Shown here in pieces: positions 1-64,000 of a stretch of 64,000 bases of DNA (its first letter is position 1; the number at the start of each line of letters is the position of its first letter). A program made the translations under genes and the position numbers. Where the stretch lies: positions 62,001-126,000 of the forward strand of contig NZ_SGWV01000011.1 of the NCBI RefSeq assembly GCF_004216565.1, in the 5' to 3' direction. The notes below the pieces were generated by a model that had not been told where the DNA came from, made no database searches, and saw only the letters and a program-made list of their open reading frames with translations. The DNA comes from Sphaerotilus mobilis. GTDB taxonomy: Bacteria; Pseudomonadota; Gammaproteobacteria; Burkholderiales; Burkholderiaceae_C.

Positions 1-805
1 CGGCGCGCAGGGCGGCCTGGGCGCTGAAGTCGGGCAGCAGAGCGATGCCCAGGCCGTCGATGGCGGCTTCGCGCAGGGCCTCGCTGTTGTTGGCGCTGAA
101 TGGGCCGCGGATGGCGACCGTGAGCGGGGCGGACGCGCGCTCGTCGCCGGGCGTCGGCGTGGCTTCGAACTGCCAGGTCGGCGTCTCGCCGGGCCGGGCG
201 TAGGAGAGGCAGTCGTGCCGTCCAAGATCGGCCGCCAGCTCGCCGGGATGGGCCGGCCGGCCGCGCCGTGCCAGGTAGTCGGCGCTGGCGACCAGGCAGG
301 AGCGGGTCTCGCACAGCGTCCAGGCGACGTGGGTCTCGGGTGGCCGGGCGGTGTGGCGGATGGCCAGATCGAAGCCTTCCTGGGCCAGCGACAGCAGCTG
401 ATCGGTCAGCACCAGCTCGATGCGCACCTCGGGCACCTCGCGCAGGAAGCCCGCCAGTCGCGGCACGATCTGCTGGCGACCCAGCGCCACCGGCGCGGTC
501 AGGCGCAACAGGCCGCTCGGCGCGGCGGCCAGGTCCTTGACCTGGGCCAGCTCGCGTTCGATCTGCGCGTAGGCGTCGCGTGTGCTGTCGGCCAGCTGCT
601 GGCCAGCTTCGGTCAGGCGCACGCTGCGGGTGGTGCGGCGCACCAGCGGCACGCCAGCGGCGCGTTCCAGCTCGGCGATGCGCTGGCTCATGGCCGCCTT
701 GCTGACACCCAGGCGCTGCGCCGCCGCCGTGTAGCTGCCCAGCGCGCCGAGCACGCCCAGCCAGTGGATGTGGGCCCAGAGCCCGTCGACGCGGCGTGTT
801 TCCAT
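1..805 (-). CDS. LysR-family transcriptional regulator (C-terminus beyond window)
   Basis: The gene is read on the minus strand from ATG at 805 and runs off the left edge after about 268 codons, so roughly the last tenth is missing. The N-terminus has a winged HTH typical of LysR proteins (residues about 24-70, including TAAAQRLGVSKAAMSQRIAE), followed by a periplasmic-binding-protein-like effector domain with a typical LRLTAPVALGR entry. The HTH start and the family-style first residues (METRRVDGLW) fix the start. It is divergent from mmsA with 242 bp between the starts, so it is a good candidate for the local regulator of mmsA; that role is inferred from position only. The effector is unknown. 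Confidence 0.9.
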   Translation of the reverse strand, partial: METRRVDGLWAHIHWLGVLGALGSYTAAAQRLGVSKAAMSQRIAELERAAGVPLVRRTTRSVRLTEAGQQLADSTRDAYAQIERELAQVKDLAAAPSGLLRLTAPVALGRQQIVPRLAGFLREVPEVRIELVLTDQLLSLAQEGFDLAIRHTARPPETHVAWTLCETRSCLVASADYLARRGRPAHPGELAADLGRHDCLSYARPGETPTWQFEATPTPGDERASAPLTVAIRGPFSANNSEALREAAIDGLGIALLPDFSAQAALRA

Positions 806-901
806 GGTCGGCTCCGGCTGACGATCGCCCCGATGGGGGTGGCGCCTCAAGGCTGTCCGTCAGCGTGGGTGTTGCAGGGTTCCTGCTTTGTTCTTGTTTT
901 C

Positions 902-925
902 CACGGGGGATTGTTTTCCCTCGTG
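902..925. promoter_or_regulatory. Imperfect inverted repeat between lysR and mmsA
   Basis: Arms CACGGGGGA (902-910) and TCCCTCGTG (917-925) pair with one mismatch around a 6-bp AT-rich spacer. The dyad sits between the two divergent starts, where a LysR regulator would be expected to bind. Binding is inferred. Confidence 0.4.
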
Positions 926-1047
926 AACAGTGTAGTCAGCCTGCGGCCCTTTTTCAGCCCGACCCCGCTGCCTAGACTGCGCACACGTTCAGCACATGAA
1001 CCTGGCAGACCGCGCTGTCGCAGCCTGCCCACCTCCAGGAGACCGAC

Positions 1048-2568
1048 ATGGGCGCACCCGACGCATTCACTTCCACCACCGACGTGGGCCACTACATCGG
1101 CGGCCAGGTCGTTGCTGGCCACAGCGGCCGCACGCAAGGCGTCTACAACCCGGCCACCGGCCAGGTCGCCCGCCAGGTCGCGCTGGCCTCGGTCGACGAG
1201 GTCAACGCCGCCGTCGCGTCCGCCAAGGCGGCTTTCCCGGCTTGGTCGGCGATGCCGGCGATCCGGCGGGCCCGCATCATGGACAAGTTCCTCGCTCTGC
1301 TCAACGAGCACCGCGACACGCTGGCCGCCATCATCGTGGCCGAGCACGGCAAGGTCTTCACCGACGCCCAGGGCGAGGTCACCCGCGGCATCGAGATCGT
1401 CGAGTTCGCCTGCGGCATTCCGCAGCTGCTCAAGGGCGACTACACCGAGCAGGTCTCCACCGGCATCGACAACTGGACGATGCGCCAGGCGCTTGGCGTC
1501 GTTGCCGGCATCACGCCGTTCAACTTCCCCTGCATGGTGCCGTGCTGGATGTTCCCGGTGGCCATCGCCTGCGGCAACACCTTCGTGCTCAAGCCCAGCG
1601 AACGCGACCCGTCGGCTTCGCTGTTCATGGCCGACCTGCTGACCCGGGCGGGCCTGCCTTCGGGCGTGTTCAACGTCGTCCAGGGCGACAAGGTGGCGGT
1701 CGACACGCTGCTGACCCATGTCGATGTGAAGGCGCTGTCCTTCGTGGGCTCGACCCCGATCGCGCAGTACATCTACGAGACCGGCGCCCACCACGGCAAG
1801 CGCGTGCAGGCCCTGGGTGGCGCCAAGAACCACATGGTCGTGATGCCCGATGCCGACGTCGACCAGGTCGTCGACGCGCTGATCGGCGCGGCCTACGGCT
1901 CGGCCGGTGAGCGCTGCATGGCGATCTCGGTGGCCGTGCTGGTCGGCGACATTGCCGATCAGGTGGTCCAGCGCGTGGCCGAACGCGCCCGCACGCTCAA
2001 GGTCAAGAACGGCATGGAACTCGACGCCGAGATGGGCCCGATCGTCACGGCCCAGGCCAAGGAACGCATCGAGAACTACATCGGCATCGGCGTGGAAGAG
2101 GGCGCCCAGCTCATCGTCGACGGCCGCAACTTCACGGTGCCCGGCTTCGAGGGCGGCTTCTTCACCGGCGGCACGCTGTTCGACCATGTGACGCCCGCGA
2201 TGCGCATCTACCAGGAAGAGATCTTCGGCCCGGTGCTGGCCTGCGTGCGCGTACCCGACTTCGCCAGCGCGGTTGAACTGGTCAATGGCCATGAGTACGG
2301 CAACGGCGTGGCCTGCTACACCAGCGACGGCAACGTGGCGCGCGAGTTCGCCCGCCACATCCAGGTCGGCATGGTCGGCATCAATGTGCCGATCCCCGTG
2401 CCGATGGCCTGGCACGGCTTCGGCGGCTGGAAGAAGAGCCTGTTCGGCGACATGCACGCCTATGGCGAAGAGGGCGTTCGCTTCTACACCAAGCAGAAGT
2501 CGATCATGCAGCGCTGGCCGGCGAGCATCGCCAAGGGCGCCGAGTTCACGATGCCCACCGCCAAGTGA
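1048..2568 (+). CDS. mmsA: CoA-acylating methylmalonate-semialdehyde dehydrogenase
   Basis: This 506-aa enzyme belongs to the aldehyde dehydrogenase superfamily and matches the MmsA/IolA branch, which converts (methyl)malonate semialdehyde to propionyl- or acetyl-CoA with NAD and CoA in valine or inositol breakdown. Diagnostic features are the YIGG N-terminus, the [16 protein letters not shown] stretch, [15 protein letters not shown], and the catalytic cysteine C290 in GERCMAIS. The start is preceded by an AGGAGA ribosome site at 1036-1041. Length is normal for the family. It stands alone between the divergent LysR gene and a strong terminator, so it is probably a single-gene transcript. Other valine-pathway genes are not in the window. 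Confidence 0.95.
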
Positions 2569-2583
2569 TGTGGCGGTGATCGG

Positions 2584-2604
2584 CAGGCTCAGGGACTGAG
2601 CCTG
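2584..2604. repeat. Palindromic repeat copy 1 (AGGCTCAG-N3-CTGAGCCT)
   Basis: The perfect dyad AGGCTCAGGGACTGAGCCT lies just after mmsA. Near-identical dyads occur at 28846-28864 and 28948-28967, so this is a dispersed element and not just a local hairpin. Confidence 0.7.
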
Positions 2605-2616
2605 TCGTCACGAAGA

Positions 2617-2647
2617 CGGCCGCCGATGCATCGCGCATCGGCGGCCG
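2617..2647. terminator. Bidirectional terminator between mmsA and glk
   Basis: A perfect 13-bp stem (2617-2629 with 2635-2647, loop ATCGC) sits between the convergent ends of mmsA and the glucokinase gene. T-runs are weak on both sides (TCTTTCC on the plus strand). Confidence 0.7.
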
Positions 2648-2667
2648 CCTGTCTTTCCGGCGCGGTC

Positions 2668-4521
2668 TCAGCCGCTGTGCGAGCTGAGGGTCTCGTAGCG
2701 CAGGTCGTCCTGCTGCGCGAGCTGGCGGCCGATCAGCTCGCGGCGTTGCAGGGCCAGGTCCGAGACCAGCACGTCCAGGATCACCGTCTGCATCAGCCGG
2801 GAGACCATCGGCACGAGCGCGTGCCGGTCCTCTGGGTGATCGACGGGCAGCACGACATCGGCCAGCCGAGCCAGGTCGCTGCGTTGCGGGCACATGGCGA
2901 TGACCTTGGCCGTGCCGCGCCGGGCCCGTGTCACGGCCTCGTTGATCGGCTCGATCGCACCGGAGTTGGAGATCACCAGCAGCACGTCCTCGGCGCCGAT
3001 AAAGGCCGCCGTGATGCTCTGCAGCTGCGCATCGGTGCGGGCCACCGCACGCAGGCCGACGCGGCCGAACTTGTTCTGCGCCTCCTCGGCCACCAGCGCG
3101 GCGGTGCCGACGCCGTAGACCTCGATGTGGCGGGCGCTGGCCAGCAGCCGCACGGCCTGTTCGAAGGCCTCCGGATGCAGCCGGTCGCGCAGCGCCACCA
3201 TCGCCGAGATCGAGTTGTTGAGGATGGTTGCCATGCGCTCGGCGGTGGGTGCCTCTGGCCGCACGCTGCGGTGGGTGACCTTGGTCGTGCCCGACAGGCC
3301 GGCGCCCAGGCGCAGCTTGAAGTCGGCCAGGCCCTTGAAGCCCATCGAGCGGCAGAAGCGCAGCACGGTGGGCGTGCTGACGCCGCAGCGCTCGGCGATG
3401 CGGGCGATCGGGTCGCTCATCCAGGCCCGTGGCGCGGACAGCAGGTCGCCGGCCACCAGACGCTCCGAGGTCGACAGCTTCTGCAGCGCCGCGCGCACGT
3501 CGTCGAGCAAGGGCTCGGCGCCATGGTCGGCGGTCAGGTGATCCTCCAGAAAGGCCGAGGCGCCGCGCAGCGCCGATCGCGGGGCCACCACCACCCAGGT
3601 CGGGATGGCCTGCAGCCAGCGCGAGAAGCGGCCCTTCTGCTCGAAGCGGGCGCGGAAGCTGGACTGCAGAAAGAAGGGCAGGATCTTGGGCACGATGCCG
3701 CCGCCGACATAGATGCCGCCGGTGCTGCCCAGCGTCAGCGCCAGGTTGCCGGCCACGGTGCCCAGCATGGCGCAGAACATCGCCAGCGCCTCGCGGGCGA
3801 CCGGGCAGGCGGGTTCGCCCAGCGCCCGGGCCGACACCTCCGGCGCGCTCAGCATCGCCGGCACGCTGCCGCCGGTGCGGGCGGCGAGGGTTTCGTAGAT
3901 CAGTTCCAGGCCGCTGGCCGAGATCAGCCGTTCGCCCGACGCATGGCCATAGCGGGTCTGCGCGGCGGCGACCACCAGCGCCTCCTGGGCATCCTGCGGC
4001 GCATAGCTGGCGTGGCCGCCCTCGCTGGGCAGGGTCACGTAGCGGTCCTGCACGGGGATCAGGGCTGACACGCCCAGGCCGCTGCCCGGGCCGATCACGC
4101 CTTGCACGCCGCCGGGCACCGACTCGCCGCCGCCGACCTGCACCCGTTCGGACGGCTCCAGCCGGGTCAGGCCCATCGCCAGCGCGCTGTAGTCGTTGAC
4201 CGCCAGCAGCGTCTTGAAGCCCAGCGCCCGCCGCATGCCCTCGACCGAGAAGGACCAGGGGTGGTTGGTCAGCTGCACATGGTCGCCCGCGATCGGGTTG
4301 GGCAGGGAGAAGGCCGCGTGATGCACCACCGGGTTGCCCTGGCGGGCGAGGAAGACGCGCACCGCATCCTCCAGCGACTCATGGGCGATGCAGGGCAGCA
4401 CGTCGCTGGCGCTGTGGTCGTCCGGGGCACGTTCGAGCGCGAAACGCACGTTGGACGCACCGACGTCGGCCAGCAGGCGCAGGCCATCGGGATAGACGGC
4501 GGTCAAGGCTTGGGGGTCCAT
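2668..4521 (-). CDS. glk: Bifunctional glucokinase / RpiR-family (HexR-like) regulator
   Basis: This 617-aa fusion has an N-terminal glucokinase of the Glk type (residues about 12-330: LLADVGASNVRFAL phosphate-binding loop, GPGSGLGVSALIP, EGGHASYAP, GGGIVPKIL). It continues into an RpiR HTH (about 345-415, RIAERCGVSTPTVLRFCRSMGFKGLADFKLRL) and a SIS sugar-phosphate-binding domain (about 460-600, VYGVGTAALVAEEAQNKF and VLLVISNSGAIEP). The kinase makes glucose-6-phosphate in the cytoplasm, and the SIS-HTH half should sense a sugar phosphate and bind DNA. The fusion is known from Burkholderia-type genomes. It is divergent from the alpha-glucoside transporter. A TGTA-N7-TACG dyad lies 9 bp upstream of its ATG, suggesting autoregulation. 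Confidence 0.95.
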   Translation of the reverse strand: MDPQALTAVYPDGLRLLADVGASNVRFALERAPDDHSASDVLPCIAHESLEDAVRVFLARQGNPVVHHAAFSLPNPIAGDHVQLTNHPWSFSVEGMRRALGFKTLLAVNDYSALAMGLTRLEPSERVQVGGGESVPGGVQGVIGPGSGLGVSALIPVQDRYVTLPSEGGHASYAPQDAQEALVVAAAQTRYGHASGERLISASGLELIYETLAARTGGSVPAMLSAPEVSARALGEPACPVAREALAMFCAMLGTVAGNLALTLGSTGGIYVGGGIVPKILPFFLQSSFRARFEQKGRFSRWLQAIPTWVVVAPRSALRGASAFLEDHLTADHGAEPLLDDVRAALQKLSTSERLVAGDLLSAPRAWMSDPIARIAERCGVSTPTVLRFCRSMGFKGLADFKLRLGAGLSGTTKVTHRSVRPEAPTAERMATILNNSISAMVALRDRLHPEAFEQAVRLLASARHIEVYGVGTAALVAEEAQNKFGRVGLRAVARTDAQLQSITAAFIGAEDVLLVISNSGAIEPINEAVTRARRGTAKVIAMCPQRSDLARLADVVLPVDHPEDRHALVPMVSRLMQTVILDVLVSDLALQRRELIGRQLAQQDDLRYETLSSHSG

Positions 4522-4529
4522 GGAGCCAG

Positions 4530-4544
4530 TGTAATGAAATTACG
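4530..4544. promoter_or_regulatory. HexR-like operator 1
   Basis: TGTAATGAAATTACG differs by about one base from the HexR-type palindrome TGTARTWWWAYTACA as I remember it. It begins 9 bp upstream of the glk-rpiR ATG, so a bound repressor would block glk transcription or translation. Confidence 0.55.
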
Positions 4545-4603
4545 TTGTAACTCTCATGTTGGCTGACGGATCTGGAAATCGGTGTTTGCCTGAGTCGTCA
4601 TGT

Positions 4604-4617
4604 CGCAATCGATTGCG
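4604..4617. promoter_or_regulatory. LacI-type palindrome
   Basis: CGCAATCGATTGCG is a perfect 14-bp palindrome with a central CG. This is the usual design of LacI-family sugar operators. No LacI gene lies in the window. Confidence 0.45.
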
Positions 4618-4625
4618 AATTGAAC

Positions 4626-4638
4626 TTGTCGTGGACAA
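4626..4638. promoter_or_regulatory. Short dyad TTGTC-GTG-GACAA
   Basis: A perfect 5-bp inverted repeat with a 3-bp spacer lies 127 bp upstream of the aglE start. It could be a further protein-binding site or part of a -35 region; the function is not determined. Confidence 0.25.
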
Positions 4639-4702
4639 ACTGGTGTTCAGGTCCCGAATGCTGTCAGCTAAAGTTCAGTGTTTACCCTGATTCGAACTTC
4701 GA

Positions 4703-4717
4703 TGTATGGAAATTACA
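4703..4717. promoter_or_regulatory. HexR-like operator 2
   Basis: TGTATGGAAATTACA has outer arms TGTA/TACA like site 1, with mismatches in the left core. It ends 47 bp before the aglE start codon, where a repressor could block the transporter promoter. Confidence 0.4.
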
Positions 4718-4764
4718 TTGTCGACGTGGCGGCTTTTGCCACCCCTTTAGCGGAGACAACTTCC

Positions 4765-6033
4765 ATGTCGATCACCTACAAGCAACTCGCTGCCGGGCTC
4801 GTCCTGGCTTTCGGCGGCCTCGCCAGCGCGCAAGCCGCCACCCTGACGATCTCTTGCGGCAACAACGCCGCTGACGTCGAGTTCTGCGGCAAGTTCGCCG
4901 AAGAGTGGGGTCAGAAGAACGGCCACACGGTCAAGATGTACACGCCGCCGGCCAGCACGACCGACAACCTGGCCCTGCTGCGCCAGCAGTTCGCTGCCAA
5001 GTCCTCGGACCTCGACGTCATCATGATTGACGTGGTCTGGCCGGGCGTCATCAAGGACCACCTGGTCGACCTGAAGAAGTACAGCAAGGGCGTCGAGAAG
5101 GATCACTTCCCGGCGATCGTTGCCAACAACACCGTCGACGGCAAGCTGCTGGGCATCCCCTGGTTCACCGACGCTGGCCTGCTGTTCTATCGCAAGGACC
5201 TGCTGGCCAAGCACGGCGTGAAGGTTCCCCAGACCTGGGAAGACCTGGCCGCTGGCGCCAAGAAGATCCAGGACGCCGAGCGCGCTTCGTCGCCGGACTT
5301 CCAGGGCTTCGTGTTCCAGGCCAAGGCGTATGAAGGCCTGACCTGCGACGCGCTCGAGTGGGTCGTCAGCTACGGCGGCGGCACCATCATCGACGGCAAG
5401 GGCAACATCACCATCAACAACCCGCAAGCTGCCAAGGCGCTCGACGCCGCTGCTTCGTGGATCGGCACCATCGCCCCGAGCGGCGTGCTGAACTACGGCG
5501 AGGAAGACTCGCGTGGCGTGTGGCAGAACGGCAAGGCTGCGTTCATGCGCAACTGGCCGTACGCCTGGTCGCTGGGCCAAGCCGCCGACAGCCCGATCAA
5601 GGACAAGATCGGCGTGGCCGCACTGCCCGCCGGCACCGGCCCGGGCGCCAAGAAGGCCGCCACGCTGGGTGGCTGGCAGCTGGCTGTCAACAAGTACTCG
5701 AAGAACGTGGACGCCGCCGCGTCGCTGGCCTTGTACATGGCCAGCGCCGAGATCCAGAAGAAGCGTGCCGTCGGTGGTTCGTACAACCCGACGATCCCGG
5801 CCCTGTACAAGGACGCCGACATCGCCAAGGCGAACCCGTTCATGGTCGAACTGCTGGACGTCTTCACCAACGCCGCAGCCCGCCCGGCCACCGCGACCGG
5901 CCTGAAGTACCCGGAAGTCTCGAACGCTTTCTGGGACGCGACCCACGACGTGCTGTCGAAGAAGTCGACCGGCGCCGAGTCCGTCAAGAAGCTCGAAGCC
6001 AAGCTCAAGCAGATCAAGAAGGCCAAGTGGTGA
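4765..6033 (+). CDS. aglE: Alpha-glucoside ABC transporter, substrate-binding protein
   Basis: This 422-aa extracellular solute-binding protein (family 1) starts at ATG 4765, preceded by GGAG at 4752. An upstream in-frame GTG at 4678 would put 29 residues before the signal peptide and is unlikely. Residues 1-24 form a cleavable signal peptide ending ASAQA. The mature protein shows family hallmarks such as IMIDVVWPGVI, GIPWFTDAGLLFYRKDLL and KAAFMRNWPYAWS. It resembles the trehalose/maltose/sucrose-binding ThuE/AglE group. The order E-F-G-A-K matches the rhizobial agl operon. It should capture alpha-glucosides in the periplasm for AglFGK; the exact sugar cannot be read from sequence. Confidence 0.9.
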   Translation: MSITYKQLAAGLVLAFGGLASAQAATLTISCGNNAADVEFCGKFAEEWGQKNGHTVKMYTPPASTTDNLALLRQQFAAKSSDLDVIMIDVVWPGVIKDHLVDLKKYSKGVEKDHFPAIVANNTVDGKLLGIPWFTDAGLLFYRKDLLAKHGVKVPQTWEDLAAGAKKIQDAERASSPDFQGFVFQAKAYEGLTCDALEWVVSYGGGTIIDGKGNITINNPQAAKALDAAASWIGTIAPSGVLNYGEEDSRGVWQNGKAAFMRNWPYAWSLGQAADSPIKDKIGVAALPAGTGPGAKKAATLGGWQLAVNKYSKNVDAAASLALYMASAEIQKKRAVGGSYNPTIPALYKDADIAKANPFMVELLDVFTNAAARPATATGLKYPEVSNAFWDATHDVLSKKSTGAESVKKLEAKLKQIKKAKW

Positions 6034-6049
6034 TCTGTTGAGTGACGTT

Positions 6050-6105
6050 GCACCCTTCGGGGTGCAGCTCCGACGGGGCGCCTTCCTTCACAGGTTGCGC
6101 CCCGT
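6050..6105 (+). promoter_or_regulatory. Two stable hairpins between aglE and aglF
   Basis: GCACCC-TTCG-GGGTGC (6050-6065) is a UUCG-capped stem. A second stem has 9-bp arms at 6073-6081 and 6097-6105. Neither has a T-run. Hairpins after the binding-protein gene commonly protect its message and lower permease expression. Confidence 0.6.
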
Positions 6106-6132
6106 TCCTGTCTTTGCAGTCGGGACCCTCCC

Positions 6133-7046
6133 ATGAAAAACCGCTCGCGCATCGCCTGGACCTTCCTGACCCCGATGCTGATCCTGATGGTGCTGGTGGC
6201 TGGTTGGCCGCTTGCCCGTTCGATCTGGTTCAGCTTCACGGACACGAACATCAACAACATCGCCGAGTACAGCTATGTCGGCTTCGACAACTACTTCTCG
6301 GAGTACGGGCTGTTTGGCTTGTCGATGTTCTCGGCGGAATTCTGGGAGACCGACTGGGGCATCTCGATCAAGAACACCTTTCAGTTCTCGATCGTCTCGG
6401 TGGTCCTGGAGACGCTGGCGGGCCTGGGCGTGGCGATGCTGCTGAACCAGGAGTTCAAGGGTCGTGCGCTGGTGCGCACCGCCGTGCTGGTGCCCTGGGC
6501 GATCCCGACCATCGTGTCGGCCAAGATGTGGGGCTGGATCCTGCATGACCAGTTCGGCCTGATCAACCAGCTGCTGGTCGACTTCGGCTTCATCACGACC
6601 AAGATCGCGTTCACCGCCGATCCGGCCTATGCGCTGTGGACGGTCGTGGCGGTCGACGTCTGGAAGACCACCCCGTTCATGGCCCTGTTGTGCCTGGCCG
6701 CCCTGCAGACCCTGCCTAAGGACTGCTACGAGGCCGCCCGCGTCGACGGCGTGCACCCGCTGCGCCTGTTCTGGAAGGTGACGCTGCCGCTGATCAAGCA
6801 TCCGCTGATGGTTGCGGTGATCTTCCGCCTGCTCGACGCGCTGCGCGTGTTCGACCTCATCTTCGTGCTGACGTCCAACAGCGGCAGCACCATCAGCATG
6901 TCGGGCTTCGTGCGCCGCGACATGGTCGACAACGGCAACCTGGGCTCCGGCTCGGCCGCCTCGACCTCGCTGACCCTGATCATCTTCCTGACTGCCGTGC
7001 TCTTCATGCGCGCCGCCCGGGTCAAGCTCAACGAGGAGTCCAACTG

Positions 7047-7047
<1 letters not shown>
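6133..7047 (+). CDS. aglF: Alpha-glucoside ABC transporter permease (MalF-like)
   Basis: This 304-aa inner-membrane protein has about six predicted hydrophobic segments, the first at residues 8-28 (IAWTFLTPMLILMVLVAGW). The cytoplasmic EAA loop YEAARVDGVHPLRLFWKVTLP (about 198-218) contacts the ATPase. The family is the MalF/ThuF type of carbohydrate permeases. It follows aglE after 99 bp containing two hairpins, and its stop shares one base with the start of aglG (TGATG), so the two permeases are translationally coupled. No regulatory site other than the hairpins is seen. Confidence 0.92.
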
Positions 7048-7883
<836 letters not shown>

Positions 7884-7887
7884 GGCC

Positions 7888-9555
7888 ATGAAGGCAAGCA
7901 ACAGCGGCTGGTGGCGTGGCGGGGTGATCTACCAGATTTACCCGCGCAGCTACCAGGACAGCAACGGCGACGGCATCGGCGACCTGCCCGGCATCACGCG
8001 CCGGCTGGATCACATCGCCGCGCTGGGGGCGGACGGCATCTGGCTGTCGCCCTTCTTCAAGTCGCCGATGAAGGACTTCGGCTACGACATCAGCGACTAC
8101 TGCGATGTCGACCCGATGTTTGGCACGCTGGCCGACTTCAAGGCGCTGGTGGAGCGGGCCCACGAACTGGGCCTGAAGGTGATGATCGACCAGGTGTATT
8201 CGCACACCAGCGACCAGCACCCGTGGTTCAAGGAAAGCCGCTCCAGCCGCGACAACCCGAAGGCGGACTGGTACGTCTGGGCCGATGCCAAGGACGACGG
8301 CACCCCGCCCAACAACTGGCTCAGCATCTTCGGCGGCAGCGCCTGGCAGTGGGACACGCGGCGGCGCCAGTACTTCCTGCACAACTTCCTGACCAGCCAG
8401 CCGGACCTCAACTTCCACCATCCCGAGGTCCAGCAGGCCGTGCTGGACTCGGTGAAGTTCTGGCTCGACTTCGGCGTCGACGGCTACCGGCTCGACGTCG
8501 TCAACTTCTACTTCCACGACCGGCAGCTGCGCGACAACCCCGGTCGCGGCATGCCCGATGGCAGCGACCCGGCGGTCAGCCCGGTCAACCCCTATGCCTG
8601 GCAGTGGCACCACCACGACAAGAGCCAGCCGGAGAACCTGGCCTTCCTGCAGCGCCTGCGCGCGCTGGTCGACCAGTATCCGGACACGACCATGGTTGGC
8701 GAGATCGGCGACGACGACGGCCTGGCCCGCGTCGCGCAGTACACCGCCGCCGGTCCGGACGGCCTGCCGATGCTGCACATGGCCTACTGCTTCGACCTGC
8801 TGGGCGAACCGCACGGCTCGACCTACCTGCACGGCGTGTTCACCCGCTTCAACCAGATCGTCGGCAGCGGCTGGCCCTGCTGGGCCATCACCAACCACGA
8901 CATCCCGCGGGTGGCCACGCGCTGGGGTGGCTCGAATCCGCCCGCCGGCCTGCTCAAGGCCGCCGCCGCGCTGCAACTGAGCCTGCGCGGTACGGCCTGT
9001 CTCTACCAGGGCGACGAGCTGGGTCTGCCCGAGGCCGACATCGCCTTCGAGGACCTGCAGGACCCCTACGGCATCGCGATGTGGCCCGAGTTCAAGGGCC
9101 GCGACGGTTGCCGCACGCCCATGGCCTGGGAGTCGGCCGCCCCGGACCTGGGCTTTGGTGCCGCCGGTGCGTCGACCGCGCCCTGGCTGCCGGTGGCCGA
9201 GTCACACCGCGCGCTCGCCGCTGACCGCCAGCGCGGCCAGGCCGGCTCGGTCTACGAGACCTACCGTGCGCTGCTGGCCTGGCGGCGCGGCGTGCCGGCG
9301 CTGATCCATGGCGAGATGGCCTTGCTGGACGTGCATCCGCAGGTGCTGGCCTTTGTGCGCGAGCACGCTGGCGAGCGCGTGCTGTGTGCCTTCAACCTGT
9401 CCGATGCCGCCGTGGTGTGGACGCCCCAGGCGTCATCCAGGTCGGCCGGCACCCTCGGCGCGGTCCTTGCTGACAGCGGCATGCACGGCGCCGCCGTGTC
9501 GGGCAACAGCGTTGCCTTCGAACCCTGGGGCGTGCTGTTTGCGCGCCTTGGTTGA
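7888..9555 (+). CDS. aglA: GH13 alpha-glucosidase (copy 1)
   Basis: This 555-aa cytoplasmic enzyme has the GH13 barrel opening WWRGGVIYQIYPRSYQDSNG. The catalytic residues are nucleophile D203 (GYRLDVVN), acid E272 (MVGEIGDDD) and transition-state D338 (TNHDIPR). The sequence fits the AglA-type alpha-glucosidases (subfamily GH13_23 in my judgement) that split maltose, sucrose or related disaccharides after uptake. No signal peptide is present. It begins 4 bp after aglG and is followed by a closely similar enzyme, so it is one half of a tandem duplication. Substrate preference cannot be told from sequence. Confidence 0.93.
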   Translation: MKASNSGWWRGGVIYQIYPRSYQDSNGDGIGDLPGITRRLDHIAALGADGIWLSPFFKSPMKDFGYDISDYCDVDPMFGTLADFKALVERAHELGLKVMIDQVYSHTSDQHPWFKESRSSRDNPKADWYVWADAKDDGTPPNNWLSIFGGSAWQWDTRRRQYFLHNFLTSQPDLNFHHPEVQQAVLDSVKFWLDFGVDGYRLDVVNFYFHDRQLRDNPGRGMPDGSDPAVSPVNPYAWQWHHHDKSQPENLAFLQRLRALVDQYPDTTMVGEIGDDDGLARVAQYTAAGPDGLPMLHMAYCFDLLGEPHGSTYLHGVFTRFNQIVGSGWPCWAITNHDIPRVATRWGGSNPPAGLLKAAAALQLSLRGTACLYQGDELGLPEADIAFEDLQDPYGIAMWPEFKGRDGCRTPMAWESAAPDLGFGAAGASTAPWLPVAESHRALAADRQRGQAGSVYETYRALLAWRRGVPALIHGEMALLDVHPQVLAFVREHAGERVLCAFNLSDAAVVWTPQASSRSAGTLGAVLADSGMHGAAVSGNSVAFEPWGVLFARLG

Positions 9556-9594
9556 ACCGGGCCGCGCTGGCCTGAACCCACTCCTCGACACACC

Positions 9595-11301
9595 ATGAGC
9601 AGTCTCTCGAACCCGTCGACCTCGGTCACCAAGGCCCCGAACAACGAGTGGTGGCGCAGCGGCGTCATCTACCAGATCTACCCGCGCAGCTGGCAGGACA
9701 GCAACGGCGACGGCATCGGCGACCTGCCGGGCATCACGCGTCGCCTGGCGCATGTGGCCAAGCTCGGCGCCGACGCGATCTGGCTGTCGCCGATCTTCAA
9801 GAGCCCGATGAAGGACTTCGGCTACGACGTCAGCGACTACAACGACGTCGACCCGATGTTTGGCACGCTGGCCGACTTCAAGGCGCTGGTCGACCGCGCC
9901 CATGAGCTGGGCCTGAAGGTCATCATCGACCAGGTGCTGTCGCACTGCTCGGACCAGCACCCGTGGTTCAAGGAAAGCCGCTCCAGCCGCGACAACCCGA
10001 AGGCCGACTGGTTCGTCTGGGCCGATGCCAAGGACGACGGCACGCCGCCCAACAACTGGCTCAGCGTGTTCGGTGGCAGCTCGTGGCAATGGGACACCCG
10101 GCGTCGCCAGTACTACCTGCACAACTTCCTGGCCAGCCAGCCGGACCTGAACTTCCACAACCCCGAGGTGCAGGACGCGCTGCTGGCCTCCGTGAAGTTC
10201 TGGCTCGAGTTCGGCGTCGACGGCTACCGGCTCGACGCGATCAACTTCTGCTTCCACGACGCCGAGCTGCGCAGCAACCCCGGCATCGGCGAGCCCGATG
10301 CGTCCAACCCGACGGTGGCCTCGACCAATCCCTACGCCTGGCAGCGGCACATCTATGACCGCAGCCGTCCGGACGCGCTGGGCTTCCTGCAGCGCGTCCG
10401 CTCGCTGGTCGACCAGTACCCCGACACGACCATGGTCGGCGAGATCGGCGACGAGTCCGGCATGTTGATGGTGGCCCAGTACACGGCCGACTTCGACAAG
10501 CTGCACATGGGCTATTGCTTCGACCTGCTCGCGCCCGATGGCAGCGCCACCTATGTGCGCGGCGTGATCGCCAAGTTCGAACGTGTCGCCCCGACCGCCG
10601 ACAAGGGCTGGGCTTGCTGGGCCCTGTCCAACCACGACTGCGCCCGCCTGGCCTCGCGCTGGAGCACCGGCCTGGATGCCGCCGCGCAGACCGCCATGGT
10701 GCGTGCCGCCGCCGCGCTGCAGTTGTCGCTGCGCGGCAGCGTCTGCATCTACCAGGGCGACGAGCTGGGCCTGCCCGAAGCCGACATCGCCTTCGAGGAC
10801 ATGCAGGACCCCTACGGCATCACGATGTGGCCAGACTTCAAGGGCCGCGACGGCTGCCGCACGCCCTTCCCGTGGGAAGCGGCGGCTCAGGACCTGGGCT
10901 TCAGCCCGGCCGGCACGACGGTCAAGCCGTGGCTGCCCGTCAGCCCGGACCATCAGGCCCTGGCGGTCGACGTCCAGGAGGCCGACCCGGCCTCGACGCT
11001 GCAGGCCTACCGCCGCCTGTTGGCGTGGCGCAAGACCCAGCCGGCGCTGCTGCAGGGCACGCTGACGCTGGTCGGTGAGGACGCCCAGGTGCTGGCCTTT
11101 GTGCGCGAGCACGCCGGCGAGCGCCTGCTGTGCGCCTTCAACCTCAGCGCGCAGCCCGCCACGTTCGCGCTCGATGCCACGACGGCCGTGGCCGAGATCC
11201 TGTCCGACAGCGGCGCGCGTGGCGCGTCGCTGCAGGGCGCGACCCTGGCCTTCGAGCCCTTTGGCGTGCTCTTCGCCCGACTGGCCTCCAAGGCTGGCTG
11301 A
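9595..11301 (+). CDS. GH13 alpha-glucosidase (copy 2, tandem paralogue)
   Basis: This 568-aa GH13 enzyme is very similar to the preceding one over the full length, with long identical blocks such as DFGYD-SDY-DVDPMFGTLADFKALV. Catalytic residues are D214 (GYRLDAIN), E283 (MVGEIGDES) and D348 (SNHDCAR). Differences concentrate near the active-site loops (TNHDIPR versus SNHDCAR; VVNFYFHD versus AINFCFHD), which suggests that the copies prefer different linkages or sugars. An extra N-terminal 13 residues (SSLSNPSTSVTKA) precede the common start. It is cytoplasmic and lies between the permeases and the ATPase. Confidence 0.93.
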   Translation: MSSLSNPSTSVTKAPNNEWWRSGVIYQIYPRSWQDSNGDGIGDLPGITRRLAHVAKLGADAIWLSPIFKSPMKDFGYDVSDYNDVDPMFGTLADFKALVDRAHELGLKVIIDQVLSHCSDQHPWFKESRSSRDNPKADWFVWADAKDDGTPPNNWLSVFGGSSWQWDTRRRQYYLHNFLASQPDLNFHNPEVQDALLASVKFWLEFGVDGYRLDAINFCFHDAELRSNPGIGEPDASNPTVASTNPYAWQRHIYDRSRPDALGFLQRVRSLVDQYPDTTMVGEIGDESGMLMVAQYTADFDKLHMGYCFDLLAPDGSATYVRGVIAKFERVAPTADKGWACWALSNHDCARLASRWSTGLDAAAQTAMVRAAAALQLSLRGSVCIYQGDELGLPEADIAFEDMQDPYGITMWPDFKGRDGCRTPFPWEAAAQDLGFSPAGTTVKPWLPVSPDHQALAVDVQEADPASTLQAYRRLLAWRKTQPALLQGTLTLVGEDAQVLAFVREHAGERLLCAFNLSAQPATFALDATTAVAEILSDSGARGASLQGATLAFEPFGVLFARLASKAG

Positions 11302-11337
11302 CCTTCGCAACCTCTCGTTCAACCCACCACGCTCGCC

Positions 11338-12474
<1,137 letters not shown>

Positions 12475-12609
12475 ACCTCGGCACACCGGCCCGGGTGGCC
12501 GGTGCGTCGACCCACCTGTGCCGTCCCCGTCCACGCGCGGTCCGCCAGCCGGGCCGCGTGGGGACGCGGCTCGCCGCTTCTCGTCTCACACCGCAGCAGG
12601 AATCGCGTC

Positions 12610-14319
12610 ATGAGCAACCCCTGGTGGAAATCCAGCGTCGTCTATCAGATCTACCCGCGCAGCTTTTGCGACAGCAATGGCGACGGCATCGGCGACCTCA
12701 AGGGCATCACCTCGAAGCTCGACCACCTGCAGGCGCTGGGCGTCGACGTGGTCTGGCTCTCGCCGGTCTACCGCTCGCCACAGGACGACAACGGCTACGA
12801 CATCAGCGACTACCGCGACATCGCGCCCGAGTTCGGCACGCTGGCTGACTTCGACGAGATGCTGGCGGCGATGCACGCGCGCGGCATCAAGCTGGTGATG
12901 GACCTGGTCGTCAACCACAGCTCGGACGAACACGCCTGGTTCCAGCAGGCCCGCAGCAGCCGCGACAACCCCTTCCACGACCACTACATCTGGCGTGAGC
13001 CGAAGGCCGATGGCTCGCCGCCGACGAACTGGGAAGCCGCGTTCTCGGGCTCCGTCTGGGAATGGAACGAAGCGACCGGCGAGTACTACCTGCACATGTT
13101 CAGCCGCAAGCAGCCGGACCTGAACTGGGAGAACCCGGCGCTGCGCCAGGAGGTCTACGGCCTGATGCGCTTCTGGCTCGACCGCGGCGTCGACGGCTTC
13201 CGCATGGACGTCATCAACATGATCTCCAAGCCGTGGCAAGCCGACGGCGGCCTGCCCGACGCGCCGGTGGTGCGCGAGGGCTTCCTGCAGCCCGGCTTCG
13301 CCCTGACCTGCAATGGCCCGCGCCTGCTGGAGTTCCTGCGCGAGATGCGCCATGAGGTGCTGGACCACTACGACACCCTGACGGTGGGCGAAGCGCCGAT
13401 GGCGACCACGCGACAGGGCCGCGAGATCTCCGACCCGGTCGACGGTGCGCTCAACATGCTGTTCCAGTTCGAGCACATGGACCTCGACAGCCAGCCCGGC
13501 GATCCGCGCGGCAAGTGGGCCCTGAAGACGCTGGACCTGCGCGACCTCAAGCGCACCATGGCGCGCTGGCAGGACGAGCTGCACGGCTGCGGCTGGAACA
13601 GCCTCTACCTGAGCAACCACGACCAGCCGCGCCCGGTCTCGCGCTTTGGCGACGACGGCGAACACCGCGTGCGCTCGGCCCAGATGCTCGGCACCTGGCT
13701 GCACCTGCACCAGGGCACGCCCTATGTCTACCAGGGCGAGGAACTGGGCCTGGGCAATGTGCGCTTCGAGCGCATCGAGGACTACCAGGACATCGAGACG
13801 CTCAACATGTACCGCGTCGCGACGAACGAACGCGGCGAGGACCCCGCCGAGCTGATGCGCGCCATCCATGCCAAGGGCCGCGACAACGCCCGCACGCCGA
13901 TGCCGTGGTCGGACGGGCCGCATGCCGGCTTCACCACCGGCACGCCCTGGATCAAGCTCAACCCGACCTATCCGACGGTCAACGCCGCGCAGGCGCTGGC
14001 CGACGAAGGCTCGGTGTTCCATTACTACCGCCGCCTGATCGCCTTGCGCAAGGCACACCCCATCGTGGTCGACGGCCGCCATGACCTGCTGCTGGCCGAG
14101 CATCCGCAGATCTATGCCTACACCCGCACGCTGGGCGCCGAGCGCTGGCTGGTGGTCTGCAACTTCAGCGCCGCCAGCCCCGTCTTCGAGCTGCCGGCCG
14201 ACATCCCCGCCGCGCGCTGGGAGACCGTCATCGCCAACATCGACGAGCCCGCCGGGGTCGATCTGCATGCGCTGCCGCTGCGACCATGGGAAGCCCGTGT
14301 GATCCGCCTGCTCGGCTGA
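12610..14319 (+). CDS. GH13 alpha-glucosidase / oligo-1,6-glucosidase-like enzyme (third)
   Basis: This 569-aa protein starts at ATG 12610 after an AGGAA site; an in-frame upstream start at 12502 has no support because homology begins at WWKSSVVYQIYPRSF. Catalytic residues are D200 (GFRMDVIN), E261 (TVGEAPM) and D338 (SNHDQPR). The QPDLNWENP motif is typical of the oligo-1,6-glucosidase/alpha-glucosidase/TreC subfamily (GH13_31), so this enzyme is not a copy of the two upstream. It probably cleaves isomaltose-type, trehalose-type or maltose-type sugars in the cytoplasm. A trehalose-6-phosphate hydrolase is possible but less likely without a PTS nearby. Confidence 0.92.
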   Translation: MSNPWWKSSVVYQIYPRSFCDSNGDGIGDLKGITSKLDHLQALGVDVVWLSPVYRSPQDDNGYDISDYRDIAPEFGTLADFDEMLAAMHARGIKLVMDLVVNHSSDEHAWFQQARSSRDNPFHDHYIWREPKADGSPPTNWEAAFSGSVWEWNEATGEYYLHMFSRKQPDLNWENPALRQEVYGLMRFWLDRGVDGFRMDVINMISKPWQADGGLPDAPVVREGFLQPGFALTCNGPRLLEFLREMRHEVLDHYDTLTVGEAPMATTRQGREISDPVDGALNMLFQFEHMDLDSQPGDPRGKWALKTLDLRDLKRTMARWQDELHGCGWNSLYLSNHDQPRPVSRFGDDGEHRVRSAQMLGTWLHLHQGTPYVYQGEELGLGNVRFERIEDYQDIETLNMYRVATNERGEDPAELMRAIHAKGRDNARTPMPWSDGPHAGFTTGTPWIKLNPTYPTVNAAQALADEGSVFHYYRRLIALRKAHPIVVDGRHDLLLAEHPQIYAYTRTLGAERWLVVCNFSAASPVFELPADIPAARWETVIANIDEPAGVDLHALPLRPWEARVIRLLG

Positions 14320-14403
14320 CCCGGCGCGGGACACACGCCCAGACCCAGGCCCAGACCCGGACTCCGAACACCCCCGATCCCCTCGATGTAGGAAGGACCC
14401 ACC

Positions 14404-16377
14404 GTGGCCAAGAACACCTCATCCACCTTGAACGTCGCAGCCCCTGTCCCGGCCGCCGCCGCTCCTGTCGCCACCTTCGACCACCCGGATGTGCGTGTCC
14501 AGCGCGCCCACGCCGCCGTCGCCGCCGCCCATGCCCGCGATCCCCTGTGGCCCGACTTCGCCCGCCGCCTGCAACAGCACCTGGGCACGCTGGTGGGCGA
14601 GCTGGCGCCGCTGTACGGCCACCGGCCCGACTTCGAGGCCTTCCTGAGCCGCCTGCTGCTGACCTGCTGGACGTCCTGGCACGCCCGTGCGGCCGACCTG
14701 CGCTCGCTCGACGCCCGGCGCGAGGCCGAGCCGGACTGGTTCCAGTCGCACCGCATGGTCGGTGGGGTCTGTTATGCCGATCTGTATGGCGGCAACCTGC
14801 GCGGCATCGAGGCCCAGATCCCCTACTTCAAGTCGCTGGGACTGACCTATCTGCACCTGATGCCGCCCTTCCTGTGCCCCGAGCCGCACAACGATGGCGG
14901 CTATGCGGTCAGCAGCTACCGCGACGTCAAGCCCAGCCTGGGCCACATCGACGACCTGCGCCGGCTGGCGCAGAAGCTGCGCGACGAGGGCATCTCGCTG
15001 GTGCTGGACTTCGTCTTCAACCACACCAGCGACGAACATGAATGGGCCCGTGCGGCGCTGGCCGGTGACCCGCGCCACAAGGACTTCTTCTACATCTTCG
15101 AAGGCCGCGAGCAGCCCGACGCCTACGAGCGCACGCTGCGCGAGATATTCCCCGACGAGCACCCCGGCGCCTTCAGCCCGCTGCCCGACAACCGCTGGGT
15201 CTGGACCACCTTCCACAGCTACCAGTGGGACCTGAACTACGCCAACCCGGACGTCTTCGACGCCATGGCCGGCGAGATGCTGGCCATCGCCAACCTGGGC
15301 GTGGAGTTCCTGCGCATGGACGCGGTGGCCTTCATCTGGAAGCGCCTGGGCACCAGCTGCGAGAACCTGCCCGAGGCGCACCAGCTGCTGCGGGCCTACA
15401 ACGCGGTCGCCCGCATCGCCGCGCCGGCCATGCTGTTCAAGAGCGAGGCCATCGTCCACCCGGATGACGTCGTCAAGTACATCGACCCGGCCGAGTGCCA
15501 GATCTCCTACAACCCGCTGCAAATGGCGCTGTTGTGGAACACGCTCGCGACCCGCGAGGTCAACATGCTGCAGAAGGCGCTGGCCGAGCGCCACCACCTG
15601 CCGGCACACACCGCCTGGGTCAACTACGTGCGCAGCCATGACGACATCGGCTGGACCTTCGCCGACGAGGACGCCATCCAGCTGGGCATCCACGGCTTTG
15701 ACCACCGCACCTTCCTGAACCGCTTCTACGTCAACCGCTACCCCGGCAGCTTCGCCCGCGGCGTGCCCTTCCAGGACAACCCGGCCACGGGCGACTGCCG
15801 CATCAGCGGCACGGCGGCCTCCTTGTGCGGGCTGGAGCAGGGCGACCCGCACGCGGTCGCACGCATGCTGCTGCTCTACGGCGTGGCGCTGTCGTCCGGC
15901 GGCATCCCGCTGATCTACCTGGGCGACGAGTTCGGCGCGCTCAATGACATGGGCTACCTGCAGGACCCGGGCAAGGCCGGCGACAGCCGCTGGGTCCACC
16001 GTCCGGCGCGTGACCCGGTGCGCTTCGAGCAGCGGCTCGACCCGGCCACCGACGCCGGCCGCATCTTCGCGGGCCTGTCGCACCTGATCCGCCTGCGCCA
16101 GCACCTGCCGTCCTTCGGCGGCGGTCGTCTGACCCCGTTCTGGTCGGACAACCCGGCCGTGCTCGGCTACCTGCGCCATGGCGAGGGTCAGACCGGTGGC
16201 GGCAACATCCTCGTGCTGGCCAACTTCAGCGAGAAGGAACAGGTCGTCGCCGCGCGGGTGCTCTCGGGCATGCCCGGTGCGGCCGCCGACCTGATCGGGC
16301 AGAACGGCCATGACCTGCGCAGCGACCTGACCCTCGCGCCCTACCAGATGGTCTGGCTGGACTGCCGGCGCGGCTGA
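14404..16377 (+). CDS. Amylosucrase (GH13_4)
   Basis: This 657-aa enzyme starts with GTG at 14404 after a clear AGGAAGGA site. It transfers glucose from sucrose onto alpha-glucan and releases fructose. It is close to Neisseria amylosucrase as I recall that sequence, with shared blocks [66 protein letters not shown] and [11 protein letters not shown]. The catalytic set is D306 (RMDAV), E348 (KSEAI) and D413 (SHDD). Residues 1-30 are an Ala/Pro-rich leader with no signal-peptide pattern. It directly precedes glgB, so linear glucan made from sucrose could be branched at once. A sucrose hydrolase is the alternative. Confidence 0.93.
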
Positions 16378-16471
16378 GGCGCTGGCCACCGCCTGTTGCT
16401 CGCCTGTCCCCACCTGCCCGTACCCTGAGCCCATACTGCGCGCCCCGCACAGACCCTCGCCGGAGACCCAC

Positions 16472-18664
16472 ATGCTCGATGCCGACACCCTTGCCGCCCT
16501 GATGCAGGGCGATCACGGCGATCCGTTCGCGGTGCTCGGCCTGCACCCGCTGGGCGCCGATCCGGCCCTCTCCGGCTGGGTCCTGCGCGTGCTGCTGCCC
16601 GGCGCCGCTGGCGTGCGGGCGCTGCGCCGCGAGGGCGGTGCGCTGCTGGCCGAACTGCCGCGCATCCCCGGCTCGGACGTCTTCGAAGCGACCTTGCCGC
16701 CGAGCGCCGAACGCGAGGTCTACGTGCTCGACGTCGACTGGGGCACCCACCGCCACACGATGGAGGACGCCTACCGATTCGGCTCGTTGCTGGGCGACAC
16801 CGACCTGTGGCTGCTGGCCGAGGGCACGCACCACCGGCCCTATGAACAACTCGGCGCGCACCCGGTCGAGATCGGCGGCGTGGCCGGCACGCGCTTCGCG
16901 GTCTGGGCACCGAGCGCTCGGCGCGTCTCCATCGTCGGGGCCTTCAACAACTGGGACGGCCGCCGCCACATGATGCGGCTGCGCCGCGAGTGCGGCGTCT
17001 GGGAGATCTTCGTGCCGCATGCCGGCGTGGGCGACCTCTACAAGGTCGAGATCAAGGGCGCCGACGGCCAGCTGCACGTCAAGTCCGACCCGATGGGCTT
17101 CCGCGCCGAGATGCGGCCGCAGACCGCCTCGATGATCCACGGCCTGCCGGCGGTCGTGCCGTCCGACCCGGCCCGCCGCGCGGCCAACTCGCTCAAGGCG
17201 CCGATCTCGGTCTACGAGGTCCACCTGGGTTCCTGGCGCAGCAACGAGCGTGGCGAGTGGCTGACCTACCGCGAGATCGCCGACCAGCTGGTGCCCTATG
17301 CGCAGGACATGGGCTTCACCCACCTGGAGCTGCTGCCGGTGCACGAGCACCCCTTCGACGGCTCCTGGGGCTACCAGCCGACCGGCCTGTACGCGCCGAC
17401 CTCGCGCTTCGGCTCACCGGAGGACTTCCGCTACTTCGTCGCCAAGGCGCACGAGGCCGGCATCGGCGTGATCCTCGACTGGGTCCCCGGCCACTTCCCG
17501 ACCGATGCCCACGGCCTGGGCAAGTTCGACGGCAGCCACCTCTACGAACACGCCGACCCGCGCGAAGGCTTCCACCAGGACTGGCAGACGCTGATCTACA
17601 ACTACGGCCGCACGGAGGTCCGCAACTTCCTCGTCGGCAACGCCCTGTACTGGCTGGAGCGCTTCGGCGTCGATGGCCTGCGCGTCGACGCGGTGGCCTC
17701 GATGCTCTACCGCGACTACAGCCGCAAGGACGGCGAGTGGATCCCCAACCGCTGGGGTGGCCGCGAGAACCTGGAGGCGATCGACTTCATGCGCCGCATG
17801 AACCACATCGTCGGCACCCAGCGCGAGGAGGCCATGACCGTGGCCGAGGAATCGACCGCCTTCCCCGGCGTGTCGCGCCCGCCCAGCCCCGACCTGCAGG
17901 CCGGCGGCCTGGGCTTCCACTTCAAGTGGAACATGGGCTGGATGAACGACACGCTGCGCTACATGCAGCAGGACCCGGTGCACCGCAAGTACCACCACGG
18001 CCAGATGACCTTCGGCCTGGTCTACGCCTTCAGCGAGAACTTCATGCTGCCGCTCTCGCACGACGAGGTGGTGCACGGCAAGGGCTCGATCCTGGCCCGC
18101 ATGCCCGGCGACGAGTGGCAGCGCTTTGCCAACCTGCGCGCCTACTACGGCTTCATGTGGGGCCACCCCGGCAAGAAGCTGCTGTTCATGGGCTGCGAGT
18201 TCGGCCAGGGCACCGAGTGGAACGCCAACACCTCGCTGCCGTGGCACATGCTCGACCACCCCGCGCACCAGGGCGTGCAGCGCTGGGTGCGCGACCTCAA
18301 CCGGGTCTACCGCCACCACGGCGCGCTGCACCAGCGCGACATCAGCCCGGACGGCTTCCAGTGGCTCAGCCACGACGACGCCGAGAACTCGGTGCTGTCC
18401 TTCGTGCGCTGGGGCGACGACGGCACGCATGTGGTCGTCGTCTGCAACTTCACCCCGGTGGTGCGCGAGAACTACCGCATCGGCGTGCCGCAGGCCGGGG
18501 CCTACCGCGAGCTGATCAACAGCGACGCGGCCGTCTACGGCGGCAGCGGTGTCCACAACCCCGTGCGGGCGACCGAGCCGAGCGCCTGCCATGGCTGCGC
18601 CCAGTCCCTCTCGCTGACCATCCCGCCGCTGGCGACGGTGATGTTCGTGGTCGAGGCCGGCTGA
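16472..18664 (+). CDS. glgB: 1,4-alpha-glucan branching enzyme
   Basis: This 730-aa protein has the full bacterial layout: an N-terminal beta-sandwich region (residues 1-110, [12 protein letters not shown]), a CBM48 module (about 115-225, [23 protein letters not shown]), the GH13_9 barrel with nucleophile D406 ([16 protein letters not shown]) and acid E459 ([15 protein letters not shown]), and [11 protein letters not shown] with the third acidic residue. It forms alpha-1,6 branches in glycogen. Length matches the E. coli type. No glgA, glgC or glgP lies near it; its partner here is amylosucrase 94 bp upstream, so the glucan backbone may come from sucrose. Confidence 0.97.
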
Positions 18665-18677
18665 GGCCAGGACCCGG

Positions 18678-18706
18678 CCCGGGCCCAGTGCTTGCATGGG
18701 TCCGGG
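18678..18706 (+). terminator. Hairpin between glgB and the PhK-like gene
   Basis: Arms at 18678-18687 and 18697-18706 form a 10-bp stem with one G-U pair and a 9-nt loop, followed by only TTTG. It may act as a weak terminator or attenuator before the last gene of the island. Confidence 0.4.
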
Positions 18707-18777
18707 TTTGCGACCGTTCACGCGCTTGCAGATTCGAACCCCGCCTGTAACTGGAAGGATGTGACACTCCCGCGGTG

Positions 18778-18789
18778 AGGGTTAACCCT
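18778..18789. promoter_or_regulatory. Palindrome AGGGTTAACCCT
   Basis: This perfect 12-bp palindrome lies 20 bp upstream of the start codon of the 1198-aa gene. Its place next to the ribosome site suggests an operator, but no protein is known for it here. Confidence 0.35.
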
Positions 18790-18808
18790 TAAACATCGGG
18801 AGACTTCC

Positions 18809-21800
18809 ATGACGGCAAGACAAGCGGCAGCCAGCCGCAAGGCCAGCGCCGAGGCAGACCGCCAGACCGCCAAGGCCATCGCCGCGCAGGCCGCCCCGGC
18901 CGCCCCGGCCGCCCCGGCCGATCCCTTGGCCGGCTGGGTCGAACAGGCCCGTCAGATCATCCTGTCGCGCCAGGACCCGAACACCGGCCTGCTGCCGGCC
19001 AGCACCGCCATCACGGTGCACGGCGACTACACCCACGCCTGGGTGCGCGACAACGTCTACAGCATCCTCGCCATCTGGGCCCTGGAACTGGCCCACCGCG
19101 AGCGCGATCCGGGCCTGTCGGCCGAGCTGCGCGGGCGGGTCGAGGCGCTGATGCGCGGCCTGCTGGCGGCCATGCTCAAGCAGGCCCACAAGGTCGAACG
19201 CTTCAAGCACACCCAGCATCCGCTGGACGCCCTGCACGCCAAGTACGCGACGACCACCGGCGACCCGGTGGTGGGCGATGCCGAGTGGGGTCACCTGCAG
19301 ATCGACGCGACCGCGATCTTCCTGCTGCAGCTCGCGCAGATGAGTGCGAGCGGCCTGTCCATCGTGCGCGAGCCGCACGAGGTGGCCTTCGTGCAGAACC
19401 TCGTGCACTACCTCGCCCGCGCCCACCGCACGCCCGACTACGGCATCTGGGAGCGTGGCCACAAGCAGAACCAGGGCCGCGCCGAGATCAACGCCAGTTC
19501 GGTGGGCATGGCCAAGGCCGCGCTGGAGGCCATCGCCGACGCCGACCTGCTACCCGGCCGGGCGCCGCGCATCCTCGTCCAGGGCGACGACATCGCCCAC
19601 GCCCGCAGCACGCTGGCCGCGCTGCTGCCGCGCGAGTCCGAGAGCAAGGAGACCGATGGCGCGCTGCTGTCGGTGATCGGCTACCCGGCCTTCGCGGTCG
19701 ACGACCCGGCGCTCATCGCGGCCACCCGCGAACGCATCGTCGCCAAGCTGCAGGGCCGTTACGGCTGCAAGCGTTTCCTGCGTGACGGACACCAGACGGT
19801 GGTCGAGGACCACAGCCGCCTGCACTACGAACAGGGCGAGCTGCAGCGCTTTCGGCGCATCGAGAGCGAGTGGCCGCTGTTCTTCACCTACCTGCTGATC
19901 GACGCCCGGCTGCGCGAGGACCAGGCCCAGGCGGCCGACTACCGGGCGCGGCTGGAGGCGCTGATGGTCGAACGCGACGGCCAGCGCCTGCTGCCCGAGC
20001 TCTATATCGTGCCGGCCGAGCACATTGAGGCCGAGCGCGAGCAGCCGCACAGCCAGGACCGCGTCCCCAACGACAACGTGCCGTTGGTCTGGGCCCAGAG
20101 CCTCTACCTCGTTGGCGCCCTGCTGCAGGAAGGCTGGGTGCGGCCCGAACAGCTCGACCCGCTGAACCGGCAACGTGCGCTCGATGCGCTCAAGGGCCCG
20201 GCGCCGGCCGTGGCGGTCGACGCCCCCGCGACGACGGCGCCGCAGGCCACCGTCCAGCTGGCGTTGCTCGCGACCGATCCGCTGGTCCAGGCACGGCTGG
20301 CGGTGCACGGCATCGCCGCCCAGACCTTGGCCGAGGTCCGCCCGCTGGCCGAGGTCCGCTACGCCGACGAGCTCGACCAGATGCTCACCGACCTGGGCCG
20401 CTGGAACGACCTGGGCCTGAGCGGCCGGCCGCCGCAGCGGCTGGGCGCGCTGGCCACCAGCAGGGTCTACCGGCAGGGCGGGCGCACGACCGTCTTCCTG
20501 CCTTCGCTGTTCAACCGGCAGGGCTTCTACCTTGGGTTGGACAACGGCCTGCTGATCGACGAGCTGCGCGCCGAGATCGCCTGGCTCGGTCGCCATGCCC
20601 GGCACCTGCCGTGGGCGGTCGACCTGCATGTGGCCGCCGACGATGCCACGCCCGCGCTGGTCTACCGCCGCGAACGGCGCCCGACCCGGCCGCTGATGGT
20701 TGTGCTGGTCACCCAGCCGATGCTGGACACGCGCGGCGCCGACGGCCTGCTGGCGTGGCTGCGTGGCCTGCAGGCGCCGGTCGAAGACAGCGAGCAGGGC
20801 CGCGCCGCAGCGGCCGCGCTGCGGGTCGGCACGCTGGCCGAGCTGCTGCCGCAGACGGCGGTCTGCAGCGTCGACCACCTGCCGGCCTTGCCGGCCCAGC
20901 CGCGTTCCGCGCCCGACACCGGCGCGGTCGCCGCCGCCGTCCTGCACTGGGAAGAGGCGGCCACCCGCGCGCTCAGCCCGGCGCGCGCGGCCACCTTGGA
21001 GCGCGAGCACGACCCGTCCTTCCACCAGCGCCTGCTGGCCCGCAGCCGCAATCCCTACGAGCAGATCGAGGTGCTGTCGCTGCTGTCGCAGCGCTGGGGG
21101 CTGGATGCGCGGTCCTCGCTGGGCGGCACGGTGCGTGAACTGGCCGAGGCCATCTACGCCCGCGCGGGCGCCGAACGCCGCTGGGGCGTGCTGCGCCGCG
21201 CGGCGGCCGTGCTCGACATCCAGGACCAGACGCTGGAGGAAGCCGCCGCGCAGATCGTCGGCCGCGGCAAGCAGGTCTCGCTGGGCCGCGCCTACGACGT
21301 CCAGGCCATCATCGCCTCGCCGCTGGGCAACGCCGAGCTGTTCGAGCGTCTGCGCCGCTTCGGCGGTGACGATGCCCGCGCCCGCCTGCTGATCCAGGAG
21401 CTTGTGCTGCTGCTGGGCACCATGATCAAGGCCGACCCTGGCCTGTTCAAGGGCACGCTGACCTTGCGGCCGTGGTACTTGCTGCTGCTGATCACCGGCC
21501 GGCTGGCGCTGGAACACGCGATCAGCCAGGCCGAGGCCTTCGACCACCTGCTCGACTGCAGCCCGCAAGCCCTGATGGCGCGGCTGCGCGAGGTCATCGC
21601 CCGCGAACAGGAAATGGGCCGTGACCTCGTGCGCCTGCAGTCGCTGCAGGTGCACGAGACCGGCGACGGCGAGACCGCGCTGGTGGCGGTCGACTTCTCG
21701 GCCTCGCACGACCCGGCACTGCCCGACGACGTGCCCGGCTGGCTGGCGTGGCGCGAGCTCAGCGGCGTGCTGACCCGCGTGCCGGGCGACTTCCACGAGC

Positions 21801-22405
21801 GCATCTGGGCCCTGCTGCGCCAGGTGCCCGGCCTCGTCATCGGCGACCAGCTCGACGCACGCAACCGGCTCGACAGCACGCTGGCCCGGGCCGACAGCAC
21901 ACCCGGCGAACGCGGCTTCGCGCTGCAGGTCGAAGAGCTGCTGGAGAAGATCCAGGCGCCCGAATACCGCCAGCTGACGATCGAGGCCCTGCTGGCCTTG
22001 AGCGACATCTTCCGCGCCAACGCCGAGCTGCGGCTGGGCAGCTGGCTGGTGATGGACGTGCTGATCGGCATCGCCGTGCGCCTGGGCTGGCAAGAACGCC
22101 GCATCGGCCACGTCGCCGCCGACTACAACGAACACCGCGCCCAGGCCTGGACCGAGTTCTACGCCAACCCACCCCACCGCGTCGCCAACCTCGTGATGGC
22201 CGCTGTGCGCTATCTGGTCGACCAGGCGAGGGCGGAGGCGGCTGAAGCGGCGGCTCAGGCCGAAAAAGCAGCGGCAGACGCGGCGGCCGAAGCCGCGCCG
22301 CCGGCGGAGCTTGTCGAGCCGCTTGCCGAGCCGGTCGCCGAGCCGCCCGAAGCCCCGGTCGCCATCGACGCCACGCCGGTCGAGGTGCAGGACGACGCCC
22401 GGTAG
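18809..22405 (+). CDS. Phosphorylase-kinase alpha/beta-like GH15-domain protein
   Basis: This 1198-aa protein begins after a GGGAGA site. Residues about 35-460 form a GH15-type alpha/alpha barrel very like the N-terminus of animal phosphorylase kinase alpha subunit (AWVRDNVYSILAIW, VERFKHTQHPLDALHAKY, EINASSVGMAKAALEAI, KLQGRYGCKRFLRDG, DPLNRQ). The likeness continues past the barrel (LSGRPPQRLGALATSRVY about 539-556; RAGAERRWGVLRRAA; VPGDFHERIWALLRQVPGL; APEYRQLTIEALLAL), as in the PhK alpha/beta C-terminal domains. The barrel acid E215 (YGIWERG) and a possible base E397 (LPELY) are kept. Residues 1130-1198 are an Ala/Glu/Pro tail. It may hydrolyse or bind branched glucan, or regulate its metabolism. 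The function is not known. Confidence 0.9.
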   Translation: MTARQAAASRKASAEADRQTAKAIAAQAAPAAPAAPADPLAGWVEQARQIILSRQDPNTGLLPASTAITVHGDYTHAWVRDNVYSILAIWALELAHRERDPGLSAELRGRVEALMRGLLAAMLKQAHKVERFKHTQHPLDALHAKYATTTGDPVVGDAEWGHLQIDATAIFLLQLAQMSASGLSIVREPHEVAFVQNLVHYLARAHRTPDYGIWERGHKQNQGRAEINASSVGMAKAALEAIADADLLPGRAPRILVQGDDIAHARSTLAALLPRESESKETDGALLSVIGYPAFAVDDPALIAATRERIVAKLQGRYGCKRFLRDGHQTVVEDHSRLHYEQGELQRFRRIESEWPLFFTYLLIDARLREDQAQAADYRARLEALMVERDGQRLLPELYIVPAEHIEAEREQPHSQDRVPNDNVPLVWAQSLYLVGALLQEGWVRPEQLDPLNRQRALDALKGPAPAVAVDAPATTAPQATVQLALLATDPLVQARLAVHGIAAQTLAEVRPLAEVRYADELDQMLTDLGRWNDLGLSGRPPQRLGALATSRVYRQGGRTTVFLPSLFNRQGFYLGLDNGLLIDELRAEIAWLGRHARHLPWAVDLHVAADDATPALVYRRERRPTRPLMVVLVTQPMLDTRGADGLLAWLRGLQAPVEDSEQGRAAAAALRVGTLAELLPQTAVCSVDHLPALPAQPRSAPDTGAVAAAVLHWEEAATRALSPARAATLEREHDPSFHQRLLARSRNPYEQIEVLSLLSQRWGLDARSSLGGTVRELAEAIYARAGAERRWGVLRRAAAVLDIQDQTLEEAAAQIVGRGKQVSLGRAYDVQAIIASPLGNAELFERLRRFGGDDARARLLIQELVLLLGTMIKADPGLFKGTLTLRPWYLLLLITGRLALEHAISQAEAFDHLLDCSPQALMARLREVIAREQEMGRDLVRLQSLQVHETGDGETALVAVDFSASHDPALPDDVPGWLAWRELSGVLTRVPGDFHERIWALLRQVPGLVIGDQLDARNRLDSTLARADSTPGERGFALQVEELLEKIQAPEYRQLTIEALLALSDIFRANAELRLGSWLVMDVLIGIAVRLGWQERRIGHVAADYNEHRAQAWTEFYANPPHRVANLVMAAVRYLVDQARAEAAEAAAQAEKAAADAAAEAAPPAELVEPLAEPVAEPPEAPVAIDATPVEVQDDAR

Positions 22406-22512
22406 GGCGGGCGGGGCGCGTCCGCGACGGGCTGGTGCCGATGGGCCGCTGGATCGGCAAACTTCACACCGACAACGCTTACGCCACCTCACCCCGAACC
22501 GGATCCCCACCC

Positions 22513-23295
22513 ATGATCATCACCACCGAAGCCGTCGACATCCCGACCGCCGACGGCGCCGCGATGCGCGGCCTGCTGACCCGCCCGGCCGCGCCGGGGC
22601 CCTGGCCCGGCATCGTCTTCTACTCGGACATCTTCCAGGTCACCGGCCCGATGCAGCGCGCCTGCGCCCGGCTGGCGGGCCACGGCTACACCGTGCTGGC
22701 GCCGGACATCTATCGCCGCCTCGAAGCCCCGGGCACGGCCATCCCCTTCGACGACGCCGGCCGCACACGCGGGCTGGACAACGCGCTGCGCACGCCGGTC
22801 GCGGCCTTCGACGCCGATTGCCGCGACGCGCTGTCCTGGCTGGGCCGCCACCCCGCGGTCGCGCCCGGGCAGATCGGCGCGGCCGGCTTCTGCATCGGCG
22901 GCCATCTGGCGATGCGCGCCGCGCTGCAGCCCGAGGTCCGCGCCACCGTCTGCTTCTACGCCACCGGCGTTCACAACGGCAAGCTCGGTCAGGACGACGA
23001 TGCCGGCACGCTCGCGGCCATGCCGCGCATCGGCGGCCAGCTGCTGCTGGTCTGGGGCGAACACGACCCCCACATCCCGCCCGAAGGCCGCGCCACCGTC
23101 GAAGCCGGCTTGCGCGCCGCTGGCGTGCGCGTCGAGCAGCGACTGCACCCGGCCGAACATGCCTTCATGCGCGACGAGGGTCCGCGCTTCGACCCGGCCT
23201 GCACGGATGCGGCCTGGGGTCAGGCGCTGGGGTTCTTCGGGAGCGTGTTCGGGAACGCGTCCGACGACGGATCCGAAGGCACGCGCGCCGCGTGA
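22513..23295 (+). CDS. Dienelactone hydrolase family protein
   Basis: This 260-aa alpha/beta-hydrolase has the dienelactone hydrolase cysteine nucleophile in GFCIGG (about residue 137), the aspartate in WGEHDPHIP and histidine in PAEHAFMRDE. Cytoplasmic DLH-like enzymes open lactones or small esters, and the physiological substrate is rarely known. Start at ATG 22513 gives the usual MIITTEAVDIPTADG opening; the in-frame ATG at 22435 gives an unlikely leader. It follows the PhK-like gene by 107 bp with no terminator visible, so it may be transcribed with it, although there is no metabolic link. Confidence 0.88.
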   Translation: MIITTEAVDIPTADGAAMRGLLTRPAAPGPWPGIVFYSDIFQVTGPMQRACARLAGHGYTVLAPDIYRRLEAPGTAIPFDDAGRTRGLDNALRTPVAAFDADCRDALSWLGRHPAVAPGQIGAAGFCIGGHLAMRAALQPEVRATVCFYATGVHNGKLGQDDDAGTLAAMPRIGGQLLLVWGEHDPHIPPEGRATVEAGLRAAGVRVEQRLHPAEHAFMRDEGPRFDPACTDAAWGQALGFFGSVFGNASDDGSEGTRAA

Positions 23296-23302
23296 GCCCG
23301 CC

Positions 23303-24358
23303 TCAGTCCTGCGCCACCGCCACCATCCGCCCGGACGCCGCCGCCTCGACCACCGCCTCGGTGATGCGCAGGTTGTTCAGGCCGTCGCGGGCGCTGACCA
23401 GCGGGGCGGTGGTGCCGCGCACGACCTCGATGTAGTGGGCCATCTGCAGGCGGATCGGGTCTTCGCGGACCGTCTCGACCGTGTCGCTGTGCAAAGGTTT
23501 CCACCAGGAGCGGTCCTCGGCACCCGGGTAGGACTTCAGCCGCATCGTTGGCACCGACAGGCTGCCGTCGGTGCCGCTGACGACGTAGCAGTCCTCGTCC
23601 GGGTGGTGGTCGTAGGCCTTGTTCTCTGCGCTGGTCTGTTCCCAACTGCGCGGGCTGGCGGCGCAGTCGCTGAGCAGGAAGGTGCCGAGCGCGCCGCTGG
23701 CGAAACGCAGGTTGATCGCCACGGTGTCCTCGACGACATGGCCGCGCACCGCATGGGAGGCGAAGGCCTGCACCGCGACGATCTCGCCGCACAACATCCG
23801 CAGGTTGTGGACCTCGTGGATCAGGTTGAGCAGGATCGGCCCGCCGCCTTTTTCGCGCCGCCAGGGGCCGGCGTCGAAGTACGCGTCGGGCTTGTAGAAG
23901 GTGGCGCTGCCGGTCAGGCCGACCACGCGGCCAAGCCGGCCGGCGGCGATCACCTCGCGGGCCTTGGCCATGATGGGGCTGTGCGCGCGGTGATGGCCGA
24001 TCAGCACGCGGGCCGCGCGCGCCTCGACCTCGCGGACCAGCACGGCGGCTTCGGCCACGGTCGGCGCGATCGGCTTCTCCAGCAGGATGGGCAGGCCGGC
24101 CGCGAGGCAGCTCAGCGCCTGCGGCACATGCAGCGCGTTGGGTGTGGCCAGCACGATGCCGTCGGGGCGATCGCGCACGATCAGCTCGTCCAGCGATGCA
24201 TACAGCGGCACGCCGCGCGCTTCGGCCACGGCCCGAGCGGCCGGTGACGGGTCGACGATGGCCGACAGCACGGCGCGGTCCGGCCACTGGCCCACGGCGT
24301 CAAGGTGGGCCTGTCCGATGTAGCCAGCGCCGGCGACGGCGATGCGGGTGAGGGTCAT
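23303..24358 (-). CDS. Gfo/Idh/MocA-family oxidoreductase
   Basis: This 351-aa NAD(P)-dependent dehydrogenase has the N-terminal Rossmann motif AVAGAGYIGQAHLDA (about 6-20), the family signature LLEKPIAPT (about 92-100) and the substrate-site stretch LINLIHEVHNLRMLCGE (about 180-196). Such enzymes oxidise inositols, sugars or sugar acids. The gene ends 8 bp from the dienelactone hydrolase gene (convergent) and is divergent from adhC. An inositol or glucose-type substrate would fit the nearby mmsA and sugar genes, but this is speculation. Confidence 0.88.
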   Translation of the reverse strand: MTLTRIAVAGAGYIGQAHLDAVGQWPDRAVLSAIVDPSPAARAVAEARGVPLYASLDELIVRDRPDGIVLATPNALHVPQALSCLAAGLPILLEKPIAPTVAEAAVLVREVEARAARVLIGHHRAHSPIMAKAREVIAAGRLGRVVGLTGSATFYKPDAYFDAGPWRREKGGGPILLNLIHEVHNLRMLCGEIVAVQAFASHAVRGHVVEDTVAINLRFASGALGTFLLSDCAASPRSWEQTSAENKAYDHHPDEDCYVVSGTDGSLSVPTMRLKSYPGAEDRSWWKPLHSDTVETVREDPIRLQMAHYIEVVRGTTAPLVSARDGLNNLRITEAVVEAAASGRMVAVAQD

Positions 24359-24489
24359 GGGGTTCGGGGGCCTGGACAGGCGTGTTGTTCAGGCTGTCAC
24401 CTTAGCGCTGTGGAGCCCGCAATGGTCATCCCCCATGCCGGCTGTGCACAATCCCGCGCAAACCGAACCACACCCACGAGGAAGACACC

Positions 24490-25608
<1,119 letters not shown>

Positions 25609-25610
25609 GC

Positions 25611-26480
25611 ATGAGCATGGCCTTCGACCGACTCGAACTCGTCAACGAACACGGCTGCTTCGGCGGCGTGCAGCGCTTCTACAAACATGCGTCGGGCGTC
25701 ATCGGCCTGCCGATGAAGTTCGCGCTCTACCTGCCGCCGCAGGCCGTTGCCGGCGAGGCCGTGCCACTGCTGACCTTCCTGGCCGGCCTGACCTGCACCG
25801 AAGAGACCGCGACGATGAAGGCCGGCGCCCAACGCCTGGCCGCCGAGCTGGGCCTGGCGCTGCTGATGCCCGACACCAGCCCGCGCGGGGCCGGCGTCGA
25901 CGGCGAGGACCACCACTGGGACTTCGGCGTCGGCGCGGGCTTCTACCTCGACGCCGAACACGCGCCCTGGGCCGGTCACTGGCGCATGGAGAGCTACCTG
26001 GTGGACGAACTCATCCCCGCCGTGGTGGCCGAGTTCGGGCTGGACGGCGAATGGCTCGGCCTGTTCGGCCACTCGATGGGCGGCCACGGCGCGCTCACGC
26101 TGGCGCTGCGTCATCCCGGCCTGTTCGCCAGCGTGTCGGCCTTCGCGCCGATCTGCGCGCCGACCCGCTGCCCGTGGGGCCGCAAGGCCTTCACCGGCTA
26201 CCTGGGGCAGGACGAGTCGACCTGGGTGGCTCACGACGCGAGCCTGCTGATGGCCGCGCAAACTGCGGTGCCCTACCCGGGCGGCATCCTGGTCGACCAG
26301 GGCCTAGCCGACAAATTCCTGGCCGAGCAGTTGCACCCCGAAGCCCTTGAAGCCGCTTGCGCGGCCATCGGCCAGCCGCTGACGCTGCGCCGCCATGCCG
26401 GCTACGACCACGGCTACTACTTCATCGCCAGCTTCATCGACGACCACCTGAGGCACCACGCGGCGCAGCTGGTGGGGTGA
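25611..26480 (+). CDS. fghA: S-formylglutathione hydrolase
   Basis: This 289-aa esterase-D family serine hydrolase splits S-formylglutathione to formate and glutathione. The nucleophile is in GHSMGGHGAL (about residue 152), the histidine in HAGYDHGYYFI, and the family signatures FLAGLTCTEETATMKAGAQR and PDTSPRGAGVDGEDHHWDFGVGAGFY (abridged here) are intact. It starts two bases after the adhC stop. Length is normal. Confidence 0.96.
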   Translation: MSMAFDRLELVNEHGCFGGVQRFYKHASGVIGLPMKFALYLPPQAVAGEAVPLLTFLAGLTCTEETATMKAGAQRLAAELGLALLMPDTSPRGAGVDGEDHHWDFGVGAGFYLDAEHAPWAGHWRMESYLVDELIPAVVAEFGLDGEWLGLFGHSMGGHGALTLALRHPGLFASVSAFAPICAPTRCPWGRKAFTGYLGQDESTWVAHDASLLMAAQTAVPYPGGILVDQGLADKFLAEQLHPEALEAACAAIGQPLTLRRHAGYDHGYYFIASFIDDHLRHHAAQLVG

Positions 26481-26482
26481 TG

Positions 26483-26506
26483 CCCGGGCCCGGGCCTGGG
26501 CTCGGG
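26483..26506 (+). terminator. GC-rich hairpin after fghA
   Basis: Arms CCCGGGCCC (26483-26491) and GGGCTCGGG (26498-26506) pair with one G-U around a 6-nt loop. There is no T-run, so termination is possible but not certain. Confidence 0.35.
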
Positions 26507-26547
26507 CGCGGGATCTTTATGCAGGCCTGGCTCGGTTCGTGAGCCAC

Positions 26548-27394
26548 TCAGAGGAACTGCCGTGGCGAATGTCGCTGGGCGGCCGGGATCTGTTCGGCCT
26601 CGCGCACCGAACGGGTCAGGACCTGGTCGGCGTCGACCGGGCCAAGGGCCTCGCACAAGGCGACGTAGAACAGGTGGACCAGCTCGCCCAGCTCCGACGG
26701 GTTCAGCGGCAAGCGCCAGGCCCCGGGCTCGGCGTGGCGTTGCCAGGCCGCGCGGACCAGGTTGCGCGGCGTAGCGCCCAGGCGTGAGCCGTCGAGGCCG
26801 GCCACTGCGCTGTCACGCAGGTCGTGCAGCTCGGCGGGGTGACGTTGGCGGACCTCGGTCAGCGCGGCGGCGATCAGGGCCTCGAAGACCAGCACGGCCG
26901 GCGGCGCGTCCGGCAGGGCCGGGGCGGCGACGGGTTCGGGTGCGGCCGGGAGAGCTTGCATCGGGACCGGCGGCACCGCCTGAGGGAATGCCGGCTGCAT
27001 CTGCGCGGCCATCGCGCTGGCCACCGGGGCCCAGGGCGTGGCGCCTGTGGCGGCCGGCCATGCGGGTGCGGCAGGTGGCCAGGCCGGGCCGGCGGCGGGG
27101 CGCATCGGCTGCGGTGCGGCCGCCGGGCGCAGCGACTGCATCACCGGCCAAGGGTCCAGCGGCAACTGGTCGTCGGCCAGGCTGAGGGCGCGGTAGAACT
27201 GCTCGTACAGGCGCTTGCAGGTCGGTGCGTCGATGCCGTGCCGAGCGGCGACGCGGTCGACCGCCGAGATGATCTCGCGCGCGGTGTGGCCGTGCAGGCT
27301 GTCCTGCAGCATCCACAGCGCGTCCATCAGGGCGTCTTCGCCCAGCACGGGCGTGAAGGTTGCCAGCGCGGCGCGGCGGCGGTGGGCGGCGGGA

Positions 27395-27405
<11 letters not shown>
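26548..27405 (-). CDS. Uncharacterised two-lobed protein downstream of amt
   Basis: I do not recognise this 285-aa protein. Residues about 10-80 are helical and charged (LGEDALMDALWMLQDSL, IISAVDRVAARHGI). Residues about 90-165 are an Ala/Pro/Met/Trp-rich linker, and residues about 170-285 form a second helical lobe (VLVFEALIAAALTEV, ELGELVHLFYVALCEALG). The two lobes share a loose pattern of an aromatic-rich helix ending in FY-AL (YEQFYRALS versus HLFYVALC). It starts inside the last codons of amt (11-base overlap) and uses GGAG within amt as ribosome site, so it is translationally coupled to ammonium transport. No membrane segment or enzyme motif is seen. Confidence 0.75.
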
Positions 27406-28633
<1,228 letters not shown>

Positions 28634-28845
28634 GGTGTTGGTACGTGAGGTGATCGAAGGCCACCCGATCGCCGCAGCGGCCGTGGTGGGCACTGCGATC
28701 ACGGTAGGCAGCGGGGTCGACCGACGTCAATGAAGTGGACCTGCGCACCACCCCTCGGTTGAAGGGGATGAACGACCGGAAGACGGGGCGGGTGTCGATT
28801 TCGTCGCGTTGCCAGCGTGTTGTGCACGCGGTCATCGACGGTGCG

Positions 28846-28864
28846 AGGCTCAGGCGCTGAGCCT
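28846..28864. repeat. Palindromic repeat copy 2
   Basis: AGGCTCAGGCGCTGAGCCT is a perfect 8-bp dyad with a GCG loop and has the same arms as the copy at 2585-2603. Confidence 0.7.
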
Positions 28865-28947
28865 GTGCCGCCCTGCTGAGCGCGGCGCCGTCGCGTGTCC
28901 GTCTTGGTGCATGTGGCGCACCGATGTTGTGCGGCGCTTGCCAAGGA

Positions 28948-28967
28948 CAGGCTCAGCGAGTGAGCCA
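28948..28967. repeat. Palindromic repeat copy 3 (degenerate)
   Basis: CAGGCTCAGCGAGTGAGCCA keeps 6-bp arms GGCTCA/TGAGCC with a 5-nt loop. It is a variant of copies 1 and 2 and lies just downstream of the NUDIX gene end. Confidence 0.6.
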
Positions 28968-28996
28968 CTGGCCCGGTCGGGACGGTCGCTGGCGAC

Positions 28997-29530
28997 CTAT
29001 TCGAGCCAGCGCGGCTCGATGCCCTGGCTGCGCAGCCAGAGCGCCAGCGCCTGGCCGGTGCCGGCTGGCCAGCACAGCAGGTCGGCCGGTGCGATCAGCT
29101 TGACATCCACCAGCTCCGGCGACAGCCGGATCTCGCCGTGTGCGCGGGCGTGATAAGTGATCAGCACCTGGTTCATGCGCTGGAAGTCGTGCACGCCGAC
29201 CAGCGCGAGCGACTCGACCTGCAGCGAGGTCTCTTCGGCGATCTCACGCCGGATGCCTTCTTCGGGCGACTCGCCCGCTTCCATGAAGCCGGTGATCAGG
29301 CCGTGGAAGGGACGCGTCCAGGCGGCGTTGCGAGCCAGCAGGATGCGGTCGTCGCGGTCGCTGCACTGGACGATGGCGGCCAGCACGGGGGTCGGGTTGT
29401 TCCAGTGCACGAACTCGCAGGCGCTGCAGCGAAGCCGGCGTGTCGGGCCGCCGTCTTCCTGTTCGACGCGCCACGCGAGCGCGCTGGCGCACAGCGGGCA
29501 ATGGCGCCAGACGGGCGGCTCGGCGCTCAT
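28997..29530 (-). CDS. NUDIX hydrolase with N-terminal zinc ribbon
   Basis: This 177-aa protein has a zinc ribbon (CPLC at about 11-14 and CSAC at about 35-38), then a NUDIX fold with box GFMEAGESPEEGIRREIAEETSL (about 80-102, abridged). The NUDIX glycine before the last hydrophobic residue is serine here (EETSL, not EExGU), but all metal-binding glutamates remain. The architecture is like NudC-related pyrophosphohydrolases but much shorter. The substrate is probably a nucleotide-sugar or dinucleotide; I cannot be more precise. It lies downstream of cysM on the same strand with 21 bp between them, so it is probably co-transcribed. Confidence 0.85.
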   Translation of the reverse strand: MSAEPPVWRHCPLCASALAWRVEQEDGGPTRRLRCSACEFVHWNNPTPVLAAIVQCSDRDDRILLARNAAWTRPFHGLITGFMEAGESPEEGIRREIAEETSLQVESLALVGVHDFQRMNQVLITYHARAHGEIRLSPELVDVKLIAPADLLCWPAGTGQALALWLRSQGIEPRWLE

Positions 29531-29551
29531 GGACGCAAGGGGTCGCCGCGA

Positions 29552-30475
29552 TCAGGCCGGGAACACGCCGGTCGACAGATAGCGGTCGCCGCGGTCGCAG
29601 ACGATGAAGACGATGGTCGCGTTCTCCAGCCGCTCGGCCAGCTGCAGCGCGACCCAGCAGGCACCGGCCGCCGAGATGCCACCGAACAGGCCTTCCTCGC
29701 GCGCCAGCCGGCGGGCCATGTCCTCGGCCTCGGGCTGGCCGACGAGGATCAGCTCGTCGACGCCGGCCGGGTCATAGATGCGCGGCAGGTACTCGGTCGG
29801 CCACTTGCGGATGCCAGGGATGCGTGAGCCCTCGGACGGCTGCGCGCCGACGATGCGGATCGCCGGGTTGCGCTCCTTCAGGTAGCGCGACACGCCGGTG
29901 ATGGTGCCGGTGGTGCCCATCGCCGAGACGAAGTGGGTGACGCGGCCGGCGGTGTCGTTCCAGATCTCCGGCCCGGTGGTCTCGTAGTGGATGCGCGGGT
30001 TGTCGGCGTTGGCGAACTGGTCGAGCACACGGCCCTTGCCTTCGCGGGCCATCTGATCGGCCAGGTCGCGGGCGTATTCCATGCCGCCGGACTTGGGCGT
30101 CAGCACCAGTTCGGCGCCAAATGCCTTCATGGTCTGGGCCCGCTCGATCGACAGGTCCTCCGGCATGATCAGCACCATGCGGTAGCCCTTGATGGCAGCG
30201 GCCATGGCCAGCGCGATGCCGGTGTTGCCGGAGGTGGCCTCGATCAGGGTGTCGCCCGGCTGGATGTCGCCGCGCTGTTCGGCGCGCCGGATCATGCTGA
30301 TCGCCGGGCGGTCCTTGACCGAGCCGGCCGGGTTGTTGCCTTCGAGCTTGCCCAGGATCACGTTGCCGCGCGCGGCGTTGGCCGCGCCGGGCACGCGCTG
30401 CAGCCTCACCAGCGGCGTGCGGCCGATGACGTCTTCGATGGTCGGGTAGTCGGGCGAAGGATGTGGCTGGCTCAT
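29552..30475 (-). CDS. cysM: Cysteine synthase B (O-acetylserine sulfhydrylase)
   Basis: This 307-aa PLP enzyme makes cysteine from O-acetylserine and sulfide or thiosulfate. The PLP lysine lies in NNPAGSVKDRPA (about residue 53), the phosphate-binding loops are EATSGNTGIALA and AMGTTGTITGVSRYL, and the substrate loop is intact. CysM-type features include PTIEDVIGRTPLVRLQR and the segment EGSRIPGIRKWPTEYLP. The start at 30475 is preceded by GGAG. The N-terminal extension in the same frame is not supported. Confidence 0.95.
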   Translation of the reverse strand: MSQPHPSPDYPTIEDVIGRTPLVRLQRVPGAANAARGNVILGKLEGNNPAGSVKDRPAISMIRRAEQRGDIQPGDTLIEATSGNTGIALAMAAAIKGYRMVLIMPEDLSIERAQTMKAFGAELVLTPKSGGMEYARDLADQMAREGKGRVLDQFANADNPRIHYETTGPEIWNDTAGRVTHFVSAMGTTGTITGVSRYLKERNPAIRIVGAQPSEGSRIPGIRKWPTEYLPRIYDPAGVDELILVGQPEAEDMARRLAREEGLFGGISAAGACWVALQLAERLENATIVFIVCDRGDRYLSTGVFPA

Positions 30476-30631
30476 GGTGTCTCCTGCGGAAATTGTCGCA
30501 GCAGGTCGCGCAGGCCGTCTGTGGCCGATTGCCAAGGTCAGCGCGCTGCAGGGCCGCCGCGCGCCGACCTGGGCCGATGGGGTCAGGGGCGCGTGCATAA
30601 TCCGCCCCTTCAAGACGCATCGACCGACGCA

Positions 30632-30716
30632 GCCGGAGTGGCGAAATCGGTAGACGCAGGGGACTCAAAATCCCCCGCCGCAAGGTGTGCCGGTTCGAGT
30701 CCGGCCTCCGGCACCA
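30632..30716 (+). tRNA. tRNA-Leu (anticodon CAA)
   Basis: The 85-nt cloverleaf has a GCCGGAG/CTCCGGC acceptor stem, encoded CCA, GGTTCGAGTCC T-arm and a long variable arm as in class II tRNAs. The anticodon loop CTCAAAA gives CAA (reads UUG). A CATAAT -10-like box lies at 30596-30601. Confidence 0.97.
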
Positions 30717-30820
30717 GCCCGCGGTCGATGCCATCCGGCGCCTGTTCTGGCGCGCTTCCGGACCCACCCCCGTGCCGCCTCGAGCGGCATTGTTTTTACA
30801 GCCCCCTCCCAGACGCCGCG

Positions 30821-31423
30821 ATGCCCCAGCTTCCTCCCGTCACCAAGGCGCTGCTGCTGATCTGCACGGCCGTGTTCTGCGTCCAGCTGCTGCTGGGTCC
30901 TTGGCTGGAAGGCTGGTTCGCGCTGTGGCCGGTGGCCAGCGGCCACTTCATGCCGTGGCAGTTGTTCACCTATGCCTTCCTGCACGGCGAGCCGCTGCAC
31001 CTGTTCTTCAACATGTTCGGCCTGTACATGTTCGGTGCCGAGATCGAGATGATCTGGGGCCGTCGTCGTTACATGCAGTACCTCGCGGCCAGCTCGATCG
31101 CGGGTGGCCTGACGCAGCTGGTGTTCACCGCCGTGATCGGCCAGTTCGGCCCGACGCTCGGGGCTTCCGGGGCTCTGTTTGGCCTGCTGCTGGCCTTCGG
31201 GATGATGTTTCCGGAGCGGACCATCATGCCGCTCTTCCCGCCCATCCCGATGAAGGCCAAGGTCTTCGTCGCGGTCTTCGGTGGCCTGGAGCTGCTGTCG
31301 GGCGTGTTCAGCCCCTACGGCGGCGTGGCGCACTTCGCGCACCTCGGCGGCATGCTGGGTGGCTGGCTGATGGTGCGTTTCTGGCGCGGACAGCCGCCGT
31401 TCCCGCCGCGCCGCCGGCGTTGA
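30821..31423 (+). CDS. Rhomboid-family intramembrane serine protease
   Basis: This 200-aa inner-membrane protein has about six hydrophobic segments. The catalytic serine is in GASGALFG (about residue 117) and the histidine in AHFAHLGGMLGG (about residue 172). The HLFFNMFGLYMFG segment is the conserved rhomboid helix 2. It should cleave transmembrane substrates inside the membrane; substrates are not known. ATG 30821 gives a normal start. The C-terminus ends in a basic proline-rich tail (PPFPPRRRR). Confidence 0.93.
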   Translation: MPQLPPVTKALLLICTAVFCVQLLLGPWLEGWFALWPVASGHFMPWQLFTYAFLHGEPLHLFFNMFGLYMFGAEIEMIWGRRRYMQYLAASSIAGGLTQLVFTAVIGQFGPTLGASGALFGLLLAFGMMFPERTIMPLFPPIPMKAKVFVAVFGGLELLSGVFSPYGGVAHFAHLGGMLGGWLMVRFWRGQPPFPPRRRR

Positions 31424-31578
31424 CGTTGGCGCTGACGCTGGCGCTGGCGCCCGCCACCGGGTCTTGCCGGTACGCGACCTGAGCGCTTCCACCTCCTGAA
31501 AAGTCCCCTGACCAGCAGGGGCCACGGGTCCGGTTCATGCTTGGTTACCCGGGCATCAGGACCTGGAAGGGGTGCACC

Positions 31579-32751
31579 ATGAAGCTGGTCGTCTGCTCCG
31601 ATCCCTTGAGCCGCTGGTGGCGCGCTCAGCTCTCGCCGGACGTCATCGCGCCCGTGGTCTGGCGCTGGGTCTGGCTGGCGGTGGTCGCCTTGTCCCTGGG
31701 GGCCGCGATGTGGACGCCGGCCGAGGCGGCGACGTCCGAGGCGCCACGCGCGTCGACTCAGCCGGTCTCCGAAGAGGAGCGCCGCACGATGGGCGAGGCC
31801 CTGCAGCGGGCCAGCGATGCCTCGATCGGCGTGCTGGTGCGGGTGGTGGACGGGTCGGCGTCGGCCGAAACGCTCGGCGCGATCCGCAAGGGTTCTGGCG
31901 TGGTGATCGGCGAGGACGGCGTCGTGCTGACGATCGGCTACCTGATCCTCGAGGCCGAGCAGATCGACCTGGTGCTGGACGACGGACGCATCGTGCCGGC
32001 CCGTCCGCTGGCCTATGACGTGGCGACCGGCTTCGGGTTGGTTCAGTCGCTGGTCCCGCTGCCGCTGCGGCCGGTGCCGTTGGGCGATTCGGCGGCGATC
32101 AGCGCCGACGAGACGCTGATGTTCGTCAGCGGTGGCCAGGGCGGGGCGGTCAGTCCGGCCCGGCTGCTGGCGCGCGGCCAGTTCGCCGGCTACTGGGAAT
32201 ACCTGATCGAAGGCGCGCTGTTCACCGCACCGGCCCGGCCGGATCACAGCGGCGCCGGCCTCTACAACCGGCACGGCGAGCTGGTGGGCATCGGCTCGCT
32301 GGTCCTCAACGACACCCGCGCCAGCCTGCGCCAGCCCGGTGCGTGGCTGCGCCCGGACGGTGCGCCGGGTGGGCGTCTGCCGGGCAACCTGTTCGTGCCG
32401 ATCAACCTGTTCAAGCCCATCGTCGACGAACTGCGCCAGCGCGGTCGATCACAGGCCAGCGAACGTGCCTGGCTGGGCCTGAGCTGCGCCGAGTCCGATG
32501 GCCGCCTGACGGTGCTGCGCGTCAGCCGCGACAGTCCGGCCGAGCGGGCGGGTGTGCGCCAGGGCGATCGCATTTTGCGCATCGATGGCGCAGGTGTTGA
32601 CGACCTGCCGGGCTTCTACCGCCACATCTGGCAAGGCGGCCAGGCCGAACGCGACGTGCAGATCGAGGTCAACCGCAGCGGCGAGGTGGTGCGCCTGATG
32701 CTGCACACGGTCGACCGGCAGATGACGCTCAAGCGGGCGACCGGGATCTGA
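31579..32751 (+). CDS. HtrA-like trypsin/PDZ protein with degenerate catalytic triad
   Basis: This 390-aa protein starts at ATG 31579 after AAGGGG and carries a long N-terminal signal or anchor segment (residues about 27-51, WRWVWLAVVALSLGAAMW, ending AEA). The trypsin-like domain aligns by eye with HtrA/DegP: GSGVVIGEDGVVLTIGYLI, then YDVATGFGLVQ, then HSGAGLYNRHGELVGIG. Relative to HtrA the histidine becomes Y121 and the aspartate G151, while S224 remains. A PDZ domain follows (about 290-375, AWLGLSCAESDGRLTVLRVSRDSPAERAGVRQGD in pieces). It is probably periplasmic or membrane-anchored and likely a non-proteolytic adaptor or chaperone. Confidence 0.82.
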   Translation: MKLVVCSDPLSRWWRAQLSPDVIAPVVWRWVWLAVVALSLGAAMWTPAEAATSEAPRASTQPVSEEERRTMGEALQRASDASIGVLVRVVDGSASAETLGAIRKGSGVVIGEDGVVLTIGYLILEAEQIDLVLDDGRIVPARPLAYDVATGFGLVQSLVPLPLRPVPLGDSAAISADETLMFVSGGQGGAVSPARLLARGQFAGYWEYLIEGALFTAPARPDHSGAGLYNRHGELVGIGSLVLNDTRASLRQPGAWLRPDGAPGGRLPGNLFVPINLFKPIVDELRQRGRSQASERAWLGLSCAESDGRLTVLRVSRDSPAERAGVRQGDRILRIDGAGVDDLPGFYRHIWQGGQAERDVQIEVNRSGEVVRLMLHTVDRQMTLKRATGI

Positions 32752-32766
32752 CGGCCCGCGCCCAGG

Positions 32767-33702
32767 TCAAGCGACCAGGCCGCTGCGCACATGCGGGTGC
32801 CGCAAGGCGACCCGCAGCTCGTCCTTCAGCCGCCGGTTGTCGAGCTGGCGCGATTCGGACATGAAGCTCAGCAACATGGGCGAGAGCTGCACGCGGGCCT
32901 GTTCGCGGCTGATGCGCGGTGGCCGAGGCAGACCGCACAGGTCGGCAGCGAGGTCGAAGTACGCGCCCATCTTCAGGGCCGAGTCGTCGCAGGCGTGGTA
33001 GACGCGCTGTGGCGCGCCGCGCCAGAGGGCGGCCCGGCAGATCCGCGCCAGGTCGTCGGCATGGATGTGGTTGGTGTGCACGTCGTCCTCATCGCGCAGG
33101 ACCGGCGTGCCGCGTAGCAGGCGCTCGCGCGGATGGCCGCCGGGGCGGTCGAGCGCGTAGATGCCGGGGATGCGCAGCACCGAGGCAACGACCCCTTGCC
33201 GCAGCGCCCACGCGCGGATCGACTGTTCGGCCGCCACCCGGCGCTGGCCCCGCGAACTGGCGGGTGCGGTGGGCCGGGTCTCGTCGAAGCGCGCGCCGCC
33301 GGCATCGCCGTAGACGCCGGTTGTGCTCGCATAGACCAGCCGTTGCACGGCCTGGGCGCGCGACAAGGTCCGCAACAGGTTGAGCGTGCGCGGATCGCCC
33401 TCGCCGTGCTGCGGCGGCGGTGCCAGGTGCAGCACACGCGGGGCCAGTGCGGCCAGCCGGCGCAGGCTGGCGGCGTCGTCCAGGTTGCCGATCAAGGGCG
33501 TGATGCCGAGGGCCCGCAACGCCTCGCACCGGCTGGCTTGAGACGTCAGCGCATAGAGGCGCGTGCCAGCGTCGCCGCGCGAGCTCTGGCGCGCCACGCG
33601 CAGGCCGACATCGCCGCAGCCAATGATCAGCAGACGGGTCCGGCGCAGCCGGCGGGGCAGGGCGCCCAGCGGGGCGCGGGCAGGGCAGTTCAGGAGGGGC
33701 AT
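32767..33702 (-). CDS. NAD-dependent epimerase/dehydratase (extended SDR) family protein
   Basis: This protein of up to 311 aa has a Rossmann start LLIIGCGDVGLRVAR (about 24-38) and the SDR segment RLVYASTTGVYGDAGG, but the usual YxxxK is not obvious, as in YeeZ-like members. Sugar-nucleotide binding is uncertain. The start could be the codon at 33702 or an internal one before RRTRLLIIG. It is divergent from the reductase gene, with 83 bp between starts. Confidence 0.8.
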   Translation of the reverse strand: MPLLNCPARAPLGALPRRLRRTRLLIIGCGDVGLRVARQSSRGDAGTRLYALTSQASRCEALRALGITPLIGNLDDAASLRRLAALAPRVLHLAPPPQHGEGDPRTLNLLRTLSRAQAVQRLVYASTTGVYGDAGGARFDETRPTAPASSRGQRRVAAEQSIRAWALRQGVVASVLRIPGIYALDRPGGHPRERLLRGTPVLRDEDDVHTNHIHADDLARICRAALWRGAPQRVYHACDDSALKMGAYFDLAADLCGLPRPPRISREQARVQLSPMLLSFMSESRQLDNRRLKDELRVALRHPHVRSGLVA

Positions 33703-33785
33703 CGAGCGGTGGCCAGGTGGGTCGGTCTGCCGTCGCGGGGCACAATTCCGCCCTTTTTGACGACCTGTCAGCCGAGGATAGCGAG

Positions 33786-34820
33786 ATGAACCTGACCGTG
33801 ACCGTGCAGCCCGCCGGCCGTTCCTTCGAGGTGGCGCGCGACGAGGCCATCCTGCCCGCCGCGATCCGCCAGGGCATCGGACTGCCCTATGGCTGCAAGG
33901 ACGGCGCCTGCGGGTCCTGCAAGAGCCGGCTGCTCGAAGGCAGGGTGATCCACGGTGCGCACCAGCTCAAGGCCCTGAGCGTCGCCGAAGAGGATGCCGG
34001 CTACATCCTGACCTGCTGCGCGACGCCGCAGACCGACTGCGCGATCGAGCAGCGCCAGGTCACCGCCGTGGGCCAGTTCCCGATCGTCAAGATGCCGGCG
34101 CGCGTGTCGACCTTGCAGCGCATGGCGCCCGACGTGATGGTGGTGACGCTGCAACTGCCGGCCAACCAGGTCTTCCGCTACCACGCTGGGCAGTACGTCG
34201 AGTTCATCCTGCGCGACGGTGCGCGGCGCAGTTACTCGATGGCCAATGCGCCAGACGACCTGCCGACGTCGATGGAACTGCACATCCGCCACATGCCTGG
34301 CGGCAAGTTCACCGACCACGTCTTCGGGGCGATGAAGGAGAAGGAGATCCTGCGGCTCGAAGGCCCCTACGGCAGCTTCTTCCTGCGCGAGGACAACGAC
34401 CGACCGATCGTGCTGCTGGCCTCGGGCACCGGCTTTGCGCCGATCAAGGCGCTGATCGAGCACATGCGCGCCAAGGGCATCGAGCACCGTCCGACGACGC
34501 TGTACTGGGGCGCGCGCCGGCCGGCCGATCTCTACCTGCACGGCTGGGCCGAGCAGGCCGCCGCCGAACTGCCGTGGTTGCGCTATGTGCCTGTCTTGTC
34601 GGACGTCACGTCCGAAGATGGCTGGCCCGGTCGGACCGGCTTCGTGCACCGCTCGGTGCTGGCCGACCTGCCGGACCTGTCGGGGCACGAGGTCTACGCC
34701 TGCGGCGTGCCGATCATGGTTGAGTCGGCCCGGCGCGATTTTGTTTCGCAAGCCGGCCTGCCTGAGGAGGCCTTCTACGCCGATGCCTTCACCAGCGAGG
34801 CCGACAAGCACGTGGCCTGA
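33786..34820 (+). CDS. 2Fe-2S ferredoxin-type reductase (AscD/CDP-6-deoxy-glucoseen reductase-like)
   Basis: This 344-aa electron-transfer flavoprotein has an N-terminal plant-type ferredoxin domain (cysteines in YGCKDGACGSCKS and TCCATP), an FAD domain with RRSYSMANAPDD (RxYS motif, about 153-164) and an NAD domain with LLASGTGFAPIKALIEH and the C-terminal YACGVPIMVES. It moves electrons from NAD(P)H through FAD to the 2Fe-2S centre and a partner oxygenase or dehydratase. Betaproteobacteria generally carry this gene next to house-keeping genes without a known partner. ATG 33786 follows GGATAGCGAG. Confidence 0.9.
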   Translation: MNLTVTVQPAGRSFEVARDEAILPAAIRQGIGLPYGCKDGACGSCKSRLLEGRVIHGAHQLKALSVAEEDAGYILTCCATPQTDCAIEQRQVTAVGQFPIVKMPARVSTLQRMAPDVMVVTLQLPANQVFRYHAGQYVEFILRDGARRSYSMANAPDDLPTSMELHIRHMPGGKFTDHVFGAMKEKEILRLEGPYGSFFLREDNDRPIVLLASGTGFAPIKALIEHMRAKGIEHRPTTLYWGARRPADLYLHGWAEQAAAELPWLRYVPVLSDVTSEDGWPGRTGFVHRSVLADLPDLSGHEVYACGVPIMVESARRDFVSQAGLPEEAFYADAFTSEADKHVA

Positions 34821-34832
34821 TCAGGCCCGCAA

Positions 34833-34908
34833 ACGACGAAGGGCCCGCCGTCGCGAGCCCTTCGTCGTCGATCATGCAAAGACAAAAGGCCCGCTCGCGC
34901 GGGCCTTT
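34833..34908. terminator. Two hairpins between convergent reductase gene and rpsT
   Basis: The first stem has 12-bp arms at 34833-34844 and 34857-34868. The second has arms AAAGGCCCGC and GCGGGCCTTT (34885-34908) with a 4-nt loop and flanking A and T runs. It is a good two-way terminator, and on the minus strand it ends rpsT with TTTTG. Confidence 0.8.
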
Positions 34909-34929
34909 CGACGTCCACCCGGAATGGCT

Positions 34930-35232
34930 TCAGGCCGCGGGGGCCAGGGCCTTGACCTTGGCGGACAGGCGGCTCTTCAGGCGAGCGGCCTTGTTCTTGT
35001 GGAAGATGCCCTTGTCGGCGATCGAGTCGATCACGCCCTGAGCCGTCTTGAAAGTGTCGCCGGCCTTGGCCTTGTCACCGGTGGCAACGGCCTTCAGCAC
35101 GCTCTTGACGGCGGTGCGAAAGCGCGAGCGCAGGGCGGTGTTGGCGGCGTTGAGCTTGACGTCCTGACGGGCGCGCTTGCGGCCCGACGCGATGCGGACC
35201 GTCTTTTTCTTGGCTTTGGAAGCGGTGGCCAT
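34930..35232 (-). CDS. rpsT: 30S ribosomal protein S20
   Basis: This 100-aa basic protein opens [20 protein letters not shown] and contains S20 features [16 protein letters not shown] and [13 protein letters not shown]-type (here [18 protein letters not shown]). It binds 16S rRNA in the small subunit. The ATG at 35232 is fixed by homology. It is divergent from murJ, the usual arrangement in this group. Confidence 0.98.
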
Positions 35233-35262
35233 GGTGTTTGGAGTCCGGGTGGAAAGCCTCAA

Positions 35263-35291
35263 AGTATAGCACTGGCATTCCGGGTCGTCCA
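35263..35291 (-). promoter_or_regulatory. Sigma-70 promoter of rpsT
   Basis: On the minus strand, TGGACG (35291-35286) and TATACT (35268-35263) are spaced by 17 bp, about 30 bp before the rpsT ATG. Confidence 0.6.
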
Positions 35292-35391
35292 TGCCTGGGG
35301 CGGCAAACATCGGTCGGGACGCCGGCAGCGGCCCTGATAATCCGGCGCTCGGTCGCCGCTGCGGCTTCCACATGACCCTTGTCTGCCGCCC

Positions 35392-36954
35392 ATGAGCTTG
35401 CTGCGCTCCGCCTCCGTTGTCTCGGCCTTCACGCTGCTGTCGCGCATCACCGGGCTGGTCCGCGAGCAGCTGATCGCCGCTTCCTTCGGGGCCAGCAGCT
35501 CGACCGACGCCTACCAGGTCGCCTTCCGCATCCCCAACCTGCTGCGGCGGCTGTTTGCCGAAGGTGCGTTCTCGCAGGCCTTCGTGCCCATCCTGGCGGC
35601 CAGCCGGGCGACCCACGGCGATGCGGCCACGCACACGCTGGTCGATGCCGTCGCCACCGTGCTGGCCTGGGTGCTGGTGGGGGTGTGTGCGCTGGGCGTG
35701 CTGGGCGCGCCAGTGCTGGTCTGGTTGATGGCGGCCGGTCTGCCCGATGCCGCACAGGCCGAGGCGGTGGTGATGACGCGCTGGATGTTTCCCTACATCG
35801 GCTGCATGTCACTGGTGGCGCTGTCGGCCGGCATCCTCAACACATGGAAGCGGTTTGCGGTGCCGGCGGCCACGCCGGTGCTGCTCAACCTCAGCGTCAT
35901 CGGCGCGGCTTGGTGGCTCGCGCCGGTGTTCGGGCGGGCGGGCTGGCCGCCGATCCAGGCGTTGGCGGTTGGCGTGATGGTCGGTGGGGTGCTGCAGCTG
36001 CTGATTCAGGTGCCGGCGCTGCACCGGCTCGGCCTGTTGCCGCGCATCGGCGTCGGCCTGGCTGCCCTGCGTGCGGCCTGGCACCACGACGGCGTGCGAC
36101 GCATCCTGCGGCAGATGGCGCCGGCGCTGCTGGGCGTGTCGGTCGCGCAGCTGTCCTTGCTGGTCAACACCCAGATCGCTTCGCACCTGCAGGCTGGTTC
36201 GGTGTCCTGGCTGACCTATGCCGACCGGCTGATGGAGTTCCCGACCGCCCTGCTGGGTGTCGCACTCGGCGTCGTGCTGCTGCCGCAGCTGTCGGCCGCC
36301 CAGGCCGGGGGCGAGACCGAACGCTATTCGGCCCTGCTCGACTGGGGTCTGCGCCTGGTGGTGATGCTGGCGCTGCCCTGCGCGCTGGCGCTGCTGGTGT
36401 TCGCCGAGCCGCTGGTGACGGTGCTGTATCACTACGGCCAGTTCCAGCCCGTCGACGTGCGCCAGACCGTGATCGCCCTGATGGGATACGGCGTCGGCCT
36501 GCTCGGCCTGATTGCCATCAAGGTGCTGGCGCCGGGTTTCTATGCCCGTCAGGACATCCGCACGCCGGTTCGCATCGCCATCACGGTGCTGGCGCTGACG
36601 CAGTTGTTCAACCTCGCGCTTGTGCCGCTGCTTGGCCATGCCGGGCTGGCCCTGTCGATCGGCCTGGCGGCGATGGTCAACGCGACCTGGCTGCTGATCG
36701 GCCTGCGCCGGCGCGGCAGCTACGTGCCCTCGGCCGGCTGGCGCGGCTTCTCGCTGCAGGTGCTGGCGGGTTGCATGGCGATGACGGCCTTGCTGCTGGC
36801 CGCCGCACGGCGCTGGGACTGGGTCGGGCTGGGCGCGACGCCCGGCCTGCGCGTCGCCCTGCTGGCCGGTGTGCTGGGGTCGGCCGCGCTGGTCTACTTT
36901 GGCGTGCTGCGGCTGGCTGGCGTCGACCTGAAGCAGTTCGCGCGGCGCGCCTGA
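35392..36954 (+). CDS. murJ: Lipid II flippase MurJ
   Basis: This 520-aa polytopic membrane protein (about 14 hydrophobic segments) of the MviN/MurJ family moves lipid II across the inner membrane for peptidoglycan synthesis. It opens with [22 protein letters not shown] and has the conserved [22 protein letters not shown] block (about 45-66) with the essential arginines, plus [22 protein letters not shown]. It is divergent from rpsT across 159 bp. Length is standard. Confidence 0.96.
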
Positions 36955-37000
36955 TCCACACGGGAACCCAGCCGAGAGGCGTGATCGATACACTGTTTGC

Positions 37001-37882
37001 ATGCTCTGGACCGCGCCCACGCCCCTCGACTACTTCGCCTCGCTGGTGGCGGACGACGACCAGTTCGCGCTGACCGAAGCCGCCGTGTCGCTGGCTCAGG
37101 ACGATGACCCGGCGCTGGACACCCAGGCCGTGCTGGCGACGCTGGATGCCCACGCGCAAGCCGCCCGCAAGCGCTTGTCGGCCAGCGCCGAGCCGCTGGA
37201 ACGGGTCCGCGCGCTGCACCAGTACCTCTATGTCGAAATGGGCCTGGCCGGCAACGTCAACGACTTCTACAGCCCGGCCAACAGCTTTCTGCACGAGGTG
37301 CTGCGCACGCGCCGCGGCATCCCGATCTCATTGGCGGTGATCTACCTGGAGCTGGCCGGCCAGATCGGCCTGGACGCGCGTGGCGTGTCCTTCCCGGGCC
37401 ACTTCCTGATCCGCCTGCGGCTGCCGTTGGGCGATGCGCTGATCGACCCGCTGAACGGCCAGTCGCTGTCGCGCCAGGAGCTGGAATCGCTGGTCGAACC
37501 CTATGCGCAACGCAGCCGCGAACACCGCGACTGGGGCATGGAGGGTGGGGGCCTGCCGGCCGACTGGCTGGCGCCGTTCATCGAGCCGACCGAGCCGCGC
37601 GAGATCGTCTCGCGCATGTTGCGCAACCTCGAAGCGCTGCACCGCACCGCCGAGGACTGGTCGCGCCTGCTGCAGGTCCAGCAGCGCCTCGTGACCCTGC
37701 TGCCCGATGACTGGAGCTGGCGGCGCGAGCGCGGCCAGACGCTGGCCCGGCTGGGCCAGAACGCCGCTGCCATCGAGGACCTGAGCTGCTATCTGCGCCA
37801 CCAGCGCGGTGGCCGCGACCGGGCCCATGTGCAGGCGCAGCTGGAGGCGCTGCGCGAATCCGGCCCGCCGCGCTGGCATTGA
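37001..37882 (+). CDS. sirB1: SirB1 family protein (transglutaminase-like with TPR)
   Basis: This 293-aa protein belongs to the SirB1 family: a transglutaminase-like domain (about 50-190, YLYVEMGLAGNVNDFYSPANSFLHEVLRTRRGIPISLAVIY in pieces, then GVSFPGHFLIRL) and tetratricopeptide-like helices near the C-terminus (about 200-285). The biochemical role is not established. The normal catalytic cysteine of transglutaminases is not apparent in the visible motif, which is usual in this family. It sits 46 bp after murJ and may be co-transcribed. Confidence 0.9.
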   Translation: MLWTAPTPLDYFASLVADDDQFALTEAAVSLAQDDDPALDTQAVLATLDAHAQAARKRLSASAEPLERVRALHQYLYVEMGLAGNVNDFYSPANSFLHEVLRTRRGIPISLAVIYLELAGQIGLDARGVSFPGHFLIRLRLPLGDALIDPLNGQSLSRQELESLVEPYAQRSREHRDWGMEGGGLPADWLAPFIEPTEPREIVSRMLRNLEALHRTAEDWSRLLQVQQRLVTLLPDDWSWRRERGQTLARLGQNAAAIEDLSCYLRHQRGGRDRAHVQAQLEALRESGPPRWH

Positions 37883-37960
37883 GGCGGCGCGCTGCCTTGC
37901 GTGCGCTTTTCCTAGAATCGCGGGTTTTTGCCGCGTTGCGGCTGGCGTGATCGCACCGAC

Positions 37961-39022
37961 ATGAACCTCCACCCCGCTCAACGTCTGGCACTGGCCTGGC
38001 TCGGCCTGGCGCTGGGCTGCCTGGGCTTCGTGTGGCTGCTGGCGCCGGTGCTGATGCCCTTCGTGACCGCGTCGGTGCTGGCCTACGCGCTGGCGCCAGC
38101 GGTCGAGCGCCTGACCCGACGGCGCTGGCCGCGCCTGCTGTCGGTGATCGTCGTCGAGCTGATCGCCCTGGCGCTGGTGACCGGCGTGCTGCTGCTGATC
38201 GTGCCCATCCTGTCGCGCGAGCTGCCGCTGCTGCGCGAGCAGATCCCGCTGCTGGCCGCACGCATCAACGAGAGCGTGGTGCCGCTGCTGCGCGGCTGGG
38301 GCATCCAGGTCAGCCTGGACATCGCCAGCGTCAAGGCCTTCGTCGTCAAGTACCTCAATGCCAACGTCGACGACAGCCTGGCCACCTTGATCAGCTCGGC
38401 GCGCATCGGTGGCAGCTTCGTGCTGGCCCTGCTGGGCAATCTGGTCCTGCTGCCGGTCGTGCTGTTCTACCTGCTGCTGGACTGGCCGCGCCTGATCGCC
38501 TGGCTGCGCGAGCTGGTGCCGCTGCGCCAGCAGGATCGGGTCCAGGGTTTCCTGAGCGAATGCGACGAGGTCCTGGGCCAGTACCTGCGCGGCCAGATGC
38601 TGGTGATGGCCGTGCTGGCGGCCTACTACACCGTGGCGCTGGCGCTTGCCGGTTTCGACCTGGCCTTGCCGATCGGCGTCTTCACCGGGCTGGGCATCTT
38701 CGTGCCCTACCTCGGCTTCGGTCTGGGGGCGCTGCTGGCCACGCTGGCGGCCTTGCTGCAGTTCGCCAACCTCTACGGCCTGATGGCGGTGCTGCTGATC
38801 TACGGCATCGGCCAGTTGCTCGAGAGCTTCGTGCTGACGCCGCGGCTGGTCGGCGAACGCATCGGCCTGCACCCGATCGCGGTCATCTTTGCGCTGCTGG
38901 CCTTCGGACATCTGTTCGGCTTCGTGGGCGTGCTGATCGCGCTGCCGGCGGGCGCCTTGACGTTGGTGGCCTTGCGGCGGGCGCGTGTCGCCTACCTGGC
39001 CAGCCCGCTCTACCTGCGCTGA
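37961..39022 (+). CDS. AI-2E family transporter (PerM/UPF0118)
   Basis: This 353-aa membrane protein has about eight hydrophobic segments (first LALAWLGLALGCLGFVWLLAP, abridged) and the family signature GLGIFVPYLGFGLGALLATLAAL near residue 240 and ERIGLHPIAVIFALLAFGHLFGF near 300 (each in pieces). Family members export small molecules or sodium; true autoinducer-2 transport is rare, so the name is only a family label. I chose ATG 37961. In this lineage the gene stands just upstream of hda. Confidence 0.9.
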   Translation: MNLHPAQRLALAWLGLALGCLGFVWLLAPVLMPFVTASVLAYALAPAVERLTRRRWPRLLSVIVVELIALALVTGVLLLIVPILSRELPLLREQIPLLAARINESVVPLLRGWGIQVSLDIASVKAFVVKYLNANVDDSLATLISSARIGGSFVLALLGNLVLLPVVLFYLLLDWPRLIAWLRELVPLRQQDRVQGFLSECDEVLGQYLRGQMLVMAVLAAYYTVALALAGFDLALPIGVFTGLGIFVPYLGFGLGALLATLAALLQFANLYGLMAVLLIYGIGQLLESFVLTPRLVGERIGLHPIAVIFALLAFGHLFGFVGVLIALPAGALTLVALRRARVAYLASPLYLR

Positions 39023-39083
39023 CGCGACCGATGCCCGCGTCTTCCTGCTCCTGCTCATGATCGATCCGCGATCCACCCTCCCG

Positions 39084-39761
39084 ATGCGCCAGGTGCCGCT
39101 GGCCCTGGTGCCGGAGCCCGCTTGGCGGCTCGACACCTTCGTGCCGGGCGCCAACACCCAGTGGCCGCAGGTCCAGGCCGCCTTGCTGACGCCGCAGCCA
39201 GCCACGCCCTTGTACCTGTGGGGGCCGGCCGGCTGCGGCAAGAGCCACCTGCTGCGCGCAGCAGCGTCGCTGGCTCAGGAGCAGGGCCTGAGCGTCTCGG
39301 CGCACGACCTGCTGTCGCCGCTGCCCTGGGAGTTCGACGAGCAATGCGGCCTGCTGCTGCTCGACGACTGCGACCGCTACGACGCCGAACGTCAGCGTGC
39401 CGCCTTCGCGCTGTTCGTCCAGGCCAGCACCTACGGCGTGCCGGTGCTGGCCGCCGGCCGCTTGCCGCCGGTCGACCTGACCTTGCGCGAGGACCTGCGC
39501 ACCCGCCTGGGCTGGGGCCTCGTCTACGAGCTGGTGCCGCCCAGCGAGGAACAGGTCCGCGCGCTGCTGCGCCGCGAGGGCGACCGGCGCGGCGTGCTGC
39601 TCAACGACGACGTGATCGACTACCTGCTCAAGCGCTGTGCGCGCGACCTGAGCCACCTGATGCACCTGCTTGACCGCATCGACCGCCACGCCCTGTCGAC
39701 CCAGCGCGCGGTCACGCTGCCGCTGCTGCGTCAGGTCCTGAATGAACCGGAGACCGCTTGA
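39084..39761 (+). CDS. hda: DnaA regulatory inactivator Hda
   Basis: This 225-aa AAA+ protein resembles DnaA domain III: FVPGANTQWPQVQAAL, Walker A LWGPAGCGKSHLLRA (about 45-59), Walker B LLLLDDCDRYD (about 89-99), and sensor motifs LREDLRTRLGWGLVYEL. With the DNA-loaded sliding clamp it promotes hydrolysis of DnaA-bound ATP to limit re-initiation. The start could also be ATG 39057, nine codons upstream in frame; homology begins at RQVPLALVPEP. Its stop overlaps the TTG start of the HAD gene. Confidence 0.93.
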   Translation: MRQVPLALVPEPAWRLDTFVPGANTQWPQVQAALLTPQPATPLYLWGPAGCGKSHLLRAAASLAQEQGLSVSAHDLLSPLPWEFDEQCGLLLLDDCDRYDAERQRAAFALFVQASTYGVPVLAAGRLPPVDLTLREDLRTRLGWGLVYELVPPSEEQVRALLRREGDRRGVLLNDDVIDYLLKRCARDLSHLMHLLDRIDRHALSTQRAVTLPLLRQVLNEPETA

Positions 39762-40471
39762 CCCCAGCCACGACCGACGCAGCGCCGACCCCGGACGGGC
39801 GCCGCCACCTCTGCCTCTTCGACCTTGACGGCACGTTGTTGCCGATCGACTCGGACCACGCCTTTGGCGAGTTCATGGTCGCCATCGGCTGGACCGACGG
39901 CGACGAGTTCAAGCGCCGCAACGACGCCTTCTTTGCCCAGTACCAGGCCGGCACGCTGGACCTGCCGGCCTACATCGACTTCGCCACGTCGGCCTGGCGC
40001 CACCGCCCGCTGGCCGAGGCCGAGGCGGCCCATGCGCGCTACATGGCCGAGGTCATCACGCCGCAGATCCGGCCGGCCGCGCGCGAGCTGGTGCAGTTCC
40101 ACCAGCAGCGCGGTGACCTGGTGGCCATCGTCACCGCGACCAATGCCTTCGTGACGACGCCGATCGCACGCGCCTTTGGCGTCGATCACCTGCTGGCGGT
40201 CGATCTGGAGCGCAGCAGCTCGGGCGATTGGCTCGGCTGCATCCGTGGTACACCCACCTTCCGAGAGGGCAAGGTCGTGCGTGTGCATGACTGGCTCGCC
40301 TCGCAGGGCCTGACGCTCGGGGAATTCGCCAGCGTCAGCGTCTACAGCGACTCACCCAACGACCTCGCGCTGCTCGAGATCGCCACCGAAGCGGTGGCCA
40401 CCAACCCGAGTCCCGCGCTCGAAGCCATCGCCGTCGAACGCGGCTGGCGCATCCTGCGGCTCTTTCCATGA
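39758..40471 (+). CDS. HAD-IB family phosphatase (SerB-like)
   Basis: This 237-aa protein starts with TTG at 39758, overlapping the hda stop by four bases. HAD motif I is LFDLDGTLLP (about 20-29), motif II is IVTATNAF (about 127-134), and motif III is YSDSPNDLALL (about 197-207). The IB cap resembles phosphoserine phosphatase-like enzymes. Its substrate is unknown. The chain hda-HAD-pcnB-folK is a conserved Burkholderiales set with tight overlaps. Confidence 0.92.
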   Translation: MTPATTDAAPTPDGRRHLCLFDLDGTLLPIDSDHAFGEFMVAIGWTDGDEFKRRNDAFFAQYQAGTLDLPAYIDFATSAWRHRPLAEAEAAHARYMAEVITPQIRPAARELVQFHQQRGDLVAIVTATNAFVTTPIARAFGVDHLLAVDLERSSSGDWLGCIRGTPTFREGKVVRVHDWLASQGLTLGEFASVSVYSDSPNDLALLEIATEAVATNPSPALEAIAVERGWRILRLFP

Positions 40472-42012
40472 TCAAGAACCTCATCCAGAAGCTGCTCGGC
40501 AAGAGCGAACGCGAGCAGCAGCGCCCGGCTGCGGCGGCCGTCCCGGCGGGCCAGCGCACGGAGGTCGGCCGTGCCGAGCACCAGATCGACCCGAGCCTGA
40601 TCGACGCCCGGGCCGTCAAGGTCGTGACGACGCTGCAGGACGCCGGCTACGAGGCCTACATCGTCGGCGGTGCGGTGCGCGACCTGCTGCTGGGGCATCG
40701 GCCCAAGGACTTCGACGTCGCCACCAACGCCACGCCCGAACAGGTCAAGTCGCAGTTCAAGCGCGCCTTCATCATCGGCCGGCGCTTTCGCATCGTGCAT
40801 GTGGTGCATGGCCGCGGCCGTGAGCACGAGGTGATCGAGGTCTCGACCTTCCGCGCCCTGGTCGAAGCCAACGCGTCCGAGGCGGTCGAAGGCAACGAGA
40901 AGACCTCGCGCGCCGAACTGCAAGGGCGCAGTCACGCGGTTGACGCCAGCGGGCGGGTGCTGCGCGACAACGTCTGGGGCTCGCAGACCGAAGACGCTGC
41001 GCGGCGCGACTTCACCGTCAACGCGCTGTATTACGACCCGCGCCGCGAGGTGGTGGTCGACTACCACGACGGCATCGCCGACGCCCGTCGCCGCGTGCTG
41101 CGCATGATCGGCGACCCGGAGACACGCTACCGCGAGGACCCGGTGCGCATCGTGCGTGTGGTGCGTTTTGCCGCCAAGCTGGGCTTCGAGATCGAGCCGG
41201 CCACCCGCACGCCCATCCTGCGCATGGCCGACCTGCTGGCCAACGTGCCGGCGTCGCGCTTGTTCGACGAGATGATCAAGCTGCTGCAGACCGGCCACGC
41301 GCTGGCCAGTCTGGAAGAGCTGCGCAAGCAGGGACTGCATCGCGGCGTCTTCCCGATCCTCGATGCGGTGCTCGATGACGCACACCGCCACGACGGCCAC
41401 GAGAAGTTCATCCACATGGCCCTGTCCGACACCGACCGCCGGGTCGGCGAGGGCAAGCCGGTGGCGCCCAGTTTCATGCTGGCCTGCATGCTGTGGCATG
41501 AGGTGGTCAAGCGCGCCGACGCGTTGCGCCATCGTGGCGAAGGGCCGCTGCCGGCGCTGCAGCAGGCCATCGACGCGGTCTTCGATGCCCGCATCGGCGA
41601 CATCTCCGGGCGCGGCAAGCTGGCCGCCGACATGCGCGAGATCTGGCTGATGCAGCCGCGCTTCGAGCGCCGCACGCCGTCGACCGCCGCCGGCCTGATC
41701 GCCCAGCCGCGCTTCCGCGCCGGCTTCGACTTCCTGCGCCTGCGGGCCGATGCCGGCGAGGTCGACGACGCGCTGGCCGGCTGGTGGGAGGACTACTCGC
41801 TGGCCGATGACGCCGAGCGCGGCGAGTTGCTCGACCAGGCCCGCCAGGAAGACCAGGCCCGCCGCAGCGGCGCCGTGGCTGCCGGAGGCTCGGCCAGCCC
41901 TGCGGCCGCTGGCGCGCCGGCCCGCAAGCGCCGTCGCCGCCGCAAGTCCAATGGCGCAGGAGCGTCCGGCGAAGGCGTGTCGACCGCGAGCGACGCCGGA
42001 CCGGACGCCTGA
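40468..42012 (+). CDS. pcnB: Poly(A) polymerase I
   Basis: This 514-aa nucleotidyltransferase adds poly(A) tails to RNA and promotes decay. It shows IVGGAVRDLLLGHRPKDFDVATNATPEQV (about 65-93 in pieces), GRRFRIVHV, the second acidic motif RRDFTVNALYYD, and the RNA-binding helix YREDPVRIVRVVRFAAKLGF. The C-terminal 60 residues are basic and alanine-rich (ARKRRRRRKSNG), typical of RNA-binding tails. The ATG overlaps the HAD stop (ATGA). Confidence 0.96.
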   Translation: MIKNLIQKLLGKSEREQQRPAAAAVPAGQRTEVGRAEHQIDPSLIDARAVKVVTTLQDAGYEAYIVGGAVRDLLLGHRPKDFDVATNATPEQVKSQFKRAFIIGRRFRIVHVVHGRGREHEVIEVSTFRALVEANASEAVEGNEKTSRAELQGRSHAVDASGRVLRDNVWGSQTEDAARRDFTVNALYYDPRREVVVDYHDGIADARRRVLRMIGDPETRYREDPVRIVRVVRFAAKLGFEIEPATRTPILRMADLLANVPASRLFDEMIKLLQTGHALASLEELRKQGLHRGVFPILDAVLDDAHRHDGHEKFIHMALSDTDRRVGEGKPVAPSFMLACMLWHEVVKRADALRHRGEGPLPALQQAIDAVFDARIGDISGRGKLAADMREIWLMQPRFERRTPSTAAGLIAQPRFRAGFDFLRLRADAGEVDDALAGWWEDYSLADDAERGELLDQARQEDQARRSGAVAAGGSASPAAAGAPARKRRRRRKSNGAGASGEGVSTASDAGPDA

Positions 42013-42025
42013 GTCCCTGGCGCGG

Positions 42026-42523
42026 ATGGACACGACCGTGCGCTGCCACGTCGCCCTGGGTGCCAACCTGGGTGACCTGCACGCCACGCTCGATGCCGCT
42101 TGCGCGGCCTTGCGCGAACAGCCCGGCTGCCGCTGGATCGGCGAGTCGGCGCGCTATCGCAGCGCGCCGATCGACTCGTCCGGACCCGAATACCTGAACT
42201 CGGTCGTCGCGCTGGACGTGCGCGACGACGACGCCCGCGCGCCCTGGCACCTGCTGGCCGCGCTGCAGGCGATCGAGGCGCGACACGGCCGCGAGCGCCC
42301 CTACCGCAACGCGCCGCGCACGCTCGACCTCGACCTGCTGCTGTGGGGCGACCGTGTCATCGACGATGCCGTGCTGACCGTGCCGCACCCGCGCCTGCAC
42401 CTGCGGGCCTTCGTGCTCAGGCCGCTGCTGGACCTGGCGCCGGATCTCGTCCTGCCGGGCCTGGGTCGCGCGCGGGACCACCTCGACGCGGTGGCCAACC
42501 AGGCGATCGAGCGCTTGGCCTGA
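42026..42523 (+). CDS. folK: 2-amino-4-hydroxy-6-hydroxymethyldihydropteridine pyrophosphokinase (HPPK)
   Basis: This 165-aa enzyme transfers pyrophosphate from ATP to the pterin in folate synthesis. It shows the ALGANLGD start motif, the substrate loop RYRSAPIDSSGPEYLNSVV and the signature RTLDLDLLLWGDRVIDD followed by PHPRLHLRAFVLRPLLDLAP. ATG 42026 gives MDTTVRCHVALGANLG. It is 13 bp after pcnB and completes the conserved group. Confidence 0.95.
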   Translation: MDTTVRCHVALGANLGDLHATLDAACAALREQPGCRWIGESARYRSAPIDSSGPEYLNSVVALDVRDDDARAPWHLLAALQAIEARHGRERPYRNAPRTLDLDLLLWGDRVIDDAVLTVPHPRLHLRAFVLRPLLDLAPDLVLPGLGRARDHLDAVANQAIERLA

Positions 42524-42733
42524 GGCCGTCCGGCGGCGCGGGTCCCGCGACCGCCTTCTTTCCGTCACGCCTTTTCGTCACGCGTTTGTCATGCTGCCCT
42601 GAGGCTGGATTGTTTCTGCCTGCCGACAGGGGCCGGATACACTCCCGCCCGCCAGAAATATGACTCGTTCGTGACTGTTTCCACCGACAACCCGTCGGAG
42701 CCGGACAGCACGGGCCGGAACCACGGAGCGTCC

Positions 42734-43381
42734 ATGCTGTTCGGCAAATTGCTGCCCCGAGAGGGCAATTTCTTCGAGATGTTCAACGAGCACGGCCGGG
42801 CCATCGTCTCGGGCGCCCGCTCCTTCCAGGCCATGCTCAACGACTACGCCGACCCGATCCTGCGCGAGAAGTTTGCCGCCGAGGTCGACGGTGCCGAGCA
42901 TGCGGCCGACAAGATCACGGCCGAGGTCAACCGGCTGCTGCACAAGACCTTCATCACGCCGATCGACCGCGAGCAGATCCACACGCTGATCAACACGATG
43001 GACGACATCCTCGACCTGCTGCAGGACACGACCGAGACGTTGTCGCTCTATGACGTGCGCCGCATCACCGAGGAAGTGATCCGCCTGGGCGACATCTCGG
43101 CCAAGTGCTGCGAGCGCGTCGCCCATGCGGTCAGCCTGCTGCCGCAGCTCTCCAAGAACGGCGTGGCCGAGGCCACGATCAAGACCTGCGAAGAGATCGA
43201 CCGCCTGGAGTCGGACGCCGACCGGGTGATGCGCGCGGCCATGTCCAAGCTGTTCCGCGAGGAGCAGGACATCCGCGAGCTGATCAAGCTCAAGGCGATC
43301 TACGAGCAGCTCGAATCGATCTCCGACAAGTGCGAGGACGTCGCCAACCTGATCGAGGGCATCGTCCTCGAGAACTCCTGA
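42734..43381 (+). CDS. DUF47 / PhoU-like phosphate transport regulator
   Basis: This 215-aa all-helical protein (TIGR00153/DUF47) starts at ATG 42734 after CGGAGCG; a GTG at 42671 in frame is less likely. It opens MLFGKLLPREGNFFEMFNEHG and has repeated PhoU-like helices with acidic metal-binding patches (DRLESDADRVMRAA). It is paired with the Pit transporter 13 bp downstream and probably modulates it in the cytoplasm. Confidence 0.93.
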   Translation: MLFGKLLPREGNFFEMFNEHGRAIVSGARSFQAMLNDYADPILREKFAAEVDGAEHAADKITAEVNRLLHKTFITPIDREQIHTLINTMDDILDLLQDTTETLSLYDVRRITEEVIRLGDISAKCCERVAHAVSLLPQLSKNGVAEATIKTCEEIDRLESDADRVMRAAMSKLFREEQDIRELIKLKAIYEQLESISDKCEDVANLIEGIVLENS

Positions 43382-43394
43382 GCGGCGGCACGCC

Positions 43395-44405
43395 ATGGAT
43401 GCTGTCCAGACCGGGTTCTGGGTCGTCGCGATGCTGGTGCTGCTGGCCATCGCGTTCGACTTCATGAACGGCTTCCACGACGCGGCGAACTCGATCGCCA
43501 CCGTCGTGTCCACGGGGGTGCTCAAGCCCCAGCAGGCGGTGCTGTTCGCGGCCTTCTTCAACGTCATGGCGATCATGGTGTTCCAGCTCAAGGTCGCGGC
43601 GACCGTCGGCAAGGGCATCGTCGAACCGGGCATCGTTGACCAGCACGTGGTCTTCGGCGCGCTGGTCGGTGCGATCGTCTGGAACATCGTGACCTGGTGG
43701 TACGGCATCCCGTCGAGCTCGTCGCACGCGCTGATCGGCGGCATCGTCGGCGCCGTGATCGCCAAGGCGGGCGCGACGGCGTTGATCGGTGCGGGCATCT
43801 GGAAGACGGTGCTGTTCATCTTCGTCTCGCCCACGCTTGGCTTCCTGCTCGGCTCGCTGCTGATGGTGGCGGTGTCGTGGATCTTCAGGCGCATGCCGCC
43901 CAAACGCATCGACAAGTGGTTTCGCCGGCTGCAGCTGGTCTCGGCCGGCCTGTACAGCCTGGGTCACGGTGGCAACGATGCGCAGAAGACCATCGGCATC
44001 ATCTGGATGCTGCTGCTGGCGACCGGTTATGCGTCGGCGAGCGACGCGATGCCGCCGTCCTGGGTGATCTGGTCGTGTTATCTCGCGATCGGCGCGGGCA
44101 CCATGTTTGGCGGCTGGCGCATCGTCAAGACCATGGGCCAGAAGATCACCAAGCTCAAGCCGGTCGGCGGTTTCTGTGCCGAGACGGGCGGCGCGATGAC
44201 GCTGTTCATCGCCACCGCGATGGGCGTGCCGGTGTCGACCACCCACACGATCACCGGCGCCATCGTCGGTGTCGGCTCGACACAACGCGCCTCGGCGGTG
44301 CGCTGGGGCGTGGCCGGCAACATCGTCTGGGCCTGGATCTTCACCATCCCCGCCTCGGCGGCGGTGGCGGCCGGCGCCTACCTCGTCAGCTTCAAGTTCT
44401 TCTGA
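43395..44405 (+). CDS. pit: Low-affinity inorganic phosphate transporter (Pit family)
   Basis: This 336-aa inner-membrane protein has about ten hydrophobic segments and both inverted PiT signatures: FMNGFHDAANSIATVVSTG (about 24-42) and LGHGGNDAQKTIGIIW (about 192-207). SSSHALIGG and VSTTHTITGAIVG are the matching halves. It takes up phosphate using an ion gradient. It is in an operon with the DUF47 protein. Confidence 0.95.
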   Translation: MDAVQTGFWVVAMLVLLAIAFDFMNGFHDAANSIATVVSTGVLKPQQAVLFAAFFNVMAIMVFQLKVAATVGKGIVEPGIVDQHVVFGALVGAIVWNIVTWWYGIPSSSSHALIGGIVGAVIAKAGATALIGAGIWKTVLFIFVSPTLGFLLGSLLMVAVSWIFRRMPPKRIDKWFRRLQLVSAGLYSLGHGGNDAQKTIGIIWMLLLATGYASASDAMPPSWVIWSCYLAIGAGTMFGGWRIVKTMGQKITKLKPVGGFCAETGGAMTLFIATAMGVPVSTTHTITGAIVGVGSTQRASAVRWGVAGNIVWAWIFTIPASAAVAAGAYLVSFKFF

Positions 44406-44436
44406 GTAGGCCCAGCCCGCCGAGCCTCCTGCCGCC

Positions 44437-44901
44437 TCACTGGAGGTCGGCGGTGGCCTGCTCGGTGGCGCGGGTCGCCTCGCGCTCCAGTTCGAAGTAG
44501 CGCTGCAGGCTGAAGCTGATCACCGACAGCATGGCGGTCGCGCCGATCAGCAGCGCAGCAACGACGCCCATCACCGCCAGCCAGCCGGTGGGGCGGCTGC
44601 TTCCCGCGTCGGCGTTGTAGGTCGCGTTCCAGGCCTCGTCGGCGCGCAGGCCGTGGAAGATCGCGGTGCCCATCGCCACCACCAGCGACAGACCGCCCAG
44701 CGGCATCAGCACCCAGGCGAGGCGGTCATCCTGACCGAGTTCCATCACACGCTGCACGCCCAGCACGCCCAGGAACGTCAGCAGGGCGTGGACCCAGCCC
44801 CAGCTGTCGCGCAGGCTGCCGAGGTAGAAGCGGTGCAGCCCGAGCGGGCCACCGATGAGGGCAATCCAGGTGGCAAGGGTCTTGGACTTGGTGGGGATCA
44901 T
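44437..44901 (-). CDS. TM2-domain membrane protein
   Basis: This 154-aa protein has a TM2-like motif near the N-terminus (TWIALIGGPLGLHRFYLGSLRDSWGW, in pieces) and about four hydrophobic segments. The C-terminus is a charged helix (QRYFELEREATRATEQ). Proteins with this motif are of unknown function in bacteria. The start could be ATG 44913, four codons upstream; 44901 gives MIPTKSKTLATW. It is divergent from rpsP. Confidence 0.8.
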   Translation of the reverse strand: MIPTKSKTLATWIALIGGPLGLHRFYLGSLRDSWGWVHALLTFLGVLGVQRVMELGQDDRLAWVLMPLGGLSLVVAMGTAIFHGLRADEAWNATYNADAGSSRPTGWLAVMGVVAALLIGATAMLSVISFSLQRYFELEREATRATEQATADLQ

Positions 44902-45213
44902 GGTCGGATGCACGGCTCGGTGGTTCCAGCAGAAGGTCCGTCAGTTTATAATCTTGGGTTTTCCGGTGACGGCTGATCGGTTCGTGTCGTGCAGACATGG
45001 TCCACGCAGCACGTATCTGACGGGGCCGGAAACGAGACGCACGAACGCACGGGTGACGCGCGACGGGTAACCGCCCGCCGAGCCCGATCGATGATCTGCT
45101 GGCCCGCGTGTCTCCCGGTCGAGCGGATCACCCCATGTAGACCCTGCAGGCTGCCTGTGCAGCCCTTGTCGCTCCGAAGCCTGCAGCCGGTCACTGACAG
45201 TCTGGACTACACC
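44902..45213. other. Intergenic region: rpsP promoter and long leader
   Basis: No gene is seen in these 312 bp. They hold the rpsP promoter near 44924-44952 and then about 255 nt of GC-rich untranslated leader with several possible stems, for example CTGCAGGCTGCCTGTGCAG near 45150. Confidence 0.55.
44924..44952 (+). promoter_or_regulatory. Promoter of the rpsP operon
   Basis: A consensus TATAAT at 44947-44952 is preceded at 17 bp by a weak TTCCAG. It lies far upstream (261 bp) of the rpsP ATG. Confidence 0.55.
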
Positions 45214-45474
45214 ATGGTCGTGATTCGACTCTCTCGCGGCGGCTCCAAGCGTCGCCCGTTCTACAACCTCGTCGCCGCCAACAGCGCCAACCGCCGTGAC
45301 GGCCGCTTCCTGGAGCGCGTGGGTTTCTACAACCCGGTCGCCCCCGAAGGCACCGAGGCCCTGCGCGTGGCGCTGGACCGTGTCGACCACTGGGTGGCCC
45401 ACGGCGCTCAGCTGTCGCCCACGGTTGCCCGCCTGGTCAAGGAAGCCAAGGCCAAGGCCGCTCCGGCGGCCTGA
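45214..45474 (+). CDS. rpsP: 30S ribosomal protein S16
   Basis: This 86-aa protein opens [20 protein letters not shown] and has the S16 features [13 protein letters not shown] and an Ala/Lys tail. It is a small-subunit assembly protein. It is first of the conserved rpsP-rimM-trmD-rplS operon. Confidence 0.98.
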
Positions 45475-45504
45475 TCGGTCCGCTGTCGCCGCTGTCCTGA
45501 GCCG

Positions 45505-46113
45505 TTGCACGCCAGCCTTGCTGAACCCGTGACGCAGGACGACGACAGCACCCGCCCGGACGACCTCATCGAGGTCGCCCGGGTGATTGATGCCTGGGGC
45601 ATCAAGGGCGCTTTCCGCGTCCAGACTTATGCAGCGGATCCGGAGGCGGTGTTTGCCTCGCGCCGCTGGTTCCTCGAACCGCCCGAAGGCAAGCCGGCCC
45701 GCCGCGATGGCCCGCCGCTGCCCCGCCTGCTGAAGATCACGCAGGCCCGCGAGCACGGCGAAGGCGTGGTCGCCAGCGCACAGGAAGTGCCCGACCGCAG
45801 CGCGGCCGAAGCCCTCAAGGGGGCGCGCATCTTCGTCTCGCGTTCGAGCTTTCCCGCCGCCCGCGAGGGCGAGTACTACTGGATCGACCTGATCGGCCTG
45901 GACGTCGTGAACCGCCAGGGCGAGTCGCTCGGCACCGTCGCCGACCTGCTCGACACCGGTCCGCACAGCGTGCTGCGGCTGCGCTACCCGTCCATCGACG
46001 AGAAGGGCGAGCCGGTCGACGGCGAGCGCCTGATTCCCTTCGTGGCCGCCTATGTCGATGCCGTCGAGATCGCCAACAGGCGCATCGTGGTCGACTGGGG
46101 CCTGGACTACTGA
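45505..46113 (+). CDS. rimM: Ribosome maturation factor RimM
   Basis: This protein of about 202 aa binds S19 in the 30S head during assembly. It has the RimM N-domain ([22 protein letters not shown]), the insertion [14 protein letters not shown], and the PRC-barrel domain ([37 protein letters not shown], in pieces). No ATG start is available near the homologous region. TTG 45505 or GTG 45529 ([10 protein letters not shown]) are the choices, so the first eight residues are uncertain. Confidence 0.93.
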
Positions 46114-46156
46114 CGCAGGACGCGTGACGCCGCCTCAAGGCGCCACATCCACCGCC

Positions 46157-46906
46157 ATGCGCTTCGACGTCCTGACGCTGTTCCCCGAACTTTTCGAGCC
46201 CTTCCTGCACAGCGGCGTGACGCGTCGCGCCTACGAGAGCCGTCAGGTCGACGTGCGGCTGTGGCCATTGCGCGACTTTGCCGAGGACAACTACCGGCGC
46301 GTCGATGACCGGCCCTACGGTGGTGGACCTGGCATGGTGATGTTGGTCGAGCCGCTGGAGCGCGCGCTCGCGGCCGTCCGCGTCGACCAGGCCGAGCGTC
46401 TGCCCGTCATCCACTTCAGCCCGGCTGGCGCGCCGATGACGCAGGCCCGTGTGCGCGAGCTGGCCGAAGGGCCGGGCGCGGTGCTGCTCTGCGGTCGCTA
46501 CGAAGGCATCGATCACCGCTTCATCGAACGCCACGTCGACGAAGAGATCAGCCTCGGTGACTTCGTGCTGTCGGGTGGCGAACTGCCGGCACTGGCCTTG
46601 CTGGATGCCGTCACGCGGCTGCAGCCGGGCGTCCTCAACGACGCCGCCTCGCACCAGCAGGACAGCTTCTCCGACGGCTTGCTCGACTGCCCGCACTACA
46701 GCCGTCCCGAGAAGCTGGGCGCGGCCGCCGCGGATGCCGTGCCCGAGGTGCTGATGTCGGGCCACCACGGCCGCATCGCCCGTTGGCGGCGGGAGCAGCA
46801 GCTGCTGGTCACCGCGCGCCGTCGCCCCGACCTGATCACCGCCGCGCGGGCCGCTGGCGGCTTGAGTGCGGCGGATGAGCGCTGGTTGCGCGAGAACGGG
46901 TTATAA
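46157..46906 (+). CDS. trmD: tRNA (guanine-N1)-methyltransferase
   Basis: This 249-aa SPOUT methyltransferase makes m1G37 in tRNAs. It shows [17 protein letters not shown], the [13 protein letters not shown] loop, [16 protein letters not shown] and the trefoil knot [16 protein letters not shown]. The ATG at 46157 is fixed by homology. The last bases overlap a TATAAT-like box that may drive rplS. Confidence 0.97.
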
Positions 46907-46907
46907 T
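46902..46907 (+). promoter_or_regulatory. TATAAT box inside the end of trmD
   Basis: TATAAT occurs at the trmD stop region, 133 bp before rplS, with no good -35. It could be an internal promoter for rplS. Confidence 0.35.
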
Positions 46908-46936
46908 TTTTGGCTTTGATCCTCTGCCGAGCTTTC

Positions 46937-46954
46937 CGTCCCGATTCCGGGACG
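46937..46954 (+). promoter_or_regulatory. Hairpin in the rplS leader
   Basis: CGTCCCG-ATTC-CGGGACG is a perfect 7-bp stem in the leader of rplS. It has no T-run and may affect translation or message stability. Confidence 0.4.
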
Positions 46955-47039
46955 CGCCGCTCGAAGGTGGGCCGGTTCCGAAAGTGTGGGCCGGCACGCT
47001 GCGGCCCCTTGTGTCGGCATGATCTTCTGGAGTGAACCC

Positions 47040-47393
47040 ATGGATCTGATCCAACAACTTGAGCAAGAAGAGATTGCTCGCCTGAACAAGAACATCCCCG
47101 ACTTCGCCCCGGGCGACACGGTGATCGTCAGCGTCAACGTCGTCGAAGGCACGCGCAAGCGCCTGCAGGCCTACGAAGGTGTCGTGATCGGCCGCCGCAA
47201 CCGTGGCCTGAACAGCAACTTCATCGTCCGCAAGGTGTCGAGCGGTGAAGGCGTCGAGCGGACCTTCCAGCTCTACAGCCCGCTGATCGCCTCGATCGAA
47301 GTGAAGCGCCGCGGTGACGTCCGTCGCGCCAAGCTGTACTACCTGCGCCAGCGCAGCGGCAAGTCGGCACGCATCAAGGAAAAGCTGGCCTGA
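47040..47393 (+). CDS. rplS: 50S ribosomal protein L19
   Basis: This 117-aa protein opens [22 protein letters not shown] and has the L19 signature [32 protein letters not shown] (in pieces). It sits at the 30S-50S interface. ATG 47040 follows GGAGTG. A 134-bp leader separates it from trmD. Confidence 0.98.
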
Positions 47394-47464
47394 TGCCGCC
47401 CACGCCGGCCCGTGGGTCGGCGTGCGATGTGCACGTGCCATGCTCACGTGGCATCGACCCCCTC

Positions 47465-47488
47465 CAAGACCGCCCACGGGCGGTCTTG
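47465..47488 (+). terminator. Terminator of the rpsP-rplS operon
   Basis: CAAGACCGCC-CACG-GGCGGTCTTG is a perfect 10-bp stem 72 bp after rplS. The T-run is poor (TTGTCACAT). Confidence 0.65.
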
Positions 47489-47512
47489 TCACATCTGGCC
47501 TAAGCTTCCCGG

Positions 47513-48220
47513 ATGTCTTCCCAGCCCCCCGGACTGATCCGCGACCCGCGCGGCATTCCCGTCATCGGCCATGACGACCACCTGCCGCCGGTTCCTGCAG
47601 ACCGCCTCAGCGCCGATGCGCTGCGCCGTCGCCTTGCTTCCCCGCCGGCTTGGACCCCCGCCTTCGCCGGCGATGCAGCCCGCATCGGCCTGACGCGCGA
47701 ACCTGCCCATGCCGCCGTGCTGGTCGCGCTGGTCGAGCGTGACGACGGCCTGCATGTGCTCCTGACGCGTCGCACCGATCACCTCAAGGACCACGCCGGC
47801 CAGATCAGCTTCCCCGGTGGCCGCACCGAGCCCGGCGAGCGCGATGCCGTCGAGACCGCTTTGCGTGAAGCCGAAGAAGAAGTCGGCCTGCAAGCGCGAC
47901 ACATCGAGGTGATCGGCCGCATGCCGGTCTACCGCACGGTCACGTCCTTCATCGTCACGCCGGTGATCGCGCTGGTGCGACCGACCTTCACCTTGCAGAT
48001 CGACCCGCAGGAAGTGGCGGAGGCCTTCGAGGTGCCGCTGGCCTTCCTGATGACGCCGGCCCATCACCGCCGTCATCGCCATGAGGCTGATGGCCTGTCG
48101 CGCCAGTTCCTGTCCATGCCGTGGCAAGGGCGGGATGCCCAGGGCGAGGTGCGCGAGTACTTCATCTGGGGTGCGACCGCAGCCATGCTCCGCAACCTCT
48201 ACCACCTGTTGTCGGCCTGA
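47513..48220 (+). CDS. CoA pyrophosphohydrolase-type NUDIX hydrolase
   Basis: This 235-aa protein has the UPF0035/CoA-type signature LTRRTDHLKDHAGQISFPGGRTE (about 84-106, in pieces) merged with an intact NUDIX box GGRTEPGERDAVETALREAEEEVGL. It should split CoA or its derivatives to 3',5'-ADP and phosphopantetheine. An Arg/Pro-rich N-terminal 60 residues precede the fold. It lies 119 bp after rplS beyond a terminator. Confidence 0.9.
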   Translation: MSSQPPGLIRDPRGIPVIGHDDHLPPVPADRLSADALRRRLASPPAWTPAFAGDAARIGLTREPAHAAVLVALVERDDGLHVLLTRRTDHLKDHAGQISFPGGRTEPGERDAVETALREAEEEVGLQARHIEVIGRMPVYRTVTSFIVTPVIALVRPTFTLQIDPQEVAEAFEVPLAFLMTPAHHRRHRHEADGLSRQFLSMPWQGRDAQGEVREYFIWGATAAMLRNLYHLLSA

Positions 48221-48252
48221 GACCTGCCGGAGGCCGCCGGTATCATTGCCGG

Positions 48253-49242
48253 ATGAGTTTCCTCTCGGTCCTGCTCGCCCTCGTGATCGAACAACTGCGA
48301 CCGTTGCCACAGGGCAATCCGGTCCATGAAGGTCTGGTGGCCTGGTCACGCTGGACCGGTCGCAACTTCGATGCTGGCCGTGAACACCACGCCTGGGTCG
48401 TCTGGGCCGTGACGGTTTCCGTGCCCGCCTTGCTGGTCTTCCTGGTGCATTGGGGCCTCTCGGAATTCAGCCTGCTGCTTGCGCTGGCCTGGGACCTGCT
48501 GGTGCTCTATCTGACACTGGGCTTCCGCCAGTTCAGCCACTACTTCACCGACATCCGCGACGCCCTCGAGGCTGGCCAGGAAGACCGCGCGCGTGAGCTG
48601 CTGCAGGCGTGGCGACACCTCGATGCCAGCGAGCTGCCACGCACCGAGCTGCTGCGCCACGTCATCGAACATGCGCTGATCGCGGCCCACCGCCATGTCT
48701 TCGGCGTGTTCTTCTGGTTCGTGCTCGGTTCGGCCCTGGGGCTGGGGCCGATGGGCGCGGTGCTCTATCGGATGTCGGCCTTCTGCGCGCGCTACTGGGC
48801 CTACAAGAGCCGCGTGCTCGGCGCGCCGACCAACGAGCGCTTGGCGCTGCGTTCGCAACAGGCGTTCGCGGTCATCGACCATGTGCCGACCCGCTTGACC
48901 GCTGCGGGTTTTGCGGTGGTCGGCAACTTCGAGGACGCCGTCGATTGTTGGCGCCGCCATGCCCGCCTCTGGCAGCAGGGCAACGATGGTGTGCTGCTGG
49001 CCGCCGCCGCTGGCGCGGTCGGCTTGTCGCTGGGTGGGCCGGCACCCGGCACCGGGGGACAGACGGCCGAGACCGCTCGCACGCTCGAGGCGGGCGCCGA
49101 ACAGGTCATCGCCGAAGGCAGCACGCCCGGCGCGACGCCGCAGTTCCCGCACCTGCGCTCGGTCGTCGGCCTGGTCTGGCGCTCGGTCGTGTTGTGGATG
49201 CTGCTGCTGGCGCTGATGTCGCTGGCCAACCTGCTGGGCTGA
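48253..49242 (+). CDS. CobD/CbiB-like membrane protein
   Basis: This 329-aa protein has several hydrophobic segments (LLALVIEQLRPL; AWVVWAVTVSVPALLVFLVHW; WFVLGSALGLGPMGAVLYRM) and resembles the CobD/CbiB and AmpE group of integral membrane proteins. No other cobalamin genes are near, and Burkholderiales commonly carry this gene alone, so a role in cobalamin synthesis is doubtful. ATG 48253 gives MSFLSVLLALVIEQL. It is 32 bp after the NUDIX gene. Confidence 0.82.
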   Translation: MSFLSVLLALVIEQLRPLPQGNPVHEGLVAWSRWTGRNFDAGREHHAWVVWAVTVSVPALLVFLVHWGLSEFSLLLALAWDLLVLYLTLGFRQFSHYFTDIRDALEAGQEDRARELLQAWRHLDASELPRTELLRHVIEHALIAAHRHVFGVFFWFVLGSALGLGPMGAVLYRMSAFCARYWAYKSRVLGAPTNERLALRSQQAFAVIDHVPTRLTAAGFAVVGNFEDAVDCWRRHARLWQQGNDGVLLAAAAGAVGLSLGGPAPGTGGQTAETARTLEAGAEQVIAEGSTPGATPQFPHLRSVVGLVWRSVVLWMLLLALMSLANLLG

Positions 49243-49263
49243 CCCAGCCGGCTGCGCAACGGC

Positions 49264-49986
49264 TCAAGGCGCTTGTGCGGCGTCCTTCAGCAGGGCGCGG
49301 ATGTCGGAGTGGAACTCGCGCTGGTAGAGCACCCAGATCACCGTTGCGCTGCCCAGCGCAAACGCCAGCGGCGAGACGAACCACAGCACCGCCGCGAAGC
49401 TCAGGTAGATCGCCCGCAGGCCGTTGTTGAAGGTCTCCGCCGCCAACGCGACGATGCGTCCGGCGCGGTCGGCGAACTGCTTGCGCCGGGCGTCATCGGC
49501 CAGGTAGAGATCGCGGTCGGCCGCGGCGGCGATCACCAGCGCGACGAAGCCGTATTGCCGCATCGACCAGGTGAAGCGAAAGAAGGCGCTGACGAAGATG
49601 CCCGTCAGCAGCAACAGCTTGAGCTCGAACACCAGCGCGGTCGTGCGTGCCGCAAACGGCAGCTCGCGCACCAGGTCGCTGGCCTTGTCGGAGGTGCCCA
49701 GCGCCGCGATCAGGCCGCCGATGATGAAGATCGTTGTTGACGCGAAGAAGGCCGGCGAGCTCGACAGGTTCTGCAGCACCACGCCATCGAAGACGCGGTT
49801 CTCGCGCACGGCGGTCTGGTACATCCAGCGATGCCGGAACGCATCGGAGGCAGCCAGGAGCGAGCCGTCGATCTGGGCCCGGCGACGCGCGAACTGCACG
49901 TATCCGAGCCAGCAGGCGAAGAACCAGGCAAGCGCCAACCAGTCGGTCAGCGGCAAGAGGGCAAGGAAGTCGGCAGCGTGGGGCAT
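49264..49986 (-). CDS. DUF599 family membrane protein
   Basis: This 240-aa protein has about four hydrophobic segments and matches DUF599: DWLALAWFFACWLGYVQFA near the start, RENRVFDGVVLQNLSSSPAFFASTTIFIIGGL, and FNNGLRAIYLSFAAVLWFVSP (pieces). The function is unknown. It faces the end of the CbiB-like gene and is 51 bp upstream of the pirin end on the same strand orientation. Confidence 0.88.
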   Translation of the reverse strand: MPHAADFLALLPLTDWLALAWFFACWLGYVQFARRRAQIDGSLLAASDAFRHRWMYQTAVRENRVFDGVVLQNLSSSPAFFASTTIFIIGGLIAALGTSDKASDLVRELPFAARTTALVFELKLLLLTGIFVSAFFRFTWSMRQYGFVALVIAAAADRDLYLADDARRKQFADRAGRIVALAAETFNNGLRAIYLSFAAVLWFVSPLAFALGSATVIWVLYQREFHSDIRALLKDAAQAP

Positions 49987-50037
49987 GCGCTCACTCTAGC
50001 AAGGGCCATGCGCCAGACCCGTGCCTGCCTGTCGCGC

Positions 50038-50754
50038 TCAGGGCGCGAGGTCGAACACGAGCACTTCCGCGTCATGGCCGCCGGAGAGTTGCAGCGCGGT
50101 TTCACCATCGATCGCCAGCGCATCGCCCGCGCGCAGCGAGTGGCCGCTCACCTCGATCTCGCCGCGTGCCAGGAAGACGTAGCCCTTGCGGGCCGGATCG
50201 AGCGCAAGTTCGGCCGTCTCGTCACCGTCGAACAGGCCGATCCACAGCCGCGCATCGGCGTGCAGGCTGATGACGCCGTCGCCGGCCGCGTCGGCACTGT
50301 CAGCCGGCGCGGCAGCCAGGCGCAGGTGGCCGCGTCGCTGCTCGACTGGGAAGTCGCGTTGCTCGTAGCCCGGCGCATGGTTGGGCCGGTCCGGCAGCAG
50401 CCAGATCTGCAGGAAGTGCGTGCACGCCTGATGCGCGTGGTTGAACTCGCTGTGGCGCACTCCCGTGCCAGCGGTCATGCGCTGGACCTCGCCCGGGCGG
50501 ATCGAGGCGCCGTTGCCCATGCTGTCCTTGTGCGCCAGCTCGCCCGACAGCACGTAGCTGACGATCTCCATGTCCCGGTGGCCGTGGGTGCCGAAGCCGG
50601 TGCCCGGGGCGATGCGGTCCTCGTTGATGACGCGCAGGTTGCCCCAGCCCATGCGGGCCGGGTCGAAGTAGTCGGCAAACGAGAAGCTGTGCTGGCTGCG
50701 CAGCCAGCCGTGGTCGGCCAGGCCACGTTGTTCGGATCGATGCAGGGCGAACAT
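50038..50754 (-). CDS. Pirin family protein (YhaK-type)
   Basis: This 238-aa bicupin starts at 50754 after CTGGAG. Residues of the N-terminal cupin carry the metal-binding motif FGTHGHRDMEIVSYVLSGEL with histidines at about 56, 58 and 101 (GVRHSEFNH). Pirins can act as quercetinases or redox-sensitive regulators; the role here is unknown. It is divergent from a LysR gene, with only about 63 bp between starts, suggesting that the LysR protein may control it. Confidence 0.92.
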   Translation of the reverse strand: MFALHRSEQRGLADHGWLRSQHSFSFADYFDPARMGWGNLRVINEDRIAPGTGFGTHGHRDMEIVSYVLSGELAHKDSMGNGASIRPGEVQRMTAGTGVRHSEFNHAHQACTHFLQIWLLPDRPNHAPGYEQRDFPVEQRRGHLRLAAAPADSADAAGDGVISLHADARLWIGLFDGDETAELALDPARKGYVFLARGEIEVSGHSLRAGDALAIDGETALQLSGGHDAEVLVFDLAP

Positions 50755-50817
50755 GGGGCTCTCCAGTGAGGCGTCGATCATGACAAGGCGGGCCGCGCTC
50801 AGGTCTGAACGGGCGTG

Positions 50818-51921
50818 ATGGCATCATTCAAGCGGCTTGAAGGGAGCCCCTTCAGCACCCGTCCTTCCGCCCGACCAGACCCCAACGCCATCACCGTGAC
50901 CGCGCCCCAACGCCGCTTGGCCCTGACGCCCGAAGCCCTCGAGATGATGGACACCATCGCGCGCACCGGCAGCTTTGCCGCCGCCGCCCGGGAACTCGGC
51001 AAGGTGCCGTCGGCACTGACCTACAGCGTGCGCCAGCTCGAAGAAGCGCTCGACGCGCTGCTGTTCGATCGCCGCTCGCGCCAGGCCCAGCTCACCCCCG
51101 CCGGCCACGAGCTGCTGCGCGAAGGCCGCCGCCTGCTGCAGCAGATCGACGCGGTCGCCAACCGGGTTCAGCGCGTGGCCACCGGCTGGGAGGCCGAGCT
51201 GGCCATCGCGGTCGACAACATCATCGCGCCGGCCGCACTGTTCGACCTGATCGACGCCTTCTACGCCCAGACCATCGAGCCGATCCGCGATGCCGTGCCC
51301 GAACGTGTGGGCACGCAGGCCGGCGCCGGCGCCTCGCCGCTGTCGACCTGTCCACCCACCCGCATGAAGCTGCGCAGCGAGGTGCTGGCCGGGACCTGGG
51401 AGGCGCTGGTGACCGGCCAGGTCGACCTCGCCATCGGCGTCGCGCCCAAGGCCACGGCGCTGGACGACATCCAGACCGCCTCGCTCGGGGATCTGCACAT
51501 GGTGCTGGCCGTCGCGCCGCATCACCCGCTGGCGCGCGAGACGCAGCCGATCAGCTCCGAAACCATCGCCCGCCACCGCATCGTCGCCATCGCCGACACC
51601 GCCCAGCGCTTCGAGCCGGTCACCGTCGGTGTGCAGGCCGGGCAGGACGTGCTGACCGTGCCTTCGCTGGCCGCCAAGGTCGAGGCCCAGCTGCGCGGCC
51701 TGGGTTGTGGCCGCCTGCCCGAGAACCTCGTGCGCCGCCATGCCGAGGCCGGCCGGCTGGTCGTGCTGCAGACCGAGGAGAGCACCCGCGAGATCCAGCT
51801 GCACTACGCCTGGCGGCGCAGCGCCGCCCAGGGCCGCGGCCTGTCCTGGTGGCTGGCCCAGCTCGAACGACCGGCGACGCGCAAGGCGCTGCTCGAACAG
51901 CACGCCGGCCTGGTCCTGTGA
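50818..51921 (+). CDS. LysR-family transcriptional regulator
   Basis: This 367-aa regulator has the winged HTH at about residues 37-95 ([39 protein letters not shown] in pieces), then the effector domain. A longer leader (about 35 residues) precedes the HTH, and an extra segment of about 25 residues ([20 protein letters not shown] region, about 158-182) sits in the effector domain where relatives run straight through. It is divergent from the pirin gene, and its stop overlaps the GTG start of gluQ, so both are co-translated. The effector is not known. Confidence 0.9.
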
Positions 51922-52832
51922 GCCTGGCGGGTCAGGTGCGCGGCCGTTTTGCGCCGTCGCCGACCGGGCCCCTGCACGCCGGCTCGCTGGTCGCCGCGCT
52001 GGCTTCCTGGTTGGACGTTCGCACTCGCGGCGGCGTCTGGCTGGTCCGCATCGAGGACGTCGACCTGCCACGCTGCAGCCCCGCAGCGGCCGACGAGATC
52101 CTGCGCCAGCTGGCCAGCTGTGGCCTGGTCAGCGACGAGCCGCCCTGGTGGCAATCGCGGCGCGACCTGGCCTATGCAGCAGCCCTGGAGCGCCTCGTCG
52201 ACAACGGTCTTGCCTATCCCTGCGCCTGCACCCGCAAGGACATCGAACAGGCGGCTGCGCAGGCCGGCTGGGTTCATGCTCGACACGGCGATCGTCCCTA
52301 TCCCGGCACCTGCCGGCCGGAACGCGGCGGTCTGGCGGGGCGTCCGGAGCGAGCCTGGCGTCTGCACACCGGCCGGGCCGCTGGCGCCGAGGCGGTCGAC
52401 TGGACCGACCGCCGGCTCGGCCCGCAACGGCAGGATGTCCAGGCCACCGTGGGCGACGTCGTGCTGCGCCGTGCCGACGGGCTGTGGGCCTACCAGCTGG
52501 CGGTCGTGGTCGACGACGCCGAGCAGGGCATCACCGACGTCGTGCGGGGCGAGGATCTGGCCGACAACACCGCCCGCCAGATCCTGCTGCAGCGTGCGTT
52601 GGGCCTGGCCACGCCGCGCTACCTGCACACGCCGCTGGTGCTGGCGGCCGACGGCGCCAAGCTGTCCAAGCAGAACGGCGCGGCCGCGCTGGATCTTGCC
52701 GACCCTGCGCAGGCATTGCGCGCTGCGGCGGGCGTGCTGGGCCTTCAACTGGACCTCGCGCCATCGGCGAGCCTGGGCGACACGCTCGCCGCTGCGTGCG
52801 CGGCTTGGCGTGCCCGGCGCTGGCCCGACTGA
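51918..52832 (+). CDS. gluQ: Glutamyl-Q tRNA(Asp) synthetase
   Basis: This 304-aa truncated glutamyl-tRNA synthetase homologue attaches glutamate to queuosine-34 of tRNA-Asp. It has class I signatures [16 protein letters not shown] (about 9-24) and AKLSKQNGA (KLSKQ, about 249-257), and the GluQ zinc site (CACT, then RPYPGTC). The anticodon-binding domain of GltX is absent. GTG 51918 overlaps the LysR stop by four bases. Confidence 0.95.
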
Positions 52833-52923
52833 AACTTGCGCATCCGATGTCGTCCGGCGGCGAGTTACAGCCGGGCACGGTGGCATCATCGCGCCCTCTT
52901 TTTTCAGCGATGAAGGGCGCCCC

Positions 52924-53280
52924 ATGATCACCACCGCCAGTGGCCTGCAGTACGAAGACACCGTCGTCGGCAGCGGCAGCACCGCGACCGCCGGTCAGCA
53001 AGTGACCGTGCACTACACCGGCTGGCTGCACGACCCGACCAAGGCCGACGGCCGTGGCCGCAAGTTCGACTCCAGCAAGGACCGCGGCCAGCCCTTCCGC
53101 TTCAACCTCGGCGCCGGCATGGTGATCCGTGGCTGGGACGAAGGCGTCGCCGGCATGCAGGTGGGCGGCACCCGTGTGCTGCAGATCCCCGCCGAGCTGG
53201 GCTATGGCGCCCGTGGCGCCGGTGGCGTGATCCCGCCGAACGCCACGCTGGTGTTCGAGGTCGAGTACCTGGGCGGCTGA
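52924..53280 (+). CDS. FKBP-type peptidyl-prolyl isomerase
   Basis: This 118-aa single-domain cytoplasmic FKBP opens MITTASGLQYEDTVVGSG and has the active-site residues in VHYTGWLHD, GRKFDSS, MVIRGWDEGVAGMQVGG and ELGYGARGAGGVIPPNATLVFEVE. It catalyses prolyl cis-trans isomerisation and may chaperone folding. No signal peptide is seen. A strong terminator follows. Confidence 0.95.
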   Translation: MITTASGLQYEDTVVGSGSTATAGQQVTVHYTGWLHDPTKADGRGRKFDSSKDRGQPFRFNLGAGMVIRGWDEGVAGMQVGGTRVLQIPAELGYGARGAGGVIPPNATLVFEVEYLGG

Positions 53281-53341
53281 TCGCTGCGGGCTGCGGCCCG
53301 CCAGCCGGGTCGGCCCCTGATCCCGACCCGCCGCATGTTTG

Positions 53342-53376
53342 AAGGCCCGATGGCGACACCGCCATCGGGCCTTTTT
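53342..53376 (+). terminator. Rho-independent terminator after the FKBP gene
   Basis: A perfect 13-bp stem (AAGGCCCGATGGC with GCCATCGGGCCTT, 6-nt loop) is followed by TTTTTG. Confidence 0.9.
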
Positions 53377-53392
53377 GTTGGCGGCACGCTGA

Positions 53393-55726
<2,334 letters not shown>

Positions 55727-55821
55727 ACGGCCACCCGCAGCGTCGACCAGGGAACGGTGACCGCCGGACCCGGCACGGCCGTGCCAGCCAGCTGGAGGAG
55801 TGCCCAAGAACAACGCCCAAG

Positions 55822-55854
55822 AAAAAAGCCCAAGTGAATCAATCACTTGGGCTT
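55822..55854 (-). terminator. Terminator of tRNA-Ser
   Basis: On the minus strand, a perfect 12-bp stem (55826-55854) is followed by six Ts (A-run 55822-55827 on plus). Confidence 0.9.
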
Positions 55855-55859
55855 CATCT

Positions 55860-55950
55860 TGGCGGAGAAGGAGGGATTCGAACCCTCGATACGGGGGTAC
55901 CGTATACCGGATTTCGAGTCCGGCGCATTCGACCACTCTGCCACCTCTCC
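55860..55950 (-). tRNA. tRNA-Ser (anticodon CGA)
   Basis: The 91-nt class II tRNA has acceptor GGAGAGG, a long variable arm, GGTTCGAATCC T-arm and encoded CCA. The anticodon loop CTCGAAA gives CGA (reads UCG). It lies just downstream of serS on the same strand. Confidence 0.97.
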
Positions 55951-56031
55951 TGGTGTCTGCGCCGATCGTTGTCCTGCGGGGCAGGGCTTCGATCGTCCCC
56001 TTGCGGCGGGTCTCTACCGCAAAGAGGCCGG

Positions 56032-56060
56032 AGTATAGACGACGAATTCGGCGTCGATCA
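56032..56060 (-). promoter_or_regulatory. Possible tRNA-Ser promoter
   Basis: TATACT on the minus strand (56037-56032) has only a weak -35 (TGATCG) at 17 bp. It lies between serS and tRNA-Ser. Confidence 0.35.
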
Positions 56061-56078
56061 ACCGCTCCGGCGCCGGGT

Positions 56079-58493
<2,415 letters not shown>

Positions 58494-58497
<4 letters not shown>

Positions 58498-58946
58498 AGC
58501 ACCCCGATCAGCCGGACCTCGAAGGTCACGGCCTGGCCGGCCAGCGGATGGTTGAAGTCGAACAGGGCCCAGTCGTCCTCGGGCGGGCTGACCTCGCGCA
58601 CCACGCCGGCGTAACTGCCTTGACCATCCGGCGTGGGGAACTGGACGACGTCGCCGACGTGGTACTCGGCGTCCGGGTCACCCAGCTCGCGCAGCATGGC
58701 CAGCTTGACCCGCTGCAGCAGCTCGGGGTTGCGCTGGCCGAAGGCGATGCCCGGGGCCAGCGTCAGCGTGGTGTGGGTGCCTTCTTCCAGACCGAGGAGC
58801 TGGGCCTCGATGGCGGGCGCCAGCTCGCCGGTGCCGAGCGACAGCGTCGCGGGCTTTTCGTCGAAGGTGTTGACGATGTCGGCGCCGTCGGGGCCGGCCA
58901 GACGGTAATGCAGGGTCAGGAAAGAACCCGGTTGGACCTGAGGCAC
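58494..58946 (-). CDS. fkpB: FKBP-type peptidyl-prolyl isomerase SlpA
   Basis: This 150-aa protein has the split SlyD/SlpA form: a short FKBP part ([22 protein letters not shown]), the IF insertion domain (about 75-125) and a C-terminal strand ([17 protein letters not shown]). It is a cytoplasmic chaperone and prolyl isomerase. The gene order fkpB-ispH is conserved in proteobacteria. It is divergent from radC. Confidence 0.94.
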
Positions 58947-59020
58947 GCGTGTGTTCCTGTGTTCGGTAGACTGACCGTGATTTTAGGTGCGCCGCCCGCG
59001 CCGACGGACTGGAAGCCCCG

Positions 59021-59689
59021 ATGAAAGACCTGCCCGCCGCGCTGCGACCGCGCGAAAAGCTCCTGGCCTTCGGCCCCGCTGCTCTGGGCGACACGGAGTT
59101 GCTGGCCCTGCTGCTGCGCACCGGCCTGCCGGGCAAGGGCGTGCTGGAGTGGTCCCACGAGCTGATGACACGGTTCGGCGGACTGGCCGGCCTGCTGGGC
59201 ACCGACAGCGTGGCGCTCAAGGGCGTCAAGGGCCTGGGCCCGGCCAAGCGGGCGGAGCTGCAGGCGGTGCTGGAGCTTGCGCGTCGGGCCATGCGTGCCG
59301 ACCTGGTCAGCGAACCGGTGTTCGACAGTCCTGACAAGGTCCGTGACTTCCTGCGCCTGCATCTGGGCCACCTCGACCATGAGGTCTTCGGCGTGATGTT
59401 CCTCGACATCGGCCATCGCCTGCTGGCCTATGAGCCGATGTTCCGCGGCAGCGTCTCGCAGGCCAGCGTCTATCCGCGCGAGGTGGCCCGGCGCTCGCTC
59501 GCACTGAACGCGTCGGCGGTGATCCTGGCGCACAACCACCCGTCCGGTCGCTGCGAGCCCTCGACGGCCGACGAGGTGCTGACGCGCCGTCTGATCGATG
59601 CGCTGGCGCTGGTCGACGTGCGCGTGCTGGACCACCTGATCGTCGGTGGCCGACAGGTCACGAGCTTCGCCGAGCGGGGCTTGCTGTGA
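59021..59689 (+). CDS. radC: RadC family JAMM/MPN-domain protein
   Basis: This 222-aa protein has an N-terminal helix-hairpin-helix (about 40-90, [27 protein letters not shown] in pieces) and a C-terminal JAMM metalloprotease-like domain with [15 protein letters not shown] (about 172-186). The role in DNA repair is disputed. Its stop overlaps the GTG start of the Smr gene. Confidence 0.95.
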
Positions 59690-60417
59690 GCCGTCAGGGG
59701 GGCCGGGGCTGGTGCGATCTGGCCGACCTGAAGGCCCTGATGAAAGAGGCCCAGGCGCGCCGCGAGGCCGAAGAGCGCGCCGCCGAACTCGCCCGCCAGC
59801 AAGAGGAAGCCCGCCGCCGCGAGCAGGCGCTGTTCCTGCACACGCTGCGCGAGACGCTGGGCACGGTCACACCCATGCCGCCGACCGGGCTGGCGGACCT
59901 GGCGCGGCCGCGCCCGGCACCCGAGCCACTGCAGCGCGAGCGCGACGACCGGCTGGTGCTGAAGGCCTCGCTGTCCGACGAGTTCGACCCCGAGACGCTG
60001 ATGGAGACCGACGACCAGCTGTCGTTCCGACGTCTGGAGCTCGGGCCGGACGTGCTCAAGAAGCTGCGGCTGGGCCGCTGGACGGTGCAGGGCCAGATCG
60101 ACCTGCATGGCCTGACGCGCGACCACGCCCGCGAGGCGCTGGCGCAGTTCCTGGCCGACGCCGGCAAGCGCGGCTGGCGCTGCGTTCGCGTGGTCCATGG
60201 CAAGGGACTGGGCTCACCGGGGCGCGAGCCGGTGCTCAAGGGCAAGGTGCGCAGCTGGCTGGTGCAGCGCCAGGAGGTGCTGGCCTTCACGCAGGCCCGT
60301 GGACCGGACGGCGGGGCCGGCGCGTTGATCGTGCTGCTGGCCGGATCGCTGGGGCGCGCCCAGCGCCAGCAGCGGCGGCGGGCCGAGGCGGCGCGGGGTG
60401 AGCGGGCGTCCGGTTGA
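59686..60417 (+). CDS. Smr-domain protein
   Basis: This 243-aa protein starts with GTG 59686, overlapping radC by four bases. After a charged coiled-coil-prone part (about 12-55, [21 protein letters not shown]) comes a Smr domain (about 135-215) with [20 protein letters not shown] and [11 protein letters not shown]. Smr domains are endonucleases acting on DNA or RNA. The C-terminus is basic ([15 protein letters not shown]). Confidence 0.92.
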
Positions 60418-60476
60418 CGCGGCGGCAGGCGTTCTCTTCCCAGGCGCCCTCTTCCCAGGCGTCCACGTCCCCGGCT

Positions 60477-60938
60477 TCAGCCGCCCTTGTTCCGCATCCA
60501 GTCCGCCGTGTTGAAGAAGCTCTCGTCCAGCCGGGCGATCAGGGTCGGGTCCAGGGCCGTCTCGGTCATCGCCTGGTGCATGCAGGCCAGCCACTGGTCG
60601 CGTTCACGGATGCCGATGGGGAAGGGCAGGTGGCGGGCCCGCAGGCGCGGGTGGCCGTAACGTTCGACGTAGTGTTGCGGGCCACCCAGCCAGCCGCACA
60701 GGAACATGAACAGCTTGTCGCGCGCGACGTCCAGCGTGCTGCCGTGCACCGCGCGCAGTTCGCGGTAGCCGGGCTCCAGGTCCATCAGGTCGTAGAAGCG
60801 GTCGACCAGGGCGCGAACCTGGGCCTCGCCGCCGACCCATTCGAAGGCGGTGGCGGGCTTGGACTTGTCGGTGCTCGTGTCCGTCGTGTCCGTGTTGGTG
60901 TTGGGGTTGGGGTTGGGGTTCGTGTCGTCGTCGTTCAT
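60477..60938 (-). CDS. Group II truncated hemoglobin
   Basis: This 153-aa protein has the trHbO pattern: VGGEAQVRALVDRFYDLM, a distal pocket with Tyr in FYDLM, LFMFLCGWLGGPQHYVERYGHPRLRARHLPFPIG with the proximal histidine, and Trp G8 in RDQWLACMHQAM. It may bind oxygen or NO. The first 27 residues are a repetitive Asn/Pro/Thr/Asp stretch encoded by GGGGTT-like repeats. It lies 12 bp after flhG on the same strand. Confidence 0.9.
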   Translation of the reverse strand: MNDDDTNPNPNPNTNTDTTDTSTDKSKPATAFEWVGGEAQVRALVDRFYDLMDLEPGYRELRAVHGSTLDVARDKLFMFLCGWLGGPQHYVERYGHPRLRARHLPFPIGIRERDQWLACMHQAMTETALDPTLIARLDESFFNTADWMRNKGG

Positions 60939-60950
60939 CGGTGCGGAGGT

Positions 60951-61793
60951 TCAGCGCGTCGCGAGGGCCGGCAGTTTGCCCGCAAGCTGGGCGATCGCGA
61001 GCGCCGCCGGGCAACCCGGGTAGTTCATGACCATCAGCTGGCGGCGCTGGACCGACTGGCGCACCGAGTTGTCCGACGGGATCTCGCCGACGTAGTTCAG
61101 CCGCACCGCATGGCCCTCGGGCCGCTGCACGAAGCGGTCGATCACGCTCTGCAGCTGCTGGGCGACGTTGCGGCCTTCGCCCAGGCGCTGGGTCTGGTTG
61201 ACGACCAGCTGGATCGCCTCGCGCCCCTGCTGGATCGCCAGCACCTTGATCGTGGCGTAGGCATCGGCCATCGCGGTCGGCTCGGGGGTGGCGATGACCA
61301 GCACCTCGTCGGCCAGCGAGACCGCGAACAGCACCACGTCCGAGATGCCCGCGCCGGTGTCGAGCAGGACCCGGTCGTAGCGCGGCCTGACCTTGGCCAG
61401 CACAGCCACCAGCTGCTCGCGCACCTCCGGCGTCAGGTGTGAATATTCGACCAGGCCGGAGCCGGCCAGCAGCACATGGAAGCCGCCGGGCGCCTCGACC
61501 AGCGCGGCTTCGAGCGCGACCTTGCCGGTGAAGACATCGTGCAGCGTCGCGCGCGGTTGCAGGTTGAGCACCACGTCCAGGTTGGCCAGGCCCAGGTCGG
61601 CGTCGATGACGAGCACCCGTTCGCCACGGCGTGCCAGGGCGGCGGCCAGGTTGGCCGAGACCATCGTCTTGCCGACGCCGCCCTTGCCGCTGGTGACGGC
61701 GGTGATGCGCGCCTGCGTGCGGCTGGCGGCGTTGGCGGAGGCGGCTGCGGCGGCCAGCGGCGAGGGTGTCGAGGTCGGGATCGGGGCGGTCAT
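60951..61793 (-). CDS. flhG: MinD/ParA-type ATPase FlhG (FleN/YlxH)
   Basis: This 280-aa ATPase has a deviant Walker A (SGKGGVGKT, about 35-43), DADLGLANLDVVLNL, switch region LLDTGAGISDVVLFA and the FlhG-type C-terminus. FlhG limits flagellar number and placement. The start at 61793 overlaps the upstream GGDEF stop by four bases. The N-terminal 28 residues are Ala/Ser/Pro-rich. flhF is not in the window. Confidence 0.9.
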   Translation of the reverse strand: MTAPIPTSTPSPLAAAAASANAASRTQARITAVTSGKGGVGKTMVSANLAAALARRGERVLVIDADLGLANLDVVLNLQPRATLHDVFTGKVALEAALVEAPGGFHVLLAGSGLVEYSHLTPEVREQLVAVLAKVRPRYDRVLLDTGAGISDVVLFAVSLADEVLVIATPEPTAMADAYATIKVLAIQQGREAIQLVVNQTQRLGEGRNVAQQLQSVIDRFVQRPEGHAVRLNYVGEIPSDNSVRQSVQRRQLMVMNYPGCPAALAIAQLAGKLPALATR

Positions 61794-62668
61794 GGCGCGG
61801 AAGTCTCGGATTCGGGCGGGTAGGTTGACGGCGACGCGCCCAGCAACATGCCGCGTTCGGCTGCGCTCACATCGGTCTGCATGGGGGTTTCCAGACAGGT
61901 CCGGTTGCGGCCCTCGTCCTTGGCCCGGTAGAGCTGCTGGTCGGCCCGTTCGAGCCAGATCGTGCGCGACGAGCGCACCCATTGCGGTGCGTAGGCACCT
62001 CCCACGCTGACGGTGACCTGCACGTGACGGCCCTGGCCGATCGGGATGGCCATGGCCTCGATGTTGCGGCGCACCCGCTCGGCGACCATGTGGCCGAAGG
62101 CCGGCGGGCAGTTGGGCAGCACGGCGCCGAATTCCTCGCCGCCGAGCCGGGCCACGCTGTCCATCGGCCGCACGCTGTCCTGCAGGCCATGCGCGATGGC
62201 CTGGATCACCAGGTCGCCCACGGCATGGCCCCAGGTGTCGTTGATGCGCTTGAAGTGGTCGATGTCGAACAGCAGCAGCACGGCAGGCTCGCCGGAACGG
62301 GCGACGCGGTCGACCTGCTGCTCCAGCGCGGACTCGAACTCGCGCCGGTTGGGCAGGCCGGTCAGCGGGTCGCGGCTGGAGAGGTTGCACAGCCCGTCGA
62401 CCAGGCTCTGCATCCAGGTTGGCGAACCCACCTTCGCGTCGACTGGGAAGCGATGACCGCTGCGTTCGAGCAGGCGCAGCGCGAGGTCGAGCTGCAGCGT
62501 GCCGCTCGCCACCGCGATCGGCGGCGTGGACAGCGGGCTGGTGTGGGCGTCGAAGTCGCCGTAGCCGGTCGGGTAGTCGAAGGCGCCGACGACGCTGTCG
62601 CCGCCGCCGCCTTCGAAGGCGGGGCCTCGGCTGTCGAGGTATCCGGGGGACGTGTTCTTGGCGTTCAC
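61790..62668 (-). CDS. GGDEF diguanylate cyclase
   Basis: This protein of about 292 aa (GTG start 62668 assumed; GTG 62791 would add 41 residues) has a C-terminal GGDEF domain: SSRDPLTGLPNRREFE, FDIDHFKRINDTWGHAVGD, active-site GGEEF and RADQQLYRAKDEGRNR. It should make cyclic di-GMP. The first 110 residues have no recognised sensor fold, and no membrane segment is seen. Its stop overlaps the flhG ATG (ATGA), so the cyclase and FlhG are translated together. Confidence 0.88.
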   Translation of the reverse strand: MNAKNTSPGYLDSRGPAFEGGGGDSVVGAFDYPTGYGDFDAHTSPLSTPPIAVASGTLQLDLALRLLERSGHRFPVDAKVGSPTWMQSLVDGLCNLSSRDPLTGLPNRREFESALEQQVDRVARSGEPAVLLLFDIDHFKRINDTWGHAVGDLVIQAIAHGLQDSVRPMDSVARLGGEEFGAVLPNCPPAFGHMVAERVRRNIEAMAIPIGQGRHVQVTVSVGGAYAPQWVRSSRTIWLERADQQLYRAKDEGRNRTCLETPMQTDVSAAERGMLLGASPSTYPPESETSAP

Positions 62669-62760
62669 GTGGACGTCGGCTGGAGGGCGGGTGATGCGTG
62701 GCGGGCGGCTGTTGGGGTCCTGCCTCGCACCTGCATTGCTTGGGTTCAGTCTACGACAGG

Positions 62761-62788
62761 CCCATTTCGCACCCGAACTGGAAATGGG
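62761..62788. promoter_or_regulatory. Hairpin CCCATTTC/GAAATGGG
   Basis: Perfect 8-bp arms surround a 12-nt loop in the gap between the divergent GGDEF gene and cheR. It is more likely regulatory or terminator-like than coding. Confidence 0.4.
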
Positions 62789-62950
62789 CACGTTTCACGC
62801 CTCAACTCCGGCCGTGGTGCGCCGGTCACGGCCGACACACTGGTTGCGTGGCGATGCGGCCATGGCGCCAGCTGCCGCTGCCCGTCTGCCGTTTGTCGCC
62901 TGCCGTATGCCGTCTGCCTTCCTCCACGCCTGCCAGCCCGCCCGCCGTCC

Positions 62951-63826
62951 ATGTCCATCTCCGATCTGACCGCCGCTCCGGACCTGTCGCTCGACGCCCA
63001 GGCGCGTGAGTTCACCTTTGACAGCCGGGATTTCCAGCGCGTGCGCGAACTGATCCACCAGCGCGCCGGCATCAGCCTGCACGAGCACAAGCAGGCGATG
63101 GTCTACAGCCGCCTGTCGCGCCGCTTGCGCGAGACCGGCCACCGCAGCTTCTCGTCCTACCTGCAATGGCTCGAAGCTGCGGCGGGCGACAGCGGTGACC
63201 GCGAATGGCAGCAGTTCGTCAACTGCCTGACCACCAACCTGACGTCCTTCTTCCGCGAGGAACACCATTTCCCGGTGCTGACCGAGGTGCTGCGCAACCT
63301 GGCTGGCCCGGGCGGGCGCACGCCGATCCGCATCTGGTGCAGTGCGGCCTCGACCGGCGAGGAGCCCTATTCGATCGCGATGTGCGTGCTGGAGGCGCTG
63401 GGCAACAACCCGGCGGTCAGCATCATGGCCAGCGACATCGACACCCAGGTGCTGACGACGGCGCAGCGTGGCGTCTACGCCCACGACGCACGTGGCCTGA
63501 GTCCGGAGCGCCTCAAGCGCCACTTCATGCGCGGCACCGGCAACAACGCCGGCTACATCCGCGTGCGACCCGAGTTGAACAAGCTGATCGACTTCCGCCC
63601 CTTCAACCTGATGAGCCCGAACTGGGCGCTGGGCGAGCCCTACGACATCGTGTTCTGCCGCAACGTGATGATCTATTTCGACGCCCCGACCCAGCGCCGC
63701 GTGCTTGAACGCATGCATGCGGTGATGAAGCCACGCGGCCACCTGTTTGTCGGCCATTCCGAGAACTTCACCGACTCGCGCGACCTGTTCCAGCTGCGCG
63801 GCAAGACGGTCTATCAGAGGGCCTGA
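62951..63826 (+). CDS. cheR: Chemotaxis protein methyltransferase CheR
   Basis: This 291-aa enzyme methylates glutamates of chemoreceptors with S-adenosylmethionine. It has an N-terminal helical domain (about 22-95) and a SAM-binding domain with IWCSAASTGEEPYSIAM (about 127-143), ASDIDTQVL, NLTSFFREEHHF and CRNVMIYF. ATG 62951 is chosen by homology. It is followed 5 bp later by cheD, starting a chemotaxis cluster. Confidence 0.96.
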   Translation: MSISDLTAAPDLSLDAQAREFTFDSRDFQRVRELIHQRAGISLHEHKQAMVYSRLSRRLRETGHRSFSSYLQWLEAAAGDSGDREWQQFVNCLTTNLTSFFREEHHFPVLTEVLRNLAGPGGRTPIRIWCSAASTGEEPYSIAMCVLEALGNNPAVSIMASDIDTQVLTTAQRGVYAHDARGLSPERLKRHFMRGTGNNAGYIRVRPELNKLIDFRPFNLMSPNWALGEPYDIVFCRNVMIYFDAPTQRRVLERMHAVMKPRGHLFVGHSENFTDSRDLFQLRGKTVYQRA

Positions 63827-63831
63827 GCACC

Positions 63832-64000
63832 ATGGCTTCACTCGCCGGCGCCTCGTTCGCCACACCCCATCCTCCTTTTGTCGCAGGGCCTTCGATGAGC
63901 AACTTTTCCGCCCCGGCTCGCCCCTCGCCGCCCCGCAGCAGCCGCATCGAGCAGCTGCGCCACCAGTCTCGCAAGCCAGGCGAGGCGTCGTTCTTCTTCT
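63832..64000 (+). CDS. cheD: Probable chemoreceptor deamidase CheD (N-terminus only)
   Basis: A frame open from ATG 63832 (or ATG 63895) continues past the window end. The visible 56 residues are Pro/Ser-rich and end in RKPGEASFFF, which fits the stretch before the CheD catalytic fold. Position directly after cheR supports the call, but the catalytic cysteine and histidine lie outside. Confidence 0.6.
   Translation, partial: MASLAGASFATPHPPFVAGPSMSNFSAPARPSPPRSSRIEQLRHQSRKPGEASFFF

Follow-up and report, generated by a model that had tools for sequence, protein, structure and literature searches.

The gene described here encodes a full-length bacterial relative of the alpha and beta regulatory subunits of phosphorylase kinase (PhK). 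It lies in a stretch of 64,000 nucleotides of Sphaerotilus mobilis DNA, here called the window. We suggest, at a probability of roughly 0.6, that this stand-alone member of the PhK alpha/beta family is a cytoplasmic alpha-1,4-glucan exo-enzyme of the GH15 type, similar to a glucoamylase, with a role in glycogen metabolism. Its activity, substrate, location, oligomeric state and role, and the direction of its evolution, are what we infer from the comparisons below. The family is already in Pfam (KPBB_C), and the window protein is not a one-off.

Homology to PhK alpha and beta along the whole chain

A GH15 match (2e-69) and a KPBB_C match (2.1e-79) were found by Pfam in one chain of 1198 residues, while NCBIfam (E 0.001) gave no model matching the PhK-like protein. 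A scan of positions 18500-22800 for promoters and terminators returned nothing useful. The features of the locus are listed in the table.

Table. Features of the PhK-like gene and of the gene row that precedes it (positions in the window)
Feature	Position	Strand	Evidence
Extracellular solute-binding protein, sugar type	4678..6033	+	
ABC permease	6133..7047	+	
ABC permease	7047..7883	+	
GH13 enzyme, alpha-glucosidase-like	7888..9555	+	Pfam, NCBIfam
GH13 enzyme, alpha-glucosidase-like	9595..11301	+	Pfam, NCBIfam
malK-type ABC ATPase	11338..12474	+	Pfam, NCBIfam
GH13 oligo-1,6-glucosidase-like	12502..14319	+	1uok, 3.4e-221
Amylosucrase	14404..16377	+	1g5a, 3.4e-260
glgB branching enzyme; sole GlgB_N-bearing gene found in genome	16472..18664	+	family scans
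Shine-Dalgarno-like GGGAG, 6 nt 5' of ATG	18798..18802	+	read from sequence
PhK alpha/beta-type protein, 1198 aa, GH15 + KPBB_C	18809..22405	+	ORF, Pfam, phmmer, profile, Foldseek
D1: GH15-like (alpha/alpha)6 barrel, residues ~40-460	18926..20188	+	Pfam, phmmer, Foldseek, invariant columns
Y74 of YxxxWxRD motif; aligns with GH15 Tyr contacting general base; human alpha Gln	19028..19030	+	
E215, putative general acid; human alpha Glu185	19451..19453	+	
E397, putative general base; human alpha Glu371, beta Lys	19997..19999	+	
KPBB_C (D5-like), residues 902-1142	21512..22234	+	Pfam

When the full protein was compared with the PDB by phmmer (E up to 1), PhK alpha (9.2e-180) and PhK beta (1.3e-140) were the only matches, and the match with PhK alpha ran through residues 40-594, 751-935 and 963-1098. 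The preliminary description had named three blocks shared with PhK, LSGRPPQRLGALATS, VPGDFHERIWALLRQ and EYRQLTIEALLAL, and each of them lies inside the aligned blocks. As a lone query, residues 620-1149 matched only PhK alpha (8.4e-30) and PhK beta (2e-23) in the PDB (E up to 0.01). Because the C-terminal half alone matches only these two subunits, the claim of full-length homology withstands the check for an unrelated C-terminal family, and homology limited to the barrel is ruled out.

The profile and the predicted structure agree with this, so that D1-D5 are aligned beyond the barrel by phmmer, profile and Foldseek. A profile of 32 bacterial rows aligned with PhK beta in one continuous stretch (profile positions 1-856), with D5 homologous, and with PhK alpha in three stretches. 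The predicted model (pLDDT 82) was matched by Foldseek to PhK alpha and beta chains over 1118-1149 columns, gaps counted, with TM values of 0.64-0.73. The nearest solved enzymes after PhK are the isomaltose glucohydrolase KfIG and dextran dextrinase, both of the GH15 type. Neither is known to have a KPBB_C region.

Of 146 genomes from the cyanobacterial phylum, 33 have the KPBB_C family, and it also occurs in scattered Proteobacteria, which rules out a unique horizontal oddity. Every positive genome has a single match, and two paralogues, as in PhK, were not seen. The cyanobacterial open frames are 1067-1145 residues long, and 12 of the 13 aligned cyanobacterial sequences share 45-49% identity with the window protein (42% for the remaining one, L082). 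A relative in Leptothrix discophora has 94% identity. The 32-row alignment leaves out L065, L066, L014 and L067 as duplicates or fragments, and G116 and G549 were counted as one genome. Among the literature matches listed, we recognised no functional description of bacterial PhK alpha/beta proteins. An article by Pallen from 2003 is said to deal with glucoamylase-like domains in PhK and may discuss bacterial relatives.

The putative active site of the D1 barrel

E215 and E397 align with Glu185 and Glu371 of human alpha, which are given as the catalytic pair in PMC10978961. They had been described as looking intact from the window alone, and they are kept in 32/32 bacterial rows, as are R80, D81, W160, Q164, D166, N421, N423 and the Y...W[VM]RD motif. 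Of the D1 columns, 122 do not vary among the bacterial rows, and of these 109 are kept in human alpha and 86 in beta. PhK alpha (8jfk and related structures) shares with the bacterial protein the homology along the whole chain, the catalytic Glu pair, W160 and the RD pair, but it is without Y74, the HG loop and N421/N423. PhK beta, for all its continuous alignment and homologous D5, differs at R80, W160 and E397.

The GH15 set of two catalytic Glu, the Arg-Asp of subsite -1, Trp and Tyr, with roles as given in PMC12446779, is present in the bacterial proteins, the correspondence resting on a weak profile alignment (probability 53%). This is a forced global alignment against seven ordinary bacterial GH15 proteins (E 2e-5), in which Y74, W78, RD, E215 and E397 fall on their GH15 counterparts. 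A search of the PDB with the D1 sequence profile returned PhK and one chance match, with no ordinary GH15 chain among them. E215 sits in a part of the model, positions 174-183 of the modelled chain, where pLDDT is below 50. A degenerate barrel is ruled out by the invariant active-site columns and the GH15 profile alignment. In our matching, the W160 pattern appears to be that of alpha-1,4 glucoamylases and unlike that of KfIG, the literature pattern being taken from PMC12446779.

An intact Glu pair is no proof of activity, since human alpha has the same pair, and according to section 7 of PMC10978961 it showed no activity on maltose, isomaltose or glycogen. This bears on a second reading, which we consider unlikely, though the strongest of the alternatives: the protein could be a non-catalytic glucan-binding sensor or scaffold, whose D1 binds non-reducing alpha-glucan ends and whose D2-D5 signal to glycogen enzymes such as GlgB or GlgA by direct contact. 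The large C-terminal domains exceed the needs of a hydrolase, and the grouping with synthesis and branching genes would also suit such a sensor. However, all 32 bacterial rows have the same subsite -1 set, with Y74 and the loop that alpha lacks, and D1 is the best conserved part of the protein: among the 18 bacterial rows that are farthest from the window protein, identity to it is 55-65% in D1 and 21-49% in D2-D5. The absence of Y74 and the HG loop from alpha would fit its undetectable activity. Between enzyme and sensor, the evidence leans to the enzyme.

The kind of enzyme also has to be considered. A retaining GH15 transglucosidase, like dextran dextrinase, would take glucose off alpha-1,4 ends and use it to build alpha-1,6 or other links on the polymer, and we judge this to be quite improbable. 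It would agree with the place of dextran dextrinase among the nearest solved enzymes and with the branching enzyme that often adjoins the gene, and the two catalytic Glu, in PMC12446779, are common to inverting and retaining members. KfIG (5z3a) and dextran dextrinase (9ju0) share barrel fold and catalytic residues with the window protein and differ from it, both of them, in the residue after the base. According to the same paper, Gln at this place is a trait of inverting GH15 enzymes and dextran dextrinase has Ser. Residue 398 is Leu in the window protein (29 L, 2 V and 1 I in the 32 rows); the replacement of Gln in both proteins is a further point for the transglucosidase. Dextran dextrinase, however, needs an N-terminal domain of its own, N1 (PMC12446779), and our Pfam scan gave no N1 match.

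Glycogen genes, kinase and phosphorylase around the PhK-like gene

That amylosucrase and branching enzyme precede the gene, as first read from the window, is borne out by the match with 1g5a and the GlgB family match. Moreover, the alpha-glucan setting recurs outside the window in other bacterial lineages, which makes the link with glycogen stronger than the preliminary description could see. Of the eight proteobacterial lineages in which both flanks were seen, four have glycogen or alpha-glucan genes directly beside the PhK-like gene: glgC-glgA-PhK in the Ferrovum MAGs, glgB-glgX-malQ-PhK in G527, PhK-glgB-glgX in G389/G405, and amylosucrase(-glgB)-PhK in Leptothrix/Sphaerotilus. For 10 proteins of these four rows the neighbour names are above NCBIfam cut-offs. 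The lineages were counted from trees, and the other four are Pelomonas, with a glg row at ~15 kb from the PhK-like gene, and L004, L007 and G433, in which no adjoining glycogen gene was found. L014 and L067 are fragments and stand outside this count; no glycogen gene is seen upstream in L014 or downstream in L067, the one side that each of them covers. The chance estimate for the neighbourhoods assumes six glycogen genes among 3500. Because antisense open frames confuse simple ORF picking in high-G+C loci, the neighbour labels there are taken from similarity searches and family scans.

GlgA is present in 16 of 17 carriers. The uncharacterised cyanobacterial KPBB_C proteins, that of Synechococcus elongatus included, are alike in having KPBB_C in comparable open frames, but differ from the glucan row of the window in that a glycogen gene is nearby in only one of 13 loci (glgA in L076, 2 kb upstream).

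The preliminary description had reported neither a gamma-like kinase nor a phosphorylase. This stands for the window, where the genome searches placed no Pkinase or phosphorylase match; for the genome, the phosphorylase part does not, since contig C2 carries a single GT35 phosphorylase. Several Pkinase domains also lie in the genome outside the window. No Ser/Thr kinase-like ORF of at least 100 residues was found in 35 flanking loci (with a control run; second copies L065 and L066 included), and a linked kinase module is thus ruled out by these loci and the kinase-free window. GT35 was found in 11 of 16 distinct carriers, with a weak, partial PF00343 match in three of them (G544, G547 and G548), and is absent in 5 of 16, where some genomes, the Ferrovum MAGs included, are of unstated completeness. 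The excess of missing phosphorylase is marginal (4/15 against 4/71, p 0.03; 3/14, p 0.08, with the two Ferrovum MAGs merged as one). With phosphorylase missing in 5/16 carriers, its regulation therefore cannot be the general job of the protein.

These results weigh on the reading closest to the animal system, a regulatory subunit of a bacterial Ser/Thr kinase that controls glycogen phosphorylase in a PhK-like complex. Homology to PhK alpha/beta and the Pkinase and GT35 genes of the genome speak for it, and one of the unlinked Pkinase domains could still supply a partner; the flanking loci, the carriers without phosphorylase and the single KPBB_C match per positive genome argue against it. Moreover, human PhK alpha and beta have a C-terminal CaaX farnesylation motif (PMC10978961), which is absent from the window protein (chain end ...VEVQDDAR). 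We regard this reading as very improbable.

Proposed function and origin of the PhK scaffold

We favor the glucan exo-enzyme. D1 would be the catalytic barrel, with E215 as acid and E397 as base, R80-D81 and Y74 would form part of subsite -1, and W160 would mark alpha-1,4 chains. D2-D5 (KPBB_C) probably serve self-association or a seat on glycogen particles, by analogy with PhK beta, where D5 mediates dimerisation. The neighbouring amylosucrase would make glucan from sucrose and GlgB would branch it, and the window protein may shorten the chains of this glucan or turn it over. Where a carrier has no phosphorylase, exo-acting breakdown could depend mainly on the PhK-like protein.

It is plausible that the bacterial form is ancestral to PhK. 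In unrooted trees, the two human rows, the only eukaryotic sequences included, are placed on the side of the cyanobacterial sequences. We tentatively propose, at somewhat less than even odds, that the PhK scaffold predates the kinase and began as a bacterial glycogen-operon enzyme, able to replace phosphorylase where that is missing. In eukaryotes, a copy of the cyanobacterial type would have been acquired and doubled to give alpha and beta, and the kinase would have been added. Alpha would have lost the Tyr and HG loop and beta the acid-base set, and a degrading enzyme would have become the sensor arm of a kinase that controls glycogen breakdown.

The intact-looking glucoamylase site of PhK alpha without detectable activity is a puzzle left by section 7 of PMC10978961. 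The bacterial relatives, with the full site, glycogen gene rows and no adjoining kinase, make it directly testable, and as a simple system that can be expressed they open the substrate of D1 and the role of D2-D5 to study. They also suggest, at the level of residues, why human alpha may be inactive. The intact-looking site hints that the animal regulator arose from an ordinary glycogen enzyme, and this offers a route from a metabolic enzyme to a regulator that is mutated in glycogen storage disease.

Homology to phosphorylase kinase and spread of the family

The PhK-like protein belongs to the sequence family of the alpha and beta subunits of phosphorylase kinase (PhK), and is most likely a GH15 enzyme of glycogen turnover, though its activity and substrate are predictions. 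By Pfam, it carries GH15 (E 2e-69) together with the C-terminal domain of PhK, KPBB_C (E 2.1e-79). Among PDB sequences, PhK alpha (9.2e-180) and PhK beta (1.3e-140) are the sole matches at E values up to 1. The preliminary description claimed that the homology continues along the chain beyond the GH15-like barrel (D1, residues about 40-460). This is confirmed: the alignment neither ends at the barrel nor gives way to an unrelated C-terminal part, since residues 620-1149 alone match PhK alpha (8.4e-30) and PhK beta (2e-23) in a sequence search. A profile from 32 bacterial relatives aligns with PhK beta as a single stretch (profile positions 1-856) and with PhK alpha as three. Modelled with AlphaFold (pLDDT 82.0, pTM 0.78), residues 40-1150 can be aligned to PhK chains across 1118-1149 columns (TM 0.64-0.73, identity 28-34%), where an rmsd of 12-14 A indicates that domain angles differ or that the model is imperfect. 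After PhK, the nearest solved enzymes are KfIG and dextran dextrinase, both GH15-type.

Features of the PhK-like gene and its surroundings in the window
Feature	Position	Strand	Remarks
glgB	16472-18664		sole GlgB_N-bearing gene found in the genome
PhK-like gene	18809-22405	+	1198 residues; Shine-Dalgarno-like GGGAG
Downstream ORF	23000-24247		415 aa; no Pfam or NCBIfam match (E 0.001); may not be a gene

Leptothrix discophora has the closest relative (90% for the best segment, 94% across the alignment). Frames of at least 1110 residues with a GH15 match occur in 11 of 13 same-genus genomes, own genome included. KPBB_C was found in 5/250 genomes sampled from the family, 5/299 from the phylum (own genome included in both) and 34/146 from the cyanobacterial phylum (33 above cut-off), with a single match in each positive genome; among 14 control genomes, Synechococcus elongatus alone was positive. 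Thus, this is an established family, already named in Pfam, with a patchy spread. When 32 bacterial rows and two human ones are placed in an unrooted tree, the human pair lies among cyanobacterial proteins (83/99 for a 9-row set; the wider branch is weak, 56/92). When beta and seven near-duplicate rows are removed, alpha groups with the cyanobacterial proteins left in the set, 12 in number (98/94). Because of long branches, uneven residue make-up and human sequences as the sole eukaryotes, the trees allow no further inference, and any direction of evolution between the bacterial proteins and PhK would be conjectural.

The active site

E215 and E397, previously described as looking intact, do look so: they align with Glu185 and Glu371 of human alpha, given as its catalytic pair in PMC10978961, and are invariant in 32/32 bacterial rows, as are R80, D81, W160, Q164 and D166. 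The motifs Y...W[VM]RD and WGHLQ.D are likewise present in all 32. A forced global profile alignment with seven ordinary bacterial GH15 proteins (E 2e-5, probability only 53%) places Y74, W78, RD, E215 and E397 opposite the corresponding residues; in a local alignment, whose template contained one wrong row, this is so for E215 and E397 only. According to PMC12446779, the GH15 Tyr corresponding to Y74 hydrogen-bonds to the general base, the glucose in subsite -1 is held by the Arg-Asp pair, and alpha-1,4-specific glucoamylases have in common a Trp of the alpha3-alpha4 loop. By motif, W160 could be this Trp.

Human PhK is reported in PMC10978961 to be inactive on maltose, isomaltose and glycogen. 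The bacterial rows share 122 invariant columns in D1; 109 of these are kept in human alpha and 86 in beta. Unlike the bacterial rows, alpha has Gln at the Y74 position and lacks the His-Gly next to it as well as the pair N421/N423, while beta differs also at R80, W160 and E397. These losses offer a simple reason why alpha is inactive despite its intact Glu pair. Since the bacterial proteins keep all of these residues, we predict that they are active. Inverting GH15 enzymes have Gln after the base, whereas the bacterial rows have Leu, Val or Ile, so that hydrolase and transglucosidase are both candidates.

Kinase and phosphorylase

The evidence lends no support to a role within a PhK kinase complex. 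In 35 loci, no ORF of at least 100 residues resembles six serine/threonine kinases taken from the window genome, queries that do detect one another. This genome has one GT35 glycogen phosphorylase, on another contig beside glgA and glgC. Of the 16 distinct carriers among the 17 tested, 11 have GT35 (three of them by matches that are weak and partial) and 5 lack it; GlgA is found in 16/17. GT35 is missing in 4/15 carriers with GlgA (one a cyanobacterium) and in 4/71 phylum-sample genomes that match GlgA strongly, a count that leaves out the own genome and two with weak matches to GlgA. The higher frequency in carriers is suggestive only (p 0.03; p 0.08 if the Ferrovum pair counts as one).

Gene neighbourhoods

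Upstream in the window lie a sugar-type ABC transporter, two GH13 alpha-glucosidase-like enzymes, malK, an oligo-1,6-glucosidase-like enzyme, amylosucrase (3.4e-260 to 1g5a) and glgB, in agreement with the earlier placement of the gene after amylosucrase and branching enzyme. Amylosucrase shares the row in seven more Leptothrix/Sphaerotilus loci, immediately upstream in six (L003, L006, L009, L013, L015, L064) and with glgB in between in L001; its place is taken by a GH13 gene at L002 and malK at L005. This genome has its glgP-glgA-glgC-glgX row on another contig (L086, G000 C2:215000-232000), where glgB was not seen. As the sole GlgB_N-bearing gene found is the one next to amylosucrase and the PhK-like gene, a single branching enzyme may serve both the classic route of glycogen synthesis and the one fed by sucrose.

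In two Ferrovum MAGs, glgC-glgA precede the PhK-like gene (4-base overlap with glgA in L012), with glgX-glgB on the opposite strand. The order is glgB-glgX-malQ-PhK in G527 and PhK-glgB-glgX in G389/G405 (gaps about 40 and 25 bases). Ten neighbours in these rows score above NCBIfam cut-offs as GlgX, GlgC, GlgA, GlgB or 4-alpha-glucanotransferase. Pelomonas KK5 has a glgB-glgC-glgA-glgX row about 15 kb off on the same contig, its GH13-malK part being about 10 kb off. No adjoining glycogen genes were found in L004, L007 and G433, or on the single visible side of fragments L014 and L067. Direct glycogen or alpha-glucan neighbours thus occur in 4/8 proteobacterial lineages, above a rough chance model. 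In 13 cyanobacterial loci, queries with glgA, glgB, glgC, glgX, glgP and malQ found only a nearby glgA in L076.

The G527 genome (locus L068) has its glycogen row, yet no PF08323 (GlgA-type) or GT35 match. Two cyanobacterial loci (L073, L080) have a histidine kinase gene next to the PhK-like gene. In four others (L008, L077, L079, L082), a gene oriented divergently to the PhK-like gene recurs; that of L008, the one scanned, encodes a WecG/TagA-type glycosyltransferase.
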